A stretch of DNA of 64,000 bases, from positions 124,001 through 188,000 of the IMG/VR virus record IMGVR_UViG_3300017786_003484. One strand, 5' to 3'. This document shows positions 1-64,000 of this stretch, piece by piece. Below the pieces are notes generated by a model, which did no database searches, was not told where the DNA came from, and was given only the letters and a program-made list of their open reading frames with translations. How positions within the stretch are numbered: position 1 is the stretch's first letter; each line of letters begins with the position of its first letter. Made by a program: the position numbers and the translations under genes. This DNA is from a virus.

Positions 1-683
1 ATGTCTTTGGAGAAATGTCAGCTAATGTTGATCTATCCTCAGACGGAGCAGACGATGTAACAACTCGGTTTGGTTATATTGGCGTAGGTACCAATGCATT
101 GGGAGAAATTTCACTTGGACGTACAATGAGCATTATGGATTCATTTGTTGATAAAGCAGATGTGTTTATGGGTGCAGGAAATCAAGGAGTTCAGAAGACT
201 CCTTTTACTATGAATAACAGTTTGAAGTATACTGGTAGTTTTAGCGGAGTCGATGTTGGCTTTCAAACACAAATGACTGATGATGCACAAGACCATGACT
301 TGGATTTATATCAAATTGGTTTAGGCTACAAAGGCATTGGTGTTGCATATGCAAGAGATGAAATTAATTCATCTGACTACTATGGCTTGGGTGTTTCTCA
401 AAAGTTTGGAAAAATTGGAGCATATGCTAGTGTATCGGTATTAGATGATGATACACAAGCAAATGATGCAGTTGGATATGAACTTGCTGGTTCATATGAT
501 TTAAACGAAAAACTAACACTACAAGGCGGTTGGCAAGATACTGATGTTACATCAGATGACGGTAACTTGACAATTGAATCACAGTATGAGATTGCAACTC
601 AATCAGTATTTTTTACTAATATTGATTATGACTTAACAACAGAAGATGCAACTCTTCGAACAGGTCTTAGCTTTACATTCTAA
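1..683 (+). CDS. Outer-membrane porin, C-terminal part (5' end outside window)
   Basis: The reading frame is open from the first bases, so the N-terminus lies outside the window; an internal ATG at 15 is not a believable start. The protein has alternating short polar/hydrophobic stretches of beta-barrel type, segments such as FGYIGVGTNALGEISLGR and GVGVAYA-like strands typical of Gram-negative general porins, and ends in LSFTF, with the C-terminal Phe that BamA recognises in outer-membrane proteins. It would form a diffusion pore in the host outer membrane. Phage-encoded porins are known (lambdoid phage PA-2 Lc), where they replace host receptors; such a role here is inference. Family call is good; exact pore specificity cannot be told. 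Confidence 0.8.
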   Translation, partial: VFGEMSANVDLSSDGADDVTTRFGYIGVGTNALGEISLGRTMSIMDSFVDKADVFMGAGNQGVQKTPFTMNNSLKYTGSFSGVDVGFQTQMTDDAQDHDLDLYQIGLGYKGIGVAYARDEINSSDYYGLGVSQKFGKIGAYASVSVLDDDTQANDAVGYELAGSYDLNEKLTLQGGWQDTDVTSDDGNLTIESQYEIATQSVFFTNIDYDLTTEDATLRTGLSFTF

Positions 684-698
684 GCTAGTTTTGAATAC

Positions 699-745
699 TT
701 ACCCTCCTCTAGTAATGATATATAATATTATATAGAGGAGGGTAA
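699..745 (+). promoter_or_regulatory. 13-bp inverted repeat sequestering the ribosome binding site of the next gene
   Basis: TTACCCTCCTCTA (699-711) is perfectly complementary to TAGAGGAGGGTAA (733-745), with a 21-nt AT-rich loop. The right arm contains the Shine-Dalgarno AGGAGGG of the TTG-initiated gene at 749. It may act as a terminator for the porin mRNA, but no T-run follows, so translational control or an mRNA-stability hairpin is at least as likely. Confidence 0.6.
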
Positions 746-748
746 AGT

Positions 749-1471
749 TTGCCACTAATAGAGCAATATCCTAATTATAAATTCTTAGAAACCGTGTTTA
801 GACTCGGACATCTAGATAAACTCAAAAAAGCATTTTATGACAGCAAGCCAGTATGGAACCAAAGAGCAACAAAAACATTCTTTGCTGATTGCGGCTGGTA
901 TAAGTATCCTTATTGTTGTTTCGTTCCTGGTTATGAAGAATTAAATGCTCCAAACGTTATTGGTTTACTGCAATCTGAGATATACAATGCAACAGTTAAC
1001 ATTGTTAAAGAACTGTGGGTAGCACTATATAAAGAAACTGACGAAGAATGGATGCCTTTCGGAGCAGAACTTAACTTAGTAAATCCTGGCAGGAAAATTC
1101 AACCTCACACAGATAATCATTTCTATAGCAATTATGCAACTAGATGTCATGTTGTATTAGAAACTAATAGTAATGTAGAATTTACATTTGGAAACAACGA
1201 ATCACCAACATTTAATGTAGGACATTCTTTTATTTTCAACAATAAAAGAAGGCACGAAATATGCAATTTTGGAAGCACAAACAGAGTTCATTTAGTAGTA
1301 GATTTTTTACCCAAGAACATATTTCCTTATACAGAAAGAACTCTTGCTCCGTTTGGTACTGACAACTCGTGTCATATCATTAATACTATACGTTCAAGAG
1401 ATCATCCTTTGCATAATAAATATGTAGACTATGTTGATAATATACCTATACCTAAAAGAAAAACTATATGA
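749..1471 (+). CDS. Aspartyl/asparaginyl beta-hydroxylase-like 2OG-Fe(II) oxygenase
   Basis: 240 aa, starting at a TTG seven bases after a strong AGGAGGG. The C-terminal half carries the iron-binding HxD (PHTDNHF), a following strand RCHVVLET, then a GHSFIFNN turn and the distal His/Arg set in RRHEICN...NRVHLVVD. This order (HxD, xGH.F.F, H, R.H) is that of the Asp/Asn beta-hydroxylase family (PF05118), which hydroxylates a carbon next to a carboxyl or amide using 2-oxoglutarate and O2. The substrate is unknown. A paralogue lies at 49832-50590. Its stop overlaps the start of the next gene (ATGA), so the two are translationally coupled. Confidence 0.75.
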   Translation: MPLIEQYPNYKFLETVFRLGHLDKLKKAFYDSKPVWNQRATKTFFADCGWYKYPYCCFVPGYEELNAPNVIGLLQSEIYNATVNIVKELWVALYKETDEEWMPFGAELNLVNPGRKIQPHTDNHFYSNYATRCHVVLETNSNVEFTFGNNESPTFNVGHSFIFNNKRRHEICNFGSTNRVHLVVDFLPKNIFPYTERTLAPFGTDNSCHIINTIRSRDHPLHNKYVDYVDNIPIPKRKTI

Positions 1472-2127
1472 TTTCAGACAATGTTAATCAACCTGTTCAG
1501 GCACATCCTGAATATTTTATCCCTCTAAATTTAACACTACCTCAAGTAGATATCGAAGCACTTAAAGGCGGCATTATTGCTGATTTAAGCGTCAAGCACA
1601 AGGATAGCGATAGATTATGGTTTAATACTGCTATCGCATCTGGTAATCCATTAGAAGAAACGCAGAGAGTAGCAAATGATTTCTTAGAACAATATAATCT
1701 TGAGGCAAGTACTATGGGAATATTTGTTGTTAATGCTAATACATACGATTGGAATATACATAGCGATTCTCAACTTTTAGAAACTAGATTAAATTTTTAT
1801 GAGCTAACAACGGCACCTGGAATAGTAAGATGGTTTCCGGATACAAATGATGGGTATGAAGAGATACATAAAAATATAGAAGGCAATGAATTTGTTGACT
1901 ATGTATGGCCCTGGGTAATAGAATTCAAGCAACAACATAGAGATTGGAGCAAAGTACCACCGGCTATTTGGTCAACTTCTACATCTTGCACTAGTGCATT
2001 GGTTAGAACAAATTTGCCTCATCATGTAGTACAAGGAAACGGAACTAGAATAACCATTACTTGTAAGGTAGTAGATAAAGATACAAAGAGTACAGTTAAT
2101 ACATGGAGCAGATTACAAAAATGTTAA
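1468..2127 (+). CDS. HxD-motif oxygenase-like (double-stranded beta-helix) protein
   Basis: 219 aa. Contains WNIHSDS (HxD), RLNFYEL, then LVRTNLPHHVVQGNGTRITITCKV near the C-terminus, giving the HxD...H...R arrangement of Fe(II)/2OG-type beta-helix enzymes. Overall similarity to any named family is not recognisable by eye. The same pattern (RLN strand, VRTxLxHxV, R-x-T/L) recurs in the minus-strand proteins at 10199-10855 and 19012-19713, suggesting a family within this genome. Starts at ATGA overlapping the previous stop. Function unknown; oxygenase activity is inference. Confidence 0.65.
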   Translation: MISDNVNQPVQAHPEYFIPLNLTLPQVDIEALKGGIIADLSVKHKDSDRLWFNTAIASGNPLEETQRVANDFLEQYNLEASTMGIFVVNANTYDWNIHSDSQLLETRLNFYELTTAPGIVRWFPDTNDGYEEIHKNIEGNEFVDYVWPWVIEFKQQHRDWSKVPPAIWSTSTSCTSALVRTNLPHHVVQGNGTRITITCKVVDKDTKSTVNTWSRLQKC

Positions 2128-2555
2128 AAAGAGTTACAAACTTAACTTATGGCATGGCCGAAGAGTTAAAGAAAGATCCTGTTAGGCCGAAGATTTCGCC
2201 TTCAAAGAGGATTGGCAGAAATAAAGACGTTTTCTACGAAATGTCCAATGAGGGAGAAATTGATGCAGTAGTTTGTGTTACATATACAAATGATGTACCT
2301 ACTGATGAATCAAATTTATTTGATATGCCAGGTAAAGACGTTGCTATTTTTTATAGTGTCTGGAGTAACAAGGCCGGTGCTGGACGCAAGATAATCTTTG
2401 ATACAGTCGATGTAATAACAAATGAAAATAAAAATATACAACGTTTTGTAACACTAAGCCCAGACACTAAAATAGCAGAAAGATTTCATCTAAGAAACGG
2501 AGCAATAGTATTCCGTACCAATGACAATACTGTAAATTATGAGTATTTAAAGTAA
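2121..2555 (+). CDS. Small GNAT-like protein of marine phage type
   Basis: About 144 aa from the ATG at 2121, which overlaps the previous stop (ATGTTAA); an in-frame ATG at 2103 is an alternative. The middle has VVCVTYTNDVP, then AIFYSVWSNKAGAGRKIIFDTVD, and the C-terminus has AERFHLRNGA followed by a last strand. The pattern 'hydrophobic strand, G-x-G-R-K-I-I helix, A..FHLRNGA' resembles the acetyl-CoA binding core and the last helix of GNAT acetyltransferases. The fold assignment is by pattern only and the substrate is unknown. It is the last gene of the 749-2555 run. Confidence 0.5.
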   Translation: MLKRVTNLTYGMAEELKKDPVRPKISPSKRIGRNKDVFYEMSNEGEIDAVVCVTYTNDVPTDESNLFDMPGKDVAIFYSVWSNKAGAGRKIIFDTVDVITNENKNIQRFVTLSPDTKIAERFHLRNGAIVFRTNDNTVNYEYLK

Positions 2556-2569
2556 TATGCATAAACTGG

Positions 2570-2598
2570 TTGACAGACACAATATATTGTGTTAGTAT
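2570..2598 (+). promoter_or_regulatory. Sigma70-type promoter with a 16-bp palindrome filling the spacer
   Basis: TTGACA at 2570-2575, 17-nt spacer, TAGTAT at 2593-2598 preceded by TG (extended -10). The spacer holds a perfect 16-nt palindrome ACACAATATATTGTGT (2577-2592), an ideal place for a repressor operator. It would drive the small membrane protein at 2634 and probably the tRNA-Thr behind it. Confidence 0.65.
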
Positions 2599-2633
2599 AC
2601 ATTATAAAGTTAAAAAAATGAAAGGACTTTAAT

Positions 2634-2849
2634 ATGAATAAAACAAAATATATCGCAACTAGATTATCCTTAATTGCACTTGCAACATTACTATTCGTAC
2701 AAGTAGTAAGGTTTATTGCAGTACTTGGAACAGACTATGGATTTACTCTACAACAAGTAGGTGCTGGTATTAGTCTTGTTGTAATATTTTCAGTTATGGG
2801 CTTTTGGTTGTCTTCCGATTATGACATGAAGAAGTTAGGTGATAAGTAG
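2634..2849 (+). CDS. Small two-helix membrane protein, unknown function
   Basis: 71 aa with a clear AAAGGA ribosome site. Two hydrophobic segments (about residues 10-31 and 40-59, the latter GISLVVIFSVMGFWL) flank a short polar loop; the tail DMKKLGDK is charged. No family is recognised. It is the first gene after a promoter with a palindromic operator-like spacer, so it may be individually regulated, and it lies directly before tRNA-Thr. Confidence 0.6.
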   Translation: MNKTKYIATRLSLIALATLLFVQVVRFIAVLGTDYGFTLQQVGAGISLVVIFSVMGFWLSSDYDMKKLGDK

Positions 2850-2863
2850 AACGGAAATAAAGT

Positions 2864-2939
<76 letters not shown>

Positions 2940-2966
2940 CTTATAACGTAGAAAGAAAAAATAATA

Positions 2967-3212
2967 ATGAAATGGTTTTTTATATTAATGGTAATGACAC
3001 AAAATACTCCTGTGCAAGATCACCTATACCTTATCCAAGATCCAAAGTTTAGTACTGCTCCTGAATGTTTGCAGTTTGTTAATAATCAAATACAAATGTT
3101 AAAGGCTTTACAGATGCAAAAATTTCCTACTCAGGATATTGAAAATGTATATTGTATGACTCAGGATGCTTTAGATGAATTAGTTAAAGATAGAAGTAAG
3201 AAGGACATATAA
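2967..3212 (+). CDS. Small exported protein, unknown function
   Basis: 81 aa starting MKWFFILMVMTQ, a short charged-plus-hydrophobic N-terminus that looks like a weak signal peptide. The remainder is polar with two cysteines (SAPECLQF and VYCMTQ) that could form a disulphide after export, and a lysine-rich C-terminus. No family recognised. Its stop overlaps the start of the cupin gene (TAATG), so the two belong to one transcript. Confidence 0.5.
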   Translation: MKWFFILMVMTQNTPVQDHLYLIQDPKFSTAPECLQFVNNQIQMLKALQMQKFPTQDIENVYCMTQDALDELVKDRSKKDI

Positions 3213-3865
3213 TGGAAATATTAAATAAAGACGGCATGCTAGATAAAAGAAATACAATGTACCCTTCTTATGCCGAAAAGATTACAAATGCATTTAAAAC
3301 TTCTGAGGCCTATAGTTCAACTTATGGATATGTACTAAACGGAGAAGTTGAATTACCAAATAAATGGATTGCAAGAGAGAAGGAATATTTTTCTTTTGCA
3401 AGTCATGAATCAACAGATTTTGAAGTAACAGGGACGGCAGTATTTTTTACTAGACTAGGACATATGCATCAAAACAACTTAGGAGGTCCTATTGAAGACA
3501 GTGGACGACTTTGTTATATAGATGGTTGTAGTGATAGTTTATTAATATATCCAAGTCGTGCAGGAGATCCAAGTGTTAACCTTTTAGCTTTCCCTGCAGG
3601 CATTAACCAAACATTTCATATTCACCCTAGTGTAAGATTAGGATTTGTTGCTGAAGGATCAGGTAATGCAGAAATGATAACAGGTGAAGTGTATCCGTTA
3701 GAAGCAGGAAGTATCTTTTGTATTGAAGAAAGAGAAAATCATAGATTTCAAACAATAAACGATACAATGAAAATTATTGCATACCATCCAGATGGAGATT
3801 GGGGACCAACTGATCAAAATCATACAATGTTAAATCGTACATATATACTCGACGGTGGCCAATAA
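3212..3865 (+). CDS. Cupin-domain protein
   Basis: 217 aa. The C-terminal half has a cupin metal site: QTFHIHPSVRLGFVAEGSG (HxH ... G) followed by LEAGSIFCIEERENHRFQT, the second cupin motif with its distal His. The N-terminal half carries a conserved-looking GHMHQNN. Single-domain cupins bind a metal or small ligand and act as isomerases, dioxygenases or sensors; no specific reaction can be assigned. It is inside a tightly overlapping operon running from 2967 to 5979 with a SET-domain protein and a PP-loop ATPase. Confidence 0.7.
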   Translation: MEILNKDGMLDKRNTMYPSYAEKITNAFKTSEAYSSTYGYVLNGEVELPNKWIAREKEYFSFASHESTDFEVTGTAVFFTRLGHMHQNNLGGPIEDSGRLCYIDGCSDSLLIYPSRAGDPSVNLLAFPAGINQTFHIHPSVRLGFVAEGSGNAEMITGEVYPLEAGSIFCIEERENHRFQTINDTMKIIAYHPDGDWGPTDQNHTMLNRTYILDGGQ

Positions 3866-4569
3866 TGTTCACAACAGAACCAACACTACAATATCTAATT
3901 GTAGATGGTAGAACTAATATCATTCTAGTTGGAACAACAAATGCAGATGTAGCATCTGCATTGATGCTAAGAAGATCCTATTATAGATCAGAAGTAGACT
4001 ACATGAACAATTCAAATAAGAACAAAGGTCTTTTTGCTACTGGTTTAGATAGAGAGTTTGCTCAGATGCAAGTCACCTATAGAATGAATTATCATGTTAA
4101 GTGGGGCGGTACTCCAAACAAATCAGGTCGGCATGAAATAGAGACTGTTAGGGATTGGACTAATCTTAATAAACATGATGTTACAGAAACTAGACAAGAA
4201 GCAATGACAGCTGAAACATTCTATGCTAGTGCATGGCAGATTCTTATGCATTCTTTAAGATGGACACCTCCAGAAAATGACATGGTGATTAGATTTTATC
4301 CTGAACTGTTAGATGCAGTTAATAAATGTATCCCACTCCAAGATTATTATGTTGATGATATTATTGAATATGCTTCTATTACTGGAATAACACCTAAGCA
4401 AGCCTATAATGAAATTAACAACCAACTAATACCTATACGCAAACAACGTATTCGTGCGTATGCCCTCTGGCAAAAATATACCCAAAAGATGCTAATGGTA
4501 GACACTAAACAAGAATTTCAGAATATACTTTCAGAAATTAGAAACAACGTATTTTTAGGAACAGAGTAG
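3865..4569 (+). CDS. Conserved-looking phage protein, unknown function
   Basis: 234 aa, not recognised. It begins with a strand LQYLIVDGRTNIILVGTT and continues as a mainly alpha-helical protein with many aromatic and charged residues (KQRIRAYALWQKYTQKM near the C-terminus). There are no cysteine clusters, signal peptide or membrane segments. The start codon overlaps the stop of the cupin gene and the next gene begins one base after its stop, so it is part of the cupin-SET-PP-loop operon. A DNA- or protein-binding role is possible but unsupported. Confidence 0.5.
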   Translation: MFTTEPTLQYLIVDGRTNIILVGTTNADVASALMLRRSYYRSEVDYMNNSNKNKGLFATGLDREFAQMQVTYRMNYHVKWGGTPNKSGRHEIETVRDWTNLNKHDVTETRQEAMTAETFYASAWQILMHSLRWTPPENDMVIRFYPELLDAVNKCIPLQDYYVDDIIEYASITGITPKQAYNEINNQLIPIRKQRIRAYALWQKYTQKMLMVDTKQEFQNILSEIRNNVFLGTE

Positions 4570-4570
4570 A

Positions 4571-4888
4571 ATGTATAGACCATTACCAGACGGATTAACA
4601 ATAAGAGAATCAAATGTACAAGGATTAGGATTATTTGCAACCAAAGATTTTGATGCAGATGTAGTATTAGGAATTGTACATGTTATGAATAAAAACTTTC
4701 CTCATGGAAGTATTAGAACGGCATTAGGTGCTTTTTATAATCATTCAGATGACCCTAATTGCAAAAACCATGAAGGCTTCTGGCATCAGATTCCTGTCCG
4801 TTATTTAACTACAACTAAACCTATCAAAGCAGGTGATGAATTAACTGCAAAGTACACTTTATATAATAATTTTGAGGATGTAGCATAA
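4571..4888 (+). CDS. SET-domain protein (putative lysine methyltransferase)
   Basis: 105 aa, a minimal SET domain. The N-terminal motif VQGLGLFATKDF corresponds to the GxG-LF substrate/AdoMet entry strand, FYNHSDDPNC to the NHxxxPNC AdoMet-binding motif, and KPIKAGDELTAKYTLY to the catalytic G-E-L-x-Y strand with the terminal Tyr. SET enzymes transfer methyl groups from S-adenosylmethionine to lysines. There is no pre- or post-SET domain, so the target must be recognised by the core alone. The target (host or virion protein) is unknown. It sits one base after the upstream stop and overlaps the PP-loop gene. Confidence 0.8.
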   Translation: MYRPLPDGLTIRESNVQGLGLFATKDFDADVVLGIVHVMNKNFPHGSIRTALGAFYNHSDDPNCKNHEGFWHQIPVRYLTTTKPIKAGDELTAKYTLYNNFEDVA

Positions 4889-5979
4889 TGGGCGAATTGT
4901 TATTATCTACAGTTTCTAGTCAAGTACATACCGCAACAAACAAAACACAAGACCAACTGGATTTTTATTCCATTTATAAGGTTATTGCTCCAACAGTTAA
5001 TTTATGTGACAGAACTGGTCACGTTATAACTCCTTACAATTATAAAATTACATTACCATTACCAGATAATGGTAAAGTAGGAACATTTGAAGAAATTGCA
5101 ATCGCCAGGGCAAAAGAGTTATTAGAGTTAAGTAGGGCAACTAATAAGCCTTGTTTAGTTTTGTGGAGTGGAGGCATTGATAGTACAACAGTATTAACAG
5201 CATTAATTATAGCCGCTGATGGAGATTATAGTAATATTAAAGTTTGTATGAATGCTCAATCAATAAGAGAAAATCCTAAATTTTATTATAATTATGTTAG
5301 AGGTAAAATGGAAATTGCTCCTAGTGAAATAATGTTTGATTATATTAACAAAGATCATATTATTTGTAGCGGAGAGGGTTGTGATCAGTTATTTGGAACT
5401 GACATATATCTAGCAATTCAGGGCTGGGATAATAATGCAAGTATGTTCCAACCATATAGTTTTGAAAATGTTGGTGCATTTTTCGTACACAAAGGAATGT
5501 CTAACAGACAAGCAAGAATTTGGTTTGATATAATGGATAACCAAATTAAAGCAAAACAGCCTTGTGAAATTACAGATTTTAAAGATTTCTTTTGGTGGTA
5601 CAACTTCTGTTATAAATGGCAAAATGTATATTATAGACTTTTTAATATGGGAAAGAGAATGTCTATAACACTTGACCAAGATTTCTTTGATAACAACTAC
5701 CATAACTTTTTTATGAATGACGACTTTCAAAGATGGAGTATAAACAATCCTGATAAGAAAATTACAAAGGACTGGGCTTCTTATAAATTTACAGCCAAAG
5801 AGTTTATATATTCATTTGATAAGGATGAGGAATACTTTAATAATAAAGTTAAGATTCCAAGTCTGATAAACGTGTTTCGAACTATAGAGCATGTTGGCGG
5901 ACTAAATTCTGATTTTGAATTTTTACCTAAAAACTTTGATATTGAACCTTATATTAACAAAACAAACAGTTTTACTTAG
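4888..5979 (+). CDS. PP-loop ATPase, asparagine-synthetase-like (synthetase domain only)
   Basis: 363 aa. LVLWSGGIDSTTVLTAL (SGGIDS about residues 94-99) is the pyrophosphate-binding PP-loop, and SGEGCDQLFG about 70 residues later matches the second asparagine-synthetase motif (GExxDELFG). The N-terminal glutaminase domain of class II asparagine synthetases is absent. Such enzymes adenylate a carboxyl group for amidation or ring formation. The C-terminal half (DFFWWYNF.YKW, FQRWSIN, YKFTAKEFIYSFDKDE) is shared with the proteins at 13587 and 26050, so the three are paralogues. Substrate unknown; ammonia or an amine would have to come from elsewhere. Confidence 0.75.
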   Translation: MGELLLSTVSSQVHTATNKTQDQLDFYSIYKVIAPTVNLCDRTGHVITPYNYKITLPLPDNGKVGTFEEIAIARAKELLELSRATNKPCLVLWSGGIDSTTVLTALIIAADGDYSNIKVCMNAQSIRENPKFYYNYVRGKMEIAPSEIMFDYINKDHIICSGEGCDQLFGTDIYLAIQGWDNNASMFQPYSFENVGAFFVHKGMSNRQARIWFDIMDNQIKAKQPCEITDFKDFFWWYNFCYKWQNVYYRLFNMGKRMSITLDQDFFDNNYHNFFMNDDFQRWSINNPDKKITKDWASYKFTAKEFIYSFDKDEEYFNNKVKIPSLINVFRTIEHVGGLNSDFEFLPKNFDIEPYINKTNSFT

Positions 5980-6002
5980 GCTAACAATGTCACCCAAAAA
6001 CT

Positions 6003-6010
6003 AATATATA
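6003..6010 (+). promoter_or_regulatory. T4-late-like promoter box, 5 nt before ATG
   Basis: AATATATA lies exactly five bases before the ATG at 6016, one mismatch from the NATAAATA late-promoter box. With the T4 geometry (box at -13 to -6) transcription would start at the A of the ATG. The gene has no recognisable Shine-Dalgarno. Confidence 0.4.
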
Positions 6011-6015
6011 CTAAC

Positions 6016-6957
6016 ATGGAATATGGATTAGACAACAAACAAGAATTTTATGTTGATTATACATCTTGTACTAGACCAGTAGGTAACATGCGAGATGAAA
6101 TGGAAATTGCATGTACTAACTTAGCAGAAGATGCACAAAGTAGAAATACTTCTGTACTCATCAGCCTTAGTAGTGGATTAGATAGTCAGGTATTGTTGCA
6201 CACATTTCATTCTTTAGGACTGCCATTTAGTACAGCCTTCTGCCATTGGCCAGGTTATAATGATAACGAACGTAGTAATATAGATATACTAGATAACAAG
6301 TATAATAATAAAACTACTATTATTGAAATTAATCCAGATGATCATAAAGAAGAAGTTGAAAAACTAGCAATCAGTACTGGAATTCCAGCAGAACATCATT
6401 TAATGAAAATGTTTTTAAAGCAACTACCAAATGAATTAGATATATTACAAGGTATTGAGAGTTTTGATTTTATATTCCGTAATAAAAAAACATATTGTAT
6501 GGAAAGTTGGACTGCAATAGAAATAGCAAGTCAAAGAGCATTACAAGAAGTTGACCGAGAAGGTAAGATAGTATCAATTGACAGACGTTCTAATTTTAAC
6601 GAGTTTACACTAGCATTGTTAAGTGATTCAATAGTTGAAGGCTATTGCAATTCTATTAGGTATATTGCTGGCAATGGATTAATTGAGAAAAAATCAGGAG
6701 AGTCACCTCCTCTAATATTTTCATGGGAATATTATGTCAAACCTTTATTATATGGTTTATATTGGAAAGGTGAATTGGAGTTATTTCCAAAAGATGTTAG
6801 TGCAAATAATATTGCTTGGATAATGAATCCAAGCGACAACAGGCTAAGGCACAATTATAAAAATAAATGCGCCTATGTTGAAAGGAACGAATTAATAAAC
6901 CATCTAAAAGATTTTGGGTCTAATAAGACTCGTAGATGGCATCAGTATAAAGGATAA
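6016..6957 (+). CDS. PP-loop ATPase-like protein
   Basis: 313 aa. VLISLSSGLDSQVLLH (about residues 47-62) is a PP-loop variant with SSGLDS instead of SGGxDS, followed by a Rossmann-like region (FSTAFCHWPG, then TTIIEINPDD) as in ATP-pyrophosphatase enzymes. It lacks the GExxDE motif seen in the preceding paralogue and also lacks a glutaminase domain. No Shine-Dalgarno is visible before the ATG; a late-promoter-like box lies five bases upstream. Probably an adenylating ligase; substrate unknown. It is followed four bases later by another PP-loop gene. Confidence 0.65.
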   Translation: MEYGLDNKQEFYVDYTSCTRPVGNMRDEMEIACTNLAEDAQSRNTSVLISLSSGLDSQVLLHTFHSLGLPFSTAFCHWPGYNDNERSNIDILDNKYNNKTTIIEINPDDHKEEVEKLAISTGIPAEHHLMKMFLKQLPNELDILQGIESFDFIFRNKKTYCMESWTAIEIASQRALQEVDREGKIVSIDRRSNFNEFTLALLSDSIVEGYCNSIRYIAGNGLIEKKSGESPPLIFSWEYYVKPLLYGLYWKGELELFPKDVSANNIAWIMNPSDNRLRHNYKNKCAYVERNELINHLKDFGSNKTRRWHQYKG

Positions 6958-6961
6958 AAAT

Positions 6962-8272
6962 ATGCCGGCACCACTTATAGATCCAAACGGATCTTTACCA
7001 GAAAAGAATATAATTGTAAATCCTTATATTAATAAGAAGTTAGGATATTATATTGTAGACGGCTTTGAATTTGATTCAAAAATTAGAGCAGGGTTACATT
7101 CTGTTAAAGTAAATAAGCCAGTACAATGGATATTTAACAACAAAGAATTTAGATCGCACGACTGGAGTGTTGAACCTAGTGAAACTTTAGATCAGTTATA
7201 TGATGCAAGAGCTTTTGACCTAAGAGTAAAATATGATTATCTTATTTTAAGTTTTAGTGGAGGAAGCGATTCTTGGAATATTTATAAAGCATTTCAACGA
7301 CAAGGCTTACATATTGACGAGGTAATTGTTAATACAATGTCTAAGGCAAGTAAAGGATTAGTAACAGATACTAGTACTAAAGCATTTAATGCTCCTGAAA
7401 GCGAACATGTAAGAAACACAGTACCTAGGCTTAAAGAAATACAAAAAGAAATGCCTATGACAAAGATTACTGTTACTGATCAAAGTGACTATCTGTTTGA
7501 AAGCCTAGAGGCGGCCGGAGATGCTAGTTGGGTATTAGAGAAACGTGAGGGATTAAATCCTGCAGGTATTACTAGATTCAATTATTTGCATTTTATGGAA
7601 GTAAGAAAGAGATTTGATAAAGATAAAAAGATAGGGCTGATAGTTGGTATTGAAAAGCCTAGAACACTTGTTCACCAAGGACGTTTCTTTGTTAGATTTG
7701 CAGACAGAAGTACCAATATGATTACAGTAGCAGAACATTTAAAAGACTATCCTAATTCAACAGTTGAATTCTTTTACTGGTCTCCAGATTGTGTTCCTTT
7801 GCTTATTAAACAAGCTCATGTTGTTAAGAAATACCTTGAGGCTAATCCTTCTATGCAAGTTCATTTCAATAGTGAAAATTCTACAGGAAAAGTATATAGA
7901 TTATTGCACGAGCCTTTACTTAGAAACTTATTATACAGTACCTGGGATCAACGTTGGTTCCAAGCAGAGAAAGCAGTATTAGATTGGGATAGTGAATTTG
8001 ATCAATGGTTTAGAGTTGGTTATCAAGATACTAAAGCATATCAAGTTTGGATGGAAGGTCTAAAGTATGTAGCAGACAACTTAAAGCCCTTTCTACGTTA
8101 TGTAGAAGATCCTGATAATGATATATGGAATACTAGTGTAATGAATTCTTTTATTGATAGGGGTGATGAATTAGTTGGACAACGTCCGGATGGTTTGGCT
8201 CCGGTCCTTCATAACTACGAAGTTGGTAGAATGAAAGTAACCGGGCCAGGTGTTAATACGTTTATGCGTTAG
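6962..8272 (+). CDS. PP-loop ATPase-like protein
   Basis: 436 aa from the ATG at 6962 with AAGGA upstream. YLILSFSGGSDSWNIYKAF (SGGSDS about residues 99-104) is a PP-loop. The following region has VIVNTMSKA and further alpha/beta segments of an ATP-pyrophosphatase core; the C-terminal 200 residues are rich in Trp and aromatic residues (WFQAEKAVLDWDSEFDQWF). Different from the 4888/13587/26050 trio outside the P-loop. Its first six codons coincide with the exact repeat of the tRNA-Thr 3' end. It converges with, and overlaps by four bases, the minus-strand TctC gene. Confidence 0.7.
   Translation: MPAPLIDPNGSLPEKNIIVNPYINKKLGYYIVDGFEFDSKIRAGLHSVKVNKPVQWIFNNKEFRSHDWSVEPSETLDQLYDARAFDLRVKYDYLILSFSGGSDSWNIYKAFQRQGLHIDEVIVNTMSKASKGLVTDTSTKAFNAPESEHVRNTVPRLKEIQKEMPMTKITVTDQSDYLFESLEAAGDASWVLEKREGLNPAGITRFNYLHFMEVRKRFDKDKKIGLIVGIEKPRTLVHQGRFFVRFADRSTNMITVAEHLKDYPNSTVEFFYWSPDCVPLLIKQAHVVKKYLEANPSMQVHFNSENSTGKVYRLLHEPLLRNLLYSTWDQRWFQAEKAVLDWDSEFDQWFRVGYQDTKAYQVWMEGLKYVADNLKPFLRYVEDPDNDIWNTSVMNSFIDRGDELVGQRPDGLAPVLHNYEVGRMKVTGPGVNTFMR
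6963..6979 (+). repeat. 17-nt repeat, copy 2 (inside start of PP-loop gene)
   Basis: Exact direct copy of 2929-2945. Here the repeat forms codons 1-6 of the gene starting at 6962. The 4.0 kb between the copies holds the exported protein, cupin, SET and two PP-loop genes; no integrase is present between them. Confidence 0.75.
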
Positions 8273-9189
8273 TTCTTCTGTAATGGAATATTATTGTCTA
8301 TTAAAAATGCTTTTAATTTAACATTATTACGGAAAGCAAAAAGTTTTGTTTCTAAGTCTGTTCCTGCAATAGGAAACAATCCAATATTTTTAAGTCCTTG
8401 AACAAACTCTTTTCTCTTAAAAACATTGCTAATATCTTCTTTAATACTATCTAAGTTAGGCGACTTCCTTGATGCAATTAATCCAATAGGACTAACAAAC
8501 GGAAACTCTTCCTTGTACACATCTTGCCATGTAGGAATGTCTAATCCTAGATCTTGACTTGACATGATACTTGTAATATTAGCATTTAAATGATTTTTTA
8601 CAGTTGGATAATTTGCAAACATACAATCAATATTTCCTGCAAGTAGATCACTTAATGCAGTAGTTCCTCCTTTGGCATAAGGAATAACCTTACTTTCAAT
8701 TTTTAAGTTTTTAATAAGAACTTCAGTAGCAAGATGCTCACTACTACCATATCCTGCCGCTCCAAAAAGAATTTTGCCTTTGCTGAATTTTTCAAGGTCG
8801 CTAACAGTAAAAAACTTTCTGTCGTTGTTGCAGACTAGTACGTTTGGCATTGTAGCAACAACACCAACTAGTTCAAAGTCTTTAATAGGATCATATGGTA
8901 AATCGTTAAACCTAATTTCGTTAGTAACATAGATTTGTGCCATTGTTGCTGTAATAATAGCATTATTGGTTTTTAACATATGTTTGATTGCAATTTTGCC
9001 TGCGGCACCTGGCCTGTTTACAACATTATATTTGTTATCAGAATTAATAACATTTTTTTCAATTAGTCTTGTAGTCTGATCACTTGGGCCTCCGGGTCCG
9101 TGATGTACTGTAAATTCAATATCTGCGGCTGAGGCAGTCGAAACAGCAAATGCCATAATTGCGGCACTAGTTAAAATATTTTTAATCAT
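8269..9189 (-). CDS. Tripartite tricarboxylate transporter substrate-binding protein (TctC/Bug family)
   Basis: 306 aa with a classical signal peptide (MIKNILTSAAIMAFAVSTASA, cleavage after ASA about residue 21). Family features in order: VHHGPGGPSDQTTR (the ligand-loop PGGxxD.xxR), NVVNRPGAAGKIA (xxNxPGAGG), LPYDPIKDFELVG (PYDPxxDf.pv), and GAAGYGSSEHLA in the second lobe. TctC/Bug proteins capture carboxylates in the periplasm for a TctAB permease. No tctA or tctB is nearby, so it would have to feed or compete with host transporters. A good AGAAAGA ribosome site precedes the ATG. Very unusual cargo for a phage. It stands alone on the minus strand. Confidence 0.9.
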   Translation of the reverse strand: MIKNILTSAAIMAFAVSTASAADIEFTVHHGPGGPSDQTTRLIEKNVINSDNKYNVVNRPGAAGKIAIKHMLKTNNAIITATMAQIYVTNEIRFNDLPYDPIKDFELVGVVATMPNVLVCNNDRKFFTVSDLEKFSKGKILFGAAGYGSSEHLATEVLIKNLKIESKVIPYAKGGTTALSDLLAGNIDCMFANYPTVKNHLNANITSIMSSQDLGLDIPTWQDVYKEEFPFVSPIGLIASRKSPNLDSIKEDISNVFKRKEFVQGLKNIGLFPIAGTDLETKLFAFRNNVKLKAFLIDNNIPLQKN

Positions 9190-9210
9190 GTATCTTTCTT
9201 CTCTTTTAGG

Positions 9211-9239
9211 TTGACTTCTTTGTCAATATGCTATACTAT
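9211..9239 (+). promoter_or_regulatory. Sigma70-type promoter
   Basis: TTGACT (9211-9216), 17-nt spacer, TACTAT (9234-9239); a TATACT at 9232 would give a 15-nt spacer. TTGAC is mirrored by GTCAA six bases on (9211-9226). It lies between the divergent TctC gene and the gene at 9286. Confidence 0.5.
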
Positions 9240-9285
9240 ATATTATAAATTAACCATTGGTGTTTACCAAGAAAGTGAGATATGA

Positions 9286-9594
9286 GTGACATATGATAAG
9301 AAGCTAGATGATAAGATTGCTGATCTTAATTCTACTAGGGTCTATAAGAAAATTACTCCATTGCATACTACTGATTGGTATATTAAGTGGGCCGCCTCCG
9401 GAGTTATACTTCTAGCAGTTATGTGCCGTAGTGTTGAAGAAGTTCCAAAGATATACGATCTTGTATTATCCTTTGTTGGATGTAGTGGATGGGCTTTAGT
9501 TGGCTATCTATGGCATGATAGAGCATTATTAATGCTTAATAGTGTATTGTTGTTTGTATTAGGAACGGGAATCTTAACATACATATTTAAATAG
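9286..9594 (+). CDS. Small membrane protein, marine-phage type
   Basis: 102 aa, GTG start chosen because the nearby ATGs are out of frame or interrupted. A hydrophilic N-terminus (about 33 residues) ends in DWYIKW and is followed by hydrophobic segments at about residues 34-46, 55-74 (LVLSFVGCSGWALVGYLW) and 80-100. The layout DWYIKW...VG..GW..VG..WHDRAL... looks like a membrane protein often seen in marine myoviruses, but I know no function. It is followed by the MscS-like gene after 35 bases. Confidence 0.55.
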   Translation: MTYDKKLDDKIADLNSTRVYKKITPLHTTDWYIKWAASGVILLAVMCRSVEEVPKIYDLVLSFVGCSGWALVGYLWHDRALLMLNSVLLFVLGTGILTYIFK

Positions 9595-9629
9595 CCAAAC
9601 CGGTAAATAGTTATACGGAGGATATTTAA

Positions 9630-10067
9630 ATGGATGCAACAAAACTTGGGATTGATTTTGCAGAACTTATAACACCTGGTTTAACAATTTTAATCGCACT
9701 AGTATTTACTATGTGGTTTAAAGATCTAGCAACAAAAATGGCAAAAGGTGTAATGTTCAAAATGAACAGAGCATTTAACGAAGGCGATTCTGTTATCATT
9801 GATGGACAAGATGCAGTTATTGTTCGCATTGGAATGACAGAAACAGTTTTTGGAATATACGGAGAAAAAGGCTATACCTGGAGATATGTTCCTAACGAAC
9901 GTATTCCTATGTTAAAATTGGAAAAAATTGTTAATAAAGATGTACATTTAGATACTCCAATGGAAAAGGCTCTACAAATACAAAAACAACTTGACGAGTT
10001 ACAGAATCAACGTATCAGCGAAAATCAAGCAAAAATTGACGAAATGTCTAAATCAAAAAAGAAGTAA
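9630..10067 (+). CDS. MscS-like mini-protein (mechanosensitive channel domain)
   Basis: 145 aa, strong GGAGG ribosome site. One hydrophobic helix (ITPGLTILIALVFTMWF, about residues 12-30) is followed by FNEGDSVIIDGQDAVIVRIGMTETVFG, which matches the pore-exit beta domain of MscS channels (F..GD.I.I.G..G.V..I...T). The C-terminus is a charged coiled-coil-like tail ending in KSKKK. Full MscS proteins have three membrane helices and about 280 residues, so this is a minimal version that could assemble alone or modify host channels. Function inferred only. Confidence 0.6.
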   Translation: MDATKLGIDFAELITPGLTILIALVFTMWFKDLATKMAKGVMFKMNRAFNEGDSVIIDGQDAVIVRIGMTETVFGIYGEKGYTWRYVPNERIPMLKLEKIVNKDVHLDTPMEKALQIQKQLDELQNQRISENQAKIDEMSKSKKK

Positions 10068-10207
10068 TGGTATATACAAAACAACAAATTGATAGACTAC
10101 TAACAAATGCTAGAATTGCCTATGATACATGTAAAGGTGATTGGGGTAAAAATTATTGGTCAAATGTTTTATATGAATTACAGAAGAAATTTAATTTGTT
10201 AAACTAG
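10067..10207 (+). CDS. 46-aa small protein
   Basis: Short gene whose ATG overlaps the stop of the MscS-like gene (TAATG). The product starts MVYTKQQIDRLLTNARIAYD and ends KKFNLLN; it is amphipathic and probably helical, with no family recognised. The coupling to the upstream gene and the clean codon use support it. It overlaps the 3' end of the convergent gene at 10199 by nine bases. Confidence 0.45.
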   Translation: MVYTKQQIDRLLTNARIAYDTCKGDWGKNYWSNVLYELQKKFNLLN

Positions 10208-10855
10208 ATAGCCTTTTTTGTCTAAACGTTCTACAAGTTCTATCCATGAAATTTGTGGTTCAAGTTCAACAGTAATATTAACTCTATGTTCTTGTATATC
10301 ATCAAGATCTAACTTATGAGCCTTATCAACATGGTTCCAACAAGGTCCAGGATCTTGTTCAACATGTACTGGTTCGCCCCAGTCCCCATCTCCTGCCAAG
10401 TAACTGAAACCTCGTTCCATTCTTTGTGTTTTACTATTCCATTGCTCAAATTTTCTTTCTAGCATTTTAGGATCTTCTACGCCAGTTTTCCACCAACTTA
10501 TTTTAGCACCAACAATTCCTTGTATTGGTACGTTTAGCCTAGCAATCATAGGTATATCAAATTTATGTGCGTCACAATGTGGTTTTGCGGCATGAGCACC
10601 TTTATAACCAATAAACAAACAAAATCTTCTAAAGCCTAATTCTAATTCTTCTACATGATCTTTCATACGTTTACCAATAGGACTGTTATCAAATATAGCC
10701 TGATCTAAATTTGCTTTATCAAATTTTGCTCCGTACTTTTCATATAATTTATCTAGTGCTACCTGTGCATGTGGCATTAAGTCAGTTTTAGCCCATTCCA
10801 ACTCTTCTTTAGTTGGTTCTAAGTGTGGCATTGGTATATGATAATCTAAGTTCAT
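10199..10855 (-). CDS. HxD-motif oxygenase-like protein
   Basis: 218 aa. AKPHCDAHKFDIPMIARLNVPIQG contains an HxD (HCD) followed by the RLN strand, and the C-terminal NHVDKAHKLDLDDIQEHRVNITVEL contributes candidate distal His and Arg. Pattern and length resemble the proteins at 1468-2127 and 19012-19713. Probably a double-stranded beta-helix Fe(II) enzyme with unknown substrate. It begins directly at the stop of the upstream oxygenase-like gene (TAAATG), so the two minus-strand genes form an operon. Confidence 0.6.
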   Translation of the reverse strand: MNLDYHIPMPHLEPTKEELEWAKTDLMPHAQVALDKLYEKYGAKFDKANLDQAIFDNSPIGKRMKDHVEELELGFRRFCLFIGYKGAHAAKPHCDAHKFDIPMIARLNVPIQGIVGAKISWWKTGVEDPKMLERKFEQWNSKTQRMERGFSYLAGDGDWGEPVHVEQDPGPCWNHVDKAHKLDLDDIQEHRVNITVELEPQISWIELVERLDKKGYLV

Positions 10856-11610
10856 TTAATATTGTTTCCATATTTTTCAATACTACGGTCTAATAGTTCT
10901 TCGTAACCTTTCCATTCCCAACTAAGACTAATACTACACAGAATTTTACTATAGAAACTACCATCTTCTTTTTGTAGTTTATGAGCTCCATGACACCATG
11001 TATCATTGTTGTAAACAAAGGCACTACTTTCTAAACCTCTTGTTTCAACATAACAAGCTCTTTCTGTATCAAATGGAATTCTTTCTGCTCCAATACCTTG
11101 TGATCCTTCGCCTAATGGCTGTAACCAAAATGTTGGTGTAGGATTTTCGTCTTGTATCATAATTCTGAGACTATTTGGATAAGGTAACTGCTCGTTTTTA
11201 TCTTTGTGTATTCCAATAGGTCGTTGGTTACTCCAAAATAATATTTGACTTATTCCGTTTGTTGGAATGTTTGTATGAAGGTAATCAATAAACTTAGGTA
11301 GTATATTTTTACCATCTATCATTGGTTTTGTCCAACGGTCATCTGCTCCTGGGCTATCAATAATATTAATGCCATTCCAATTTGGCATTGTATATTCATT
11401 TAGTTTTCCTGTCAGTTTATGCATACGTTCTGCTTCGTAAGGACTATCAGTATATCTTTCATCTGGTTTTAGTCTAACGATAGGAGCATTATGAGTATTC
11501 CACATTTCCTGAAATGCATCATCCATAACAACAGGAGGAATGTCTAAAACCACAAATGGAATTCCTTTATATTTCTCCGCAAAGTGTCTTGGATAGTTAC
11601 TGTTTCTCAT
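10852..11610 (-). CDS. HxD-motif oxygenase-like protein
   Basis: 252 aa from the ATG at 11610. A 105-nt in-frame upstream extension exists but is unlikely, since a late-promoter-like box lies five bases before this ATG. Key residues are IGIHKDKNEQ (HxD), LRIMIQDENPTPTFWLQP and FVYNNDTWCHGAHKL (distal His). The same order occurs in the protein at 56061-57041 (DPHFDPDHW, LRVMLHDTNKKPTLYM, FLLNNGAFLHGAD), so they are paralogues. Double-stranded beta-helix Fe(II)/2OG-type fold inferred; no substrate can be assigned. Confidence 0.65.
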   Translation of the reverse strand: MRNSNYPRHFAEKYKGIPFVVLDIPPVVMDDAFQEMWNTHNAPIVRLKPDERYTDSPYEAERMHKLTGKLNEYTMPNWNGINIIDSPGADDRWTKPMIDGKNILPKFIDYLHTNIPTNGISQILFWSNQRPIGIHKDKNEQLPYPNSLRIMIQDENPTPTFWLQPLGEGSQGIGAERIPFDTERACYVETRGLESSAFVYNNDTWCHGAHKLQKEDGSFYSKILCSISLSWEWKGYEELLDRSIEKYGNNIK

Positions 11611-11615
11611 ACTAC

Positions 11616-11623
11616 TATTTATA
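11616..11623 (-). promoter_or_regulatory. T4-late-type promoter box TATAAATA, 5 nt before ATG
   Basis: On the minus strand TATAAATA is followed by GTAGT and then the ATG at 11610. It is an exact T4 late -10 box placed so that +1 would be the A of the start codon. No Shine-Dalgarno is visible. Confidence 0.55.
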
Positions 11624-11685
11624 TTTAGGTAATACAAGGGTTGCTCAAAACTATAATTATTAGTATAAAAACATTGGGGACTACA

Positions 11686-11880
11686 TTGGCAGAAAATAAA
11701 AAACCTAAAGCACAAAAAACAACAGAAGAAGAAATTGCAGAATTTCTAGCAAAAGGTGGAGTAATAAAAAAGATTCCAATGGGAGAAAAAGGATATACTG
11801 CCGTTAATGTTTGGGGCAGACGTGTTAAGAAGCCTGACACAAAAACACCTTCTAAGACTACTAAAACTAAGAAAAAGTAA
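11686..11880 (+). CDS. Small lysine-rich protein
   Basis: 64 aa from a TTG at 11686 preceded by TTGGGGA; a TTG at 11641 would give a longer N-terminus. The sequence is highly basic (N-terminal AENKKPKAQKTTEEE, C-terminal KTTKTKKK) around a compact middle EIAEFLAKGGVIKKIP and GYTAVNVWGRRVKK. Such small basic phage proteins often bind nucleic acid or ribosomes; this is a guess. No family recognised. It is divergent from the oxygenase gene at 11610. Confidence 0.5.
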   Translation: MAENKKPKAQKTTEEEIAEFLAKGGVIKKIPMGEKGYTAVNVWGRRVKKPDTKTPSKTTKTKKK

Positions 11881-11922
11881 TAGTACGCCTTTAACTCAAT
11901 ATAAAACTATTTTAAATATTAG

Positions 11923-12081
11923 ATGAAAAACATAATCTCATTCGTAGGTGTCTTTCATATTTGTGTTTTCCTATTTTTCTATACATTTTTATGGGTAGAA
12001 TATCCTCCCTTAATGTATATGATGTTAATATGGGCAATTCCTGCTTGGCTACTTTTATTATATATTTCTATTACTAAATAA
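11923..12081 (+). CDS. 52-aa membrane protein
   Basis: Product MKNIISFVGVFHICVFLFFY... has two hydrophobic helices (about residues 4-24 and 31-50) separated by the short WVEYPP turn and ends TK. It is too small for a family call. The ATG has no Shine-Dalgarno; TTTAAATA lies four bases upstream, a near match to the late box. Supported by the continuous hydrophobic coding pattern and by filling an otherwise empty gap. Confidence 0.45.
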   Translation: MKNIISFVGVFHICVFLFFYTFLWVEYPPLMYMMLIWAIPAWLLLLYISITK

Positions 12082-12104
12082 TTGGTAAGGCAAACTTATA
12101 AAGA

Positions 12105-12121
12105 AATGTTAAGTAACATTA
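12105..12121 (+). promoter_or_regulatory. Inverted repeat upstream of speD-like gene
   Basis: AATGTTA (12105-12111) and TAACATT (12114-12120) form a near-palindrome, extended by CTTATA...TATAAG on the outside. GTAACATTA also occurs in a hairpin at 46488-46518. It could be an operator or an mRNA hairpin. Confidence 0.35.
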
Positions 12122-12146
12122 TAAGCAAATTCGTAGGAGAATACAC

Positions 12147-12512
12147 ATGGCAGAATATTGGGGTTATCATACACTCTTTGACTGTTTACACGGCGATATT
12201 GATAAAGTACGTTCTGGAGAAAATATTAAAAACTTCATAGAAGAACTAGTTGATGCTATCGGAATGAAAGCATATGGCGATCCTATAATTGAACATTTTG
12301 CAACACATGATCCAGATGCGGCAGGACATAGTTTAGTTCAACTAATTGAAACAAGTTCTATAACAGGACATTTCGTTGATAAAAACGGAGACCTTTATAT
12401 AGATGTGTTTTCCTGTATGGAATATGATGTACAAGTAGCACAGTCTGTTGTACAAAAATATTTTTCTCCTGAAAGAATTAGAGTAAATTACTTAACTAGA
12501 CAGGCTAGTTAA
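12147..12512 (+). CDS. speD: S-adenosylmethionine decarboxylase-like protein (SpeD family)
   Basis: 121 aa, start supported by AGGAG nine bases upstream. Family pattern in order: N-terminal WGYHTLFDCLHGD, GDPIIEHF, then LVQLIETSSITGHF, and YIDVFSCMEYD, with a final segment FSPERIRVNYLTRQ. In SpeD enzymes a proenzyme is cleaved before a Ser to make a pyruvoyl group, and the product feeds spermidine synthesis; ETSS is the likely site, and CxxYD resembles the catalytic Cys region. SpeD genes are known in T4-like cyanophages. No partner spermidine synthase is in the window, so a pathway role is inferred. Confidence 0.75.
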   Translation: MAEYWGYHTLFDCLHGDIDKVRSGENIKNFIEELVDAIGMKAYGDPIIEHFATHDPDAAGHSLVQLIETSSITGHFVDKNGDLYIDVFSCMEYDVQVAQSVVQKYFSPERIRVNYLTRQAS

Positions 12513-12513
12513 T

Positions 12514-12786
12514 ATGTCAAAGAAAAAATACCCCTTCTGGGCTAGAGCAAATCATCACTTAGATCATTCTAATATGGGATATTGGTATCACCTTTGGCAT
12601 TCGTTTTATAACGGAAGTAGACTTTTGGCATTTGTTCTAACCAGTTATATTCATGGTATTTTTCCTTGGTTGTTTAAGTTTCATGCCGCCCACGGAGTCA
12701 TTCGTATTAATGAGGAATTAAAAAGAATGCCTCATTTAAAAAAGGCAATGGACGAGATAGCAGAAGAGTATAAAAAGAAGGATTAA
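12514..12786 (+). CDS. Small membrane-associated protein, DUF6356-like
   Basis: 90 aa. Pattern MGYWYHLWHSFYNGSRLLAFVLTSYIHGIFPWLFKFHAAHGVIRI: a histidine- and aromatic-rich amphipathic start, one hydrophobic helix, then HGIFPWLF. The protein at 46968-47180 has the same plan (TYWSHLKFAWGEC...MFIHGFIPWVWDWKYSDYI), so they are paralogues. This resembles the DUF6356 family; the function is unknown. It starts two bases after the SpeD stop and is followed by the first PP-loop cassette. Confidence 0.55.
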   Translation: MSKKKYPFWARANHHLDHSNMGYWYHLWHSFYNGSRLLAFVLTSYIHGIFPWLFKFHAAHGVIRINEELKRMPHLKKAMDEIAEEYKKKD

Positions 12787-12789
12787 GTT

Positions 12790-13590
12790 TTGTCTTGGGG
12801 TAACCAAATTAAAGAGAAGGTCTCTTTCTTCCATATGAATGCATGGAAAAGAAGGCCTAATGCTAACATATTTTATAGTCCAGGAGTTGACAGATGTTTT
12901 GCAGTCGACACCTTTGATCCTTATACAGCATTTGATGTTGCTAAGATATTAAGCAGTAAAATGCCAGCCATTGCAGTAATTGTATTACATTTTGAAGATA
13001 GAACAGATGTTAATAATAGTAATGTTACAGATTTTACAATAACAGATAAACAAGTAATTGGTGGAGCCGCTGGGTTATTATTCAGTAGGCAGACTCCTGT
13101 ATTTAGAAAAATGCAAAAGCCAGTTTTAGAATTCTGTGAAAGTATGCCTTTAGATTATATGCCAGGCTCAAATGGATATAATACTTTTATGAAGTTCTCA
13201 GAATATACTAAATTTGTAATACGTTGTTGGCATGCAACAAAATTGTTTGATATGGTGCATAACTTTTTACCAATGGAAGAGTTTGCAAACGAATATCTTT
13301 CTGGAGAAGTACCAGACGATATGTGCTTACCAGCAGATAGTAGTAACACAACAACATCTGACTTAGGACCTAAAAATGAAATTCGTAGAATACTTTATAA
13401 TGCAGATTCTATAGACGAAGCAATGTCTAAGATTGCTGATATGTGGAGAAATAACAATACTCCACATTCCTTTCCTATGCGAAAGATGTTTTATGCAATA
13501 CTTAATCACCCTGACTATCCAGAACCAGAAGATTTAGGTAAGTCACAATCAGATACTGATTTAACACATTACTCAGGTTATCTATTATGA
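12790..13590 (+). CDS. PP-loop partner protein, cassette copy 1
   Basis: 266 aa, TTG start. Not a known family to me. Homologous to the protein at 25314-26048: shared FYSxGVDRxF, AKILSSKMP/IP followed by a hydrophobic strand, and a C-terminal RRILYNADSIDEAMSKIxxMW then a [18 protein letters not shown] tail. In both places the gene immediately precedes, and overlaps, a related PP-loop ATPase. The fold looks alpha/beta without a nucleotide-binding motif. Its fixed pairing suggests a subunit or dedicated substrate-carrying partner of the ATPase; this is inference. Confidence 0.6.
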   Translation: MSWGNQIKEKVSFFHMNAWKRRPNANIFYSPGVDRCFAVDTFDPYTAFDVAKILSSKMPAIAVIVLHFEDRTDVNNSNVTDFTITDKQVIGGAAGLLFSRQTPVFRKMQKPVLEFCESMPLDYMPGSNGYNTFMKFSEYTKFVIRCWHATKLFDMVHNFLPMEEFANEYLSGEVPDDMCLPADSSNTTTSDLGPKNEIRRILYNADSIDEAMSKIADMWRNNNTPHSFPMRKMFYAILNHPDYPEPEDLGKSQSDTDLTHYSGYLL

Positions 13591-14888
13591 ACTTAGATAC
13601 AAAGTTATATTACACATCAGTTAATTGGGACGGCCAGGAAGGAAATAAGTTTTGGGAGAAAACTTACGACGAAGTAGGAGCAGGAGGCAAGTTTGTAATT
13701 GACTTTGCCAGAAGAATTAATCCAAATAGATTCTCTACAAGAGATAATTCAACATGGACTCTTCCTTGGCCTGACGAGATTTTACCCAAGTACAAACTAG
13801 TTCAATACGATCCTAACTATACAGGTTCTTTTGCTGAAGCGTCAGATAGTAAAGCAATGGAATATGCTAGACGTATTGATAAGAATAATGAGAAATTTGC
13901 TATCATGTATTCCGGAGGATTAGACTCAACAATCATTACAACGGCGTTAATTAAAAATTTAACAAAAGAACAACTTAAAAACGTTTCTATCTGTACTAGT
14001 GTTCAGGCAGTAGTTGAAAATCCAAATTACTGGAGAAAGTTTATCTTTGGTAAATTTAAAATTATTGATTCGATGGTAAACAAATATGATACTTTACTAG
14101 AACTAGGATATACTCCAGTAACAGCAGATGACGGAGATTGTATTCATGGAACAGTATTAGGTTTAAACTTTTATCATGCATGGGAACAAAAGATTGGCGA
14201 AAGGTTAACAGCAGATCAGAGGGCTCATGTAAGAAACAACTTGCATAAACTTAGTGATAAAGACACACATTTTAGTGTATTTGAAGATGCATTAGTTGAG
14301 TACTTTCAGTATAGCAATACACCATGGTGGCCTGTTCCTAAGAATTTAAATCCAGATCCAATGTTTGGTCGTAAACTATACGACAAGTATGCCTTAAATG
14401 CAAAAACAGCATCTTGTCCTGTTATTAGTTTGCAAGATTTCTTTTGGTGGTTAATTTTTAATGTTAAAATGATAAACTGTGGAGTTCGAGGTGCAATGTA
14501 TTATAACGATCGTTATGATATGAATATAGCAATAAACAAGATTGAGAATTGGTACTTATGGCCAGCATATCAACAGTGGTCAATGAATAACAATAATAAC
14601 GGACAAAAAATTGGATACGGTGCTGGTACATATAAGAAAGTCGCAAGGGACTATATTTTTGAGTTAGATCAAAATATATGGTATAGAGATTTTAAGTTGA
14701 AACTTGAAAGCATGGGACAGAATAGTGTTCGTCAAAAAGTTGATACAACTGTTTACCCAAAACCCATGCATAGGTTTGGTATTACAACTGACTACAAGAT
14801 GTTAGATGTATTAGATGTAAATGTACAAGATTATATTAAGCATCATTTGTCCAAATTTGAGATTACTTGGAGTGAGGAAACAAAATGA
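13587..14888 (+). CDS. PP-loop ATPase, asparagine-synthetase-like, cassette copy 1
   Basis: 433 aa. FAIMYSGGLDSTIITTAL (SGGLDS about residues 109-114) is the PP-loop; ADDGDCIHGT about 75 residues later is a degenerate GExxDELFG motif. N-terminal GKFVIDFARRINPNRFS and C-terminal DFFWWLIFNVK, QQWSMNNNN, YKKVARDYIFELDQ are shared with the copy-2 enzyme at 26050 and partly with the enzyme at 4888. The glutaminase domain is missing. It overlaps the partner gene (ATGA) and the following GNAT gene (ATGA). Likely adenylates a carboxyl group; substrate unknown. Confidence 0.72.
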   Translation: MNLDTKLYYTSVNWDGQEGNKFWEKTYDEVGAGGKFVIDFARRINPNRFSTRDNSTWTLPWPDEILPKYKLVQYDPNYTGSFAEASDSKAMEYARRIDKNNEKFAIMYSGGLDSTIITTALIKNLTKEQLKNVSICTSVQAVVENPNYWRKFIFGKFKIIDSMVNKYDTLLELGYTPVTADDGDCIHGTVLGLNFYHAWEQKIGERLTADQRAHVRNNLHKLSDKDTHFSVFEDALVEYFQYSNTPWWPVPKNLNPDPMFGRKLYDKYALNAKTASCPVISLQDFFWWLIFNVKMINCGVRGAMYYNDRYDMNIAINKIENWYLWPAYQQWSMNNNNNGQKIGYGAGTYKKVARDYIFELDQNIWYRDFKLKLESMGQNSVRQKVDTTVYPKPMHRFGITTDYKMLDVLDVNVQDYIKHHLSKFEITWSEETK

Positions 14889-15457
14889 GAATAAAAGGTA
14901 GAGTGAAACAAGATGCTAAAGGTATGGATGTTCAAATATGGCACACAGATACCATTGGGCAGGAACCACTTTTAACAGCATCTTATTATAGAGCAACATT
15001 ATTTTTACTAGAAAAAGGTTGGGGTATGACTCCTTATGAATTAGCATCAAGTTCACATAGAGCAATATTTTTAACAACTACAACAGAACCAGAAGAATTT
15101 TTAGGTGGAGTTATTTGGGAATATCATTCTTATAACAAACAGGCAATGATTGTTTTAATCTGGACAGAGGACAAGTGGAGAGGTAGACACTTATATACTT
15201 TACTACAACACGAACTTGAAAGAGAAAGTGTAATATGCGGAGGTACTAGTATTGCAAGTATGGCTCATGCTGATAACGAGCCAAGACTAAAAGCTGGAGC
15301 AAGAGAAGGCATGTTTCCTCAATTTCATAGGCTTTATAAAGATCTAACTCCAGATCTATTTGAGAGAAAAAAGCAAATATCCGAAGAAGCCGGAAAGCCC
15401 TGGAGAGAAATTAATCGAGACAGATATAAATTAGAATCTCGTATGACAACAAAATAG
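14885..15457 (+). CDS. GNAT-family N-acetyltransferase-like protein
   Basis: 190 aa. LGGVIWEYHSYNKQAMIVLIWTEDKWRGRHLYTLLQHELE is the GNAT core: a central beta strand, then the WRGRHLYTLL loop-helix that binds acetyl-CoA pyrophosphate, followed by ADNEPRLKAGAREGMFPQFH as the last helix-strand. It would transfer an acyl group to an amine. It is coupled by ATGA overlap to the cassette-1 PP-loop ATPase, so it may act on the same product. Substrate unknown. Confidence 0.65.
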   Translation: MRIKGRVKQDAKGMDVQIWHTDTIGQEPLLTASYYRATLFLLEKGWGMTPYELASSSHRAIFLTTTTEPEEFLGGVIWEYHSYNKQAMIVLIWTEDKWRGRHLYTLLQHELERESVICGGTSIASMAHADNEPRLKAGAREGMFPQFHRLYKDLTPDLFERKKQISEEAGKPWREINRDRYKLESRMTTK

Positions 15458-15458
15458 G

Positions 15459-15487
15459 TTGACAGCAGTATTCTAATAGTGTATTAT
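15459..15487 (+). promoter_or_regulatory. Sigma70-type promoter for tRNA-Arg
   Basis: TTGACA (15459-15464), 17-nt spacer, TATTAT (15482-15487). The -35 starts two bases after the stop codon of the GNAT gene. Start of tRNA-Arg is 20 bases downstream of the -10. Confidence 0.7.
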
Positions 15488-15506
15488 AACGAACAATTTG
15501 GAATAA

Positions 15507-15583
15507 CTGCCCTTAGCTCAGCTGGATAGAGCAACTGCCTTCTAAGCAGTAGGTCGCAAGTTCGAATCTTGCAGGGCAGGCCA
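15507..15583 (+). tRNA. tRNA-Arg (anticodon UCU)
   Basis: 77 nt: acceptor CTGCCCT/AGGGCAG, D-arm GCTC/GAGC, anticodon stem ACTGC/GCAGT with loop CTTCTAA (TCT), T-arm GCAAG-TTCGAAT-CTTGC, discriminator G and encoded CCA. Reads AGA, by far the commonest Arg codon in the neighbouring genes. Confidence 0.95.
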
Positions 15584-15599
15584 AATGCAAGGATTAATA

Positions 15600-16259
15600 A
15601 TGTCTGAGAAAAGAATACTAACATTTGAAGAGACAGAGCGAGATCAAAAATTACACGTTGACTGGGTTTTAGAAAAAACAAATTTTAAAAGAAATGGCTT
15701 CTTTGTTGAAATGGGTGCAGTTGATGGCATCAGACTGAGTAATACATTAACATTAGAACGAGATTATAATTGGTCAGGAATCTTAGCAGAGCCTGATCCA
15801 AGACATCACGAAAGCCTAAAAAACAATAGACCTGGTAGTAGTATTGAGTTTGATTGTGTTTGGGCAAACTCTGGAAAAACAAAAACATTCTTTCAATCTA
15901 AAAAAATTACAGATCAACGCAGTACACTTTCAGATTTTGCAGAAGAAGGCGATGCAAAAGAAATTCGAAAAAAATGGCCTACATTTGATGTTAAAACTAT
16001 AAGCCTATTAGATATGCTTGATAAGCATAATGCACCAAAGTATATAGACTATCTTAGCCTTGACACTGAAGGTAGTGAATATCAAATTCTTAGAACTTTT
16101 GATTTTAGCAAATACAAGTTTGGATTGATTACAGTAGAGTGGAATCATCATAAAAGAAGAGGACAACGTATCTGCGATCTTCTAACATCTAATGGTTATT
16201 ACATACCTGAAGACTCGAAAGACATATTTGAATTTGACTATGCATTTGTTAATAAATAG
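15600..16259 (+). CDS. FkbM-family methyltransferase-like protein
   Basis: 219 aa from the ATG at 15600, chosen for the AAGGA seven bases before it (an ATG at 15585 lies right behind the tRNA). NGFFVEMGAVDGIRLSNTLTLER is the AdoMet-binding motif of FkbM-type methyltransferases (F.DvGa..G..SN.....), followed by WSGILAEPDP, KTISLLDML and IDYLSLDTEGSEYQIL (DxEGxE), the classical FkbM signature. These enzymes methylate sugar or peptide hydroxyls. Probably cotranscribed with tRNA-Arg. Confidence 0.85.
   Translation: MSEKRILTFEETERDQKLHVDWVLEKTNFKRNGFFVEMGAVDGIRLSNTLTLERDYNWSGILAEPDPRHHESLKNNRPGSSIEFDCVWANSGKTKTFFQSKKITDQRSTLSDFAEEGDAKEIRKKWPTFDVKTISLLDMLDKHNAPKYIDYLSLDTEGSEYQILRTFDFSKYKFGLITVEWNHHKRRGQRICDLLTSNGYYIPEDSKDIFEFDYAFVNK
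16251..16258 (+). promoter_or_regulatory. T4-late-type promoter box, 5 nt before ATG
   Basis: AATAAATA followed by GTGGT and the ATG at 16264. It overlaps the end of the methyltransferase gene. Geometry predicts a transcript beginning at the A of the ATG. Confidence 0.5.
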
Positions 16260-16263
16260 TGGT

Positions 16264-16626
16264 ATGGAAGCCGTTTTTCTTTTCTTATTAATATTCAAAC
16301 ATGCCATAGTAGACGTTGGACTACAAAGACACTTGGGTGTACAAAAGAAACACCAATGGCTTAGCCCTAAAGCCCAAATACATTATCTAAGTCACGGTGC
16401 TGGTACTTTTATAGTATTAGTGACACTTGATCCTGCTCTAGCATTAATTGCTGGATTATGTGATTGGATTGCACATTGGCATATTGACTTTACAAAAACT
16501 AACATTAACAACAAATACGAACTAAACAATGCAGATTATGCTTATTGGTGGCTCCTTACTATTGATCAATTATTGCATTACACAACATATTTTCTTATAA
16601 TATATTTTATATTTTTGAATCTTTAA
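16264..16626 (+). CDS. DUF3307-like membrane protein
   Basis: 120 aa from the ATG at 16264; an in-frame ATG at 16192 would overlap the methyltransferase gene by 68 bases and is less likely. Hydrophobic segments with conserved-looking polar residues: FLLIFKHAIVDVGLQ, IHYLSHGAGTFIVL, DWIAHWHIDFTK, TIDQLLHYTTYFLIIYF. The His/Asp pattern in membrane helices matches the DUF3307 family, seen in phages and bacteria, function unknown. A second member is at 34375-34761. Confidence 0.65.
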   Translation: MEAVFLFLLIFKHAIVDVGLQRHLGVQKKHQWLSPKAQIHYLSHGAGTFIVLVTLDPALALIAGLCDWIAHWHIDFTKTNINNKYELNNADYAYWWLLTIDQLLHYTTYFLIIYFIFLNL

Positions 16627-16637
16627 ATGTCTAGTTT

Positions 16638-16674
16638 ATCCTTTATTTTGGTAAATATTGACGTTATAAAGGAT
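16638..16674 (+). promoter_or_regulatory. 9-bp inverted repeat covering the lipase ribosome binding site
   Basis: ATCCTTTAT (16638-16646) pairs perfectly with ATAAAGGAT (16666-16674), whose AAAGGA is the Shine-Dalgarno of the gene at 16682. The 19-nt loop is AT-rich. Suggests translational control, similar in idea to the hairpins at 699-745 and 54529-54549. Confidence 0.5.
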
Positions 16675-16681
16675 TTAAAAT

Positions 16682-17464
16682 ATGCTATCAGAAATGGATT
16701 TTAAGGAGCAATCTCATCTATTTTCGCTCCTAGCGGGTATCGCTTACAAGGATGAAAAACAAGCCACTAAAGAATACAAGAGTCACGGTTTTACTCAAGT
16801 TAAATTTGTTGATGTTGATTCAAGTCAGGCATATGTTATCTGGAACACGAAAGATCTAGTTATATGCTGTCGAGGAACTGAACCAACTGAATTTAAGGAT
16901 ATTGCCGCTGATGTTAGATGTTTTTTAGTTCGGCCAGCTACAGGTCAAAAAGGAAGAGTACACAAAGGATTTAAAGTAAGTGTTGATAGAATCTGGCCTA
17001 GTATTACAAGCACATTAAAATTAAAAAAACAAAAAGTATGGGTTTGTGGACATTCATTAGGAGGTGCTATGGCATGCCTAATAGGAAATCGTTTCCACGA
17101 AATAGAAGACTTACCTTTGGTTGAAGGAGTATTTACTTACGGAGAACCACGGTCAGGTAATAAAAAGTTTGTCAACCATAGTCTTAGTGTACCGCATATT
17201 AGGTGGGTTAATGGTGCTGATATTGTGCCTAAGGTTCCACCGGATATCCTAAACCGATATAAGCATCACGGAGATTTACATTATATGAACCATTGGGGTA
17301 ATGTAAGAACTATGACATATTGGCAAGCAGTAAAGGATCAATGGAGAGGATTTTGGAAAGGAATTGTAAGAGGTAAAATCAATTTTTTTATCAACCACAG
17401 CATTGATAGATATCAAGCAAATTTAGAACGTTATAAGAACGGCGACGAACGCCCTCAAATATAA
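16682..17464 (+). CDS. Class 3 lipase-like alpha/beta hydrolase
   Basis: 260 aa. Lipase_3 features: LVICCRGTEPTEFKDIAADV (the oxyanion RGT strand), VWVCGHSLGGAMA with nucleophile Ser125 in GHSLGG, FTYGEPRSGNKKF, WVNGADIVPKVPP with the catalytic Asp, and INHSIDRY with the catalytic His. No signal peptide is seen, so it acts in the cytoplasm or is released at lysis. It may hydrolyse membrane lipids during infection. Translation may be restricted by a hairpin over its ribosome site. Next gene follows after 19 bases. Confidence 0.85.
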   Translation: MLSEMDFKEQSHLFSLLAGIAYKDEKQATKEYKSHGFTQVKFVDVDSSQAYVIWNTKDLVICCRGTEPTEFKDIAADVRCFLVRPATGQKGRVHKGFKVSVDRIWPSITSTLKLKKQKVWVCGHSLGGAMACLIGNRFHEIEDLPLVEGVFTYGEPRSGNKKFVNHSLSVPHIRWVNGADIVPKVPPDILNRYKHHGDLHYMNHWGNVRTMTYWQAVKDQWRGFWKGIVRGKINFFINHSIDRYQANLERYKNGDERPQI

Positions 17465-17483
17465 AGCAAAGGTAATTCATTAA

Positions 17484-19019
17484 ATGGAACAATCAGAAAC
17501 AGGCAACAAAGATACTGGTGCATCAGCATCAGCAGAAGCAGAGGCTCATGCCGAAGCAAACGCCCACGCAGGAACAGAAGTCACTGATTCAAGTGTTAGT
17601 GCAGAAGCAGGAGCCCATGCAGAAGCAGGAGTATCCGCTGGTGCAGATGGCGAAGCTCATGCAACTCAAGGAGCATTGAGTGAAACTGCCGAAGGTAGTG
17701 CCGGTGTTAGTGCAACTGCTGAAGTAACTGCAGAAGCATATGCCGGAGCAGGGTTTGATGGTAGCGACGCTAGTATTGGAGCAGGTGCTATGGTTGAAGC
17801 AAGAGCAGAAACAGAAGCTCATGTAGATGGTAGTGCAGAAGCCACAGTTGATGCTGGACCATTAGGAGATGTTACTCTTGCCGGAGCAGAAGGCGAAGCT
17901 CATGCTGGAGCATATGCAGAAACTCATGCCGGTGTAGAAGCTCATGCAAGTGTTGGAGAACATGGTGTTGATGTTGGCGGTGGAGCAATAGCAGGCGCAA
18001 GCACAGGAGTTGATGCTGGTGCATCAGGTACAATAGACACTCCAATTGGATCAGTTGGCGGAGAAGCCGAAGCAGGAGTTAGTGTTGGTACACAAGTAGG
18101 TATAGAAGGCGAAGGTCATGCAACAATGAATGATGGTGTTGCAAGTGTAGGTGTTAGTGGCAAGGCCGCAGTACTAGCAGGAATAGATGCAGACTTAAAT
18201 GTTGAAGTTGATCTCAATCCAATTCTTGATATTAGTAAATGTACATATAATGTAATTACTCATCCAAACGAAGCAATTTCTGAAGCTAGAAATATTATGT
18301 CTGATGCAGAAAAACAGGTAGACTCTGCAATGGCCAATGCTGAAAAAATGAAGAATGCAACTATTAAAGCCGCAAACGATGAAGCAGACAGAGTTAAGAA
18401 AGAAGCAACCAGAGAACTAAAAGCAACAGAAGAACATTGTCAAGGTGTAATTGCTGGTGCTCAAAGAGCTCTAAATGAAGCCGCTGAAGAAACAGCAAGA
18501 CTGGCGGCCGAACAAGCACAGAAAGCAAAAGAAGCCGCTGAATTGGCCGCAAAGCAAGCCGCGGATCAAGCACAGAAACAGGCCGCTGAAGCCGCCCACA
18601 GAGCTGAAATGGTTAAGCAGAAAGCCGCTGAACAAGCCGCTAAAGCACAAGCCGAAGCTCAACGTGCCGCAGAGTTAGCTCAACAGCAAGCACTTCAAGC
18701 TCGTAGACAAGCAGAAGCACAAGCACAAGCCGCCGCAAATGCCGCTCAAAGATCTGCAAATGCCGCAAAGGATGCCGCTAAAAAATCTGGTAGAAAGATT
18801 AAGAAATTCTTTAGTGATATTAGAGTAAAAGAAAATATTAAATTAGAGAACGTTGATGCTGTTACAGGACTTTCATGGTATTCATATAATTATGTTTGGG
18901 ATAGCGAAGTAAGACAAACAGGTGTTATGGCTCAAGACTTATTAGGTACAAAATATCAAGATGCTGTTAGTGTCCATCATGGACATTTTGTAGTTGATTA
19001 TAGTAAACTTCCTAACTAG
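17484..19019 (+). CDS. Repetitive Ala/Glu/His/Gly-rich protein with C-terminal S74-type chaperone domain
   Basis: 511 aa. Residues about 1-250 are a low-complexity array of AxAxAHAEA-type repeats with Gly turns; about 270-445 is an Ala/Lys/Glu-rich helix, almost certainly a long coiled coil (AEQAQKAKEAAELAAKQAADQ and similar); residues about 450-511 hold SDIRVKENIK, GLSWYSYNY, TGVMAQDLLG, AVSVHHG and VDYSKL, the pattern of the Peptidase_S74 intramolecular chaperone found at the end of phage tail spikes and fibres. This looks like a fibrous virion or surface protein. The chaperone is short, so self-cleavage is uncertain. Confidence 0.7.
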   Translation: MEQSETGNKDTGASASAEAEAHAEANAHAGTEVTDSSVSAEAGAHAEAGVSAGADGEAHATQGALSETAEGSAGVSATAEVTAEAYAGAGFDGSDASIGAGAMVEARAETEAHVDGSAEATVDAGPLGDVTLAGAEGEAHAGAYAETHAGVEAHASVGEHGVDVGGGAIAGASTGVDAGASGTIDTPIGSVGGEAEAGVSVGTQVGIEGEGHATMNDGVASVGVSGKAAVLAGIDADLNVEVDLNPILDISKCTYNVITHPNEAISEARNIMSDAEKQVDSAMANAEKMKNATIKAANDEADRVKKEATRELKATEEHCQGVIAGAQRALNEAAEETARLAAEQAQKAKEAAELAAKQAADQAQKQAAEAAHRAEMVKQKAAEQAAKAQAEAQRAAELAQQQALQARRQAEAQAQAAANAAQRSANAAKDAAKKSGRKIKKFFSDIRVKENIKLENVDAVTGLSWYSYNYVWDSEVRQTGVMAQDLLGTKYQDAVSVHHGHFVVDYSKLPN

Positions 19020-19027
19020 GAATTTTT
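19009..19027. terminator. Short hairpin between convergent genes
   Basis: TTCCTA (19009-19014) and TAGGAA (19017-19022) followed by TTTTT, located where the S74 gene and the minus-strand gene converge. The stem is short (effective 4-6 bp). Confidence 0.35.
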
Positions 19028-19713
19028 AGGTTGGCCCATGGTTGTTGAAATCTTATTGATAAAAGCAATCGTGGGCTTTTACCATCCCAATTAATAGAAT
19101 GTAAGATATCAGTTCTAACAAAAGAAGATTCTTGATTTAACTTGGCTAAAGTATTGCATTTGAAATCCGGATCTCCTAATAATTTATATTGTCCAGCTCT
19201 ACTTTTTTCAGCACCACCTTTGGCTTGTAAACGTTTAGCAGGAACACCATTAGGTCTTGGAAATTCAGCAACACGAACCTTCCAATGATCTCTATCACAA
19301 TTCCACCAAAACATCTCTTGGTCTTCGTCGCCATTTAATAAAACATTAAAGCGAACTGGTATATCATATTTGTCTCCGGTATATCTATCAGGACCAGTAG
19401 TATCAATATGTGGATTACCACGAGGATCTTCTAAAGGTTCGTTAAGTGACTTATAAATGAAGAAATTTACCTCTCCATCTTCTAGTCCATATGTTTTTGT
19501 AAAGGCATTAATTTCAGCATATGCTTTTGACTCTTTCCAAGCCTGTATCATATCAGGTTCCGGTGTTATTAATGCCGCTGAAAGAGGAGCATTATCTTGG
19601 TAGTCTTGAACCATTGGTTTGGTTATTTCCTGAGCCCACGACCAGGCTTCAGGTGAAAGTTTAAAAGAAACGGTTAAATAAGGTTGCTCCATACCAATAT
19701 TTATGGTTGACAT
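19012..19713 (-). CDS. HxD-motif oxygenase-like protein
   Basis: 233 aa. GNPHIDTTGPDRYTGD (HxD), DIPVRFNVLLNGDEDQEMFWWNC (RxN strand), and FVRTDILHSINWDGKSPRLLLSIRF with the distal His and Arg. Same plan as the proteins at 1468 and 10199. The W-W-N-C and W-W-K-T strands after RxN are shared between this protein and the one at 10199. Fe(II)/2OG-type beta-helix fold inferred, substrate unknown. Its start codon region overlaps the promoter of the divergent tRNA-Gly. Confidence 0.62.
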   Translation of the reverse strand: MSTINIGMEQPYLTVSFKLSPEAWSWAQEITKPMVQDYQDNAPLSAALITPEPDMIQAWKESKAYAEINAFTKTYGLEDGEVNFFIYKSLNEPLEDPRGNPHIDTTGPDRYTGDKYDIPVRFNVLLNGDEDQEMFWWNCDRDHWKVRVAEFPRPNGVPAKRLQAKGGAEKSRAGQYKLLGDPDFKCNTLAKLNQESSFVRTDILHSINWDGKSPRLLLSIRFQQPWANLKIPS

Positions 19714-19735
19714 TATAGATAATATACCATATAAT
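19707..19735 (+). promoter_or_regulatory. Consensus sigma70 promoter for tRNA-Gly
   Basis: TTGACA (19707-19712), 17-nt spacer, TATAAT (19730-19735): both boxes match consensus perfectly. The tRNA begins 10 bases later. The -35 box overlaps the first codons of the divergent minus-strand gene. Confidence 0.8.
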
Positions 19736-19745
19736 AGTAAAATAA

Positions 19746-19819
19746 GCGGGTATTGTGTAGTGGTAAGACCTTAGCCTTCCAAGCTAATGACAGGAGTTCG
19801 ATTCTCCTTACCCGCTCCA
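19746..19819 (+). tRNA. tRNA-Gly (anticodon UCC)
   Basis: 74 nt: acceptor GCGGGTA/TACCCGC, short D-arm, anticodon stem TTAGC/GCTAA with loop CTTCCAA (TCC), T-arm GGAG-TTCGATT-CTCC, discriminator T and encoded CCA. Reads GGA, common in these genes. Confidence 0.94.
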
Positions 19820-19835
19820 ACTATGAGGAATAAAA

Positions 19836-20114
19836 ATGATTGGTTCAAAAGATATAGTCCATATTGATGTGGGCATTGATAAAAGAGAAGGCAAATGGCT
19901 AGGAGAATGGACACCTAAGAATCCTGATGCTGTCGCACAATTATATAATGAGGAGCCTTCAACTCATCATATTACAGCCAACAGGCGTGAGGAACTTGAA
20001 CGTAAACTTGAGAAAGCATTACGTCTTGCTTTTCCTAAAGCAAATTATATAGTTCAGCATCGTGAATCGTTGACAGAAGCACAAGATCCTTTAACAGGTT
20101 ATATCAATGCGTGA
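19836..20114 (+). CDS. Small protein, unknown function
   Basis: 92 aa, AGGAA ribosome site directly behind tRNA-Gly. Begins with strands IVHIDVGIDKREGKW and then a long charged helix (NRREELERKLEKALRLAFPKA). No family recognised. The end overlaps the start of the next gene by eight bases, and both are probably transcribed with the tRNA. Confidence 0.5.
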   Translation: MIGSKDIVHIDVGIDKREGKWLGEWTPKNPDAVAQLYNEEPSTHHITANRREELERKLEKALRLAFPKANYIVQHRESLTEAQDPLTGYINA

Positions 20115-20373
20115 TACCAACCATGAAAAGATAGGTATTAGGATAATGCGTTCTTTAATGGGATGGTTGATGGTATTTGGTACAATTGGTTTACTTCTAG
20201 GTTCTCAAATTTGGGTATGGGAAAATTATAGTGCCACTCCTGGATTATTGGTACTATTTGAAGGTTTATGGTGTATTGGATCTGCTATATTTTTAGGTAT
20301 AATCGTATCAGCCGCTGAAAAAAGTTTACCTTTAGGCAAAATTAATTTACAACCTCTTGATAAACAAGACTAA
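20107..20373 (+). CDS. Small two-helix membrane protein
   Basis: 88 aa with two hydrophobic segments (about residues 18-37, LMVFGTIGLLLGSQIWVW, and 47-66, LFEGLWCIGSAIFLGIIV) flanked by polar ends. No family recognised. Overlaps the upstream gene; followed by a sigma70-type promoter for the next operon. Confidence 0.5.
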   Translation: MRDTNHEKIGIRIMRSLMGWLMVFGTIGLLLGSQIWVWENYSATPGLLVLFEGLWCIGSAIFLGIIVSAAEKSLPLGKINLQPLDKQD

Positions 20374-20400
20374 TTTTTCCTACTATTTTCAACAAAAAGG

Positions 20401-20429
20401 TTGACCTTTGGGCCTGTTTGTCATATACT
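20401..20429 (+). promoter_or_regulatory. Sigma70-type promoter, member of a near-identical family
   Basis: TTGACC (20401-20406), 17-nt spacer, TATACT (20424-20429). From GGTTGAC to TTAGG it is almost base-for-base the same as the promoter at 32517. Drives the LPD29-like gene at 20470. Confidence 0.78.
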
Positions 20430-20469
20430 GTATATAATAAGAAATTAGGTTAATTAGGAGATACATTAT

Positions 20470-20982
20470 ATGGCTTATTTAAGTGCAAAAGATACCCAAG
20501 CAATTAGAAAAGAACTTAAAGTACAATTTCCAGAGTTTAGATTTAATGTTAGCAAAAGATCAGGTGGTGCCTGTATTGTAACTATAACAAGCGGTCCTAC
20601 TGATTTCTCAGATATTTACAGACAAGATGCATATGGAGATGACGGCTATTGTCAAGTTAATGTTTATCATATAAAAGGAGACAATTATAATAAGCATACA
20701 GAATTCTTAGCAGATGTTCTTAACGTGATTAAAACTGCTCCTGCAAAAGGAGAAGGTTTTCATAAAGGTAGAGGTTGGTTTGATGAGTCAGATAGTATGT
20801 CTGACTATTTCCATACTGCTTTTTATATTGATTTAAACATTGGACAATACTCAAAGCCTTATGTGCAAAGTGGTTGTGCAAAAAAAGCTCCTACTAAAGA
20901 AGTAAAAACTTTAGAACAATTAGTTGGTGCTGAAATGGCTTCAACCTTAAGAGAACTTGCAATGGTTAAGGAAAACGTATAA
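20470..20982 (+). CDS. LPD29-like protein
   Basis: 170 aa. Starts AYLSAKDTQAIRKELKVQFPEFRFNVSKRSGGACIVTITSGP, closely following the pattern of the 'large polyvalent protein-associated domain 29' (xYLSxxETAKLxRxxLKxxFPxxKFSVRxxxxx-hydrophobic strand-GP). The second half has GRGWFDESDSMSDYFHTAFYIDL. LPD29 occurs in phage and plasmid proteins with unknown role. Has its own promoter and overlaps the lipoprotein gene start (TAATG). Confidence 0.6.
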   Translation: MAYLSAKDTQAIRKELKVQFPEFRFNVSKRSGGACIVTITSGPTDFSDIYRQDAYGDDGYCQVNVYHIKGDNYNKHTEFLADVLNVIKTAPAKGEGFHKGRGWFDESDSMSDYFHTAFYIDLNIGQYSKPYVQSGCAKKAPTKEVKTLEQLVGAEMASTLRELAMVKENV

Positions 20983-21941
20983 TGAATATTAATTTTAAAA
21001 ATATTGCATTAGCAATTACTTCGGTAGCAGTTCTTAGTGCATGTCAAACAACTAATTCACTAGCAGTTAATAACGAAACATCTGCTATACAGTATGATGG
21101 TAAAGCAGTTACTAATAATAATGTATCTGTTATGCCTGGATATGCTCATTATATGAAACTAAATCCTTTGAAATCTCAAATTCCAAGTTATGACGGTAAA
21201 GGTTTACTTGCCGCAAGTTGGAATCCTTCCGATGATGTTGCTAATAATCCAACTATTGTTATAATGCATGGTGGACATGGCGTTGGTAGCGGTATGTGGA
21301 TTAAAGCAAGAGATCTAAAGCAACGTATTAATGCCAACGTATTACTTCTTGATAGTTTTATGTCACGTGATATGCCTAATAATTGGGATAGAGGTGTAGA
21401 AGCTGATGCAATCGTTCGTACATTTGATGTTATTGCAGTTGGTAAATGGTTAAAGACACAAGGGTCTGATCCTAGCAAAACTTATATGATGGGCGGTTCA
21501 CAAGGTGGATGGACAACTCTTAAGGCAATGTCTGCAGGAGCAACTCAACTTGCTGAAGTAAAGCCTCTTTATGCAGGTGGTATTGCATACTATCCTGTTT
21601 GCGACAACTACAATCGTAATGGTAACCTAAGAGCAGGACAACGATTTGTTTCGTTAGCAAAGAATGGTTTCTGGGGACCTGTACTACTTCTAACTGGTGA
21701 TGAGGACTATGCTACTCGTATTGAAGATTGTCAACAGTCTGTAGTTGAACATGCCACTAAGCATGTTAGGTTTGAAAGAGGAACACATGGTTGGGAAATC
21801 CGTTGGAGAGAAAACGGAGAGATGAACAAGGATGGTTCTTGTAAGTGGTCTGGTAACAAAAACTTTAAGATGTGTTATGATGCCAAGCACACTACTGAAA
21901 TGTATATTGAAATGACTAAATTTATAAATGGAGCAAAATAA
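20982..21941 (+). CDS. Secreted lipoprotein alpha/beta hydrolase
   Basis: 319 aa. N-terminal signal with lipobox VLSAC (Cys21), so it is lipid-anchored outside the cytoplasmic membrane. Alpha/beta hydrolase motifs follow: VIMHGGHGVGSG (oxyanion loop), YMMGGSQGGWTTL with Ser173 as nucleophile, LLLTGDEDYATR (acid), and RGTHGWEIRW (His). Resembles dienelactone-hydrolase-type esterases. Coupled by TAATG to the LPD29-like gene and to the beta-lactamase-like gene after it. A phage-encoded periplasmic or outer-membrane esterase is unusual; it may alter the host envelope. Confidence 0.8.
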   Translation: MNINFKNIALAITSVAVLSACQTTNSLAVNNETSAIQYDGKAVTNNNVSVMPGYAHYMKLNPLKSQIPSYDGKGLLAASWNPSDDVANNPTIVIMHGGHGVGSGMWIKARDLKQRINANVLLLDSFMSRDMPNNWDRGVEADAIVRTFDVIAVGKWLKTQGSDPSKTYMMGGSQGGWTTLKAMSAGATQLAEVKPLYAGGIAYYPVCDNYNRNGNLRAGQRFVSLAKNGFWGPVLLLTGDEDYATRIEDCQQSVVEHATKHVRFERGTHGWEIRWRENGEMNKDGSCKWSGNKNFKMCYDAKHTTEMYIEMTKFINGAK

Positions 21942-23074
21942 TGAATAGTAAATTTATATTTGGTACCTTAACAGTTTTAACAACTGTTTGGGTTGTTTCG
22001 GGTGTTGTACAAAGTGCATTAGCAAAAGAAGCAAAGGTAAACGTTGTCCGTACTACAGGAGGCAATGCAGTAGAGTTTCCTAACGTTCATTTACAAAGTG
22101 GTATGGGAAGAAACCTGCTTCAACCTTTCAATGAAGAACTGCAAACAACACATGACATAAAATCAGCAGACAGAGCTCAACGAATGATGGAACGAAACAG
22201 TTCAGCTCTTACTGGATTATTAATTAATAAAGGACGTATTGTATTTGAAGGTTATAGAGAACCAGCTAGGCGCAATAGCAAAATGCATAGTATGTCAATG
22301 TCAAAGAGTCTAACTGCTCTTGTAATTGGTAACCTATATTGTGACGGCAAGATCAATAGCCTCGATGATAAAGCAGTAAAATATGCTCCTCAATTAGAAG
22401 GAACTCCATATGGAGATACTTCAATCCGTAATCTACTAATGATGGCTAGTGGTATAAAGAAGCTTGGCAGTCACGGACAGCCTAAACATAAAACTTATGT
22501 TAGGATGAGGAATCAGCGAGCAACTGGATTGTTTATGCTAAAAGGACACACAAGACAATATGAAGAAGGAACCAATCATCTTTATAACTCAGGAGATACA
22601 TTAGCATTATCTCAAGTAATGGAGTCAATGGGAGGACTAGTTAATAACTTTAATTTTTATATTTGGTCTAGGATTGGTACTGAAACAGGTGGATCCTGGA
22701 TGGTGGATAAACGGGGTCAGCCAATTGCCTTTGCTGGATTTAATGCAAGTCTAAGAGACTGGGGTAAACTTGGAATGTATACAATAGATATGGTAAAAGG
22801 CCGAGGCGGTTCGTGTATGCAAGAATTTGCTACAGACATGAACTCTAAGCAAATTAGGAATGAGAGGCGTCCGGGAGAAGCAGGAAGAGCATTCTCGCAC
22901 TATGGTTACCAAACTTGGATTATGCAAAATGGAAATGCATGGTGGATTGGCTATGGCGGACAACGAGTAGGATTAAATTTTGAATTAGAAAAAGTAATGG
23001 TAGTACATAGTTACATTGAAAACTATATGACTGAAGCACATGACGTGTTTAATTATTTTGCAGATTGGGATTAA
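21941..23074 (+). CDS. Exported serine hydrolase, class C beta-lactamase-like
   Basis: 377 aa. N-terminal hydrophobic signal (FIFGTLTVLTTVWVVSGVV, then SALA for cleavage). MHSMSMSKSLTALVIG contains SxxK (Ser119-Lys122), and NHLYNSGDTLALSQ is the second Tyr-containing motif of beta-lactamase/esterase-type serine hydrolases; YGYQTWI and WWIGYGGQR form the C-terminal substrate strand. Closest in look to 6-aminohexanoate-dimer-hydrolase-type amidases/esterases rather than true AmpC. Together with the preceding lipoprotein it forms a pair of extracytoplasmic hydrolases. Confidence 0.78.
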   Translation: MNSKFIFGTLTVLTTVWVVSGVVQSALAKEAKVNVVRTTGGNAVEFPNVHLQSGMGRNLLQPFNEELQTTHDIKSADRAQRMMERNSSALTGLLINKGRIVFEGYREPARRNSKMHSMSMSKSLTALVIGNLYCDGKINSLDDKAVKYAPQLEGTPYGDTSIRNLLMMASGIKKLGSHGQPKHKTYVRMRNQRATGLFMLKGHTRQYEEGTNHLYNSGDTLALSQVMESMGGLVNNFNFYIWSRIGTETGGSWMVDKRGQPIAFAGFNASLRDWGKLGMYTIDMVKGRGGSCMQEFATDMNSKQIRNERRPGEAGRAFSHYGYQTWIMQNGNAWWIGYGGQRVGLNFELEKVMVVHSYIENYMTEAHDVFNYFADWD

Positions 23075-23343
23075 TGGAAGAAGTTTTAATAAAAATATTA
23101 AACATGGGAGACCCTGATGACTGGGATTTATATGCCAACTTAGCAATAGGCGAATGGACCAAGTCAGATGAATATGCAAAAATTAAAGCATATGGATTAA
23201 CGGCTCAATCCTACAAGTACTTAGAACAAAATAGCTGGGGAGGTGATTATAATCTCTCCGGCTGTGGTGTATATTGCTTAGATTATGATCCTAAAGATCT
23301 TATGATGGCAAAATTAGCAGGTGTAATTCCACATTACGGTTAA
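23074..23343 (+). CDS. Small protein, unknown function
   Basis: 89 aa from the ATG overlapping the upstream stop (TAATG). Contains MGDPDDWDLYANLAIGEW, then YLEQNSWGGDYNLSGCGVYCLDYDPKDL with two cysteines four residues apart. No family recognised. Last gene of the 20470-23343 operon. Confidence 0.5.
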   Translation: MEEVLIKILNMGDPDDWDLYANLAIGEWTKSDEYAKIKAYGLTAQSYKYLEQNSWGGDYNLSGCGVYCLDYDPKDLMMAKLAGVIPHYG

Positions 23344-23395
23344 ACCTGCAACTTATTCGACAGTAAGTAATTTATTAAACAAAAGGAGGAACAAT

Positions 23396-24001
23396 ATGTT
23401 CTCATTTAAAGACGTAGATAAAAGTATGCTATTAAAACTAGTAGCATTACATGTTTTAGTTATTGTAGTTAGTAATGCCTTAGTTAGTATTCCAGTTGAA
23501 ATTTTTGGTGTTAAACTAACATGGGCGGCATTTACTTTTCCACTAGTGGTATTAGCAACTGATTTGACAGTACGACTATTAGGAAAGGAAATTGCTCGAA
23601 GTACAATTACCGCGGCATATCCGCTGGCTATTATTGGATCTATTCTAGTAGTACTAGCAGAAGGTGCTCCTACAAGTGTAGCACTTCGTATTGGTTTTGC
23701 CAGTGCAACAGCCTATGCAGTAGGTACAATGCTTGACGTATATGTATTCCAACATATTAGAGAAAAGTTAGTAGACAACTGGTGGTTAGCACCGGCTGTA
23801 TCAACAGTAGCCGCTAACGTTATTGACACTTATGCATTCTTTGCAGTAGCCTTTCACAATTCAGCAGACGAGTATATGTCAGCAAACTGGATGGAAGTAG
23901 CAGGTTCGCAAGTCATAATTAAGATTGCAGTAGGACTAATTGTCTTCCTACCAGCTTATGGTGTATTACTAAGACACCTTAAAAATAAAGTAGAAGGATA
24001 A
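23396..24001 (+). CDS. VUT-family (YhhQ-like) queuosine-precursor transporter
   Basis: 201 aa with five to six membrane helices and a strong AAAAGGAGG ribosome site. The succession PVEIFGVKLTWAAFTFPLVVLATDLTVRLLGKEIAR, GFASATAYAVGTMLDVYVFQHIR, WWLAPAVSTVAANVIDTYAFFAVAF is the VUT/YhhQ signature (FPl.f..tDl, G...D.......R, s.lD...F..iaf). YhhQ imports preQ0/preQ1 for tRNA queuosine; phage YhhQ proteins are linked to 7-deazaguanine DNA modification. A QueC-like enzyme is at 59395, but no DpdA/TGT is in this window. Confidence 0.85.
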   Translation: MFSFKDVDKSMLLKLVALHVLVIVVSNALVSIPVEIFGVKLTWAAFTFPLVVLATDLTVRLLGKEIARSTITAAYPLAIIGSILVVLAEGAPTSVALRIGFASATAYAVGTMLDVYVFQHIREKLVDNWWLAPAVSTVAANVIDTYAFFAVAFHNSADEYMSANWMEVAGSQVIIKIAVGLIVFLPAYGVLLRHLKNKVEG

Positions 24002-24005
24002 ACGT

Positions 24006-24689
24006 ATGAGCTTAAATACAGATGGTTTATTTTTAGCACCAGCTAATCCTCAACTGTCAAAGTATGATGGGGTTAAACTTCCTCCGTTAGTTATACCGGA
24101 CGGAAGTGGCCCCTGGGCTCTGCGATATATCTGGGTAAAGCATAAAACTAAAAACGATGAATTTGTAAAAAATTATTTTAACAAAGGAAATAATGCAACA
24201 GGTTCCGGACTAAATTTAAGAAAACAAACATCTCACATGAAAGAGACAGCATGGAATCCTCATAACAATATTTTTGATACTAGCAGAGAAAACGGTAACT
24301 TGATTTGGAGAGTTAAAGTACATAATCATTTAGCCGATACGATTGATTATATTGAGATATGGCGTAGCAAAGAAATTATTAAAGAAACATTTGGTGTTAA
24401 AAAAGGCGACACTACAAAAAATGATGTTCCTGTAACCGAATCAGAAAGTAAATCAGATTTAGCAAGATCTGCAGAAGAAATTATTACATTAAGAAAAGGA
24501 TTAGAAGAAGCAGGTTTTGAGCCAAGAGCTTGGTCTACCTTTCCTAATGTCCATCCAATTGTTGCAATGAGATGGTATCTTTACTTTTTAGACAGACGAA
24601 ATGGAAATAAGCAATGTGTTATAAACACACCTTATAATAAAAAATTAAACGATTGGGAACCTTTTAAAAATAACAAAGGAGTTAATTAA
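24006..24689 (+). CDS. Phage protein, unknown function
   Basis: 227 aa, AAGGA ribosome site. It is not recognised. N-terminal third rich in Pro and aromatic residues ([20 protein letters not shown]), a polar middle with [17 protein letters not shown], a Ser/Asp/Lys-rich linker (about residues 135-155) and a helix-rich end with [19 protein letters not shown]. No signal peptide or cysteine cluster. Placed between the YhhQ-like transporter and clpP; the next gene starts one base after its stop. Confidence 0.5.
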
Positions 24690-24690
24690 A

Positions 24691-25317
24691 ATGGCACTTG
24701 TACCTATGGTAGTAGAAAAGACCTCTGAAGGAGAAAGAGCATACGATATCTATAGTCGTTTGCTTAAAGAAAGAATTGTTATGGTTGAAGGAGTAGTAAA
24801 CGATAACATGGCTAATTTAATTGTTGCACAATTACTTTACCTTGAGGCAGAAAACGATAACGATATTACAATGTTTGTTAACAGTCCAGGCGGATCAGTT
24901 ACTGCTGGCTTAGCAATTTATGATACTATGCAATTTATTGGTTGTGATGTTGCAACTTATGCTATGGGCCAAGCATGTTCTATGGGATCAGTATTAGCAA
25001 TGGCAGGTGCAAATGGAAAGAGATATGTATTGCCTAGCTGTCGTACAATGATTCATAGAGTTAGTTCTGGAACACACGGAACAAGCGGAAGTGTTCATGT
25101 ACAAGAATTACAGTTTGAAGATGCTATTCGTAGTATGGAAGAATCTAAAAAACTTAACGAACGTTTAACTCAACTATATGTTACCCACAATACAAAAGGT
25201 AAGACATATGATCAGATGTTTGAAACTATGAAGTTTGATACTTTTCTTGACGCCGCCGCAACTGTTGAATTTGGACTTGCAGATAAAGTTATTGCAAACA
25301 GGGCTGATGTAAAATGA
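24691..25317 (+). CDS. clpP: ATP-dependent Clp protease proteolytic subunit
   Basis: 208 aa, the usual length. The catalytic triad is complete: Ser97 in GQACSMGSV, His122 in MIHRVSSG, Asp183 in [27 protein letters not shown] is the conserved handle region. ClpP forms a double-heptamer chamber that degrades proteins delivered by ClpX or ClpA in the cytoplasm. ClpX (52844) and ClpS (55090) are encoded elsewhere in the window. It is translationally coupled (ATGA) to the second PP-loop cassette. It may have its own start within a longer operon from 23396. Very confident family call. Confidence 0.96.
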
Positions 25318-26048
25318 GTATAATGACTGAACAAGGTTTAAAGGAACTAGTCGCTAAACAAGATACTTTAGGTAGAGTTCCTTTTGATGGTAGTAGATTT
25401 TATTCAGCAGATGCAAACTACCTTATATATTCTGTTGGAGTAGACAGATTTATATTATCTGATAGACTTGATCTATGGACTACATTAGAAACTGCTAAGA
25501 TACTTTCTTCAAAGATTCCATTAACTTTAATTGCACTCACAAACTGTAGTAAAGATATTAACAACGAAAATTGTTTGTTTTATACAGTATCTGAGAAAAC
25601 TGGTTGGAAGATGTCTGAGAATGCATGTCCAGAATTAGGTGCAGTATCAGGCGAGGATGCAGTAGAAGAGGCTGGCATTGCTTTAGACTTTAAAGATCCT
25701 ATTAGTGCTAATTGGTTAGTTAACTTACAAAACTATGCATTCTTTTGCCAGAGGATATTACATGCAATTAGAATTGCTGATGCTGAAACCAATTCAGACG
25801 ATGCAGTATTTTTCAAAGAGTTACTAGATCACGGAATTGCGGCAGTATTACAATCAAGAGCTGATCATACAAGAACTCCGCAAGGAGCATTACTTTGGAC
25901 TAAAAGGGTACTATATACTTCAAAGAATATTGACGAAGCAATCAGTGGTATTAATAAGATATGGGATAGCAGGGTACTTAGAGATAAAGATATAAGAGAT
26001 AGATTTTTTGAGTATTCAGGATTACCTTTTAATCCTGGAGACAATTAA
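25314..26048 (+). CDS. PP-loop partner protein, cassette copy 2
   Basis: 244 aa. Homologue of the protein at 12790-13590: [51 protein letters not shown] and GLPFNPGD line up with the copy-1 regions; the middle diverges. No named family. It overlaps clpP by four bases at its start and is followed one base after its stop by the copy-2 PP-loop ATPase, so gene order partner-then-ATPase is kept in both copies. Likely a subunit or carrier for the ATPase. Confidence 0.6.
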
Positions 26049-26049
26049 T

Positions 26050-27474
26050 ATGTCTGAAAATTTTACCCATGATACTTTTAGTACTGAGCAATATTATTAT
26101 GATGAACAGGCAAGAAAACATCCTACAACGGTAGCAGTTAAGTCTAAACTACCAAAAGCAAAAGTAACATCTTCTGGCTTAAAAGTAGGAGATAGTTTAT
26201 TTCATCATGGTATAACATGGAATGTAAGAACAGAAGAAATATACACTCCAATATATAATGATTTGCCATTAGCAGGAAAATATCATGTTGACTTCGCAAA
26301 GCAGTTTACATATAATAGATTTTCTCCTAGGCACGGTCATTGGGCTCAACCTTATCCTGTAATTCCTTTACCAGAATTAGCTATGCCGTCTTTTGATCCT
26401 AATCACAATAAAACATGGACAGAATGTACAGATGAAAGAGCTCAATGGGTTAAGGCTTTATTAGAAAAAGAGTCCAATCGTAAAATTGCATTATACTATT
26501 CAGGTGGAATTGATAGTTTGGTTGTTCTTATTGCATTACTAAAAGCATTAGATACGAAAGAACTCCGTTCACGTTTAACTATTTGTTGCAGTATGGAAAG
26601 TGTAATTGAATATCCTGTTTTCTTTGAAAAAGAAGTGCTTGGAAAATTTAAGATTATAGATCTTAAAATGGGTACTGTTCGTTTTAATAATTTAATCAAT
26701 GAAGGATATACAGTTATTACAGCCGACTTAGGTGATGCTATGTTTGGAACTGAAGTGTCTACACAATTTTATTATACTTTTAGGAACCATGCTGAACGTT
26801 TAGGTTTTCAAGGAAGAAAAATGGTATCTGATTTACTTGAAGATATAGGTAAACCAGATGCACACTATTCTGTTTATAAAGATGTTTTAATTGCATATTT
26901 AGAAACTCCAAATGTTTATTCTATGCCAACTAAAAGTAGAGAGAATATATTAACACCAGGCTTTGGAGAATGGTATTATAATAAACTAGACAAATTAGCA
27001 CAGACATCTGATTATACGGTTCATAGTTTACATGATTTCTTTTGGCAGATTATTTTTAATGTTAAATGGATGCATTGCTCATGTCGTTGTTTTATGTTCT
27101 TTGGTGACCATACTAATAACAAACCATTGTTTCAACATAAACGGTATATAAACTGGTTTCAGTCTGATGATTATCAACGTTGGTCTATGGTTAATAACAA
27201 TACAGGACAAAAGATTAAAGGTGTAACTGCTTCTACATATAAGTGGGCGGCCAGAGAATACATATACGATTATACAAAAGATGAATGGGCATTATATTTT
27301 AAACTTAAGATTGCATCTTTTCAAAAGATTGCTCCTGTTCACAGTTATCCACATGCTATGGACATTATAGATAGATTTGCTTTAAACACAGATTATACTG
27401 TAGTTCGTCATAGCGATCCTGGAGTGATTGATTATATACATCATCACCTTTTTAACTACAATGACTTACTCTAA
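26050..27474 (+). CDS. PP-loop ATPase, asparagine-synthetase-like, cassette copy 2
   Basis: 474 aa from the ATG at 26050; a TTG at 26008 would overlap the partner gene. IALYYSGGIDSLVVLIAL (SGGIDS about residues 151-156) is the PP-loop; ADLGDAMFGTE matches the position of GExxDELFG but has lost the Glu. Shared with copy 1: YHVDFAKQFTYNRFS before the loop, HDFFWQIIFNVKW, YQRWSMVNNNTGQKI, YKWAAREYIYDYTKDEW after it. No glutaminase domain. Probably a carboxyl-adenylating ligase of unknown substrate. Confidence 0.72.
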   Translation: MSENFTHDTFSTEQYYYDEQARKHPTTVAVKSKLPKAKVTSSGLKVGDSLFHHGITWNVRTEEIYTPIYNDLPLAGKYHVDFAKQFTYNRFSPRHGHWAQPYPVIPLPELAMPSFDPNHNKTWTECTDERAQWVKALLEKESNRKIALYYSGGIDSLVVLIALLKALDTKELRSRLTICCSMESVIEYPVFFEKEVLGKFKIIDLKMGTVRFNNLINEGYTVITADLGDAMFGTEVSTQFYYTFRNHAERLGFQGRKMVSDLLEDIGKPDAHYSVYKDVLIAYLETPNVYSMPTKSRENILTPGFGEWYYNKLDKLAQTSDYTVHSLHDFFWQIIFNVKWMHCSCRCFMFFGDHTNNKPLFQHKRYINWFQSDDYQRWSMVNNNTGQKIKGVTASTYKWAAREYIYDYTKDEWALYFKLKIASFQKIAPVHSYPHAMDIIDRFALNTDYTVVRHSDPGVIDYIHHHLFNYNDLL

Positions 27475-27793
27475 ACTTACAATATGTATAGCAGATTATA
27501 ATATACAAACTTTGATGGATGCATATAGCGTCAAAGATCTAAAAGGCTATAAAGAAATTGATATTGCTGATGAGGATTTTGCTCCTATACCCACATCACT
27601 TAGTATGATACAATATCTAGCAGATTCAACACTAGCAAATATATCTGCAACAACCAAAGGACAAGACCGAGGATCTAGGTTCTGGGAGGAATTAGCCTTT
27701 GTTCCTAAATTGGTAGTTGAATTTGAAACTAATACTAGATCATTCCGCACATTTAAGCAATTTAATGGTACTTTTTTATTAAAAAACGGTTGA
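27461..27793 (+). CDS. Small protein, unknown function
   Basis: 110 aa from the ATG at 27461, overlapping the PP-loop gene by 14 bases. Begins TYSKLTICIADYNIQTLMDAYSVKDL, then PIPTSLSMIQYLADSTLANIS, and ends with strands KLVVEFETN...FNGTFLLKNG. No family recognised. Its stop codon TGA lies inside the -35 box of the next promoter. Confidence 0.5.
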   Translation: MTYSKLTICIADYNIQTLMDAYSVKDLKGYKEIDIADEDFAPIPTSLSMIQYLADSTLANISATTKGQDRGSRFWEELAFVPKLVVEFETNTRSFRTFKQFNGTFLLKNG

Positions 27794-27818
27794 CCTTTCG
27801 GATAGAAGGTGTTATACT
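27790..27818 (+). promoter_or_regulatory. Sigma70-type promoter overlapping upstream stop codon
   Basis: TTGACC (27790-27795), 17-nt spacer, TATACT (27813-27818). The TGA stop of the gene ending at 27793 is part of the -35 box. Drives 27849-28821. Confidence 0.75.
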
Positions 27819-27848
27819 GTAAAGACAATAAGGAATTAGGAGTAGGGT

Positions 27849-28151
27849 TTGACAGGCGAGATTATTAATATGCCTCTTCATATTATGAGGCCTAAATTAG
27901 ATTTTTCAAAAACTAGTTTAACAGTCGAGACACAAGCAGGTCTGTCTCGTTATATTCTCGATCATAAAGAGCCGGGCGGATACCTAAGAGCAGTATTAGA
28001 AAACGATCTAATGACAGCAATACAAACTGCTGATCCACAAAACTTAAAGCAATTAAAAAACCTATGTAAATGGATATTTAATAATGCTCCAGGAGATAGT
28101 TGGGGAGATCAATTTACAGTTGATAATTGGATATATGGTGAGGAACTTTAA
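27849..28151 (+). CDS. Small protein, unknown function
   Basis: 100 aa from a TTG six bases after AGGAG; an ATG at 27870 is the alternative. After a Pro-rich start (MPLHIMRPKLDFSKT) it is helical and acidic/basic mixed: AGLSRYILDHKEPGGYLRAVLENDL, LKQLKNLCKWIFNNAPGDSWG. The pattern 'RYxxxxxxPGxFLxAVLxNDL' resembles small phage proteins of unknown role that act near replication genes. First gene of an operon with an HD hydrolase. Confidence 0.5.
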   Translation: MTGEIINMPLHIMRPKLDFSKTSLTVETQAGLSRYILDHKEPGGYLRAVLENDLMTAIQTADPQNLKQLKNLCKWIFNNAPGDSWGDQFTVDNWIYGEEL

Positions 28152-28648
28152 TGAATTTGGTTGAGAAAGCAAAACTATTTGCAACAAAAGAACACGAAGG
28201 ACAAGTTCGCAAATACACTGGCGAGCCCTATATCATTCATCCAATTGAAGTTTCTGAGATTGTAGAAAGGTATAACGGCTCCAGAGAAATGATTGCGGCC
28301 GCCCTATTACATGATGTTGTTGAAGATACAGATGTTACTATTGAAGAAATTCGTAATGAGTTTGGTAACTCGGTTGCAATGTTAGTTGATGACTTAACAG
28401 ATGTTAGTAAAAAAGAAGACGGTAACAGAGCAGTAAGAAAAGCTATGGATCGAGAGCATACTGCAAAAGCAAGTGCCGCCGCAATGGTTGTTAAGGCCGC
28501 TGATATGATTAGCAATGGAAAGGATATTAAAGTAAATGATCCTCATTTTGCTAAAGTATATCTTAAAGAGATGAAAGCATTACTTGATGTAATGTTTAAG
28601 ATTAAAGAGATGGAAATTTATAAAGAAGCAAAAGGAGTAGTTGAATGA
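28151..28648 (+). CDS. HD-domain hydrolase related to (p)ppGpp hydrolases (MESH1/RelA-SpoT N-domain)
   Basis: 165 aa, a lone hydrolase domain. HEGQVRKYTGEPYIIHPIEV (His15, His30) and AAALLHDVVEDT (HDVVED, residues 54-59) are the metal- and nucleotide-binding motifs of RelA/SpoT HD domains, followed by FGNSVAMLVDDLTDVSK and a last Asp region KAADMISN. No synthetase domain is present. In the host cytoplasm it could degrade (p)ppGpp and so blunt the stringent response; substrate not proven. ATG overlaps the upstream stop. Confidence 0.82.
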   Translation: MNLVEKAKLFATKEHEGQVRKYTGEPYIIHPIEVSEIVERYNGSREMIAAALLHDVVEDTDVTIEEIRNEFGNSVAMLVDDLTDVSKKEDGNRAVRKAMDREHTAKASAAAMVVKAADMISNGKDIKVNDPHFAKVYLKEMKALLDVMFKIKEMEIYKEAKGVVE

Positions 28649-28821
28649 ACGATATTTTAAATGATGTTTCAGATTTAGAAGGTGCAGTAGATTGTCTTAA
28701 AAAGCTAGACCATACTCCTGATGTTATAAATGCTATTATAAAAATAGATGATATTATTGAACGTAAAAAAACAGAATTTAATGATTATGAAAAATATATC
28801 GAGTCGTCATTTTCTGGTTGA
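28645..28821 (+). CDS. 58-aa acidic small protein
   Basis: ATG overlaps the stop of the HD gene (ATGA). Product MNDILNDVSDLEGAVDCLKK..., ending in YIESSFSG: a helical, Asp/Glu-rich protein, probably an all-alpha adaptor or inhibitor-sized protein; no family recognised. The stop codon TGA lies inside the -35 box of the following promoter, as for two other small genes here. Confidence 0.5.
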   Translation: MNDILNDVSDLEGAVDCLKKLDHTPDVINAIIKIDDIIERKKTEFNDYEKYIESSFSG

Positions 28822-28846
28822 CATTTCGGATAGCAGATGCTATACT
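28818..28846 (+). promoter_or_regulatory. Sigma70-type promoter overlapping upstream stop codon
   Basis: TTGACA (28818-28823), 17-nt spacer, TATACT (28841-28846). TGA of the small gene ending at 28821 is embedded in the -35 box. Drives the SWIM-domain gene at 28873. Confidence 0.78.
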
Positions 28847-28872
28847 ATAAAAATAATAAAGGATTGGACAGT

Positions 28873-29673
28873 ATGGAAATATCAGACTTAAAAGAAGGCA
28901 GAACAGTTGAACTTAAAGTAAAGAATGTTATGTATCCTTACAGGGATCGGTATTCTGTGAATATGATTATTCCTGAGTTTAACTATTACACAGGTCAAGT
29001 TGTATATGAAAAATGGTATAAGCCTACTCAGGTCGGACTTACAACCGGAGAAGCATGGTTTAAGGTTCGTAGGATTGACATGCACCGTATTGTTGAAATT
29101 AATGGTGTAGAAATTGAACCTGTACCTGAGGAGATTCCAACTACTGCTAAAGTCTTTACTGTTTTAGGATCCAAAGGAGAAGAGTACGAAGTTACTTTTG
29201 ACGGACCTAACTCAAAGTGTACTTGCAAAGGTTTTCAGTTTAGAGGAACTTGCAAACACATTGCACAACAATTCAGCACCGTCCCTGACGTTGCTATTAA
29301 ACCTAATTTTACTGCAAGAGCAGTTGAATCCGAGCAGGCGGAACCTGTTATTGAAGAAGTAAAGGAAGAAAATATGTCTGAGAAACTTTTCACTGTCACT
29401 GGTTTTAGTACTAAAGACGGTAAGATTAAAGCACGTTTCGCAACTGATATGACTCGTATTAAGACTCTTATTAAAACTGGCCACACAGATATTCAATTGT
29501 ATGATCTATCAAAGCCGGCAACAAAATTAGAAGCTCTTAAATACTTGCATGATAAGAATATCCCTGGTGAAGCTGGTAGTGCGATTGCAAAAGAATATGC
29601 AAAACGTTCTAAAAGAGCCGTTGCTGATCTTGTCAAAGATGGCCCAGCTATCGAACAAGAAGCAGTAGCATAA
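28873..29673 (+). CDS. SWIM zinc-finger protein
   Basis: 266 aa from the ATG at 28873, placed sensibly behind the promoter; an upstream in-frame TTG would lie inside the -10 region. An N-terminal beta-rich part (residues 1-85) is followed by SKCTCKGFQFRGTCKHIAQQF, a SWIM zinc finger (CxC...CxH), and after an acidic linker a C-terminal part LFTVTGFSTKDGKIKARF with a basic helical end (EYAKRSKRAVADL). SWIM domains bind DNA or proteins. No enzymatic motif seen. Followed by a GC-rich hairpin. Confidence 0.7.
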   Translation: MEISDLKEGRTVELKVKNVMYPYRDRYSVNMIIPEFNYYTGQVVYEKWYKPTQVGLTTGEAWFKVRRIDMHRIVEINGVEIEPVPEEIPTTAKVFTVLGSKGEEYEVTFDGPNSKCTCKGFQFRGTCKHIAQQFSTVPDVAIKPNFTARAVESEQAEPVIEEVKEENMSEKLFTVTGFSTKDGKIKARFATDMTRIKTLIKTGHTDIQLYDLSKPATKLEALKYLHDKNIPGEAGSAIAKEYAKRSKRAVADLVKDGPAIEQEAVA

Positions 29674-29685
29674 TTATTTTGCCTA

Positions 29686-29711
29686 GGGGGCAGGCTAGAT
29701 AGAGGCCCCCC
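29686..29711 (+). terminator. GC-rich hairpin after the SWIM gene
   Basis: GGGGGC (29686-29691) pairs with GCCCCC (29705-29710) across a 13-nt loop, standing out in AT-rich sequence. Only a weak T-tract (ATTTCT) follows, so a terminator is plausible but not certain; it may also shield the peroxiredoxin mRNA 5' end. Confidence 0.5.
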
Positions 29712-29737
29712 ATTTCTATACTAAGGAGACAAGAAGT

Positions 29738-30274
29738 ATGATCGTAGGATTTAAACTACCTCACGTTACATTTAAGACCCGTGTTCGTGATGATTCAATT
29801 GAAGGGTCTAATCCATTTCGTTGGGAGGACAAAACTACCGACGATTATTTTAAAGGTAAACGAGTAGTATTGTTTAGCCTTCCTGGAGCATTTACACCAA
29901 CTTGCTCAACGTATCAGTTACCAGGTTTTGAAGAAAACTACAATAAAATTAAAGAGAATGGTATTGACGAAATTTATTGTATGAGTGTTAATGATGCCTT
30001 TGTTATGAATGCTTGGGCAAAAGCACAATGCGTCGAACGTGTAAAAGTTATTCCTGATGGCAGTGGTAACATGACACGTTTTATGGGTATGCTTATTGGT
30101 AAAAATCATTTAGGCTTTGGCAGTCGTAGTTGGCGTTTTATGGCTATTATCAATGATGGCGTTGTTGAGAAATGGTGGCAGGAACCAGGCATTAACAACG
30201 ACGGAGAAGACGAAGATCCGTATGTTGAGTCGACACCTGAAAACTGTCTAGAATATCTGTTAAATAAAGGTTAA
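29738..30274 (+). CDS. Peroxiredoxin (Prx5-like)
   Basis: 178 aa, AAGGAG ribosome site. VVLFSLPGAFTPTCSTYQLPGFEE is the Prx5 active-site loop with the peroxidatic Cys in PTCS; IDEIYCMSVNDAFVMNAW contributes a second Cys, and the C-terminal WRFMAIINDGVVEKWWQEPG is typical of the family. It reduces hydrogen peroxide or alkyl peroxides in the cytoplasm with thiol donors. Encoded singly behind a GC-rich hairpin. Likely protects the infected cell from oxidative damage; family call is strong. Confidence 0.92.
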   Translation: MIVGFKLPHVTFKTRVRDDSIEGSNPFRWEDKTTDDYFKGKRVVLFSLPGAFTPTCSTYQLPGFEENYNKIKENGIDEIYCMSVNDAFVMNAWAKAQCVERVKVIPDGSGNMTRFMGMLIGKNHLGFGSRSWRFMAIINDGVVEKWWQEPGINNDGEDEDPYVESTPENCLEYLLNKG

Positions 30275-30316
30275 CCACAATCTAACAAAGTCGTACTCTA
30301 TAAAAGGAGTAACACT

Positions 30317-30712
30317 ATGAGACCTATATGTTGTAACCATGGATGCGATAAACTAGTATGTTGTAGTATTGGAAAAATCAGCGATCCAAATCCAAGATGG
30401 AGACCGGTCTGCGGACATTGTCAACAGGCAAGTTACGGTAAACGTCCTTATAGAGATGGTGTTACTCCCTTTGTTACTGGAATATGTAGTAACAAGGATG
30501 GTCATCTTGGATTTGTATGCTGGACGAACTTTAAGAAAATGCCTAAAGATTTTAAAGGTAGAACTCAAATAGATCATGTCGACGGCGATCATAGTAATAA
30601 TGTTTTAGAAAATTTAGACGAATTATGCACTTCTTGCCATCAATATAAAGGTCAAAGAAATGGTGATCACAATGGTTGGAGAAACGGAAATCGACGAATG
30701 CTAGTGGAATAG
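30317..30712 (+). CDS. HNH endonuclease-like, cysteine-rich protein
   Basis: 131 aa, AAAGGAG ribosome site. The N-terminus has a Cys cluster (CCNHGCDKLVCC, later CGHCQQ, ICSNKDGHLGFVC) and the C-terminal half has the HNH core: QIDHVDGDHSNNVLENLDELCTSCHQYKG with His-Asn-His and a CxxC zinc pair, then NHNGW-type residues. It probably cleaves DNA as a homing or packaging-type nuclease. Its stop is followed two bases later by the glycosyltransferase-like gene. Confidence 0.82.
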   Translation: MRPICCNHGCDKLVCCSIGKISDPNPRWRPVCGHCQQASYGKRPYRDGVTPFVTGICSNKDGHLGFVCWTNFKKMPKDFKGRTQIDHVDGDHSNNVLENLDELCTSCHQYKGQRNGDHNGWRNGNRRMLVE

Positions 30713-30714
30713 AT

Positions 30715-31956
30715 ATGCTAGTATTTGCCTTTGATAAAGAATTCCCACAGAACCACATTCAACGTCGCGACGGGCCGGATCAGAATGGAGTTATGCATCA
30801 TCCTGATCAGTTACAAGCAAAAGGAAATGGTGCATTTCTACGTTGGTTAGATAGCCTTATAGAATATGAAATATCTGACAGTTATTCTTTTGACGATAAT
30901 CCTATAGCCTTATATACTATCTGGGCAGGCAGAGGTCAGACATTCTTTGAAAAACTTAATATAATATCTGACCATCTTCGTAACTCCTCAATAGTTAGAC
31001 ATAAGAATTTTAAAATATGGATTGACTTCTCAACTGAAGGTTGGGTTATAGGTAGAGAATTCCATGATTGGGTTGTTGCAAATGATCTGCAAGGTAGAGT
31101 ATTATATACAAGTGGTCAATTTGACCAGAAACGTATGTACGAAGCAGATATCTATCCAGAACAAACTGTAATGGATTTTATTCCTACTTCTATGTGGAGA
31201 AAGTTAATTCCACCTAATGAGGTCAAGCATCTGTCTGGACAAGAATTACTGCAAAGTTTTCCTAGTTACCGTCCTACTCAAAATAGAGTTATGTGTTTTA
31301 ATAGAATAGTCAGGGACCATAGGGTCCAAATAGCACTTGAACTAGAAAATTTAAATATACTAGATAAGATTACGTTTAGTCTAACAGATAAACTAGGTGA
31401 CGAATATGATAGTATAGGCAACCAATACAAAGATTATATTAGCAAAGATGTATTTGATAGATTAAAAGCAAAACTTCCGTTGGTAGTAGACACCGACCAG
31501 TTTGATTATAATTGGATTTATGTTGAGAAAGAACACACCTACAACATATTTAAATCTCATCCTATTAATGTTGTAACAGAAACTATGTATAGGAATGATG
31601 GTAGGTTCTTATCTGAAAAATCATTTAAGCCTATGGCACTTAGACAAATTTTTCTTATTGCTGGCAACAAAGGTACATTAGAACTTCTAAGGCATTATGG
31701 CTTTAAAACTTTTGCACAATGCGGAATAGATGAGAGCTACGATACAGTATTAGATCCAACTAAAAGAATGAAAGCATTAACATTAGAAATACAAAGATTA
31801 GTAAACCTATCTGAACATAAGTTTCAAGACATATTACTAAAAGCAGAAGAAGTAATAGAGCATAATCATATATTAGTATGGGACGATGAACATGTATTAA
31901 AGAATTCCTGGGGAGAATTAGTAAATTATTTGGATCTTTTTAATAAAAAAGGTTGA
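30715..31956 (+). CDS. Glycosyltransferase-like protein (shares C-terminal domain with 38112-39443)
   Basis: 413 aa from the ATG at 30715. No certain family. The C-terminal third FLSEKSFKPMALRQIFLIAGNKGTLELLRHYGFKTFAQCGIDESYD lines up with FLSEKIWKSIRVGHPFVVVGNPGTLTELHNLGFKTFGDWWDESYD in the 38112 protein. 'Ser-Glu-Lys ... hydrophobic PF-x-x-G ... L..LGF.TF....DE.YD' resembles the C-terminal nucleotide-sugar region of GT10-type fucosyltransferases. The N-terminal part (alpha/beta) differs. Acceptor unknown. Its stop TGA overlaps the next promoter. Confidence 0.5.
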   Translation: MLVFAFDKEFPQNHIQRRDGPDQNGVMHHPDQLQAKGNGAFLRWLDSLIEYEISDSYSFDDNPIALYTIWAGRGQTFFEKLNIISDHLRNSSIVRHKNFKIWIDFSTEGWVIGREFHDWVVANDLQGRVLYTSGQFDQKRMYEADIYPEQTVMDFIPTSMWRKLIPPNEVKHLSGQELLQSFPSYRPTQNRVMCFNRIVRDHRVQIALELENLNILDKITFSLTDKLGDEYDSIGNQYKDYISKDVFDRLKAKLPLVVDTDQFDYNWIYVEKEHTYNIFKSHPINVVTETMYRNDGRFLSEKSFKPMALRQIFLIAGNKGTLELLRHYGFKTFAQCGIDESYDTVLDPTKRMKALTLEIQRLVNLSEHKFQDILLKAEEVIEHNHILVWDDEHVLKNSWGELVNYLDLFNKKG

Positions 31957-31981
31957 CTTCTGGTCCTAAATGTCGTATAGT
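31953..31981 (+). promoter_or_regulatory. Sigma70-type promoter overlapping upstream stop codon
   Basis: TTGACT (31953-31958), 17-nt spacer, TATAGT (31976-31981). The TGA stop (31954-31956) lies in the -35 box. Downstream bases up to TTTAGGAGA match the 20401 and 32517 promoters. Confidence 0.75.
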
Positions 31982-32011
31982 ATATACATAATAAGAATTT
32001 AGGAGAAACAT

Positions 32012-32362
32012 ATGTACAAAGGTTACCAAGAAGAATTGTTTAATAGTAATTGGGGTGTTAATTCTGGTTTTAAGAATCTAGCAGATAAACTTAATGAACT
32101 TTTACCATTTGACGGTAAGTGCGAAAATGCTAGAACTACTAGTAAAAAATTAGATAAGTTCAGAAGAGCACAAAATTGTGTATATGATTTGTTCAACAAT
32201 GGTCTTTGTAATAGACGTGGTGAGTTTAGAAGAATGTTTAATGGATATTCTCCTGCTCAAAATCATATGACTGATATGGCATGGCACAATACAGAACAAA
32301 GAGTAGAAGAGATGCTTACTCCAATTATATTAGAAGCCGCTAAAGAACAGGGGATTAAATAA
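32012..32362 (+). CDS. Small phage protein, unknown function
   Basis: 116 aa, TAGGAG ribosome site. Helical; LNELLPFDGKCENARTTSKKLDKFRRAQNCVYDLFNNGLCNRRGEFRRMFNG is a basic patch with Arg/Lys-rich helix and two Cys, which suggests nucleic-acid binding. I have the impression of similar uncharacterised proteins in T4-like marine phages but cannot name a family. Overlaps the next small gene by one base (TAATG). Confidence 0.55.
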   Translation: MYKGYQEELFNSNWGVNSGFKNLADKLNELLPFDGKCENARTTSKKLDKFRRAQNCVYDLFNNGLCNRRGEFRRMFNGYSPAQNHMTDMAWHNTEQRVEEMLTPIILEAAKEQGIK

Positions 32363-32520
32363 TGAAAATAAAAGGTGCAATGACAGTTCTTAAAAAGGAC
32401 TGTGAGTTTTTAGGATTAACATTTGAAGAATTGTGTATCTTTATTGAACGCAATCCTTATGCTATGAAGAATAGTACTATTGATGCATATGCAGTCTATA
32501 AAAAGGAAAATAAAGGTTGA
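32362..32520 (+). CDS. 52-aa small protein
   Basis: ATG overlaps the upstream stop (TAATG). Product MKIKGAMTVLKKDCEFLGLT..., ending YAVYKKENKG: a short helical protein with a Cys, no family recognised. The stop TGA (32518-32520) is inside the -35 box of the DNA ligase promoter, the fourth example of this arrangement. Confidence 0.5.
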   Translation: MKIKGAMTVLKKDCEFLGLTFEELCIFIERNPYAMKNSTIDAYAVYKKENKG

Positions 32521-32545
32521 CTTTTGGTCCTGTTTGTCATATACT
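32517..32545 (+). promoter_or_regulatory. Sigma70-type promoter of DNA ligase, overlapping upstream stop codon
   Basis: TTGACT (32517-32522), 17-nt spacer, TATACT (32540-32545). Nearly identical over about 50 bases to the promoter at 20401. Suggests an early/middle promoter cassette. Confidence 0.8.
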
Positions 32546-32573
32546 GTATATAATAAGAAATTAGGGAGATTGA

Positions 32574-33884
32574 ATGTTTAATATAATTTCAAAACTAGAA
32601 GCTACTGCAAGCAAATTAGAAAAAGAAGCGATTGTTAGAGAACAAGCAGTTGCTAATAATACAGTATTCTTTGAAGGCTGTAGATTAGCATATGATGCTC
32701 TGGTAGTATTTGGTGTTAAGCAGGTCCCTGAAAAGAAGGAGCCAGGAGGAGAAGGTCTTGCATGGGACGATTTTATGGACCTTTGCAAAAGACTAATGAC
32801 TAGAGAAGTTACTGGACATGCGGCCGCTGATGCAATCCTTGTTGCTATGGTACAATCAACACAAGAAGAATGGAACGGTTGGTATCGTAGAATCCTCATC
32901 AAAGATATGAGAGCTGGCTTTCAAATTGGTACAATTAATCGTGTAGTTAAGAAAGACTTTCCTGATTATACAATCCCAGTATTTGAATGTCAGTTAGCTC
33001 ATGATAGTGCAAAGCATGAATCTAAAGTATCTGGTAAGAAACTAGTTGAAGTTAAGCTCGATGGTGTTAGAGTTATTACTATTGTATATCCAAACGGTGA
33101 TGTTACACAATACAGTCGTAATGGTAAAGAGCTTGTAAACTTCCCTCACATTAAAGAACAGTTTGCCGCAACTACATGTCATGAAGTGCCAATGGTGTTT
33201 GATGGTGAAGTTATGTCTGCAAACTTTCAAGACCTCATGCAAGTTATTCATAAGAAGAATGGTTCAACTGCCGCTAAAGATGCAGTTCTACATTTGTTTG
33301 ATATACTTACATTAGAAGATTTTCTTAATGGTATTAGCAATGTAACACAAATAGACAGAACGGCAGAATTAAAACGTTGGTTTGGTGTAGTAAGCTCTAC
33401 AGGTAAAGTAAATAACATTGCAATACTAGATCAAGAATTAATTGATTTAGATACTGATGAAGGGCAAAAAGCATATAGCGATATTAATGCAAAAGCAATC
33501 GCAGGTGGTTACGAAGGTATTATGATTAAAGATCTTGATGCACCATATGAGTGCAAAAGATCTGCTTCATGGTTAAAGTTAAAGCCTTTTATAGAGGTTT
33601 CGTTGGAGGTAATTGATGTCGAAGAAGGTACAGGTAAAAACAAAGGACGTTTGGGGGCTCTTGTTTGCGAAGGAAACGATGATGGGACGGATATTACCGT
33701 CAACGTTGGCTCGGGTCTTAGCGATAGTATGCGAGATAGTATTTGGGCTAACCGCGATAGTACTATTGGCCGTATTTGCGAAGTTCGTGCTGATGCTATA
33801 ACACAAAATAAAGACGGAACATATAGTTTACGTTTTCCAAGATTTAAAACATTTAGAGGCTTTGAAGCCGGAGAAAAAATATAA
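32574..33884 (+). CDS. ATP-dependent DNA ligase (phage type)
   Basis: 436 aa. Motif I is KLDGVR (residues 161-166) with Lys161 as the adenylated residue; further nucleotidyltransferase motifs: FDGEVM (III), EGIMIKD (IV) and SWLKLKP (V), then a C-terminal OB-fold part ending KTFRGFEAG. The N-terminal 150 residues include KDMRAGFQIGTINRVVKKDFP, as in T4-like ligases. It seals nicks in replicating phage DNA using ATP. Own strong promoter. Its stop overlaps the rpiB start. Confidence 0.95.
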   Translation: MFNIISKLEATASKLEKEAIVREQAVANNTVFFEGCRLAYDALVVFGVKQVPEKKEPGGEGLAWDDFMDLCKRLMTREVTGHAAADAILVAMVQSTQEEWNGWYRRILIKDMRAGFQIGTINRVVKKDFPDYTIPVFECQLAHDSAKHESKVSGKKLVEVKLDGVRVITIVYPNGDVTQYSRNGKELVNFPHIKEQFAATTCHEVPMVFDGEVMSANFQDLMQVIHKKNGSTAAKDAVLHLFDILTLEDFLNGISNVTQIDRTAELKRWFGVVSSTGKVNNIAILDQELIDLDTDEGQKAYSDINAKAIAGGYEGIMIKDLDAPYECKRSASWLKLKPFIEVSLEVIDVEEGTGKNKGRLGALVCEGNDDGTDITVNVGSGLSDSMRDSIWANRDSTIGRICEVRADAITQNKDGTYSLRFPRFKTFRGFEAGEKI

Positions 33885-34312
33885 TGAGAATTGCAATAGG
33901 AAATGATCACGGTGGATTAGAACTCGCAGATGCTTGCCGTGATTGGTTACAAGATAACGGCTATAGTGTTATTGATGTTGGAACCAATAACTCAGATAGT
34001 GTAGATTATCCTGTTTATGCAAAAAAGGTTGTTGAAGAAATAATTAGAGGACGAGTTGAATATGGCATACTAATATGCGGAACGGGCATAGGTATAAGCA
34101 TAGCGGCTAATAAATGGCCAGAGATACGGTGTGGTTTGTGCCATGATACAACTACTGCAAGGCTAACAAGGCTTCACAATGACGCTAATATCGTTGCTAT
34201 GGGCGGTCGTATAGTAGGAACTGAAGTAGGATTAGATATAATTAAGACATTTCTTAATACCGAATTCGAAGGTGGTAGGCATCAAAATCGTATTAACATG
34301 ATTGAAAGATAA
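33884..34312 (+). CDS. rpiB: Ribose-5-phosphate isomerase B
   Basis: 142 aa, normal RpiB/LacAB length. GNDHGGLELAD (start), SVDYPVYAKKV, GILICGTGIGISIAANKWPEIRCGLCHD with the catalytic Cys in CGTG, and NDANIVAMGGRIVG, ending in a helical tail with GGRHQNRINMI. It interconverts ribose-5-phosphate and ribulose-5-phosphate in the cytoplasm and so may raise ribose supply for nucleotides. Starts at TAATG on the ligase stop, so it shares the ligase promoter. Confidence 0.94.
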   Translation: MRIAIGNDHGGLELADACRDWLQDNGYSVIDVGTNNSDSVDYPVYAKKVVEEIIRGRVEYGILICGTGIGISIAANKWPEIRCGLCHDTTTARLTRLHNDANIVAMGGRIVGTEVGLDIIKTFLNTEFEGGRHQNRINMIER

Positions 34313-34374
34313 GACCCATATTTTTCCAACATTATCTATAAGTATACTTGACGAATTAAGTTAGGAATAGAACA

Positions 34375-34761
34375 ATGAATGAAGGACTTTTCCAGTTCGA
34401 AATTATTGTATCGTTACTATTCTTGAAGCATTTTTTATTTGATTATGTATTACAAAGTAAGGCAATGTTGTTATCGAAGCACATCTACGGAAGATGGTCT
34501 GGAATATTACATGCGATTGCCCATGGCGCTGGCACGTTTTTTGTATTATCAATAACTTCTTTAACCTGTGCTCTTTTCTTTGCAGTATTAGATACTGTCG
34601 TACATTATCATATAGATTGGATAAGAGGACGATTCGGAAGTAAAGATGTGACATCCGATTGTTTTTGGGTTCATATAGGTTTAGATCAGTTAGCACACGG
34701 ATTCACTTATATAGCTATTACTTCGGCGGTTGTCCATAATGTAATAGGTTTCAACCTTTAG
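34375..34761 (+). CDS. DUF3307-like membrane protein
   Basis: 128 aa, AGGAA ribosome site. Membrane segments with the family's His/Asp pattern: LLFLKHFLFDYVLQSK, ILHAIAHGAGTFFVL, AVLDTVVHYHIDWIR, HIGLDQLAHGFTYIAI. Paralogue of the protein at 16264-16626. DUF3307 proteins have no known function; the conserved His and Asp in helices could bind metal. Not obviously linked to its neighbours. Confidence 0.72.
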   Translation: MNEGLFQFEIIVSLLFLKHFLFDYVLQSKAMLLSKHIYGRWSGILHAIAHGAGTFFVLSITSLTCALFFAVLDTVVHYHIDWIRGRFGSKDVTSDCFWVHIGLDQLAHGFTYIAITSAVVHNVIGFNL

Positions 34762-34796
34762 GCTATCCATTCTTAAAAGTTTCAAGTAAGTAGTGT

Positions 34797-35093
34797 ATGC
34801 AAGAAAATATAGAAGAAGCATTAAAACAAGTATACGATCCAGAGATAAGCATCAACGTTTTTGATCTGGGACTTATCTATGATATTGATATCTCAAAAAT
34901 TCCACATGTAAATATTTTAATGACATTAACAAGTGCATTCTGTCCTTATGCAGATCAGTTAATTGAAGATGTTGAGCAAGCAGTATCTTCAGTTGAAGGT
35001 GTTGACACTTGTAAGGTTGAAGTTACCTTTGACCCGCCATTTGGTCCAGATAAAATGACAGAAGAAGTTAGAATGGTATTAGGTATTTTTTAA
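34797..35093 (+). CDS. MIP18/DUF59-family iron-sulphur assembly protein
   Basis: 98 aa. ALKQVYDPEISINVFDLGLIYDIDI is the DUF59 start (V.DPE..iniVdLGLIY.i), TLTSAFCPYADQLIEDVEQAV is the T...CP motif with the reactive Cys, and VEVTFDPPFGPDKMTEEVR is the characteristic end (V...v.PPW.p..m). Homologues (SufT, PaaD, MIP18) help load Fe-S clusters. It directly precedes and is coupled to (TAATG) a run of five Fe-S radical SAM enzymes, so a maturation role for them is a natural inference. Confidence 0.9.
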   Translation: MQENIEEALKQVYDPEISINVFDLGLIYDIDISKIPHVNILMTLTSAFCPYADQLIEDVEQAVSSVEGVDTCKVEVTFDPPFGPDKMTEEVRMVLGIF

Positions 35094-36637
35094 TGAGGAA
35101 TTGGGAAAAAAGTTGGAAAGATAAACTTAAAGAAGTAAAAGATCCAGTACAAATTGATAGGATGTCTCCTGATGAAGTAGAACGTGCTAAGAAAGAATAC
35201 TTGCTTAAACGTGGAGACGAAAACACAATAGAAGCCGGCAAGTTTAAAAGTGTTTATCAGTCAGATGCTAAGGCTGTCTTTGGTAAATTAAATCAGATAT
35301 CTCCTAGTTTCTGTTTAGCAAAATGGTTTAATGTTTCTTTACATATTCCAACTGGTAGAACACATTCCTGTTACCATCCTCCTGCACATTACGTTCCTCC
35401 GGGCGAACTTATAAACAATCCTAGTGCATTACATAACACAGAACATAAAAAGAAGCAACGAGAGATGATGCTTAACGGAGAACGTCCTAAGGAATGTTTC
35501 TTTTGTTGGAATATTGAAGATTCAGGCAATGAACTAAGTGACAGGGCATATAGAAGTAAAGATGTTTATCGTCCTGGTGTGTTTGAAGAAGTAGGAGAGC
35601 TAGGATCAACTGGAGATGCAAAGCCTAGGTATGTAGAGGTTAACTTTAACCAAGCCTGCAATTTAAAATGCTCTTACTGTAGTCCACATCTAAGTACAGC
35701 CTGGCATAAAGAAATAGACGAGAAAGGTCCTCTTAAATTAGCAGATGGTAGGGTGCATAATTCTACTGACTGGATGAAAAAAGATAACATGTGGCCTAAC
35801 AATAGTCCTGATAACATTTATCTAAAAGCATTTTGGGATTGGTTTCCAGATATATATCCTACATTACAAACTTTCCGAATGACAGGCGGAGAACCTTTGA
35901 TGGATAAAAATACTTTTAAAGTATTTGACTATGTCTTAGAAAGAAACGATAATCCGAAGTTACATTTAAGTATTACTAGTAATTGTTGTCCACCAGGTAA
36001 ACAATGGGAAAAGTTTTTAGTAAGTCTCAATCAATTAGAAGAAGCAAACGCCATTGATCACTTTATGCTATACTGTAGCCTCGATAGTTGGGGTAAACAA
36101 GCAGAGTACATAAGAACTGGTATGGACTTTGATATGCTACACAACAACGTTACAGAGTACTTAAATCGCGGTGTAAAGCATAGTCTAAACTTTATTGCAA
36201 CATTCTGTGCTATGAGCATACCTGGTTTTCAAACTTATTTAGAAAACATACTTGCATTAAGGAAAAAGTATAATACCAATAGACAACTTATTTGGTTTGA
36301 CACTCCTATGCTAATGGATCCAAATTGGTTGAGTTTAAAACTGCTTGACAAAGAGCAGTTAAATAGCTTGTTAACATGTATTGAATATATGGAAGATAAT
36401 AAAGAAGTAGTAGGCGAGCAATTTAAAGGATTTAAAGATTTTGAGATTGCCAAAGTAAAAAGATTATACGACTGGGCAATAGTACCAGATGACAATGTTG
36501 ATCAACTTCGTGCAAATTTCTATTCGTACATTGAACAACACGATACAAGGAGAGGGACAAATTTCTTAGAAACTTTTCCAGAGTTTGAAAAACTTTATAT
36601 TGAATCTAAGAAACAGTTTGATAGGTTAAAAACTTGA
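35093..36637 (+). CDS. Radical SAM protein with N-terminal four-Cys (twitch-like) domain
   Basis: 514 aa. Radical SAM motif CNLKCSYC (Cys189, 193, 196) follows a strand VEVNFNQA. N-terminal to it is a domain with Cys74, 93, 135, 138: PSFCLAKWF, HSCYHPP, NPSALHNTEHKK, RPKECFFCWNIE. MTGGEPLM after the barrel's first half is the GGEP AdoMet-binding motif. The N-terminal cysteines have the right number for an auxiliary 4Fe-4S cluster (half-SPASM or 'twitch'), here placed before rather than after the barrel. C-terminal end RRGTNFLETFP. Reaction unknown. Confidence 0.85.
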   Translation: MRNWEKSWKDKLKEVKDPVQIDRMSPDEVERAKKEYLLKRGDENTIEAGKFKSVYQSDAKAVFGKLNQISPSFCLAKWFNVSLHIPTGRTHSCYHPPAHYVPPGELINNPSALHNTEHKKKQREMMLNGERPKECFFCWNIEDSGNELSDRAYRSKDVYRPGVFEEVGELGSTGDAKPRYVEVNFNQACNLKCSYCSPHLSTAWHKEIDEKGPLKLADGRVHNSTDWMKKDNMWPNNSPDNIYLKAFWDWFPDIYPTLQTFRMTGGEPLMDKNTFKVFDYVLERNDNPKLHLSITSNCCPPGKQWEKFLVSLNQLEEANAIDHFMLYCSLDSWGKQAEYIRTGMDFDMLHNNVTEYLNRGVKHSLNFIATFCAMSIPGFQTYLENILALRKKYNTNRQLIWFDTPMLMDPNWLSLKLLDKEQLNSLLTCIEYMEDNKEVVGEQFKGFKDFEIAKVKRLYDWAIVPDDNVDQLRANFYSYIEQHDTRRGTNFLETFPEFEKLYIESKKQFDRLKT

Positions 36638-38112
36638 ATATAAGATTAAAATCAGACAAAGGCGGAGAACGGGTTTATAGAACCGACTTAGAAATTAAAG
36701 AACTTCTTGGTACAGTTAGTCCGTCATTCTGTATGGCTAAATGGTACAATGCTACAGTATGGCTTGGTTCAGGTCAAACTACTAGCTGTCATCACCCTTT
36801 ACCTCATCAGGCTGACTTAGAAGAAATTAAAAAGAATCCAAAAGCATTACACAATACCCAGCAAAAGAAAAAAGAACGTGCTATGATGCTGAAAGGCCAA
36901 AGGCCTGCTGGATGCGAATATTGCTGGAAAGTAGAGGACATTGGTAGAAATAATATTAGTGATAGAGTTTACAAAAGTGCAATCTATAATATGCCGTTGT
37001 TAGACGGGGCCGCAAAATTAGATCCTATGGAATCTGATTTTAATCTTCGTACTATGGAAATCAGTTTTGATAGGACTTGCCAGTTCGCATGTAGTTACTG
37101 CAACCCTGCATTCTCTACAACTTGGGTAAAAGACATTAGAAAAAACGGCCCTTATAAAGGTCTTAAAACAGACGGAGCGGGCCATTACGACCACGAAGCA
37201 GGTGATGCCGGAAAGTACGATAACAAAGATGATAACCCGTATGAAGAAGCATTTTTTAAATGGTGGGAAAGTGATTTACACAAGACATTAAAAGAATTAA
37301 GAGTTACAGGCGGAGAGCCATTAATGTCTAGAGGTACATGGAGATTGTTAGATTGGTTTGCAGAAGCATATCAGGACAAAGAAAAATATCCAGATTTTAA
37401 TAGACAGATGAGGCTTGCAATTAATAGCAATCTTTGTCCTAAGGACGACTTAATCGATAAGCTCGTTGAAAAAGCAATACACATTCCTGACTTAGACATT
37501 TATACATCTAACGAATCAACTAAAGAACATGCAGAATATATTCGAGACGGTTTAGATTGGGATCAATGGCTTAAAAACATTGAGAAGTTATGGACAGCAG
37601 GTCGTTTAACAAGATTCCATATGATGTGTACAGTTAATGCCTTATGCTTAGAAAGTCTACCAGAATTCTTAGAAATTTGTGTAGATATGAAAGAAAAATA
37701 TAATAGAGATTTTCCTACCTTTACGTTAAACATTTTAAGATTTCCTTCTTTTCAATCAGCAGTAGTTTTACCAGATGAGATCAGACAGAAGCATAAAGTT
37801 CGTTTAGAAAACTTTCTTAACAAGTATAAAGAGCATCCTTTGCAACATGAAATGGAGTGTAATCAAGTACAACGTTTGATAGACTACCTCGATGTAGTAA
37901 AAACTCCACATGCTGATTCATATGAACAAGCACAATTACAAGTAGACTTTAAACGTTACTATACACAATACGATAAAAGACGTGGCAAAGACTTTTGCTC
38001 TACTTTCCCTGGCTTAGCAGATTGGTATAGAACTATACCAGACCAGTATAGAAAGCCGTTGGATCCTAGTATAGAAGCCAAAAGGAAAAAGTCAATATTT
38101 GGTAGTATTTAA
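36634..38112 (+). CDS. Radical SAM protein with N-terminal four-Cys domain, paralogue 2
   Basis: 492 aa from a TTG overlapping the upstream stop. CQFACSYC (Cys149, 153, 156) and VTGGEPLM are the radical SAM motifs. The N-terminal domain has PSFCMAKWY, TSCHHPL, NPKALHNTQQKK, RPAGCEYCWKVED with Cys33, 52, 94, 97, at exactly the same spacing as in the previous protein. C-terminal YDKRRGKDFCSTFPGL matches the previous RRGTNFLETFP. Substrate unknown; probably acts with its neighbours. Confidence 0.85.
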   Translation: MNIRLKSDKGGERVYRTDLEIKELLGTVSPSFCMAKWYNATVWLGSGQTTSCHHPLPHQADLEEIKKNPKALHNTQQKKKERAMMLKGQRPAGCEYCWKVEDIGRNNISDRVYKSAIYNMPLLDGAAKLDPMESDFNLRTMEISFDRTCQFACSYCNPAFSTTWVKDIRKNGPYKGLKTDGAGHYDHEAGDAGKYDNKDDNPYEEAFFKWWESDLHKTLKELRVTGGEPLMSRGTWRLLDWFAEAYQDKEKYPDFNRQMRLAINSNLCPKDDLIDKLVEKAIHIPDLDIYTSNESTKEHAEYIRDGLDWDQWLKNIEKLWTAGRLTRFHMMCTVNALCLESLPEFLEICVDMKEKYNRDFPTFTLNILRFPSFQSAVVLPDEIRQKHKVRLENFLNKYKEHPLQHEMECNQVQRLIDYLDVVKTPHADSYEQAQLQVDFKRYYTQYDKRRGKDFCSTFPGLADWYRTIPDQYRKPLDPSIEAKRKKSIFGSI

Positions 38113-39443
38113 TGACTATAGATGAAATTAAAAATGATGATGTTGTACTTGCAATAGAATCTTGGAACGGAAAGTATAACGTCTTCTCTCCTAATGCCTG
38201 GCCAAAGAATTGGATCGTAGATGGCGTTAGAACAATTCCTCCGCTTGAAGGTAGAGATTGGTTTGATCTCAAGCCAGGTGATGCTACATTATCAGACGAA
38301 GAAGTAATGTTAAACAGAAAGCCAGGAAAGCAGATGTTTCTTTCACATTACAAAGATGAGTTTAAACATAGGTTACTCGAAGATGTTCCAGTAAATAGGA
38401 AATACTTATATCCAATTGAAATCAATAGACCGGGTGCATTAGTTAGCAATGAACATCTTAATGATTTTATGCATGTCAGTCCAACAGTAAAGCAAGATGT
38501 AAGGAATGGTCGTGCTAAGATTATATTGCTTATGCCATATGAAGGAGATTATCCTGTAGAAGTATTTGACAAGTTACATACTTGGTGTACCAACTGTGAG
38601 TTTAATAAAGATGATGTATACTTTGTCAATGCAAATATAAAAAGTGAGAAGTTAAGTAAAGATTTAAACTTTTCTGTAAAAGTACTTCCAACTATATTTA
38701 CATCTATGTTTCCTATGTACAGAGCAAACTATGATGAGAATATCTATACTAACGAATGTACATATGAACCTACTTCTAATTTAACAAATTTGTATGTTTG
38801 TTACAATAGACGTCCTAGGTACCATAGGCTCATAATGCTATGTTCTTTGTTGTCTAATAATATATGGCACAGGGGATTAATTAGTCATAGGCCGGACAAC
38901 TTTAAACAGGACCTTAGTCAAATTAATTGGGAGTTTCAGAGCTATGTAAAGATGCTAGAAGCAATAGGACCAAAAGAACTTGATATGGATTTACTTGATA
39001 ATAATCCTGCTATACAATATAATATAGATCATTACAGCCAAACGTTTTTGAGTCTTATTCCTGAAACTGGATTTTCATCTCATAGTGTTTTCTTATCTGA
39101 GAAAATTTGGAAGTCAATTCGAGTTGGACATCCTTTTGTAGTAGTTGGAAATCCAGGAACATTAACAGAGTTACACAACTTAGGATTTAAAACATTTGGT
39201 GATTGGTGGGACGAAAGTTATGACGAAGAAATTAATTTAGAGAAACGTATTAAGAAAATATCGAAGGTGCTAGTAAAACTTTCACAACTAAGTATACTTG
39301 AGTTGAAGAACTTACGACGTGATCTAAGAGATACAGTTGAGTTTAATCAAAATTTAATTAATTCCTTTGGGTTAGAAAATCCTATGGACAAAATAGCAAC
39401 AGTGGTAAAAGAAATAAATGATTCCTTTCTTCCAAGAGATTAA
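38112..39443 (+). CDS. Glycosyltransferase-like protein
   Basis: 443 aa, starting at TAATG. Alpha/beta protein: ILLMPYEGDYPVEVFDKLHTW, FSVKVLPTIFT, LTNLYVCYNRRPRYHRLIMLCSLL, then the domain shared with 30715-31956, FLSEKIWKSIRVGHPFVVVGNPGTLTELHNLGFKTF and DESYD. This last part resembles the donor-binding region of GT10-like glycosyltransferases; the call is tentative. It is embedded between radical SAM genes, with overlaps on both sides, so it likely works on the same substrate. Confidence 0.5.
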   Translation: MTIDEIKNDDVVLAIESWNGKYNVFSPNAWPKNWIVDGVRTIPPLEGRDWFDLKPGDATLSDEEVMLNRKPGKQMFLSHYKDEFKHRLLEDVPVNRKYLYPIEINRPGALVSNEHLNDFMHVSPTVKQDVRNGRAKIILLMPYEGDYPVEVFDKLHTWCTNCEFNKDDVYFVNANIKSEKLSKDLNFSVKVLPTIFTSMFPMYRANYDENIYTNECTYEPTSNLTNLYVCYNRRPRYHRLIMLCSLLSNNIWHRGLISHRPDNFKQDLSQINWEFQSYVKMLEAIGPKELDMDLLDNNPAIQYNIDHYSQTFLSLIPETGFSSHSVFLSEKIWKSIRVGHPFVVVGNPGTLTELHNLGFKTFGDWWDESYDEEINLEKRIKKISKVLVKLSQLSILELKNLRRDLRDTVEFNQNLINSFGLENPMDKIATVVKEINDSFLPRD

Positions 39444-40767
39444 AGATAAATTAGATGCAGTTAGTCCGTCATTTTGTATTGCCAAATGGAAAACTCTCAC
39501 CTTACATTTAGGCTTAGGAGAAAACCATTCGTGCTATCACCCACCAATGCATAAGATTGATCCTTGGGCAATTAAAAGAGATCCAAGTGCATTACATAAT
39601 ACAGAACATAAAAAGCAAATTCGTAAATTAATGCTAGAAGGTGTTAGGCCAACAGAATGTGATTATTGCTGGCACGTTGAAAACTTACCTGGTAACCAAG
39701 CAAGTGATAGAGTCCGTCATAGTAGTAGCCCTGATATGTTTGGAGAATTAGACAAAATTAAAAGTTCTGCATTTGATGTTAATATTAATCCAAGTTGGTT
39801 AGAGTTAAGTTTTAGTAACCATTGTAATCTAAGATGTAGTTACTGTGGCCCTGGTGCAAGTAGTCGTTGGAGAGATGAGATAAAACGTTTTGGCGGGTAT
39901 CCTGTAAGAAATGATGCACAAGGTAACGGCCCTGATGCATTACACAAGCAGTATAAAGAAGAAGAAAATCCATATGTAGAAGCATTTTGGAAGTGGTGGC
40001 CTGATCTGTATCCAGATTTACGCACCTTGCGTATTACCGGTGGCGAGCCAATGATGACTACAGGATACTTTAAAATATTTGATTATGCAATGGAACATCC
40101 TAATAAGGAATTGTCGTTTAATGTTAATACTAATTTAAGTGTACCAACAAAAACTATTGAAAAGTTTATTAACGTTGCACAAAAATTAGAAGCAAGTGGC
40201 AATGTAAAAAGTATTGGATTGTTTACCAGTATTGACACAGGTAGCAAGCCAGCTGAATATATTAGAGACGGTTTATCAAACGAAAGATATTATAATCATT
40301 TAAAAATGATTATGGATGCAGTACCTAATATTGAAGTTAGTTTTATGATTACATTTGGTCCACTAAGTTTGTTTAACTTTACAGAACTCTTAGATTTTAT
40401 TGTAACATTGAGAGAAAGATATCCTAACAATAAAATTGGAATAGGAATTGCTGTTTTAAACTATCCTAGTCACTTTGATTTAAAAATATTACCTGAACGT
40501 TTTAGGCCTTGGTTTGATAAAATTACAGCTCATTTTGAAAACCCAATGAACAAATGGCCGCAATATGAAAGAGATTACTGGAAAACATTATTAACACATT
40601 GGGAAACAACCAAAGACGATAACGGACACCTTGATGACAGAATTGACTTTTATAGATTTTTTAAAGAACATGACTTTAGACGCAAGACAAGTATACTACT
40701 AAGTGTACCTGAGATTGAAGAATTTTATCTAGAGTGTGAGGAATTAAGTTATGCAAGAAACTACTAG
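39418..40767 (+). CDS. Radical SAM protein with N-terminal four-Cys domain, paralogue 3
   Basis: 449 aa. Radical SAM motif CNLRCSYC (Cys136, 140, 143) and ITGGEPMM. N-terminal PSFCIAKWK, HSCYHPP, DPSALHNTEHKK, RPTECDYCWHVE, with Cys20, 39, 81, 84 at the same spacing (18, 41 and 2 residues between) as in the two upstream paralogues. C-terminus DFRRKTSILLSVPEIEEF. Overlaps the glycosyltransferase-like gene by 26 bases and the next radical SAM gene by 17. Confidence 0.85.
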   Translation: MIPFFQEIKDKLDAVSPSFCIAKWKTLTLHLGLGENHSCYHPPMHKIDPWAIKRDPSALHNTEHKKQIRKLMLEGVRPTECDYCWHVENLPGNQASDRVRHSSSPDMFGELDKIKSSAFDVNINPSWLELSFSNHCNLRCSYCGPGASSRWRDEIKRFGGYPVRNDAQGNGPDALHKQYKEEENPYVEAFWKWWPDLYPDLRTLRITGGEPMMTTGYFKIFDYAMEHPNKELSFNVNTNLSVPTKTIEKFINVAQKLEASGNVKSIGLFTSIDTGSKPAEYIRDGLSNERYYNHLKMIMDAVPNIEVSFMITFGPLSLFNFTELLDFIVTLRERYPNNKIGIGIAVLNYPSHFDLKILPERFRPWFDKITAHFENPMNKWPQYERDYWKTLLTHWETTKDDNGHLDDRIDFYRFFKEHDFRRKTSILLSVPEIEEFYLECEELSYARNY

Positions 40768-41932
40768 ATGTGTTAATGCAGAACACGGAATTTCTTTAGA
40801 AAATCACGGAGCGGCAAAACCTTGTTGTATGGTAAACAAAAACTATAACTGGTTATCTGATAATACTAAACACTCTATCACTCAATCGAGTTTACAAGAT
40901 TGTTATACTAACGAAGTGTCCACTCAACTTAGAGAAAATTTAAAAAATGGTATAAGAGATCCTAATTGCTCAAGGTGTTGGGACGAAGAAGATGCTGGTA
41001 GACGTAGTAAACGTATGAGAGATAATGAACGTTATGAAGATGTAGAACTAACAGGACTTGCAATACTTGAATTGAATCTTGGCAATACATGTAATCTTGC
41101 ATGTAAAACTTGTGGTCCTACAGTTAGTACTGGATGGATTAAAGAAGCCTTTGTACATTCTAAAAGAACTGACCAAAAAGAATTCAATAAGCAATTTAAA
41201 AAGTTTCAAAGAGCATATGATGATGACGCAGACTTTTGGAAGCAACTTGAAGATAATTTGCCTAATGTAAGAGAGTTATTATTTTACGGAGGTGAACCTT
41301 TTATGATTAAGAGAATGTGGAAAGTACTCCAGCTCTGTGTAGATAAGGGATATGCTAAAGATATAGAAATACATTTTAATACTAACGGAACACATTGGCC
41401 TAAAGAAACAAGTGTATTTGAACACTTTAAACATGTTCATTTGTCATTCAGCATCGACGGTATAGGCGAACGTTTTAATAGTATGAGGTTTAACGCAGAC
41501 TGGATTCTAGTTTGTGACAACATGAGAAAAGCATCTGCAATAAGAGATAAGGTAAACATTAACTTGTCATGGTGTATTACTGTTAGTAGTCTTAATATCT
41601 ATTATATTGATGAGGTTATAAAAGAGATAGAAGAAAATTGGGAAGATTTAGGATTTCATTATTACCTAAATTTAGTACATCAGCCTGCACATTGGAACGT
41701 ACAAAATATTCCAAATAATATTAAAAATAAAATTAAAGAGCATTTATCAAAGTTTAATAAAGGCATGTCCACAGATTCTTATCAAGCAATTATTAATTTT
41801 ATGATGCAAGGAAATAGTGATCCAAAGCAATGGGAGTTATTTAAACATAACATTGACAAGCAGAATAAGACTCGTAACGAAGATTGGATTGCTATTAATA
41901 AAGATTACGGGAAGTTGATTTTAGATGGATAA
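40751..41932 (+). CDS. Radical SAM protein with divergent N-terminal Cys domain
   Basis: 393 aa. CNLACKTC (Cys114, 118, 121) after LELNLGNT is the radical SAM motif; FYGGEPFM is the GGEP motif; FNTNGTHWP and LSFSIDGIGERFN follow as in SPASM-type maturases. The N-terminus has AKPCCMVN and DPNCSRCWDEEDAG, a shorter form of the four-Cys domain of the upstream paralogues. Such enzymes modify peptides or small molecules by radical chemistry; the substrate is unknown. Confidence 0.82.
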   Translation: MQETTRCVNAEHGISLENHGAAKPCCMVNKNYNWLSDNTKHSITQSSLQDCYTNEVSTQLRENLKNGIRDPNCSRCWDEEDAGRRSKRMRDNERYEDVELTGLAILELNLGNTCNLACKTCGPTVSTGWIKEAFVHSKRTDQKEFNKQFKKFQRAYDDDADFWKQLEDNLPNVRELLFYGGEPFMIKRMWKVLQLCVDKGYAKDIEIHFNTNGTHWPKETSVFEHFKHVHLSFSIDGIGERFNSMRFNADWILVCDNMRKASAIRDKVNINLSWCITVSSLNIYYIDEVIKEIEENWEDLGFHYYLNLVHQPAHWNVQNIPNNIKNKIKEHLSKFNKGMSTDSYQAIINFMMQGNSDPKQWELFKHNIDKQNKTRNEDWIAINKDYGKLILDG

Positions 41933-43250
41933 TTTTTGGAGTTATCAAAATATTAGACAAGTTCATATTGAACTAACAAATGCATGTAATGCAGGTTGTC
42001 CGATGTGTGTCCGTTTTTATCAAAGTAGTCCCTTAACTAGACCTGATATTGAAATAGGACAAATAACATTGGAGGACTTTAAAAAATTCTTTCCTCCTAA
42101 ATTTATAAAACAGTTGACAACGATACTTTTCTGTGGAGTATCAGGTGATGCAGGTACTGCTAGAGATACATTAGAGATAATGGAATATATTGCGTCTTGT
42201 GATAGTAGAGTATCAATAAGAATGAATACTAACGGAGGTATGCGTAAACCAGACTGGTGGACAAAACTAGGTAAAGTGTTTAAAAAACAAGAAAAATATA
42301 ATTGGGGGTTAACATTTAGTGTTGACGGTCTCAGAGATACTAATCATTTATATAGAAGGAATGTTGTTTGGAAAAATTTAATTAACAACATGGAGGCGTT
42401 TACTGATACAGGTGCTGATACTACATGGGATTATTTAATATTTGAACACAACGAACATCAAATTGAAACCGCAAGAGATATAGCCGAATCTATGGGAATA
42501 GCCTTTAGGCCAAAAAGAGCATTAGGAGTTGATGATGGAGAATACCTAAAACCAATTGCTGTAAGAAATAAATTAGGAACTATAGATTATTTTATTAGAG
42601 CTCCTAAAGATCCTGAAAACAGAAATTTAAAAAATCCTGTAGGTGTAAGAGATGATATGTATAATATCCGTCCTGATTTTGACACAGAAGAATATTGGAA
42701 TGTTAGAAATAAAAAGAAACCATTAGTAGGAAATCATGGACTTACTGAAGAGGCAGGATTAGCACATAACCAAGTTACGTTTGAAAAAAATATGAGCGAC
42801 GTTTATAAAACACTAGACTTAGTAGATACTACAAAACAAGATAAAACAGAAATAGATTGTAAAAGTAGTATGGATAATGGCGGCACAGAAATATTTGTTG
42901 ATCAAGCAGGTATTGTTCATCCGTGCTGTTACATAGGTACACATTTAAATAGTAAATTTTTTGCTCCAGTCACAACACAATTACATGATACAATGAATAA
43001 GCACGATGGATGGAAAAAAGTAAACCTTTATAATTATAGCTTAGAGCAAATTTTAAATTCAGGCGCCTTAAATACAATGTGGGCAAAGGCTTGGAATAAA
43101 CCAACAGTTCAACAAGGCAAGACAATGTTTTGTGCTGATACTTGTCCTAAAAATAAATTAAGTGCAGTTGATAAAATTTTCAGGCACAAAGACGACCCTA
43201 GGCCCGACGAAGGATCCTATCAAAGAAAAAAAGCACATATAAAGGAGTAA
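41925..43250 (+). CDS. SPASM-type radical SAM protein
   Basis: 441 aa, overlapping the upstream gene by eight bases. CNAGCPMC (about residues 20-27) after IRQVHIELTN, FCGVSGD in place of GGEP, RMNTNGG, and FSVDGLRDTN are radical SAM features; the C-terminal part has IDCKSSMDNGG, HPCCYIG and FCADTCPKNK, giving the cysteines of a SPASM auxiliary-cluster domain in the normal C-terminal place. Unlike its four upstream neighbours it has no N-terminal Cys domain. Peptide-modifying maturases have this plan; substrate unknown. Confidence 0.82.
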   Translation: MDNFWSYQNIRQVHIELTNACNAGCPMCVRFYQSSPLTRPDIEIGQITLEDFKKFFPPKFIKQLTTILFCGVSGDAGTARDTLEIMEYIASCDSRVSIRMNTNGGMRKPDWWTKLGKVFKKQEKYNWGLTFSVDGLRDTNHLYRRNVVWKNLINNMEAFTDTGADTTWDYLIFEHNEHQIETARDIAESMGIAFRPKRALGVDDGEYLKPIAVRNKLGTIDYFIRAPKDPENRNLKNPVGVRDDMYNIRPDFDTEEYWNVRNKKKPLVGNHGLTEEAGLAHNQVTFEKNMSDVYKTLDLVDTTKQDKTEIDCKSSMDNGGTEIFVDQAGIVHPCCYIGTHLNSKFFAPVTTQLHDTMNKHDGWKKVNLYNYSLEQILNSGALNTMWAKAWNKPTVQQGKTMFCADTCPKNKLSAVDKIFRHKDDPRPDEGSYQRKKAHIKE

Positions 43251-43252
43251 AC

Positions 43253-43414
43253 ATGAATACCCGACCAACACTATATACATGTGAATGCGGACGCATTTTT
43301 GGAGCAGAGCTGAGTGGAGATATAGGAGTTGATCCTGATTTTCTTCCAAAGTTTAAATGTGATGATTGCTCAAAAAAACAAAAAGAGGAGAGTGTTGATG
43401 TTCATATGGCATGA
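43253..43414 (+). CDS. 53-aa zinc-ribbon-like protein
   Basis: Starts at ATG 43253 after AAAGGAG. Product MNTRPTLYTCECGRIFGAEL... contains CEC near the start and FKCDDCSKK later, a CxC/CxxC zinc-ribbon pattern, with an acidic tail ending HMA. It overlaps the following SGNH gene by 17 bases. Function unknown; a small metal-binding or protein-binding module. Confidence 0.6.
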   Translation: MNTRPTLYTCECGRIFGAELSGDIGVDPDFLPKFKCDDCSKKQKEESVDVHMA

Positions 43415-44054
43415 TTTTGTTATAGTAGGAGATAGTTTTTGTATGTCTAGAAAAGCAAAAACAGACTGGCCGCAGTTAGTTTTATCAGGTCTTACTGGTG
43501 AGCCATTTGAGGATAATAAACCAGTTAGAGGTAGAGGTGTTGCAGGAGGGTCCTGGTGGAAAGCAAGAAGAATACTAAACCAAGAAGCATTTAGTAATGG
43601 TAGACCCAGAGTAATTATATTTTGTCATTCAGACTCCGCTAGAATTAACCATGATGGAAATGAACCATATAATGCCGCTACTATGGATTCTTATCCAGAA
43701 GTCAAGAGTTATTATGATCATATGTTTTCTCCTGATTTTCATAAATGGGCAAAGATTGCTTATTTTAGAGAATTAAATGCAAGATGGGACACTTCCTTAT
43801 GTTTACACTTTCATTGTTTTGACGAATTTCTAGATGACGAAGTACAACTTAACGGATTAGTTTATAAAAAGTCACTAACTAGTTTAGTTGGAGAAGATAG
43901 GTTAAAGGTAAAAGAATCTGGAATATCAAACCATATGACAAAGGACCAACAGAAAACATTTGCTGACAACATTATTAAAATGATAACTGAAAATAAAGTT
44001 GACAATACTATAGATATTATTAATGGAAATAGTAACGATGATCCGATGGACTAG
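43398..44054 (+). CDS. SGNH/GDSL-hydrolase-like protein
   Basis: 218 aa from the ATG at 43398, seven bases after GAGGAG. DFVIVGDSFCMSR is the GDS block I with the nucleophile Ser; GRGVAGGSWWKARRIL may supply the block II Gly; VIIFCHSDSARINHDG is the strand before block III. SGNH enzymes are esterases or acetylhydrolases. A second SGNH-like gene is at 45647, on the other side of the carbamoyltransferase. Substrate unknown. Confidence 0.6.
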   Translation: MFIWHDFVIVGDSFCMSRKAKTDWPQLVLSGLTGEPFEDNKPVRGRGVAGGSWWKARRILNQEAFSNGRPRVIIFCHSDSARINHDGNEPYNAATMDSYPEVKSYYDHMFSPDFHKWAKIAYFRELNARWDTSLCLHFHCFDEFLDDEVQLNGLVYKKSLTSLVGEDRLKVKESGISNHMTKDQQKTFADNIIKMITENKVDNTIDIINGNSNDDPMD

Positions 44055-44166
44055 AAATAGATTATTTGTTCAGTATTTTATCAACTTATGGACTAAGTTT
44101 AAAAGAAAACGCCGAATGGCACAAAATATCAAAGAAGCAAAAAAACGAGACCCGTTTATATACTAA
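44038..44166 (+). CDS. 42-aa basic small protein
   Basis: Product MIRWTRNRLFVQYFINLWTK..., ending KKRDPFIY: one amphipathic hydrophobic helix and a strongly basic second half. It overlaps the SGNH gene by 17 bases and its TAA overlaps the carbamoyltransferase ATG (TAATG). The RDPFIY ending reminds me of small uncharacterised marine phage proteins. Function unknown. Confidence 0.45.
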   Translation: MIRWTRNRLFVQYFINLWTKFKRKRRMAQNIKEAKKRDPFIY

Positions 44167-45647
44167 TGAAAATACTTGGCATCACAACTCAAAACCATGA
44201 CGCTAGTTTAGCACTAGTAAGTGGAAATAGAATACTCTGGGCAGGCCACTCGGAAAGATATTCTCGCAACAAAAATGATTCTATTTTAAATCAAGACATA
44301 GTTGATGAGATGCTTTCATATGGAAAGCCTCAAAAAATTGTATTCTTTGAAGATGTAATTGAAAAGAGTTGGAGAAAATGGAGAGCAAGCGAAACACCTT
44401 ATAACCATCACAATTTAGTTAAAGAAGAACTTAGAAAGTATGGCTTGCTAGATACAGGTTGGAATTATGTAAAACATCATAGAGCTCATGCCGCCGGAGG
44501 ATTTTATACATCTGGCTTTAGGAATGCTCTAGTAATTAGCATTGATGCAATAGGAGAAAGAGATACGACTACATTCTGGAAAGCAAAGGACGGTGTATTA
44601 GATAAGAAGCCTTTCCTGCGTCAAAGTTATCCTGATAGTATTGGATTATTTTATAGTGCATTAACAGATTTTGTTGGGCTAAAAGCAAACGAAGAAGAAT
44701 ATATTTTTATGGGGATGGCGGCATATGGAAAAGTTATTCCTGAACTTAAGAAACTTATGCTACAGGACTTCTTTAAACAACTCAATCCTCCTTACTTTAA
44801 ACTAAGACATAACTTACATAGAGGTTGTCGTTGGTGGGAAGTTCCTAAAGAAATTAGTTATGGACATTATGATATAGCGGCCTGTGCCCAATCTATTGTA
44901 GAGGATTATCTTATTGATTCTGTAAATTATTTAAAAAAATATTGGACAGTATCATCCAATTTAGTGTTCATGGGAGGCGTTGCATTAAATTGTGTTGCGA
45001 ATACAAAACTATCTAAATTATTTAAAAATACATACATCATGCCTAACCCAGGGGATTCAGGAAGTGCTATTGGAGCAGTAGCGGCTTACCTAGATAAACC
45101 ATTATCGTGGAAAGGTCCTTACCTAGGAACTAATATTGAAGGAGAACTTAATATTAAAAAAGCAATAGCCTCATTGATGCAAGGAAATGTTATAGGAATT
45201 GCCAAAGGTCGTGCTGAATTTGGTCCTAGAGCATTAGGCAATAGAAGTTTACTATGCGATCCACGAGGTGCCAATGCTAAGAACAAAATGAATGAAATAA
45301 AGAAAAGGCAAAAATTTAGACCCTTTGCACCTGCAGTATTAGCGGAACATGCAAACACATATTTTGATATGCCAATGAAAGAAACGCCTTACATGCAGTA
45401 TGTAACTCAGTGCAAACAGCCTAACGAGTTTCCTGCTATATGTCATGTGGACAATAGTAGCAGAGTTCAAACTGTAAATAATACAACAGATAATAAAATG
45501 TTTAGAGCCTTACTAGAAGAATGGTATAAAGTATCAGGTTGCCCAATGTTAATGAATACTAGTTTAAACATCAAAGGAGAGCCTTTAGTAAACTCATGGG
45601 AAGATGCTAAACGTTTTGAAGAATTACATAATATTGAGATTTTTTAA
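44166..45647 (+). CDS. NodU/CmcH-type carbamoyltransferase
   Basis: 493 aa. N-terminal MKILGITTQNHDASLALV and HHRAHAAGGFYTSGFRNALVISIDAIGERDTTTFW are the Kae1-like ATPase-type carbamoyltransferase motifs with the HxxxH metal pair; the C-terminal domain has AEFGPRALGNRSLLCDPR, RQKFRPFAPAVL and MNTSLNIKGEPLV, hallmarks of the family. It transfers a carbamoyl group from carbamoyl phosphate to a hydroxyl of a sugar or nucleoside. Known in marine T4-like phages. It ends the run of modifying enzymes from 34797 and is coupled to a SGNH hydrolase. Confidence 0.92.
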   Translation: MKILGITTQNHDASLALVSGNRILWAGHSERYSRNKNDSILNQDIVDEMLSYGKPQKIVFFEDVIEKSWRKWRASETPYNHHNLVKEELRKYGLLDTGWNYVKHHRAHAAGGFYTSGFRNALVISIDAIGERDTTTFWKAKDGVLDKKPFLRQSYPDSIGLFYSALTDFVGLKANEEEYIFMGMAAYGKVIPELKKLMLQDFFKQLNPPYFKLRHNLHRGCRWWEVPKEISYGHYDIAACAQSIVEDYLIDSVNYLKKYWTVSSNLVFMGGVALNCVANTKLSKLFKNTYIMPNPGDSGSAIGAVAAYLDKPLSWKGPYLGTNIEGELNIKKAIASLMQGNVIGIAKGRAEFGPRALGNRSLLCDPRGANAKNKMNEIKKRQKFRPFAPAVLAEHANTYFDMPMKETPYMQYVTQCKQPNEFPAICHVDNSSRVQTVNNTTDNKMFRALLEEWYKVSGCPMLMNTSLNIKGEPLVNSWEDAKRFEELHNIEIF

Positions 45648-46483
45648 TGATAATAAGAAAAAGAAGCAAAGTTAACACACCTGATAAGACTATTCTAATA
45701 TTAGGAGATAGTTTTGCTTTTGGTCACGGATGCTCTGATAGGTCTTATTGGGTTGATGAAGATGGAAACGAACATGGCAAAAAGTTTGATTTTAGATACC
45801 CAAGTGAATATTGCTATGCTTCTCTAATTGCAAAAGACAATCCAACTTGGAGAGTAATTAATAAAGGCAAACCTGGTTTAGATAGTTTATCTATGTTTCA
45901 GGACGTATTAAAATGTAGGAAAGAAATAGGACATATTGACTATATTTTGGTTTCTTTGAGTTTTGACGATCGTATATTAGTTAGGAATCCTCATTTAGAG
46001 GAAGATAAAAGCAAGTTTCTTTCTTGGCCAAGATTTGGCTTTTCACCTAAAAACGAAAAAGATCATATTTTTGGTTATCCAGAACCTATGGTGTTTAGAC
46101 TAGCGAGTAGTGATAACGAAATTCCAACAATAGAACAAGAACATCACGAAGCACTAAAGGCATATAGAAATGAACTGTTTAATCCAAGAGTTACAAACCT
46201 TGCTTCTTTAAGTTTAGTTCATGCTTTTTATTCAATTTGTATTACTAATGATACACAATATAATTGGTCAGCTCCACCTAATTCATCACTTTCAAAGACC
46301 GATATGTATGATCATATATCAGACACAATCAGAAACAGCCAGGTCCCTGGAATTCTTACACATTTAAATTATAACAATACACCACCTTTCTCAAAATACA
46401 GGGCGCCAGATGGTCATGCAAATGACTTAGGACATAGTAAGTACTACGAAGATGTTCTAAAGCCAATTATGGACCGTTTATAA
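45647..46483 (+). CDS. SGNH/GDSL-hydrolase-like protein
   Basis: 278 aa, TAATG start on the carbamoyltransferase stop. TILILGDSFAFGHGC is block I with the nucleophile Ser; INKGKPGLDSLSMFQDVL may be block II; YILVSLSFDDRILV precedes block III, and RAPDGHANDLGHSKYYEDVL holds the C-terminal DxxH (DGHAND...H). This is a fuller SGNH pattern than in the 43398 protein. Esterase/acyl hydrolase role inferred; it may edit the product of the carbamoyltransferase cluster. Confidence 0.72.
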   Translation: MIIRKRSKVNTPDKTILILGDSFAFGHGCSDRSYWVDEDGNEHGKKFDFRYPSEYCYASLIAKDNPTWRVINKGKPGLDSLSMFQDVLKCRKEIGHIDYILVSLSFDDRILVRNPHLEEDKSKFLSWPRFGFSPKNEKDHIFGYPEPMVFRLASSDNEIPTIEQEHHEALKAYRNELFNPRVTNLASLSLVHAFYSICITNDTQYNWSAPPNSSLSKTDMYDHISDTIRNSQVPGILTHLNYNNTPPFSKYRAPDGHANDLGHSKYYEDVLKPIMDRL

Positions 46484-46518
46484 TAAATAATGTTACGTTT
46501 TAACGAAAGGTAACATTA
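46483..46518 (+). promoter_or_regulatory. Late-promoter-like box plus 9-bp hairpin before the nuclease gene
   Basis: AATAAATA at 46483-46490 fits the NATAAATA late box. TAATGTTAC (46488-46496) pairs perfectly with GTAACATTA (46510-46518), with GAAAGG, the probable ribosome site, at the loop/right arm. ATG follows at 46522. Confidence 0.45.
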
Positions 46519-46521
46519 GTA

Positions 46522-46971
46522 ATGTATGAGTATAAAGCAAAATTAGTCAAAGTCGTAGACGGAGACACAGTAGATGTAGATATTGATTTAGGATTTGGAA
46601 TGTGGATGCTAGACGAAAGAGTTCGTATAATGGGCATTGATACTCCAGAATCTAGAACAAGAGATTTAGTAGAAAAGCAATTTGGATTGGCCGCTAAAGC
46701 AAGGCTTAAAGAGTTATTAGGTAAGACTTGTATTTTAAAAACTCAAGTAGGTAAAGGCGGAGAAGATATGAAAGGTAAGTTTGGAAGAATACTAGGAGAC
46801 TTTTTAGTAGAGGGACATGACATACCAGCTGGTGAAGTTCTGATTCAAGAAGGACATGCAGTACCATATGAAGGACAAGCTAAAGAAGACGTAGATGCTC
46901 TTCACTTAATTAACAGAGAACGATTAATAAAAGAGGGCAAAGTAGTCTTGAAAGAAAAGAAAAAGAAATGA
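46522..46971 (+). CDS. Thermonuclease-like (SNase) protein, active site intact
   Basis: 149 aa. KLVKVVDGDTVDVDIDLGF (metal-binding Asp), RVRIMGIDTPESR (Arg and Asp-Thr-x-Glu) and KFGRILGDF (second Arg) reproduce the active-site residues of staphylococcal nuclease. Ends in KEKKKK. No signal peptide, so cytoplasmic; it could degrade host nucleic acid. A degenerate paralogue is at 49476. The hairpin before it may control translation. Confidence 0.85.
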   Translation: MYEYKAKLVKVVDGDTVDVDIDLGFGMWMLDERVRIMGIDTPESRTRDLVEKQFGLAAKARLKELLGKTCILKTQVGKGGEDMKGKFGRILGDFLVEGHDIPAGEVLIQEGHAVPYEGQAKEDVDALHLINRERLIKEGKVVLKEKKKK

Positions 46972-47180
46972 TAAACAGAAAACATCCGTCCGATGTTGGA
47001 TTGACATATTGGTCACATCTAAAGTTTGCTTGGGGCGAATGTTTCCGTTTAATTTGTATAAGTCTTGTAATGTTTATACATGGTTTTATACCTTGGGTGT
47101 GGGACTGGAAATATTCAGACTATATAGATAGAGCAAAGAAAAGAATTGAGCCACAGGACGATTTTAGAAACAGGAAGTAA
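46968..47180 (+). CDS. Small membrane-associated protein, DUF6356-like
   Basis: 70 aa, ATGA overlap with the nuclease gene. TYWSHLKFAWGECFRLICISLVMFIHGFIPWVWDWKYSDYI has the same plan as the protein at 12514: a His/aromatic amphipathic start, one hydrophobic helix, HGFIPW, then a polar tail. Function unknown. Followed one base later by the alpha/beta hydrolase gene. Confidence 0.55.
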   Translation: MINRKHPSDVGLTYWSHLKFAWGECFRLICISLVMFIHGFIPWVWDWKYSDYIDRAKKRIEPQDDFRNRK

Positions 47181-47181
47181 A

Positions 47182-47952
47182 ATGCAACATTGGAAACAAA
47201 GTATTAATAAAGAAAATAGGAAAGATGGATTTCTATTTGTACACGGAAAGACAGATGGCCCAAACAATCCAATTTGTGGCTATTCAGATGCAATTGAAGA
47301 GTTCTGCAAAAATAACTTAGTGGACTATAGAGAGTATCCTTGGGGATATTCAGATCCTTATAGTGAAGACTTCTTAGAATCTATGAAATATATTAATGAT
47401 GCAAAGAAGTCCTTAATTGAGCAAGGAGCAACTCATATACATGTTTTAGGACATTCTTTAGGTTGTACTGCTATATTACTTTATGCAACTCAGGTTGTTG
47501 ATATATCAAGTTTAATAATGATGTCACCTGGACATAATGCTCACTTGCCTAGTATTAGAAAAAATGTTGTTTGGTCTATTGCAGAAGCTAATCGTTTAAT
47601 CGAAGAAGGAAACAATGAGCCTGCACATTTTATTGATTTTAACAATGGTATGATTATGCCAATAAAAGCAAGACCCTCAAATTATCTAAGTTACTTCTAT
47701 CACGAAGGTCCGGGTAGTGCTACAAATAGTGCAATTACAATCAAACAGAAGTATGGTAACAACCCTCCTTTTTCTATTATATTAGTCAGCGGAACCGATG
47801 ATATGACACAAGGAACTGTTAAAGGAGGTATATGGGATATACTTCCTAAGAACAAGCAAAGCAAGTATATAGAGAAGATTGGGTACGATCATTTTCAAAC
47901 TGTACCATTTACTCTCGATTATATGCCAGAATTAATGAAATTTGTTAATTAA
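47182..47952 (+). CDS. Alpha/beta hydrolase
   Basis: 256 aa from the ATG at 47182 with AGGAAG before it. GFLFVHGKTDGP is the oxyanion HG strand, HVLGHSLGCTAILLY the nucleophile elbow with Ser, SGTDDMTQG the acid loop and GYDHFQTVP the His. No signal peptide. Resembles DUF1749/UPF-type serine hydrolases acting on small esters; substrate unknown. Third hydrolase of this fold in the window, after the lipase and the lipoprotein. Confidence 0.78.
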   Translation: MQHWKQSINKENRKDGFLFVHGKTDGPNNPICGYSDAIEEFCKNNLVDYREYPWGYSDPYSEDFLESMKYINDAKKSLIEQGATHIHVLGHSLGCTAILLYATQVVDISSLIMMSPGHNAHLPSIRKNVVWSIAEANRLIEEGNNEPAHFIDFNNGMIMPIKARPSNYLSYFYHEGPGSATNSAITIKQKYGNNPPFSIILVSGTDDMTQGTVKGGIWDILPKNKQSKYIEKIGYDHFQTVPFTLDYMPELMKFVN

Positions 47953-48022
47953 GTACTAATAAAACCCCTAAAAACAAGCGATCTAACGCCGTATGATATT
48001 GTGCCATAGGTACATTTTCTGG

Positions 48023-48051
48023 TTGACATCTGTTAAATATTTTGCTATAAT
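48023..48051 (+). promoter_or_regulatory. Consensus sigma70 promoter giving a nearly leaderless transcript
   Basis: TTGACA (48023-48028), 17-nt spacer, TATAAT (48046-48051) with TG two bases before (extended -10). The ATG of the next gene is at 48061, so the transcript would have only 0-4 untranslated bases. Confidence 0.8.
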
Positions 48052-48060
48052 GAAATCATA

Positions 48061-48576
48061 ATGAAAGTAATTAATGTTTTATCAGGACCAGGCGCAGGAA
48101 AATCGACACTAGCGGCTGGGCTTTATTATACAGCAAAGTGTAAGAAATTGCACGTTGAATTAGTCACTGAGGTCGCGAAAGACCTTGTGTGGGAAGGAAG
48201 GGAAAAGGCGTTAAAGAATCAAGCATATGTATTTGGACGTCAAGTACAACGAGTGGATAGAGTTTCACATAATGATCTCGTTATAACTGACAGTCCTTTT
48301 TTACTAAGTGCAACTTATGCTCCTAAAGATTATCCTAAATCTTGGGAGGATGTAGTCGTGCAGATTTGGAAGAAGTATAACAATTATGTAATATTTCTTA
48401 ACCGCGGTCACAAATACGAAAGTGAAGGCCGTCTGCATAATTTCCAAGAGTCGTTGGAGATTGATACGATGATAGTAGACTTGCTGGCGAGGCATGATAT
48501 ACAATACACAAGTGTTGATCATGACTATAGCAATCTAGACGAATTGCTCGAAATTGTTTTACAAAAACGAGCTTAG
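48061..48576 (+). CDS. P-loop ATPase (AAA_28-like) of T4-like phages
   Basis: 171 aa. INVLSGPGAGKSTLAAGLYYTAK is a Walker A motif (GPGAGKS), LVTEVAKDLVWEG, DRVSHNDLVITDSPFLLS (Walker B-like DSP) and LNRGHKYESEGRLHNFQESLEID follow. This order is that of the small AAA_28/NadR-kinase-like P-loop proteins of T4-like phages, which may be nucleotide or ribosyl kinases. There is no room for a ribosome site: the ATG lies at the predicted transcription start. Confidence 0.82.
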   Translation: MKVINVLSGPGAGKSTLAAGLYYTAKCKKLHVELVTEVAKDLVWEGREKALKNQAYVFGRQVQRVDRVSHNDLVITDSPFLLSATYAPKDYPKSWEDVVVQIWKKYNNYVIFLNRGHKYESEGRLHNFQESLEIDTMIVDLLARHDIQYTSVDHDYSNLDELLEIVLQKRA

Positions 48577-48606
48577 TTAACTATTAAGATTGAGATTGAA
48601 AGGGCA

Positions 48607-49473
48607 ATGTTAATGAGACGATTAATTAGACAAACATGTATTATACTTTCCGTAGTTGGATTAATGTTTTTAGTTTTTGCAAACGGAAAAGATTCTACAG
48701 AAGAAGAAACTAAAGTAGTAGAAGCTAAACAAACAACAAGTGTTTGGATAGTAGAGAGAAACAAAGAAACACATACAGAAACATGGACCAGACTGGATAA
48801 ACCAGTATTGTTTGACAGACATATCAAACCTCCAGCAGTTCCTGTAGCAAAAGTAAAGTACACAAAGACATTTGTTGACAACGACGTAAAACAAAATGTC
48901 AGTATTGAAAAGCCAGTAGAAAAACCAGAAGATAAGATTAGACACGAGTCAATTACAAAGACCATTGAATTTTATCTAACCAGATTAGACGAGTTAGGAG
49001 GATCTGCTCGTATAGCATCTGATGAGTTATACTGTATGGCTGAAAACATTTACTATGAAGCAAGAAGCGAACCATTAGAAGGTCAAGTCGCTGTCGCTCT
49101 AGTAACAATGAATAGAGTTAATAGCCCGGATTACCCTAGTACAGTTTGTGGTGTAATCAAGCAAGGGCCAATGGTTGAGTCCTGGAAAACAAGAGGTAAA
49201 GATATTCCGGACGAAGACAGGAAGTACTATCCTAGACGTCATAAATGTCAGTTCAGTTGGTGGTGTGATGGTAAGGCAGAAGGCCGTAAAGTACCTAAAT
49301 ACTGGGACACGGCGCTTGCAATATCTTTAGCAGTAGTTATGGATAAGGCCATTTCAGACTTAACAAATGGAGCAACACATTATCATGCAACTTATGTTAA
49401 TCCAAAATGGGCAAAGAAAGCACTTGTTAAACACCAGATTGGTGAGCATATATTTTATAGACTAAAGGATTAA
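48607..49473 (+). CDS. SleB-type cell-wall hydrolase
   Basis: 288 aa, AAAGGGC ribosome site. N-terminal hydrophobic anchor or signal (LIRQTCIILSVVGLMFLVFA) and a polar linker of about 120 residues precede the domain LYCMAENIYYEARSEPLEGQVAVALVTMNRV, with the catalytic Glu, YPSTVCGVIKQ, CQFSWWCDGK, and ALAISLAVVMDKAISDLTNGATHYHA...W. These are Hydrolase_2 (PF07486, SleB) motifs. It cuts peptidoglycan, probably as endolysin with a signal-anchor. Confidence 0.9.
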   Translation: MLMRRLIRQTCIILSVVGLMFLVFANGKDSTEEETKVVEAKQTTSVWIVERNKETHTETWTRLDKPVLFDRHIKPPAVPVAKVKYTKTFVDNDVKQNVSIEKPVEKPEDKIRHESITKTIEFYLTRLDELGGSARIASDELYCMAENIYYEARSEPLEGQVAVALVTMNRVNSPDYPSTVCGVIKQGPMVESWKTRGKDIPDEDRKYYPRRHKCQFSWWCDGKAEGRKVPKYWDTALAISLAVVMDKAISDLTNGATHYHATYVNPKWAKKALVKHQIGEHIFYRLKD

Positions 49474-49475
49474 AC

Positions 49476-49829
49476 ATGAAAAGAATATACCCTGCAAAGT
49501 TAGTTGAAGTTAGAGGATCAGATACAGTCGAAGTTGATGTAGATCTAGGCTTTAACATGTTTACAAAGCAAAAGGTACGTTTGTTTGGCGTTAAAACTGC
49601 CGGCAAAGATTCAGAGGTTAGAAAAGTACTTCTAGAGCTATGTGAAGGTGGAATCATTATTGAACCTATCATTACAAAACGAGCAAAATTAGGAAGAATA
49701 CTAGGGTGGGCTTATATACCTACTTCAGATACTGGTGAACCTGGATTAAATATAAACCAAGTTCTAGTAGAAAAAGGTTTAGCAGAAGGATTTTCTGCTC
49801 CTGAAGAGCAATATGAGGCTGAGGAATAA
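49476..49829 (+). CDS. Degenerate thermonuclease-like protein
   Basis: 117 aa. The scaffold matches the nuclease at 46522: AKLVEVRGSDTVEVDVDLGF, KVRLFGVKTAGKDS and KLGRILGWAYI. But the metal/catalytic DTPE is replaced by KTAG and DGDT by GSDT, so catalytic Asp and Glu are missing; only the second Arg is kept. It is likely a non-catalytic SNase fold that binds nucleic acid or protein. Starts two bases after the SleB stop. Confidence 0.72.
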   Translation: MKRIYPAKLVEVRGSDTVEVDVDLGFNMFTKQKVRLFGVKTAGKDSEVRKVLLELCEGGIIIEPIITKRAKLGRILGWAYIPTSDTGEPGLNINQVLVEKGLAEGFSAPEEQYEAEE

Positions 49830-49831
49830 AT

Positions 49832-50590
49832 TTGTACGAAGAAGGGTTAACATGTCGTAAGGTTGCTTACTTTGATGATTCGATCTTTGACCAATTTAGA
49901 CTTGAGTTATCTGAGTTTAATTGGAACCCAATTGAGTACAAAGGAAAACCTAATTTTAAAAAGCATTTAAGGCCTGACGGAACTTATATGATATACTTTC
50001 CTAACAATGCTGAACGTATTGTTGGGTTTGCAAAAGAAATGAATCCAATATGGGAACCAGTTATGGACTTAACCGGTACCATACTACCAGCTATCCGGCA
50101 TCTATTGTTGTTAACTGGTATTGAAGATCCATATCTAGCTCAGTTAGATTTAGCACATATGCCTCCTGGAGGACGTACTATTTTACATACTGATACTAGA
50201 GTAGTACAACGTTATAGCCGACGTTATAACGTAGCCATTGCAACAAACGATAATTGTTTTCTGTATCATAACAGTTACAATATTGAGGATGGCGGAACAA
50301 GAGATCACATCGCTCTCGGCGAAATGTATGAGTTGAATAATAAGATTCCGCATGATGCCGTAAATGATGGCAATGAATGGCGTACACATTTAGTATTAGA
50401 TGTTATGCCTAAAATGTATTGGGATAGGTTATTAGAATTGCATCCTGATCCGTTTGAAAAAGTACCAAATCCACAAGGGTTAAATACAACATACGATTAT
50501 GACGAGAACAATAATCTAATTAATTTTCCTAGTTTATTTGAGGATAAGGAACATTGCTTTAAAGCGAGGATAGATACACATGATGAATAA
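49832..50590 (+). CDS. Aspartyl/asparaginyl beta-hydroxylase-like oxygenase
   Basis: 252 aa, TTG start two bases after the previous stop. GGRTILHTDTRVVQRYSRRYNVAIATNDNC contains the HxD and RxNVAI strand, GEMYELNNKIPHDAVNDGNEWRTHLVLDVMPK has the distal His and Arg. Same family plan as the protein at 749. Fe(II)/2OG hydroxylase; substrate unknown. Its end overlaps the start of the large membrane protein by 11 bases. Confidence 0.72.
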   Translation: MYEEGLTCRKVAYFDDSIFDQFRLELSEFNWNPIEYKGKPNFKKHLRPDGTYMIYFPNNAERIVGFAKEMNPIWEPVMDLTGTILPAIRHLLLLTGIEDPYLAQLDLAHMPPGGRTILHTDTRVVQRYSRRYNVAIATNDNCFLYHNSYNIEDGGTRDHIALGEMYELNNKIPHDAVNDGNEWRTHLVLDVMPKMYWDRLLELHPDPFEKVPNPQGLNTTYDYDENNNLINFPSLFEDKEHCFKARIDTHDE

Positions 50591-52415
50591 AACAAGTATT
50601 AAACATGATGTAGCATTAGGATTTCTAGTTTTAATCACGGCACTTACGATTAGTGCGGTGGCGATTTACTATTCTGTTGCTGGTTTAGCCGCGATATTTG
50701 CGGCCGCAGTTATACCTATTATTATAATGGGTAGCATTTTAGAGGTTGCGAAACTAGTAACGGCAGTATGGCTTCATAGATTTTGGTCTGAAACAATGTG
50801 GTGGTTAAAAGCCTATTTGTCAGCGGCTGTTATAATCTTAATGTTTATAACAAGTATGGGTATTTTTGGATTTTTATCAAAAGCTCACGTTGAACAGACA
50901 AGTGCAAGTACAGAGTCCTTAGCACAAGTAGAACGCATTGATAGCGAACTTGCTAGATTTGAAGATATTATTGTTAAATCTGAGAAAAAGATCAAAACAC
51001 TTGAAACAAGTGGAACAGGAGCAGATCAGAATATACAATCTCAGATTGATAAAGAGCAAAAACGTATTGATACAGCCTACAGTAGAATAGAGCCTGCTAT
51101 TCAAGAACAAAAAGATATAATAAAAGGTCAAACTTCACTTTATACTTCGCAAATAGAAGCACTTGATAAAAGTGTAAACACATTACAGAAATATATTGAC
51201 CAAGGTGAAATTAAAAAAGCACAAGGTATGATTGGTGCTAAAGCAGATGGAGCATTTGGTCCTAAAACTGCTGAAGCATTTAAGGCTTGGCAAGATGCAA
51301 AGAAAATTGAGAGGGCTGAATTAGTTACTAAGGTTGAAACACTTTCTAAAAATAATGACGCTATTAAAGATGCAAGAAAAGAAATTAAACGTCTAAGAAG
51401 AAATGCTGAAATAGAAATTGCTGAATCAAATAAGTTAATTAATAGACTTAGAGCTAATGTAGGTGCAAGCGAAACAGATAAAGCTAATATTGATACTCTT
51501 GTAGACGAACAGATCAAGAGGATTAAAAATGCAAACAACGAAATTGAAATTCTTACTAATAAGAAATATGAAATTGAAGGAGAATATCGTAAGTTAGAAG
51601 CAGAAGTAGGTCCTATCAAATATATTGCTGAATTTATATACGGAGAAGCAGATAAGAATATTTTAGAAGAAGCAGTTCGTTGGGTTATTATGACAATTAT
51701 ATTTGTTTTTGATCCACTTGCAGTTTTACTTCTTATTGCTAGTCAGTATACCTTTGCATGGTCTAGGCAACGTAGAGAAGAGGAAGGAGAGGATCCAAAA
51801 GATCCTACTCCGGACAATACAGACGAAGAACGTTTTGAAGATGTTAGTGATGAAGAACTAAGAAACGAAGAATTGTCTGATGAAGATAAACAACAAAGAG
51901 ACTTTATGTTCCTAGCCAATGCAGGAGCACCGGTTGGTAATGTTTCAAGTTATGTTATAAAGCCTGAAGACATTAAAATTACTATGCCTGAGGCAGTTAC
52001 TGTTGATGAACCAGATTACGTTCCTATTGAAGAGGATTTATTTGACGAACCAGAAGATGAAGGTGAAGATGATCCGTTTGAAGAACTGTTTGCTGAAATT
52101 GATGCTAAAGAAGAAGCAGAAGCCAAAGCCAAGGATGAACCTGCACATGCAGTAACAGAATCTATATATGAAGATCCTGCAGAAGTTGATCAAGAAGTAG
52201 AAACTACTGTAGATCCTCGTATTGAAGATTTGCCAAGAGCACCTCAAGGAACTCCAGAAGAAGTTTGGATAGAGCCTAATGAGGAAACTGTAGGAAACGA
52301 TGAACAAGAGCCTGATGAGATGGATAAAATATATAGTGAGGCACAACAGGAGTCAGCTCGTACAGTACGATCTAAGAGTTGGTTATCTGGAGGCTTTCCT
52401 ACTAAAGAGGAATAA
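50580..52415 (+). CDS. Large membrane protein with periplasm-facing-type coiled coil and peptidoglycan-binding-like segment
   Basis: 611 aa. Three N-terminal membrane helices (about residues 12-32, 33-55, 77-99), a long charged coiled coil (about 110-345) interrupted by MIGAKADGAFGPKTAEAFKAWQ, which matches the core of PG_binding_1 (DGxFGPxTxxAxxxWQ), a fourth membrane region (WVIMTIIFVFDPLAVLLLIA), then about 220 residues of very acidic, probably disordered tail with an RSKSWLSGGFP end. I have the impression of similar proteins in large marine phages. A role in lysis, envelope spanning or superinfection exclusion is conceivable. Confidence 0.62.
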   Translation: MMNKTSIKHDVALGFLVLITALTISAVAIYYSVAGLAAIFAAAVIPIIIMGSILEVAKLVTAVWLHRFWSETMWWLKAYLSAAVIILMFITSMGIFGFLSKAHVEQTSASTESLAQVERIDSELARFEDIIVKSEKKIKTLETSGTGADQNIQSQIDKEQKRIDTAYSRIEPAIQEQKDIIKGQTSLYTSQIEALDKSVNTLQKYIDQGEIKKAQGMIGAKADGAFGPKTAEAFKAWQDAKKIERAELVTKVETLSKNNDAIKDARKEIKRLRRNAEIEIAESNKLINRLRANVGASETDKANIDTLVDEQIKRIKNANNEIEILTNKKYEIEGEYRKLEAEVGPIKYIAEFIYGEADKNILEEAVRWVIMTIIFVFDPLAVLLLIASQYTFAWSRQRREEEGEDPKDPTPDNTDEERFEDVSDEELRNEELSDEDKQQRDFMFLANAGAPVGNVSSYVIKPEDIKITMPEAVTVDEPDYVPIEEDLFDEPEDEGEDDPFEELFAEIDAKEEAEAKAKDEPAHAVTESIYEDPAEVDQEVETTVDPRIEDLPRAPQGTPEEVWIEPNEETVGNDEQEPDEMDKIYSEAQQESARTVRSKSWLSGGFPTKEE

Positions 52416-52847
52416 ATGGCAGTAAAAAAAGATTTATCTGTATACTTGGTGGCGCCGCCTACATTACACCTTCCGCCATCAGGTTTCAGTATCTGTTTAA
52501 TGAGTAACGACGAGTCTTTTCAAACAGAGCTAGTTAACTTATTAGACAAAGGTATTGCAAGAGAGCAACTTACCATCTATCTAAATCCCAATTTTAAATC
52601 AGTAGATCCAAAGTTATGGATATGGTATTGGCATATTATTAATTTTACTGACTTGACTATTATTGATACTAAGAATGTAACAGAGCAAGAACTAAGAATG
52701 TCAATAGCCATAGCAAACACTAAACCTATTATATTTAAAACTGGATATGATGATGAATTAGATACACTTTTTAAAACAATTAGATGTCCAACATACAGTA
52801 CACTTGAACAACTTGACTTTTTCATGGAAGGTATTTTTGGAGAATGA
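52416..52847 (+). CDS. Unknown protein, Rossmann-like
   Basis: 143 aa, start directly at the upstream stop. Strand-helix alternation: LSVYLVAPPTLHLPPSGFSICLM, LTIYLNPNF, WYWHIINFTDLTIIDTKNVT, AIANTKPIIFKTGYDDELD, IRCPTYSTLEQL. This looks like a small Rossmann/deoxyribosyltransferase-like fold with 'D-L-T-I-I-D' and 'KPIIF' strands, but the catalytic residues of that family are not evident. Overlaps clpX by four bases (ATGA), so cotranslated with it. Confidence 0.45.
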   Translation: MAVKKDLSVYLVAPPTLHLPPSGFSICLMSNDESFQTELVNLLDKGIAREQLTIYLNPNFKSVDPKLWIWYWHIINFTDLTIIDTKNVTEQELRMSIAIANTKPIIFKTGYDDELDTLFKTIRCPTYSTLEQLDFFMEGIFGE

Positions 52848-54112
52848 GTGATAAAAAGAAACAAGATAAGTTAGAATGTAGTTTTTGTGGTAAATCAAGA
52901 GAGCTGGTTACTAGTTTAATTGCCGGAGAGAAAAGTTTTATTTGTAATGAGTGTGTTGATCTTTGTGTTCAGGTTTTAGCAGGAGAAGAAGACCCTAGAG
53001 AACATAGTTTTGATAATGCAACAACTCCTAGCCAAATTAAAGAATACTTAGATAGATTTATTGTTAGTCAGGATAGTGCTAAAATAGCCCTTAGTGTAGA
53101 AGTAAGAAATCATTACAAAAGAGTACACCAGAAAAAGAAAAATATTATTAAAAAAAGTAACGTATTGTTAATTGGTCCTACTGGGTCCGGCAAAACTTTA
53201 TTAGCTCAGAAGTTAGCAGAAAATTTAAATGTTCCTTTTGCCGTTGCAGATGCAACTACTCTAACAGAATCTGGGTATGTAGGTGATGATGTTGAAAATG
53301 TTATTCACAGGTTATTACAAAATGCAAACTATGATATTAGGTTAGCAGAACGTGGTATCATATACATTGATGAAATTGATAAAAAAGGACGTAAAAGCGA
53401 AGGCTCTAGTATCACAAGAGATGTTTCCGGCGAAGGTGTGCAACAAGCATTACTTAAACTTATTGAAGGATCAGAAATACGAGTACCTCCGCAAGGTGGA
53501 AGAAAACATCCTGGTAAAGAAACAATATTGATTAACACTAAGAATATACTGTTTATACTTGGTGGTGCTTTTATTGGATTAGAAGAATCTGTTAATAAAC
53601 GTATACAAGGTAATGGAAGTACTATGGGCTTTGGTGCAAAATTACAAAATAAAGAAAAAAGTACAGATGACTGGCTTAGAAATGTAGAACCAGAAGATTT
53701 TGTTAAGTATGGCATGATTCCAGAGTTTATAGGTCGTATTCCTGTAATTACTGCATTAAAATCATTAGATGTTAACGACCTAGTTCGTATATTAAGTGAG
53801 CCCGAAGATAGTATTATCAAAGAGTTTATTGAGATATTTGATATGGATCATGTAGAACTAGAATTTACCAAAGAAGCACAATACTGGATAGCACAAGAGT
53901 CGGTAAATAAAAAAACAGGTGCAAGAGGTTTAAGAAACATCATCGAAGACCTTTTGAGGGAAGTACAATTTACACTTCCGGAACAAGCCCTAGATGGGCT
54001 TACAAAGGTTATTGTCCAAGCACCTAGAGATGGCAATGATAAACTAGTATTACTATATAGGCAGAGTCCTAAAAGAAAAAATAGTAATGCCACCAAACAA
54101 CAAGAGAGTTAA
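52844..54112 (+). CDS. clpX: ATP-dependent Clp protease ATP-binding subunit ClpX
   Basis: 422 aa, full length. N-terminal zinc-binding domain with Cys12, 15, 34, 37 (CSFC...CNEC); Walker A GPTGSGKT (111-118); Walker B IIYIDEID (172-179); pore-loop RKH (220-222); MGF (261-263) at the place of the IGF loop that docks on ClpP; KKTGARGLR sensor 2. All elements for unfolding and ClpP docking are kept. It would feed substrates to ClpP (24691) or to host ClpP. Adjacent to bS21 and Hsp20. Strong call. Confidence 0.96.
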   Translation: MSDKKKQDKLECSFCGKSRELVTSLIAGEKSFICNECVDLCVQVLAGEEDPREHSFDNATTPSQIKEYLDRFIVSQDSAKIALSVEVRNHYKRVHQKKKNIIKKSNVLLIGPTGSGKTLLAQKLAENLNVPFAVADATTLTESGYVGDDVENVIHRLLQNANYDIRLAERGIIYIDEIDKKGRKSEGSSITRDVSGEGVQQALLKLIEGSEIRVPPQGGRKHPGKETILINTKNILFILGGAFIGLEESVNKRIQGNGSTMGFGAKLQNKEKSTDDWLRNVEPEDFVKYGMIPEFIGRIPVITALKSLDVNDLVRILSEPEDSIIKEFIEIFDMDHVELEFTKEAQYWIAQESVNKKTGARGLRNIIEDLLREVQFTLPEQALDGLTKVIVQAPRDGNDKLVLLYRQSPKRKNSNATKQQES

Positions 54113-54409
54113 ATGGCTTACCAAAAGAAAATGAGACGCGGAAATAAAGAGACTATTGGAAACGGAATTTATGTTGCTGTCAAAGATGGCAATGTAGAAA
54201 AAGCAATTAAACGTTTTAAGAAGAAAGTACAAGAGTCTGGTATTCTAGATGAGTATCGTGCAAAGAAAGAATATGTTAAACCAAGTACAGTAAAAAGGCT
54301 TGCTAAGAATGCCGCAAAAAGGCGTGCTACAAAGCAAAGACTAAAAGATGAAGCTGAGGGTTTAAACGGTTATAATCCAAATACGCCACGTAAAGGCAAA
54401 AAACGGTAA
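54113..54409 (+). CDS. rpsU: Ribosomal protein bS21 homologue
   Basis: 98 aa; starts at the clpX stop. VAVKDGNVEKAIKRFKKKVQESGILDEYRAKKEYVKPSTVKRLAKNAAKRRATKQR aligns along its length with bS21 (xVxxNExxxxALRRFKRxxxxxGxLxExRRRExYEKPxxxRKRxxxxA). It has a 10-20 residue N-terminal extension and a C-terminal GlyAsnPro-containing tail. bS21 sits on the 30S platform near the anti-Shine-Dalgarno; phage copies (for example in pelagiphage HTVC008M) are thought to replace the host protein and bias initiation. Adjacent to clpX. Confidence 0.9.
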   Translation: MAYQKKMRRGNKETIGNGIYVAVKDGNVEKAIKRFKKKVQESGILDEYRAKKEYVKPSTVKRLAKNAAKRRATKQRLKDEAEGLNGYNPNTPRKGKKR

Positions 54410-54428
54410 AATAAACCTAAAAAACCAC

Positions 54429-54457
54429 TTGACTTTTAGGTTGAGAATAACTATATT
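54429..54457 (+). promoter_or_regulatory. Sigma70-type promoter of hsp20, inside a 9-bp inverted repeat
   Basis: TTGACT (54429-54434), 17-nt spacer, TATATT (54452-54457). AACCTAAAA (54414-54422) and TTTTAGGTT (54434-54442) form an inverted repeat flanking the -35, either a weak terminator for bS21 or an operator. Confidence 0.65.
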
Positions 54458-54460
54458 ATA

Positions 54461-54550
54461 GTAGTAGGCATTGCTCATGAGAGAATGCTACATTACTCGA
54501 GAAAGTCCATTATGGATTTCTCATTACAATCTTGCTTAATAAAGGAGATA
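54461..54550 (+). promoter_or_regulatory. ROSE-like RNA thermometer candidate in the hsp20 leader
   Basis: The leader folds into successive hairpins: GTAG...CTAC around 54461-54491, GAGAAA-G-TCCA with TGGATTTCTC (54499-54522), and last a stem in which ATCTTGCTT (54529-54537) faces AAGGAGAT (54542-54549), hiding the Shine-Dalgarno. TTGCT opposite AGGAG fits the U(U/C)GCU core of ROSE elements that control alpha-proteobacterial small heat-shock genes. Pairing is weak (G-G, C-A, T-G), as expected for a temperature-labile helix. Confidence 0.5.
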
Positions 54551-54555
54551 AAATT

Positions 54556-55002
54556 ATGACAAGAATTACTACACTAGACCTACCATTTTTATTTAAAAGC
54601 GGTATCGGTTTCGACAGAGTTTTTAACCAAATGGAAACTCAATTTGCAAATAGCAAAACCCAAAATTACCCACCATATAATATTATTAGGAATAGTAACG
54701 AAAACTACCTAATCGAAATTGCGGCCGCTGGTTTCCTAAAACCGGATATTGCAATTACTATGGAAAACGGTACATTAACTGTAAATGGTCAACAGACTAA
54801 AGAAGATACTGATGGCGAAGACGAAGCCAATGGTATTGAATATTTGCACAGGGGACTTTCAAGACGTAACTTTGTATTGACATTTAACTTAGCAGAATAT
54901 GTAGAAGTTAAAAGTGCTGATATGAATAACGGAATCTTGAGTATTCACTTAGAGAAAAAGATCCCAGAAGCAATGAAGCCTCAAGTTATTTCTATTAAAT
55001 AA
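54556..55002 (+). CDS. Small heat-shock protein (Hsp20/IbpA type)
   Basis: 148 aa from the ATG at 54556 (AAGGAG seven bases upstream; a TTG further up is less likely because it lies in the leader hairpin). NYPPYNIIRNSNENYLIEIAAAGFLKPDIAITMENGTLTVNGQQT is the alpha-crystallin core, and YLHRGLSRRNFVLTFNLAEYVEVKSADMNNGILSIHLEKKIPE with the conserved A-x-x-x-N-G-I-L-x-I. It holds unfolding proteins in the cytoplasm. Hsp20 genes are typical of marine T4-like phages. Followed by a strong terminator. Confidence 0.95.
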   Translation: MTRITTLDLPFLFKSGIGFDRVFNQMETQFANSKTQNYPPYNIIRNSNENYLIEIAAAGFLKPDIAITMENGTLTVNGQQTKEDTDGEDEANGIEYLHRGLSRRNFVLTFNLAEYVEVKSADMNNGILSIHLEKKIPEAMKPQVISIK

Positions 55003-55020
55003 CTTAAATGCATAACATGA

Positions 55021-55053
55021 AGAGGGAGGATAACACCTCCCTCTTTTTCTTTA
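55021..55053 (+). terminator. Rho-independent terminator after hsp20
   Basis: AGAGGGAGG (55021-55029) and CCTCCCTCT (55036-55044) form a perfect 9-bp stem with a six-base loop, followed by TTTTTCTTT. The best terminator in the window. Confidence 0.92.
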
Positions 55054-55059
55054 TAAATA
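55052..55059 (+). promoter_or_regulatory. T4-late-type promoter box TATAAATA before clpS
   Basis: Exact TATAAATA immediately after the hsp20 terminator T-run and 30 bases before the clpS ATG. With T4 geometry the mRNA would start near 55065 and keep the GAGAAAGG ribosome site. Confidence 0.55.
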
Positions 55060-55089
55060 TCATTGTAGCAAATGAGAAAGGTTACCTAA

Positions 55090-55407
55090 ATGAATACAAC
55101 AGACACCGCACTTGAAGTAGTAAAGGAAGTTACAGAAGAAGTTTTTTTAAAGGAGCCAGATAGATTTAGAGTGGTTATCTTAAATGATAATACAACTCCA
55201 ATGGAATTTGTTATTGAGCTTTTAGGAGTTATTTTCCATCATTCAAATGAAACGGCTACGGCTATTATGATGCAAATACATGAAAAGGGAAAAGGAACTG
55301 CTGGTGTCTACACGTTTGAAATTGCAGAACAGAAAGCACAAGAAAGTACACAGATTGCAAGAACTAACGGTCACACCCTAGGAGTTACTGTTGAGCTTGA
55401 CAGTTAA
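55090..55407 (+). CDS. clpS: ClpS-family protease adaptor
   Basis: 105 aa. DRFRVVILNDNTTPMEFVIELLGVIFHHSNETATAIMMQIHEKGKGTAGVYTFEIAEQKAQESTQIARTNGHTLGVTVE matches ClpS throughout: VVLxNDxxTPMxFVxxxL, AxxIMxxxHxxGxGxxGxYxxxxAExK. The N-degron pocket residues (Asn-Asp after the strand, Thr-Pro-Met, Met, His) are present. ClpS delivers N-end-rule substrates to ClpA; no clpA is seen here, so it must work with host ClpA or with the phage ClpX in an unknown way. Confidence 0.92.
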   Translation: MNTTDTALEVVKEVTEEVFLKEPDRFRVVILNDNTTPMEFVIELLGVIFHHSNETATAIMMQIHEKGKGTAGVYTFEIAEQKAQESTQIARTNGHTLGVTVELDS

Positions 55408-56056
55408 AAATGTTAAACACTCAAAGATAATTTCATCTAACAATCCAAATCCAGTTTTATTTGTTGATGTAGATGACACCTGCCTAGAGTTACTTGGTGG
55501 CTTAGTAATGTGGCTTAATAAACTAAACCGTTTAAAAGATTATAAGCCCGGAAAAATAATCAAAGATAGAAGCAACCTACATGATTGGTTAAACATACCA
55601 GAGCCCTTAATGAACACATGGAAACATGAGTTCACTACATACTCATGGGAATGGGGAGCATTAAACGGTAGAGCAGATGCTTCTGAGGCTTTTAAAGTTT
55701 TTAGATATTATGGTTGGAGAGTAATTGGAGTTGGACACGGCTCTTCGACAGTTGATAGAGCTATCTTAAGACGTGCTAATTTAGAATTAGTATATCCAGG
55801 TGTATTTGAAGATTATTTTATTGCTCCTGGAGATAAAAGTTTTTCTCCATACATGAGAGATTATGAAGATCCAATATGCATTACTTCTGTTGTAAAATAT
55901 GCCAAAGACATGGTTGATGCTGGACACATTACTTTCTTGTTAAAGCAACCGTGGAATAAAGAGCATAAAGATATTCGCATAAAGTCCTTTAATAATTGGA
56001 AACAGATATGCGATAATATTATGGCTAACCATCACAAAATCATCAAAGATAATTAG
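55391..56056 (+). CDS. HAD-like phosphatase family protein
   Basis: 221 aa from a TTG six bases after AGGAG, overlapping clpS by 17 bases. NPVLFVDVDDTCLELLGG is a HAD motif I (DVDDT); YYGWRVIGVGHGSSTVDRAIL stands where the motif II Ser/Thr would be; the C-terminal KSFNNWKQICDNI is helical. Motifs III and IV are not clear. Phages carry small HAD 5'-nucleotidases; here substrate unknown. The following oxygenase-like gene has its own late-type box. Confidence 0.6.
   Translation: MSLTVKNVKHSKIISSNNPNPVLFVDVDDTCLELLGGLVMWLNKLNRLKDYKPGKIIKDRSNLHDWLNIPEPLMNTWKHEFTTYSWEWGALNGRADASEAFKVFRYYGWRVIGVGHGSSTVDRAILRRANLELVYPGVFEDYFIAPGDKSFSPYMRDYEDPICITSVVKYAKDMVDAGHITFLLKQPWNKEHKDIRIKSFNNWKQICDNIMANHHKIIKDN
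56048..56055 (+). promoter_or_regulatory. T4-late-like promoter box, 5 nt before ATG
   Basis: GATAATTA followed by GTAGT and the ATG at 56061. One mismatch to NATAAATA. The same GTAGT linker follows the box at 11616-11623 and at 57969. Confidence 0.4.
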
Positions 56057-56060
56057 TAGT

Positions 56061-57041
56061 ATGAACAACAACATTCCAAGTTCACTATGGGGACAATATG
56101 ATACAGTAACCTTTAGGTTTAATGGCAATTTGGAATGGCAACCAACTCCTCCAGGATCTAATTGGAATAAACTGCAGGTTGCTAATGTTATGAGTTTTAT
56201 TTCTGGTGATATTCCTTGGAATCATCTAGCAAGAACAAGTAGAAGTACAATAGCAGTTATTGATCCGTCTGTTGATTTAAGGTACCTTCATCATATTCCT
56301 TCACATGTTTGGCAAGGTAGTAATTTTGTAAGTGAAAGATGGACTAAGGTTCCGTACATACCTGTTGATGTTCCTAAGATAGAACCTGATAACTGGGATT
56401 TATTTTGGGAATTATGGGATAAAGAAAAAGATAGAATTAAGAGAGAAGCCAACGAGCCAGACTATTGGCGAGGAGTAATGATATATTTAAATGAGACTAT
56501 AGACCCTTCTAACTTTAATTTTAATACTACTCCAATTTCAGATTGGACTATGCATTTTCCTAAGATGTTTGATGCTATACGAAATGCAGTCCCTTTTAAA
56601 TTTATTGAAAAGATTGTTCTCTGGCAAAATGTAAGAGAAATAGATCCTCATTTTGATCCAGACCATTGGGTACTTCCGTGGCCTGATAGTTTAAGAGTTA
56701 TGTTGCATGACACTAATAAGAAGCCAACATTGTACATGACTAAATGGCCTGAACGTGATGACAACTATAACCCTTCTCCAGTAACATCTATAAAAGGAGG
56801 AGACTTTGGAACTAATGCAAGTAATGTAGACAACAAAGATAAATTTTATGTAGAAGTTCCAGAAGAAACAAACACCTTTCTATTAAATAACGGTGCGTTC
56901 TTACATGGAGCAGATATGGGAACAGAAAAAATTATAATGGCTATCAAAGGAACACCGGATCACTTTACTTGGCTAAAAAGTTTAGAATCTAGTTACAACA
57001 AATATAAAAGGGATGACTATGACAGTTTCTTTAAATCTTAG
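56061..57041 (+). CDS. HxD-motif oxygenase-like protein
   Basis: 326 aa. LWQNVREIDPHFDPDHWVLPWPDSLRVMLHDTNKKPTLYMTKW contains the HxD (HFD) and the strand set, and NTFLLNNGAFLHGADMGTEKIIMAI the distal His. Paralogue of the minus-strand protein at 10852-11610. N-terminal about 130 residues (Trp-rich, with HIPSHVWQGSNFV) are specific to this copy. Fe(II)/2OG enzyme inferred; substrate unknown. Followed with overlap by two more HxD genes. Confidence 0.63.
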   Translation: MNNNIPSSLWGQYDTVTFRFNGNLEWQPTPPGSNWNKLQVANVMSFISGDIPWNHLARTSRSTIAVIDPSVDLRYLHHIPSHVWQGSNFVSERWTKVPYIPVDVPKIEPDNWDLFWELWDKEKDRIKREANEPDYWRGVMIYLNETIDPSNFNFNTTPISDWTMHFPKMFDAIRNAVPFKFIEKIVLWQNVREIDPHFDPDHWVLPWPDSLRVMLHDTNKKPTLYMTKWPERDDNYNPSPVTSIKGGDFGTNASNVDNKDKFYVEVPEETNTFLLNNGAFLHGADMGTEKIIMAIKGTPDHFTWLKSLESSYNKYKRDDYDSFFKS

Positions 57042-57951
57042 AAGAAATACAAACGAACATAATGTATCAGGGTCTCTAAATCATAGAGCACCATTTCTAA
57101 AAAATCAGATGAAACCATCTAAAACTTTTAATGATTTAATTAAGTTTGAAATGACTGAAACAGATTGTATTAAGTTAAAAGAAGATACACTAGGTGCGGT
57201 TGAGAAGTTTGGTAATTGGGGATATAGATTAAAAAACTATAAAGATGATGCTGGATATTTAGGAACAGGTTTAACCTATAATCCAAGGCACATTGATAGC
57301 ACAAACGATTTCAAAGAACAAGATATACATCAACAAGTACAAGGAAACTATGACCCTGGTGCAAAAGGTCTTAATGGACAAAATCCTTATAGTAGGCTTA
57401 CTGGCAAAGATTCTGTATTTGCTAAAGTAAATACCCATTATGACACCTTCTCGATGTGTTACCGTACTCCTGCTAGTAAACATGGCTATTTGGGCGACTT
57501 TTGTAATACTTTTAAAAGAAGCATGGTTAGAAGCAGTATAAGGGTTATTAACGCCGCCGCTACGGGTCATAATATGGGTAAAGATATTAATGACAAGAAA
57601 ATGAGAGCAGGAGTAGCATGGCATACAGACGAATCAATTTTTGAGAATTTAAGGATTAATATTCCTGTTGAAACTCATCCTATTTTTGTATTAGAACAAA
57701 AAGGATATCCACCTCAACATTTACAAGCAAATTATGCTTACAGTTGGAACACATCATTATTACATAGAGCATATTGTACAGAGAGAACACAAAGTCCGTT
57801 ATACAGAACACATATTATGTTAGGCTTTTCATGTTGGTGGGATTTTAATGAAACAACAGAAACTTGGACACAAAATGAATTTTTTGGTAAAAAACATCCA
57901 TGGGATATGTTACATGACGGAGAAGTTATACCAGGGTTAAAATTGGTATAA
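57019..57951 (+). CDS. HxD-motif oxygenase-like protein
   Basis: 310 aa from the ATG at 57019, six bases after AAAAGGG (an ATG at 57013 is too close to it). AGVAWHTDESIFENLRINIPVETHPIFVLEQKG carries the HxD and the RxN-I-P strand; AYSWNTSLLHRAYCTERT...YRTHIMLGFS carries the distal His and Arg. Pattern fits phytanoyl-type/other 2OG-Fe(II) oxygenases of T4-like marine phages. Substrate unknown. Confidence 0.65.
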   Translation: MTVSLNLRRNTNEHNVSGSLNHRAPFLKNQMKPSKTFNDLIKFEMTETDCIKLKEDTLGAVEKFGNWGYRLKNYKDDAGYLGTGLTYNPRHIDSTNDFKEQDIHQQVQGNYDPGAKGLNGQNPYSRLTGKDSVFAKVNTHYDTFSMCYRTPASKHGYLGDFCNTFKRSMVRSSIRVINAAATGHNMGKDINDKKMRAGVAWHTDESIFENLRINIPVETHPIFVLEQKGYPPQHLQANYAYSWNTSLLHRAYCTERTQSPLYRTHIMLGFSCWWDFNETTETWTQNEFFGKKHPWDMLHDGEVIPGLKLV

Positions 57952-57968
57952 CAGTTAGTAGAAAGGAA

Positions 57969-57976
57969 AATATATA
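57969..57976 (+). promoter_or_regulatory. T4-late-like promoter box, 5 nt before ATG
   Basis: AATATATA, GTAGT, then the ATG at 57982; identical box to that at 6003. GAAAGG upstream at 57961 could also serve as a distant ribosome site for a longer transcript. Confidence 0.4.
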
Positions 57977-57981
57977 GTAGT

Positions 57982-58731
57982 ATGAGTGTATTCAGTAGTC
58001 AAAATCCAAATGCCGTGCAGGGAGTTGGTGCTTCGCATAGTAAGCAAGGAATTAGAGTTAATGATCTAAAATTAGAGAACGTTGCCGCTGAGGTTGCATT
58101 GTCAGCAATAGGCAACTTTGAACCTCTGGACTATAAGTTAGACATTCATGGGATTCATAGTGTTATTAATGAAAAATATGGAAATGATTGGGTTGACTAT
58201 CTTCCTCGTACAGACAGACCTAATAATAGAAAAGCTATGTCTCTAACAACAATACCAGGATGGACGCATCAAAGTCCACCAAGTATACCAGAAGCTATAA
58301 AGCATATGAAAAGAGATGTAAAGGAGTTTGAATTTTCAACTCCAACAGATTTGTATAAAGATTGCGATCGTGCATACCCAGGCAATACAAGTTTGAAATC
58401 ATTCTTAGACGAATGGCAACCCCTAGGACGTACCTTTATTGTTAATGCTGGCATTGGCGGATATTTTGTACCTCATAGAGACCATCCTGGAATGCCTCGA
58501 CCAGCTCTACGCCTAATTGCATTTTTACAAAATTGCGGTCCTATGGATTATGACTGGATGATGGACAACAGAAAGGTTGACATTGAACTTGGAAGAGTGT
58601 ATTATGTTAATACTAGAATGACTCATAGAACTATGAGTTGGGTTAATGACAGTTGGCATCTTATATTGAACGTTCCTTTTAATGCAAGTAATGTTTCAAA
58701 AGTACTAGAAAATTTACAACACCGTCATTAA
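57982..58731 (+). CDS. HxD-motif oxygenase-like protein
   Basis: 249 aa. GIGGYFVPHRDHPGMPRPALRLIAFLQNC (HxD = HRD, with RLIAFL strand), VDIELGRVYYVNTRMTHRTMSWVNDSWHLILNVPF (distal His in MTHRTMS, then WHLILNV). This matches the general plan of the Asp/Asn hydroxylase-like group. N-terminal half helical with TIPGWTHQSPPS. Substrate unknown. Confidence 0.65.
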   Translation: MSVFSSQNPNAVQGVGASHSKQGIRVNDLKLENVAAEVALSAIGNFEPLDYKLDIHGIHSVINEKYGNDWVDYLPRTDRPNNRKAMSLTTIPGWTHQSPPSIPEAIKHMKRDVKEFEFSTPTDLYKDCDRAYPGNTSLKSFLDEWQPLGRTFIVNAGIGGYFVPHRDHPGMPRPALRLIAFLQNCGPMDYDWMMDNRKVDIELGRVYYVNTRMTHRTMSWVNDSWHLILNVPFNASNVSKVLENLQHRH

Positions 58732-58750
58732 AATAACATAGGAGAAATAA

Positions 58751-59383
58751 ATGCGATATTATAATATTGATCTTAGTGGCTATGGCGGTGAAGTAGTCTA
58801 CGGAAAACTTACAAAAGAACAACACGATTTTTGGCACGATAAAGAAGAGAGTGATATTACAGCTCATGCTTTTTGGGATCCGTTTGATGAAGGTGATGAA
58901 AACTTAGTTCAAGACGAAGAAGATCCTAGGTGGTTAGGTTATTGGCATGACCTTGATGATATTGTACATCTAAATGGAGGCACAATGTCCGATGCTTGGA
59001 TTACTGTTGAAGAAGTTTCAAGTGCAGACTATGCCGCCTCAAGTATAAAAGAAATTGTTGATAGAGTTGATGTAGCAGAATTTATTAAAACTAATAAGAA
59101 TGAGTTAACACAAGAAGCTATCGACTTAGATGATTATGCAAACGAAGATGGACATAACTATATCTTTTATGGCATGAGTATTGAAAAAGGACAGTTCCAT
59201 TTATCAACTATTGAGCTTCCTGATGATGAAGAATTTGATCTTTCTAAGATTAATTTCTGTGCAACTGAGCTTGATAATGGTGATAACATTGTTGAAGTGT
59301 TGTCGTATGGAGATATTGATTTAGATAACGTAGGCGGTGATTCAACTGGAAAAGGTTATAGTACAACCATATTTGATTACTAA
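58751..59383 (+). CDS. Highly acidic protein, unknown function
   Basis: 210 aa, TAGGAG ribosome site. Strikingly Asp/Glu-rich: FDEGDENLVQDEEDPRW, LPDDEEFDLSKIN, YGDIDLDNVGGD. N-terminal MRYYNIDLSGYGGEVVYGKLT and EQHDFWHDK. No motif, signal or membrane segment. Such charge can indicate DNA mimicry or a solubility tag-like role; that is only a suggestion. No family recognised. Confidence 0.5.
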   Translation: MRYYNIDLSGYGGEVVYGKLTKEQHDFWHDKEESDITAHAFWDPFDEGDENLVQDEEDPRWLGYWHDLDDIVHLNGGTMSDAWITVEEVSSADYAASSIKEIVDRVDVAEFIKTNKNELTQEAIDLDDYANEDGHNYIFYGMSIEKGQFHLSTIELPDDEEFDLSKINFCATELDNGDNIVEVLSYGDIDLDNVGGDSTGKGYSTTIFDY

Positions 59384-59389
59384 TAAATA
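59382..59389 (+). promoter_or_regulatory. T4-late-type promoter box, 5 nt before ATG
   Basis: AATAAATA followed by ACGAT and the ATG at 59395. It overlaps the stop of the upstream gene. No ribosome site is visible. Confidence 0.5.
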
Positions 59390-59394
59390 ACGAT

Positions 59395-60021
59395 ATGAAA
59401 CTTACAGTAGGTCCATCTGATTGTATTAGAGAAATAGAAGTCTTGTTACCAGATGTCTTAGATGTTGGGGTTATGTTAAGTGGAGGTGCTGACTCTGCTA
59501 TACTACTTTACATGTTAATTGAAGAAAGACGAAATACAAATTCACAACATATAATTAGACCTTTTACTGTTGCTCGTCCTGATGGTGCTTGGAATTATGT
59601 TGCTCCTATAGTAGATTGGATTAGAACAAAAACTGATATTCATATTGATGCTCCAATTAAAGTAGGCAATCCAGACTTACATCATAGTAAACAAGGACGT
59701 TCAGGAGCAGATGAAGCCTTTAGTAAATATGGAATTGAGCATATCTTCTATGGTAGTCAAGCACATCCTCCTGTAAAAATGCCAGGTGATTACCCATCAA
59801 GACCTAGTGCAGTTAACCTACCTCATACTACTTGTCCTTTTGCACTTGTTGATAAAAGACATACGTTACATTTATATGATAAACTTCAAGTATGGGATCT
59901 AATTAAACTAACTCATTCATGTACACATAGAACCGAAGGCCGATGCGGAGAGTGTTATAATTGTACAGAACGTTCCTGGGCATTAGAAGAGCTTGGGTTC
60001 GCTGACCCTGGAGAAAAATAA
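59395..60021 (+). CDS. QueC-like PP-loop ATPase (7-cyano-7-deazaguanine synthase family)
   Basis: 208 aa. VGVMLSGGADSAILLYML has the PP-loop SGGADS (29-34). The C-terminus SCTHRTEGRCGECYNCTERSWALEELGF has four cysteines (176, 184, 187, 190) in the order of the QueC zinc site, with the R..A..... that follows it. QueC turns 7-carboxy-7-deazaguanine into preQ0. Middle region (HIDAPIKVGNP) is shorter than in E. coli QueC, so a related ligase on another substrate is possible. A YhhQ-type transporter is at 23396. Confidence 0.7.
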   Translation: MKLTVGPSDCIREIEVLLPDVLDVGVMLSGGADSAILLYMLIEERRNTNSQHIIRPFTVARPDGAWNYVAPIVDWIRTKTDIHIDAPIKVGNPDLHHSKQGRSGADEAFSKYGIEHIFYGSQAHPPVKMPGDYPSRPSAVNLPHTTCPFALVDKRHTLHLYDKLQVWDLIKLTHSCTHRTEGRCGECYNCTERSWALEELGFADPGEK

Positions 60022-61595
60022 TGGCTCAGATAATAATTTGTGCTGGCATATCAGTTATTCCATATATTAGACCTGTTGGAACATTTCAATTAGCAAATGT
60101 ATTAAGACAAGCTGGATACACAGTTCAAGTTATTGATCAATATCCATGGATTGCACATTTAGGTTTAGATGTTGTTAAGCAGTTATTAGATAAGTTTGTA
60201 GGACCCGAAACATTATGGATTGGGTATAGTAGCACTTGGTTTCGTAAGATTGAACAGATGGTTCCTGGCTCTCCAATGGCCTGGCACCTGCCAAGTAAGC
60301 CAGGAACAACTCCTGGTAATGAAGATTTAAGAACTAATACATTATTATTTTCAGAAGAGGAAATACATGACTTACGAGCATTTGTACATAAGAAAAATCC
60401 TAATGTTAAATTTGTATTAGGAGGTGCTAGATCTCCCAAAGGACGTATTGCTTTATTTTCTCCATTGGTTGACATTTATATAGAAGGTTATGCTGATAAT
60501 ACAGTAGTACGACTTAGTAAGTATTTAGAAGGAAAACTTCCTAGCCTAGATGCCAAGCCAGTTAGTTACGGAGGCAAAGAAATACCAGATGTATATATGA
60601 TTAATGATGATGTTAAAGCAGAATCATTTGATTATAATAACTTTAAATTTTCTTGGCATGATTCTGATTTAGTTAATTGGGGAGAAACCTTACCTATGGA
60701 AATTGCTCGAGGTTGTATTTTTAATTGTGCTTTTTGTTCATACCCATTAAACGGACGTAAGAAAATGGATTACTTAAAGGATCCGCTAATATTAAGAGAA
60801 CAAATGATAGAAAACTATGAAAGATTTGGTACAACAAACTATTTCTTTTTAGACGATACATTCAATGAAAGTGTAGACAAACTTGAGATATTAGCAGAAC
60901 ATACATTTTCTAACTTAGATTTTAGGCCACGGTTTGGAGCCTTTATGAGGGCAGACTTAATTGCACATAATCCTAGGCAGATACAACTATTAAAAGATAT
61001 AGGTGTCAGCGGTGCATTCTTTGGCATTGAAAGTTTAAATTATGAAGCAAACAAATCTGTAGGTAAAGGTATTAAGAAGGATAAACTTTATGATTCCTTG
61101 TGTAGAATTAGAGAAGAATGGCCAGATGATGTTGTTACTGACTCTCAGTTTATTATGGGGTTGCCTAATGATAGCGAAGAAACAATTACAGAATGGGTTA
61201 CAGAATTATTACATCCTGACTTTCCTTTAGATGCGGCAAAGATTGAACCACTTGCATTAGATAAAGATCAAGTTAAGTCTACATGGGTAAGCAGTTTTGC
61301 CCGATTCCCTGACAGGTATGGATTTAGTTTTCCAGATGATACAAAACCTTGGCTTTGGGTAAACAATACAGGATTTTCCAGTGATGATGCACAAAAACTT
61401 AAAATGAAAATGGCCTCACAATGGAGAGTTAAAGATAAGCCTGCATGGGTAGGAGACTACGGATTAATGAATGTTGGTGTACCAGCAGATGTTATTGAGG
61501 ATAGGAAAAAAGGTGCAAAATTTGATGGTAGGGACCGTGGTAGACGTATATCTTTTGTAAAGGAATATATTAAGAAGCTATTGGCTCTACCTTAA
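60021..61595 (+). CDS. B12-binding-type radical SAM protein
   Basis: 524 aa, TAATG start on the QueC-like stop. N-terminal Rossmann-like part (LANVLRQAGYTVQVIDQYPW ... FVLGGARSPKG ... YIEGYADN) is the cobalamin-binding-type domain; MEIARGCIFNCAFCSYPLNGRKK holds CxxxCxxC; FFLDDTFNES, FFGIESLN and QFIMGLPNDSEET are typical of B12-binding radical SAM methyltransferases/oxidoreductases. DxHxxG for B12 is not evident, so cobalamin use is uncertain. Overlaps the convergent gene by 26 bases. Confidence 0.82.
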   Translation: MAQIIICAGISVIPYIRPVGTFQLANVLRQAGYTVQVIDQYPWIAHLGLDVVKQLLDKFVGPETLWIGYSSTWFRKIEQMVPGSPMAWHLPSKPGTTPGNEDLRTNTLLFSEEEIHDLRAFVHKKNPNVKFVLGGARSPKGRIALFSPLVDIYIEGYADNTVVRLSKYLEGKLPSLDAKPVSYGGKEIPDVYMINDDVKAESFDYNNFKFSWHDSDLVNWGETLPMEIARGCIFNCAFCSYPLNGRKKMDYLKDPLILREQMIENYERFGTTNYFFLDDTFNESVDKLEILAEHTFSNLDFRPRFGAFMRADLIAHNPRQIQLLKDIGVSGAFFGIESLNYEANKSVGKGIKKDKLYDSLCRIREEWPDDVVTDSQFIMGLPNDSEETITEWVTELLHPDFPLDAAKIEPLALDKDQVKSTWVSSFARFPDRYGFSFPDDTKPWLWVNNTGFSSDDAQKLKMKMASQWRVKDKPAWVGDYGLMNVGVPADVIEDRKKGAKFDGRDRGRRISFVKEYIKKLLALP

Positions 61596-62532
61596 ATTTA
61601 TCTAATTGCAAGTCGACAGCAGTCTTACAATATCTTTTAGTACATATAATATTTTCCTGTAGTAAGTCAAATTTATCTATACGTCCTAACTTTTGTATAC
61701 TACAAATACCAGCATATGCATTACCATCAAAGTTTACACGAATACCACTATTACCAGCAGTACAACTCCAGCCTTGCATTTGATGCTGATTGGTAGTTAC
61801 AAGATCAAAAGGATTAACTAAATTGTAAGAAGTTTGATCATCGTTATAAGCAAATACTTTTCTATCTACTTCATCAAATCTTCTCATTATACCTGACCAG
61901 CCGCTTTTCTTTTCTCTAATATATTGCAACTGACTTTCTTCGTATTCATAAGGCTTGCCATCATTTATACCGCCGGAATGATCTGTTAGTATCTTTCCAT
62001 TTACTTGTTTCTTAAGTCTGTCTGTTAATGCGTCATATAAATGCTTAACCGTTTCCCATTGTATTGGATCACACATCATATTAAACGATACATCACAACC
62101 ATTATCTAGTAAGTATTCTCCTAGTAAATTAATACGATCCATCTTACTAAACCCTGGATGTAAGCTCATAGTCACCTTGTCCGGTAGGCTTTCTAATCCT
62201 TGCCACCATTTTAAAGCACGACTGCCATTACTTACAGTTTCCAATATACCGTGTGGTTTAAGTCTGTGTATAATTTCTCCATACATAGGATGCAATGTTG
62301 GCTCACCGCCTGATAAACATACCTGTAAAAACCTATCACCTTTGTGTACATTTATTAGCCTGTCTAAGAAACCATCTATTTCTTCGTTAGTTGGGTAACC
62401 CATTTTACGTCCGTGATGATGATCACCTGAATGTAGGTTAGTAGGACAATAAGCACATTCAAAATTGCAGAAATCAGTAATTGTCCAATACACATATAAT
62501 GTAGGAGTAACCTTTCTTATTTCTCTAAGCAC
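61570..62532 (-). CDS. Radical SAM protein with C-terminal Cys region
   Basis: 320 aa from a GTG overlapping the stop of 62525-63364. YWTITDFCNFECAYCPTNLHSGDHH has CxxxCxxC (about residues 22-29), VCLSGGEPTLHP the GGEP motif, ETVSNGSRALKWW and VTMSLHPGFSK the later barrel strands. C-terminal GWSCTAGNSGIRVNFDGNAYAGICSIQ and ICTKRYC form a half-SPASM-like cysteine set. Too long and with the wrong neighbour motif to be called QueE with confidence. Substrate unknown. Confidence 0.8.
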   Translation of the reverse strand: MLREIRKVTPTLYVYWTITDFCNFECAYCPTNLHSGDHHHGRKMGYPTNEEIDGFLDRLINVHKGDRFLQVCLSGGEPTLHPMYGEIIHRLKPHGILETVSNGSRALKWWQGLESLPDKVTMSLHPGFSKMDRINLLGEYLLDNGCDVSFNMMCDPIQWETVKHLYDALTDRLKKQVNGKILTDHSGGINDGKPYEYEESQLQYIREKKSGWSGIMRRFDEVDRKVFAYNDDQTSYNLVNPFDLVTTNQHQMQGWSCTAGNSGIRVNFDGNAYAGICSIQKLGRIDKFDLLQENIICTKRYCKTAVDLQLDKFKVEPIAS

Positions 62533-63364
62533 TTTTTTCTTTCCATGTTTTATTATGCTCTTCTAATTGTTCTGATAATATTTTTTGCTTAGGAGGCTGT
62601 ACCATTTGAGGTGAGTCTTTTGTAGCCCAATCCCAATGTTTATCTGCATCAGTTAGTTTTTTACTTGTAAAGATACTTAATCCAATTTTACGTTTAACAC
62701 CCCATCTAGGAAATGCAGTACTACAATGTAGCCTGTCTCTTGGAAATGTCATTGGTATCCCAGGTGTCCATTGAAAATGTTTATCTACTGATAGTCCTTC
62801 GAATGTACTTTGTGGTATATGTTTAGCATATTTTAATAGTATAGGATCAAAATAGCCATCTTCTTTTAATCCAATTACATCACTATAATCAGTAACATCA
62901 GTATTCCATTCTTTTCTATCAGTCTTCCAACCTTTGTTATCATTTTTCATTCTATCTTTGTTTACGTTTCCTTTTGCAAAGAAACCTGCATCTTTCTTCC
63001 ATTGCTGATCCATTACTATAAATCTATTATTTTCTGGAAAATATTCTAATTCTAAATTACGTTCAATGAATAAAGGAAATACAAATGTTTGCAAAACCTG
63101 ATCTGGGGATTCTCCTCTTCCTGTATCAGTATGCACCATATACCCTGCTTCTGTTGAAAAATAGTTTCCACCGGTAACCACCCATTCTTCTCCTAGGTAT
63201 TCGTTTATCATAGGACCTAGTAAATGCAAAGCACTAGTCATTCCAAAAGCAAATTTTCTTCCAAATGCATGTTCGGTGGTGTGTACGTTATTTTCAAATT
63301 CATAAAGTAACTTATCAATTACACTTTGATCTATTTCATTTAATGTGGTTACGGGAGTTCTCAT
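62525..63364 (-). CDS. HxD-motif oxygenase-like protein
   Basis: 279 aa. AGYMVHTDTGRGESPDQVLQTFVFPLFI has HxD; MTFPRDRLHCSTAFPRWGVKRKIGLSIFTSK has the distal His and a basic Arg/Lys before the last strand. The tenth protein of this kind in the window. Its start overlaps the stop of the aldo/keto reductase gene (minus strand). Substrate unknown; probably part of a minus-strand operon 64000 to 61570. Confidence 0.62.
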   Translation of the reverse strand: MRTPVTTLNEIDQSVIDKLLYEFENNVHTTEHAFGRKFAFGMTSALHLLGPMINEYLGEEWVVTGGNYFSTEAGYMVHTDTGRGESPDQVLQTFVFPLFIERNLELEYFPENNRFIVMDQQWKKDAGFFAKGNVNKDRMKNDNKGWKTDRKEWNTDVTDYSDVIGLKEDGYFDPILLKYAKHIPQSTFEGLSVDKHFQWTPGIPMTFPRDRLHCSTAFPRWGVKRKIGLSIFTSKKLTDADKHWDWATKDSPQMVQPPKQKILSEQLEEHNKTWKEKSA

Positions 63365-64000
63365 CTTCTGTTTTCATAACTTCCTGGCTGAGCCATTTTA
63401 GGAACAGGAAATATCACGTCTACCTGTTCTTTTATACTATTAGTTATCTTCGGTACAAACTCTCCTGCTTTTAAATTATCTATTAGGTGAGGAATTTTAT
63501 GGCTTCTTGGTATTGATACTGCCCACGGAAACCTTAGATTAAAATATGCAATTAAGAATTGAGGAACCGTTGCTCCAATGCTTTCTGCTATAGGTTCTAC
63601 TTGCTTCAATTCAGGCATATCCCAAAAGTCTCCTCTATAAGATTCTGTTGGATTCTGTTGCGGTCTTTGATATCCACTAGCTCTACCTCCACCAAATACA
63701 CTATGTGGCATACCTGTTAGTTCTGCATCAAATTTAGTGTTCCATGAAACAACTCTCTCATATCCATTAGCACCTTTTTCTGTGTAAAATTGATCCGGAT
63801 ATCTATGCTTAGGTCCGTAACGAAATTGTATAACTTGCAGTCTTTGTTCTTTAGGATAGTTTTCAGCCTCTTCAAAAGTTCTCCATTCATGTATTGCTCT
63901 GCCTTTTAAATTACTACAACCTACACTCCTAATTGTTCCTTCGGATTGACATTCAGCCATCCATTCTGCACATTTTTCTATACTAACACCTTCCATAAAA
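63361..64000 (-). CDS. Aldo/keto reductase, C-terminal part (5' end outside window)
   Basis: About 213 codons visible; the frame stays open to the window end, so the ATG at 63996 is probably internal. SIEKCAEWMAECQSEGTIRSVGCSNL is the substrate/NADPH region of aldo/keto reductases (G.ir.iG.Sn); IAESIGATVPQFLIAYFNLRFPWAVSIPRSHKIPHLIDNL is the C-terminal A...g.t..q.al.w.......IPg....h..enl pattern. The barrel is reduced by NAD(P)H and reduces carbonyls. It leads the minus-strand operon with a HxD oxygenase-like and a radical SAM protein. Confidence 0.82.
   Translation of the reverse strand, partial: FMEGVSIEKCAEWMAECQSEGTIRSVGCSNLKGRAIHEWRTFEEAENYPKEQRLQVIQFRYGPKHRYPDQFYTEKGANGYERVVSWNTKFDAELTGMPHSVFGGGRASGYQRPQQNPTESYRGDFWDMPELKQVEPIAESIGATVPQFLIAYFNLRFPWAVSIPRSHKIPHLIDNLKAGEFVPKITNSIKEQVDVIFPVPKMAQPGSYENRR

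Follow-up and report, generated by a model that had tools for sequence, protein, structure and literature searches.

What does a phage gain from carrying several copies of one two-gene cassette, and what do the two products do together? The window analysed here, a stretch of 64,000 nucleotides (bases 124001-188000 of a 244,432-base (244-kb) T4-like virus record encoding a T4-type gp23 capsid protein), contains two cassettes in which a gene for a protein of no recognised fold, here called the partner, precedes a gene for a PP-loop ATPase. In the first, partner 1 (12790-13590, plus strand; 266 aa, TTG start, type c0) overlaps by 4 bases the gene for ATPase 1 (13587-14888, plus strand; 433 aa), which has an asparagine-synthetase-like core without a glutaminase domain; in the second, partner 2 (25314-26048, plus strand; 244 aa) is followed by ATPase 2 (26050-27474, plus strand; 474 aa), with its ATG at 26050. 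All four open reading frames (ORFs) lie where the preliminary description of the locus put them, in the same order. The partners share 26% and the ATPases 36% identity, and because a search with ATPase 1 matches ATPase 2 at E = 5e-78, the resemblance of the two cassettes is not due to chance. The sequence motifs reported as common to both cassettes are present as listed, except that partner 2 reads IYSVGVDR and not FYSxGVDR.

That the cassette occurs twice holds for the window, but not for the record, which carries a third close pair and remoter variants. The third pair, located outside the window at about 197-199 kb of the record, has the same gene order and four-base overlap (partner, L009 10232-11002; ATPase, L009 8964-10235; both on the minus strand), and its products are closely related to those of pairs 1 and 2. 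Profile searches of the whole record recovered exactly 3 type c0 partners and 3 long ATPases, always adjacent, besides 3 shorter ATPases, 2 of which are adjoined by small proteins of one further family. A remoter cassette overlooked in the preliminary description opens with a c2 partner-like protein (3865-4569; 234 aa), followed by a SET-domain protein (4571-4888; PF00856) and a PP-loop ATPase (4888-5979; 363 aa) of the same family as ATPases 1-3, all on the plus strand. Just before it lies a cupin gene (3212-3865, plus strand; PF07883), whose family also includes the cupins that adjoin the PP-loop gene in type c1 phage loci and on bacterial chromosomes. A second remoter cassette lies outside the window (L008 14420-15058 / 15049-16086 / 16079-16798). 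Further PP-loop proteins are encoded at window positions 6016-6957, 6914-8272, and 59395-60021 and at L011 562-1890; 2 of these are QueC-like (phrog_1550), and the record total then comes to about nine PP-loop proteins.

The ATP-site motifs of the ATPase are intact. Among 135 family members, the SGG and D of the SGGxDS nucleotide-binding loop are present in all 135 and the final S in 134, and in the model of ATPase 1 (pLDDT 93.8), where a strand (103-107) is followed by a helix (112-124), the loop closes the first core strand, as is characteristic of the PP-loop ATPase superfamily. A GExxDxxF motif, also found at residue 348 of Escherichia coli AsnB, occurs at a fitting distance after the SGG in 120 of the 135 members and was not found in QueC, TilS, GuaA, or NadE. 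Three lysines are similarly conserved (K350 in 134, K370 in 132, and K372 in 131 of the 135), with a spacing close to that of AsnB K430-K449. The conserved AsnB lysine is catalytic. Only about 100 residues precede the P-loop of ATPase 1, the N-terminal Cys-2 glutaminase domain is absent by both Pfam and the secondary structure of the model, and the partner fold matches no glutaminase domain in comparison with the PDB. At the level of motifs, the earlier view of the protein as an asparagine-synthetase-like core without glutaminase is borne out.

More general comparisons are less favourable and weigh against the amide-forming function that we propose below. ATPase 1 scores 13.9 bits against the Pfam Asn_synthase profile (PF00733), below the cut-off of 21, and no match of its model in the PDB reached E 0.001; the longest alignments, to carbapenam synthetase, human asparagine synthetase, beta-lactam synthetase, and E. 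coli AsnB, get no better than E 0.013 and TM 0.28, all of them weak values, and the matches also include LarE and others. Sequence searches against solved structures covered the P-loop region only, as did profile alignment to six E. coli PP-loop enzymes, in which TilS and QueC scored above AsnB. The ATPase is predicted to work like an asparagine-synthetase-type enzyme, yet we do not assign it to Asn_synthase, because the Pfam score lies below the cut-off and the profile comparison did not favour AsnB. The high rank of TilS and QueC in that P-loop-restricted comparison, the annotation of the relatives in Pseudomonas phage Cygsa01 as MnmA in GenBank, and the separate QueC-like genes of the window would fit a role in tRNA or DNA base modification like that of TilS, QueC, and MnmA, with the partner binding nucleic acid. 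We regard this as very unlikely, given that the pattern of GExxDxxFG plus lysine is AsnB-like and was not found in place in those families, and that no nucleic-acid-binding domain was detected.

The partner offers fewer points of comparison. An AlphaFold2 model of partner 1 built from 58 homologues is confident (pLDDT 84.7, pTM 0.86), and Foldseek returned no match for it in the PDB (best E 2.3, TM at most 0.25), in agreement with the preliminary description, in which the protein had no recognised fold. Its only convincing matches in BFVD are two uncharacterised proteins of uncultured phages; the sequence gave nothing significant in Pfam, PHROGs, NCBIfam, or PADLOC, or against solved structures. 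As judged from the model, the fold is apparently new. No profile link was found between partner groups c0, c1, and c2, and since no such link or other sequence link to c0 was found, c1 and c2 are called partners by their position: that they do the job of c0 is inferred from the shared place in the gene order.

Is the partner dedicated to the ATPase? We scanned IMG/VR with the ATPase profile and retained the best 80 of 286 relatives. Across IMG/VR, a partner-size ORF (195-285 aa) lies directly upstream of 85 of the 92 non-identical PP-loop genes, overlapping it by 4 bases in 41 of those 85. In one exception (L049), the partner lies approximately 1.8 kb upstream, with GNAT-like and desaturase-like genes intervening; in another arrangement, a single ORF (L071 3-1814) joins a possible partner remnant, a collagen-like GPT repeat, and the PP-loop domain, the partner-like stretch of this ORF, which is without its N-terminus, having a single-sequence E of 7e-5 but only 8.7 bits. 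The converse search, which the preliminary description had proposed as a check, used the partner profile as bait in IMG/VR and recovered 14 loci, 14 of 14 with the ATPase, rather than partner homologues standing mostly alone. Eight loci (L066, L070, L074, L079, L081, L089, L090, and L096) carry tandem arrays of 2-3 pairs; what follows these arrays is, by eye, a small T4-DsbA-like gene and not tail genes.

Partner and ATPase lineages also track each other. For 64 pairs with partners in one BLAST-linked group (c0), the tree distances of the two proteins correlate at r = 0.957; random permutation of the pairs gave a correlation of at most 0.22, and swapping paralogues within a record reached the observed value in 0 of 999 trials. 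Partner and ATPase duplicate and diverge as units. Constant pairing, every partner locus found having an ATPase, and co-evolution together support the prediction of a dedicated two-component enzyme, as the preliminary description had suspected. Two overlapping genes, many copies, patchy distribution, and tandem arrays might also mark a cassette that has spread by duplication as a selfish or conflict element, either toxin-antitoxin or anti-defence; we consider this highly improbable in view of the conserved enzyme core, the large size of both genes, the co-occurring biosynthetic genes, and the PADLOC result, a noise match of 13 bits only. A known anti-phage defence system was likewise discarded as an identity for the pair, PADLOC giving no match for the partner and only those 13 bits for the ATPase.

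The system is not confined to phages. When 50,697 GenBank phages were searched with ATPase 1 and partner 1, nothing matched, and Cygsa01 was recovered only with a short-type ATPase as the query. The description of the cassette as a phage system holds in that it is present in many phages, but bacterial chromosomes also contain relatives, with a cupin gene as a frequent companion: 41 of 52 bacterial-genome relatives are adjoined by a c1 or c2 partner or a cupin. Many PP-loop genes in bacterial chromosomes are accompanied by the cupin while a recognised partner is missing; across the wider ATPase family, the partner is therefore not universal, a distribution that counts against the two-component reading. 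No description of the partner and PP-loop pair was found in the literature searched.

The genes coupled to the cassettes bear on the substrate. As previously noted, cassette 1 is coupled to a gene for a GNAT-like protein (14885-15457, plus strand; 190 aa), which overlaps ATPase 1, and cassette 2 to a ClpP-like protease gene (24691-25317, plus strand), which overlaps partner 2 by 4 bases, an arrangement repeated in the relative L061. The GNAT-like protein has no significant Pfam match and is identified from the preliminary description and sequence reading; its family was found in 22 loci and abuts or overlaps the ATPase in about half. Upstream of cassette 1 are genes for an S-adenosylmethionine (SAM) decarboxylase (12147-12512, plus strand; phrog_3125), found at the same position in L018, L019, and L032, and for a conserved 90-aa protein (12514-12786, plus strand), which stands directly upstream of the type c0 partner and precedes the partner in 12 loci. 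The complete block (SAM decarboxylase, 90-aa protein, partner, PP-loop ATPase, and GNAT) recurs in four loci, and solute receptors of the TRAP and TctC types lie near cassettes in 22 and 18 loci, respectively. Combined with the cupins that accompany the ATPase in bacteria, this context could signify a small metabolite such as a polyamine or amino-acid conjugate, with the decarboxylase supplying the amine, the GNAT capping it, and solute-binding proteins importing the precursor. This possibility is distinctly doubtful: most cassettes are without the SAM decarboxylase and GNAT, and each paralogous pair would need its own substrate.

The surroundings of the cassettes hold a variety of other genes. 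Several TctC/TRAP solute-receptor proteins are encoded in one phage (window 8269-9189; L008 4759-5838, 8178-9308, and 9503-10441), as are a Gram-negative porin (15-683; Porin_4, E 7e-17), an aspartyl/asparaginyl beta-hydroxylase-like protein (749-1471; PF05118, E 3e-13), several other ORFs that by eye resemble 2OG oxygenases, and a serine beta-lactamase-family protein (21941-23074; PF00144, E 1e-16). Genes for tRNAs are scattered among the cassettes (Thr-TGT, 2864-2939; Arg-TCT, 15507-15583; Gly-TCC, 19746-19819). A run of probable radical SAM genes occupies 35093-43250 and 60021-62532, most of them recognised by sequence reading and one (35093-36637) backed by Pfam and PHROGs; a carbamoyltransferase gene (44166-45647) lies near this run.

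Surface glycans are another candidate substrate, and an unlikely one. The ATPase would amidate or N-acylate uronic-acid-type sugars of the lipopolysaccharide (LPS) or capsule, by which the infected cell would shut out competing phages, and the partner would be a glycan-recognition subunit. A carbamoyltransferase, an FkbM methyltransferase, and, by sequence reading, several probable glycosyltransferases share the island with the cassettes, and LPS genes abound in the host-recognition clusters of pelagimyophages (PMC7029224). The 244,432-base record yielded neither T4 neck nor VrlC-like families, so the window is not placed in such a cluster. Against the glycan reading, neither a sugar nucleotide nor a glycan-binding domain was found in the partner, and the tail module that houses the pair in Xanthomonas-type prophages showed no glycan genes.

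In these prophages, the genes run from Baseplate_J and Mu gp48 through one for a tail-fibre-like protein, whose long C-terminus is rich in Pro, Thr, and Ala, to the c1 partner and then the PP-loop gene. Fibre-like proteins with poly-Pro or Pro-Thr C-termini are encoded directly before the partner in L077, L083, L086, L091, L092, L094, and L111-L113, and all 9, which are closely related to each other, end in a glycine (GG, DG, or QG). The order in a Polynucleobacter prophage is S74 tail fibre, radical SAM protein, c1 partner, PP-loop ATPase, and cupin, and in Cygsa01, two PP-loop genes directly follow a long-tail-fibre gene and a gene for a Gly-rich protein. An S74 protein is encoded nearby in the marine loci L067-L069, of which L069 also encodes a large protein of phrog_358, a family likewise present beside the Cygsa01 PP-loop genes. 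L071 lies near neck genes. In the window itself, a protein that combines Ala/Gly/Glu-rich repeats with a C-terminal Peptidase_S74 domain (17484-19019) is encoded between cassettes 1 and 2, 2 kb after the GNAT-like gene of cassette 1, and is kept in close relatives. Such neighbourhoods in several unrelated phages suggest that tail fibres may be the substrate. Tail-fibre regions are, however, hot spots where unrelated phage genes commonly insert, and the pairs in tandem arrays lie away from tail-fibre genes; both points tell against a link to fibres.

We propose, with somewhat less than even confidence, that the pair is a two-component ATP-dependent amide-forming enzyme with a dedicated new-fold partner and that the paralogues serve different substrates. 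The ATPase would use ATP to activate a carboxylate as an acyl-adenylate and pass it to ammonia or an amine, yielding an amide, whereas the partner, presumably in a physical complex with the ATPase, would most likely select or position the substrate or complete the active site; where a single genome has paralogous pairs, these would be versions with different substrates. Adenylation and transfer are proposed by analogy, because asparagine-synthetase-like enzymes convert peptide C-termini to amides or nitriles and also close lasso peptides (PMC13060819). As the substrate, we prefer a protein or peptide of the phage over a surface glycan or a small molecule, and tail fibres are the leading candidate. 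The more specific version, in which paralogous ligase and adaptor pairs modify carboxyls of the phage's own fibres or adhesins (perhaps the C-terminal glycine), one fibre per pair, is rather unlikely. If the enzyme is as proposed, a widespread, unnamed, amide-forming two-component system, frequently present in multiple copies per genome, occurs in some bacteria as well as in prophages and marine phages. It would extend the asparagine-synthetase-like repertoire to phages and could indicate that host-recognition proteins are modified after translation; the fibre reading, if true, would add a layer of protein chemistry to host recognition.

By prediction from sequence, the pair belongs to a real, widespread, and unnamed two-component enzyme family. 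The cupin and PP-loop gene pairs of Lewinellaceae, Tenacibaculum, Bdellovibrio, and other bacteria have the same PP-loop family as the phage pairs and the same cupin family as window 3212-3865, but often no recognised partner, and the only names that Pfam, NCBIfam, and PADLOC have for them are Cupin_2 and the like. QueC, LarE, and TilS, all weak matches, have the PP-loop nucleotide site in common with the phage ATPase; E. coli QueC and TilS are without its GExxDxxFG, and their similarity is confined to the P-loop region. Asn_synthase (PF00733), the beta-lactam and carbapenam synthetases, and the lasso-peptide cyclases share both SGGxDS and GExxDxxFG with the phage ATPase, which also has conserved lysines with AsnB-like spacing, but differs from AsnB-type enzymes in having no glutaminase domain, in its very low sequence similarity, and in the separate partner almost always encoded upstream. 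In TsrC, ScdTA, AsnO, and PesC (peptide C-terminal amidases and a nitrile synthetase; PMC13060819), asparagine-synthetase-type ATP chemistry acts on peptide carboxylates. The hydroxylase-type enzyme (PF05118) also encoded in the window is a further likeness to these systems; a difference is that no precursor-peptide gene was seen by eye around the cassettes. Compared by description, the phage pair is set apart from them by its new-fold partner and its phage setting.

Follow-up and report, generated by a model that had tools for sequence, protein, structure and literature searches.

Five radical SAM (rSAM) genes, clustered with a predicted glycosyltransferase gene in a contig from a very large bacterial virus, belong to an enzyme set that lies immediately behind tail-fibre genes in dozens of related viruses—an association that suggests an unusual, probably sugar-based, decoration of the host-recognising fibre. 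The window, by which we mean the whole 64,000-nucleotide stretch analysed, comes from a contig of 244,432 bases that may be incomplete.

Gene content of the cluster

The open reading frames from 34797 to 46483 abut or overlap, all on the plus strand, and encode the five rSAM enzymes, a predicted GT-B protein, a DUF59 protein, a NodU/TobZ-type carbamoyltransferase, and two SGNH proteins; ORF coordinates and family searches thus confirmed the run of touching genes described by the first-pass annotation. Record-wide, rSAM genes occupy eight places, five of which fall inside seven consecutive genes; the other three lie outside the cluster, two of them within the window (60021, plus strand, and 61570, minus strand). 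As none of 200,000 random placements, drawn over 330 genes, reproduced this clustering, we judge it to be more than chance.

Four of the five enzymes, lettered a to e in gene order, exceeded the curated cut-off (170 bits) of N_Twi_rSAM (NCBIfam NF033640), a subfamily model of N-terminal twitch rSAM proteins that is named by domain only and has no reaction assigned. These are P0002 (a; 35093..36637; 312.7 bits), P0003 (b; 36634..38112, with a TTG start; 313.2 bits), P0005 (c; 39418..40767; 300.8 bits), and P0006 (d; 40751..41932; 280 bits). P0007 (e; 41925..43250), which like P0002, P0005, and P0006 is a core member, reached 48.9 bits against the same model; with a match to PF04055 (6.5e-6) and a weak C-terminal one to SPASM (0.017), it appears from sequence to be a separate rSAM family with a different, SPASM-like type of C-terminus, outside NF033640. 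The CxxxCxxC motif is kept in all five. In P0005 (AF2 model pLDDT 94.7), C20, C39, C81, and C84, together with C136, C140, and C143, are invariant across 63 sequences, matching the four N-terminal auxiliary-cluster cysteines plus CxxxCxxC expected of NF033640. The nearest solved relative of P0007 is BlsE, a sugar-acid enzyme (2e-7). By rSAM fold comparison, BlsE (13.4), SkfB (13.2), and DesII (12.9) are ties, and the peptide enzymes SkfB, SuiB, and anSME rank as high as the sugar enzymes BlsE and DesII, leaving sugar and peptide substrates inseparable by these tied scores.

P0004 (38112..39443), first described as glycosyltransferase-like, had no Pfam, PHROG, or NCBIfam match; from its AF2 model (pLDDT 74.5) a two-Rossmann GT-B fold is predicted, with GT-B enzymes filling the top rows of the structural comparison (VIA Z up to 12.8 over ~300 residues) and T4 beta-glucosyltransferase among the tied best matches. 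A paralogue of the F14 family lies a few kb upstream (30715..31956, plus strand; F14 HMM 124.8 bits), and P0004 homologues (families F14 and F19) recur among rSAM genes. No nucleotide-sugar epimerase was found in the 244,432-base record.

Among the remaining genes, P0001 (34797..35093; 98 aa) is a DUF59/MIP18-type Fe-S assembly protein, SufT/PaaD-like, assigned by the broader PF01883 (3e-20); against the SUF-associated DUF59 model TIGR02945 it scored 117.6 bits, below the cut-off of 143.4. P0011 (44166..45647) is an O-carbamoyltransferase of the NodU/TobZ type that passes both domain cut-offs (PF16861, 5.9e-53, 179.3 bits; PF02543, 2.9e-38, 132.6 bits), matches phrog_1601 (2e-104), and has relatives at 43–60% identity; like TobZ, NodU, and GdmN, it has both Pfam domains, with canonical EFGPRALGNRS and RPFAP motifs. 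Of the two SGNH-like proteins, only P0012 (45647..46483) has HMM support (F7 family, 7.8e-6, a member of which matches GDSL/DUF6071). P0009 (43362..44054, with an uncertain start at about 43362) was recognised in the sequence by its GDSF motif, had no match in family HMM searches, and has a relative in one related locus (L014, 27%).

Two small proteins had been proposed as precursor peptides: P0008 (43253..43414), a 53-aa protein that looks ribbon-like from its four cysteines, and P0010 (44023..44166), a basic protein of 47 aa, or 42 aa when read from its internal ATG at 44038. Neither is supported as a RiPP precursor: no homologue of either was found adjoining rSAM genes in related loci, where very short ORFs were searched non-exhaustively. 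Nor did any of 27 phage records show a PqqD-type recognition protein, in a search whose control was detected in three genomes. Across these records and the bacterial loci compared with them, PqqD is present in the bacterial loci only. A T4-type late promoter (TATAAATA) is absent ahead of the cluster; as TATAAATA is scarce in the record (7 copies vs 57 expected from base frequencies), the motif gives no reading of expression timing. Scans for sigma-70-like and terminator-like elements returned fewer hits than the shuffled expectation.

Conserved order and tail-fibre linkage in related viruses

In related viruses the locus is a functional unit whose core is the set of rSAM paralogues in fixed order. 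Orthologues of P0002 (57–63% identical) take first place in the rSAM run, those of P0005 come right after them in many relatives, and those of P0003 (55–63%) belong to an a-b-d arrangement; the a-b-c-d-e order of the window is the union of the two arrangements seen most often, a-b-d in 43 loci and a-c-d-e in 24. In the rSAM tree, paralogues cluster by position across phages, as expected of distinct steps. This synteny comparison, which the first-pass annotation had suggested, upheld its view of a co-inherited modification or biosynthesis cluster rather than singletons, with relatives keeping the paralogue order beside tail-fibre and glycosyltransferase genes. The scattering and independent gain or loss that it had named as counter-evidence does hold for the DUF59, carbamoyltransferase, and SGNH genes, which are gained, lost, and moved independently and are loose accessories to the rSAM core; its view is in this part refuted. 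The carbamoyltransferase occurs in 17 of 78 rSAM-seeded loci. DUF59, which had been said to lead the run, occurs in 1 of the 78, and in 13 of 40 loci seeded with P0006 (a seed that served for 41 viral loci), at positions that vary: after the carbamoyltransferase in L016 and between rSAM genes in L024 and L027. Because it is rare and movable in relatives, a leading role for DUF59 is not general, and we rejected it as an obligate leader.

The gene order upstream of the rSAM run is also fixed in relatives: F16-F10-F8-F12-F5-x-F2-rSAMs. F16 encodes a tail fibre (phrog_19602, 5e-23, plus annotated fibres), F5 and F12 match glycogenin/GT8 (E 2e-4), and F2 is a GT-A-like gene without a solved relative, its profile, like that of F4, giving no meaningful match against the PDB. 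With this unrelated gene as seed (76 loci longer than 9 kb), fibre-module genes were found within 10 kb in 76/76, an rSAM gene in 74/76, and three or more rSAM genes in 60/76. Seeding with rSAMs gave fibre-module genes in 65/78 loci and three or more rSAMs in 66/78 (all locus counts may include near-identical contigs). In L413, L416, and L424, the rSAM run is convergent yet still adjoining, and in the cultured phages Phosso and Atu_ph07 several rSAM genes come after a fibre gene. In the window's own phage, the fibre half lies at 6–14 kb of the genome (G000) and the rSAM half at 159–170 kb, ~145 kb apart, so that fibre linkage here is by homology only. Serine/threonine richness does not discriminate, these fibres being no richer in the two residues than others. 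We found no earlier report of rSAM–fibre linkage in the literature.

A proposed fibre-decoration pathway and its alternatives

We see about an even chance that these genes form a phage tailoring pathway that makes and modifies a tail-fibre-linked decoration, most likely a glycan or glycopeptide. In this pathway, glycosyltransferases (P0004, and the GT8-like and GT-A-like genes beside fibre genes) would attach sugar to a carrier or to the fibre protein itself; after this, each of the rSAMs a to e would catalyse a radical reaction of its own, be it dehydrogenation, epimerisation, deoxygenation, or bond formation. The carbamoyltransferase might place a carbamoyl group on a hydroxyl, the SGNH proteins might add or remove acyl groups, and DUF59 may aid Fe-S cluster loading, each twitch rSAM probably needing two clusters. 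The decoration could serve receptor binding or fibre protection. Speaking for such a pathway are the fibre linkage, the fixed order, the positional orthology of the rSAMs, the seven invariant cysteines, the GT8-like F5 and F12, the GT-B prediction for P0004, the BlsE likeness, and the bacterial glycan loci described below; against it count the separated halves in this phage, the tied folds, the lack of an epimerase, the unremarkable S/T richness, the absent late promoter, and the unmatched F2. More tentatively, and doubtful in its full breadth, a position-specific chain of rSAM enzymes might build a radical-tailored glycan or cross-link on the fibres of large phages, as a hitherto unrecognised route of virion maturation, with the same enzymes tailoring surface structures in the predatory Bdellovibrionota.

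The fibre genes adjoining the rSAMs would also suit a RiPP-like process in which the rSAMs act directly on a polypeptide, either a small precursor or the fibre protein, to cross-link or otherwise change its side chains, with glycosyltransferases and carbamoyltransferase acting on the same polypeptide. The rSAM structures are as close to the peptide maturases SkfB and SuiB as to sugar enzymes, and in Bdellovibrionota loci a twitch rSAM has as partners a small peptidase-S74 protein and a PqqD-like one (PF05402, 1.2e-12); yet with no PqqD domain in the phage records, no conserved small precursor found beside the rSAMs, and a carbamoyltransferase, SGNH protein, and several glycosyltransferases that are commoner in glycan pathways, we regard this process as unlikely. 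Also quite unlikely, in our view, is that the enzymes remodel the capsule or lipopolysaccharide of the infected host, for instance as a barrier to superinfection, in which case fibre proximity would be explained by adaptation of both to the same receptor. Inspection of the sequence showed neither an exporter nor a membrane transferase in the phage cluster, and the linkage to fibre structural genes is nearly invariant, though bacterial orthologues do sit in exporter-linked polysaccharide loci and the glycosyltransferases of the pelagimyophage host-recognition region are read as host O-chain modifiers (PMC7029224).

Timms et al. (2010) interpreted the interchangeable rSAM module of Campylobacter phages CP220 and CPt10 as boosting host metabolism (PMC2853527). 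Such a role here strikes us as very improbable: none of the cluster enzymes is an equivalog of a metabolic enzyme, and the rSAMs sit with fibre and glycosyltransferase genes, their paralogue order kept. Hypermodification of DNA, with the carbamoyltransferase and glycosyltransferase acting on hydroxymethylated bases, draws on a phage carbamoyltransferase of the same superfamily as P0011 that converts 5hmC to 5-carbamoyloxymethylcytosine (PMC8670742), and on the T4 beta-glucosyltransferase match of P0004. GT-B is, however, a very common fold, and P0011 has the canonical residues G358 and R360 (mapped by eye to TobZ G421 and R423), where the 5hmC enzyme has C and T (PMC8670742); I345, at the TobZ W408 position, is uninformative for this test. 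With no thymidylate synthase or dCMP hydroxymethylase homologue in the possibly incomplete record (the control was detected) and a cluster linked to fibres, we consider DNA hypermodification extremely improbable.

Comparison with known systems

Bdellovibrionota offer a cellular counterpart: on their chromosomes, rSAM orthologues lie beside carbamoyltransferase, glycosyltransferase (including GT1), aminotransferase, SGNH, and ABC-2 polysaccharide export genes and a PqqD-like protein, and one chromosome-like contig (L054) carries an array of eight rSAMs. These surface-glycan loci share rSAMs (33–47% identical), carbamoyltransferase, SGNH, and glycosyltransferases with the phage cluster, in which their PqqD-like protein, ABC-2 exporter, aminotransferase, and pseudopilin-like neighbours were not found.

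Multi-rSAM phage modules were first described in 2010 and still lack a demonstrated function; the fibre linkage offers a specific, testable target in the tail fibre and its sugars, with Sinorhizobium phage Phosso, Agrobacterium phage Atu_ph07, and Campylobacter phage CP220 as cultured models. If fibre decorations are indeed made by radical chemistry, they would represent a new type of virion modification with a possible part in host recognition, and would provide a large set of rSAM enzymes for study.

Two published viral systems, as far as their available descriptions go, combine some of the same elements. The marine T4-like genome TARA_ERS488813_N000010 (Nishimura et al. 2017; PMC5332604) has 12 rSAM genes in one phage together with 'paaD', of the DUF59 family, discussed as Fe-S metabolism with no mention of clusters, fibres, or glycosyltransferases; the pelagimyophage host-recognition cassette brings tail fibres, glycosyltransferases, and rSAM cassettes into one variable region (PMC7029224). 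A likeness also exists to CP220/CPt10, whose ~10 kb module holds five rSAM genes and two nucleotide-diphospho-sugar-transferase-like genes (PMC2853527); the window parallels this composition with its five clustered rSAMs and a predicted GT-B protein. The module also has an amidinotransferase, which a Pfam scan found in none of the window's cluster proteins, whereas the CP220 stretch examined is without the N-terminal-twitch quartet, carbamoyltransferase, and DUF59. With the P0007 family HMM, three rSAMs of the CP220 module gave matches of 77–83 bits, and ~10 kb downstream there is a fibre whose C-terminus is F16-like.

A compact run of radical SAM genes

Twelve plus-strand genes, each abutting or overlapping the next as the first-pass annotation had described, occupy window positions 34797-46483 of a 244,432-base virus record (window = record positions 124001-188000). 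The first, P0001, encodes a DUF59 protein (PF01883, 3e-20), and four others (P0002, P0003, P0005, and P0006) match the twitch-domain radical SAM (rSAM) model NF033640 at 280-313 bits (cut-off 170 bits). P0007 is an rSAM of a different type, with a weak SPASM match and BlsE as its closest solved structure (2e-7). Toward the end of the run lie a two-domain O-carbamoyltransferase (P0011), a protein matching an SGNH family (P0012), and one that is SGNH-like by motif alone (P0009). The earlier view of the five rSAMs as a cluster was borne out—seven consecutive genes contain five of the eight rSAM places in the record, which none of 200,000 random placements matched. P0004 had no family match, but its predicted structure (pLDDT 74.5) resembles GT-B enzymes (T4 beta-glucosyltransferase, alpha-1,3-fucosyltransferase, and PglA), in keeping with its initial description as glycosyltransferase-like. 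Among 63 twitch-rSAM homologues, seven cysteines are invariant: four ahead of the rSAM core (C20, C39, C81, and C84, P0005 numbering) and the CxxxCxxC triad, suggesting an auxiliary Fe-S cluster in addition to the catalytic one, both predicted.

Other genes of the record were also observed. Two more rSAMs lie on opposite strands near the window end (60021-62532), one with a trace of a B12-binding domain (8e-4), and ClpX, small-heat-shock-like, and ClpS-like genes are consecutive at 52844-55407, the latter two recognised by eye only. Also in the phage genome, at window 3-683 and 8269-9189 (minus strand), are a Gram-negative porin fragment (PF13609, 3.2e-17), with a frame that continues upstream past the window edge, and a TctC periplasmic binding protein (3e-22). 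Upstream of the window, record positions 110310-113308 (10310-13308 of locus L047) hold a complete TRAP transporter set (DctQ 2.5e-20, DctM 1.7e-60, DctP 2e-32), with an additional DctP-like protein at L047 8759-9838 and an adjoining ring-hydroxylating oxygenase alpha-subunit-like gene (PF00848, 1.6e-6) at record 114835-115920 (L047 14835-15920). Base frequencies predict ~57 copies of the T4 late promoter core TATAAATA in the record, but 7 occur; one of them is 75 bases ahead of a tail-fibre-like gene at record position 58474.

Order and tail-fibre linkage in related phages

A viral-contig scan with P0006 gave 41 loci with the recurring order F16-F10-F8-F12-F5-F9-F2-(DUF59)-rSAMs-F4-SGNH-SGNH-carbamoyltransferase, where F16 is a tail-fibre protein (an annotated fibre in Campylobacter phages) and F5/F12 match glycogenin, GT8. 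Separate seeds agree with this synteny (best 80 hits per scan, near-identical contigs each counted). In the synteny check proposed at first pass, rSAMs recurred clustered, with at least three in 66 of 78 rSAM-seeded loci and fibre-module genes in 65; the corresponding counts were 68/73 and 36/73 for the P0007 family. F2-seeded loci had fibre-module genes in 76/76 and rSAMs in 74/76; 43/68 carbamoyltransferase-seeded and 27/68 DUF59-seeded loci lay near rSAMs. In L413, L416, and L424 the rSAM run adjoins the fibre cassette though convergent with it, and the link is therefore independent of a single operon. In the window's own phage, the fibre half (F16, F10, F8, F12, and three F2-like genes; record 6374-14230, minus strand) is apart from the rSAM half (158797-170483); displaced rSAM islands also occur in its nearer kin L291, L300, and L304.

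With a-e denoting P0002, P0003, P0005, P0006, and P0007, the most frequent orders in relatives were a-b-d (43 loci) and a-c-d-e (24 loci), and the window's a-b-GT-c-d-e looks like their union. In a quick-method tree of 136 rSAMs, with several long branches flagged, P0002-, P0003-, P0006-, and P0007-type enzymes each cluster with positional counterparts from other phages, and several of these groups include Bdellovibrionota sequences. Such grouping would be expected if old paralogues served a multi-step pathway, and is no proof of differing substrates.

A counterpart in Bdellovibrionota

When genomes were scanned with the rSAM alignment, matches fell mostly in Bdellovibrionota. Recurrent neighbours were a GT1-family glycosyltransferase, ABC-2 export, PqqD-like, and small peptidase-S74 proteins (by Pfam), carbamoyltransferase and SGNH proteins (by HMM families built here), and aminotransferase and pseudopilin-like proteins (judged from the sequence). 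One locus, L054, looks chromosomal because its eight rSAMs adjoin genes that read as ObgE and ribosomal L21. L089, L091, L105, L113, and L126 encode small proteins in which a conserved N-terminal stretch (FGGI...IE.E.LN.S) is fused to a peptidase-S74 chaperone domain, with PqqD-like and twitch-rSAM genes nearby; the small proteins are possible rSAM substrates.

Proposed function and comparison with known phages

The combination of glycosyltransferases, carbamoyltransferases, SGNH proteins, and rSAMs is typical of glycan tailoring. Here they may jointly tailor a glycan whose carrier, as the fibre linkage indicates, would be the virion fibre, with DUF59 supplying Fe-S, which would fit the cluster's heavy demand. 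We give such fibre-linked glyco/protein tailoring an even chance. Side-chain or RiPP-like modification seems unlikely, and remodelling of a host glycan slightly more so. The closest folds to the P0005 model (pLDDT 94.7), BlsE, SkfB, DesII, and anSME, all tied, so that sugar and peptide substrates are indistinguishable from fold. No PqqD was found in the 27 phage records searched, where a positive control was detected. The carbamoyltransferase would be very unlikely to modify DNA as the published 5hmC enzyme does. P0011 differs from that enzyme (PMC8670742) at positions that we mapped to TobZ G421 and R423, and a search of the window's record, which may be incomplete, found no thymidylate synthase homologue; 10/27 related records have one. 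Carbamoyltransferases on unmodified contigs have unrelated neighbours, e.g., glycosyltransferases (PMC8670742).

Among cultured phages, Sinorhizobium phage Phosso and Agrobacterium phage Atu_ph07 encode, in this order, a giant structural protein, an F16-like fibre (260-274 bits), and several short rSAMs interspersed with unknown genes (four rSAM matches per genome at E<=0.001). Their rSAMs are weakly related to a-e and are thus layout analogues more than orthologues. In Campylobacter phage CP220, three rSAMs belong to the P0007 family (77-83 bits) and a fibre has an F16-like C-terminus; in CP220/CPt10, an interchangeable module of five rSAMs was interpreted as boosting host metabolism (PMC2853527). 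Two further papers describe 12 rSAMs plus paaD in a marine T4-like genome (PMC5332604) and pelagimyophage host-recognition cassettes containing glycosyltransferases and rSAM cassettes (PMC7029224). Among related virus records, G023 (328 kb, locus L141) has 22 rSAM matches and several others have 14-20. Full-text literature searches returned no report joining rSAMs and carbamoyltransferases with either jumbo phages or Bdellovibrio. Clustered phage rSAMs were already on record; the constant order of the paralogues, their near-invariant link to fibre genes, and the counterpart in Bdellovibrionota appear to be new.
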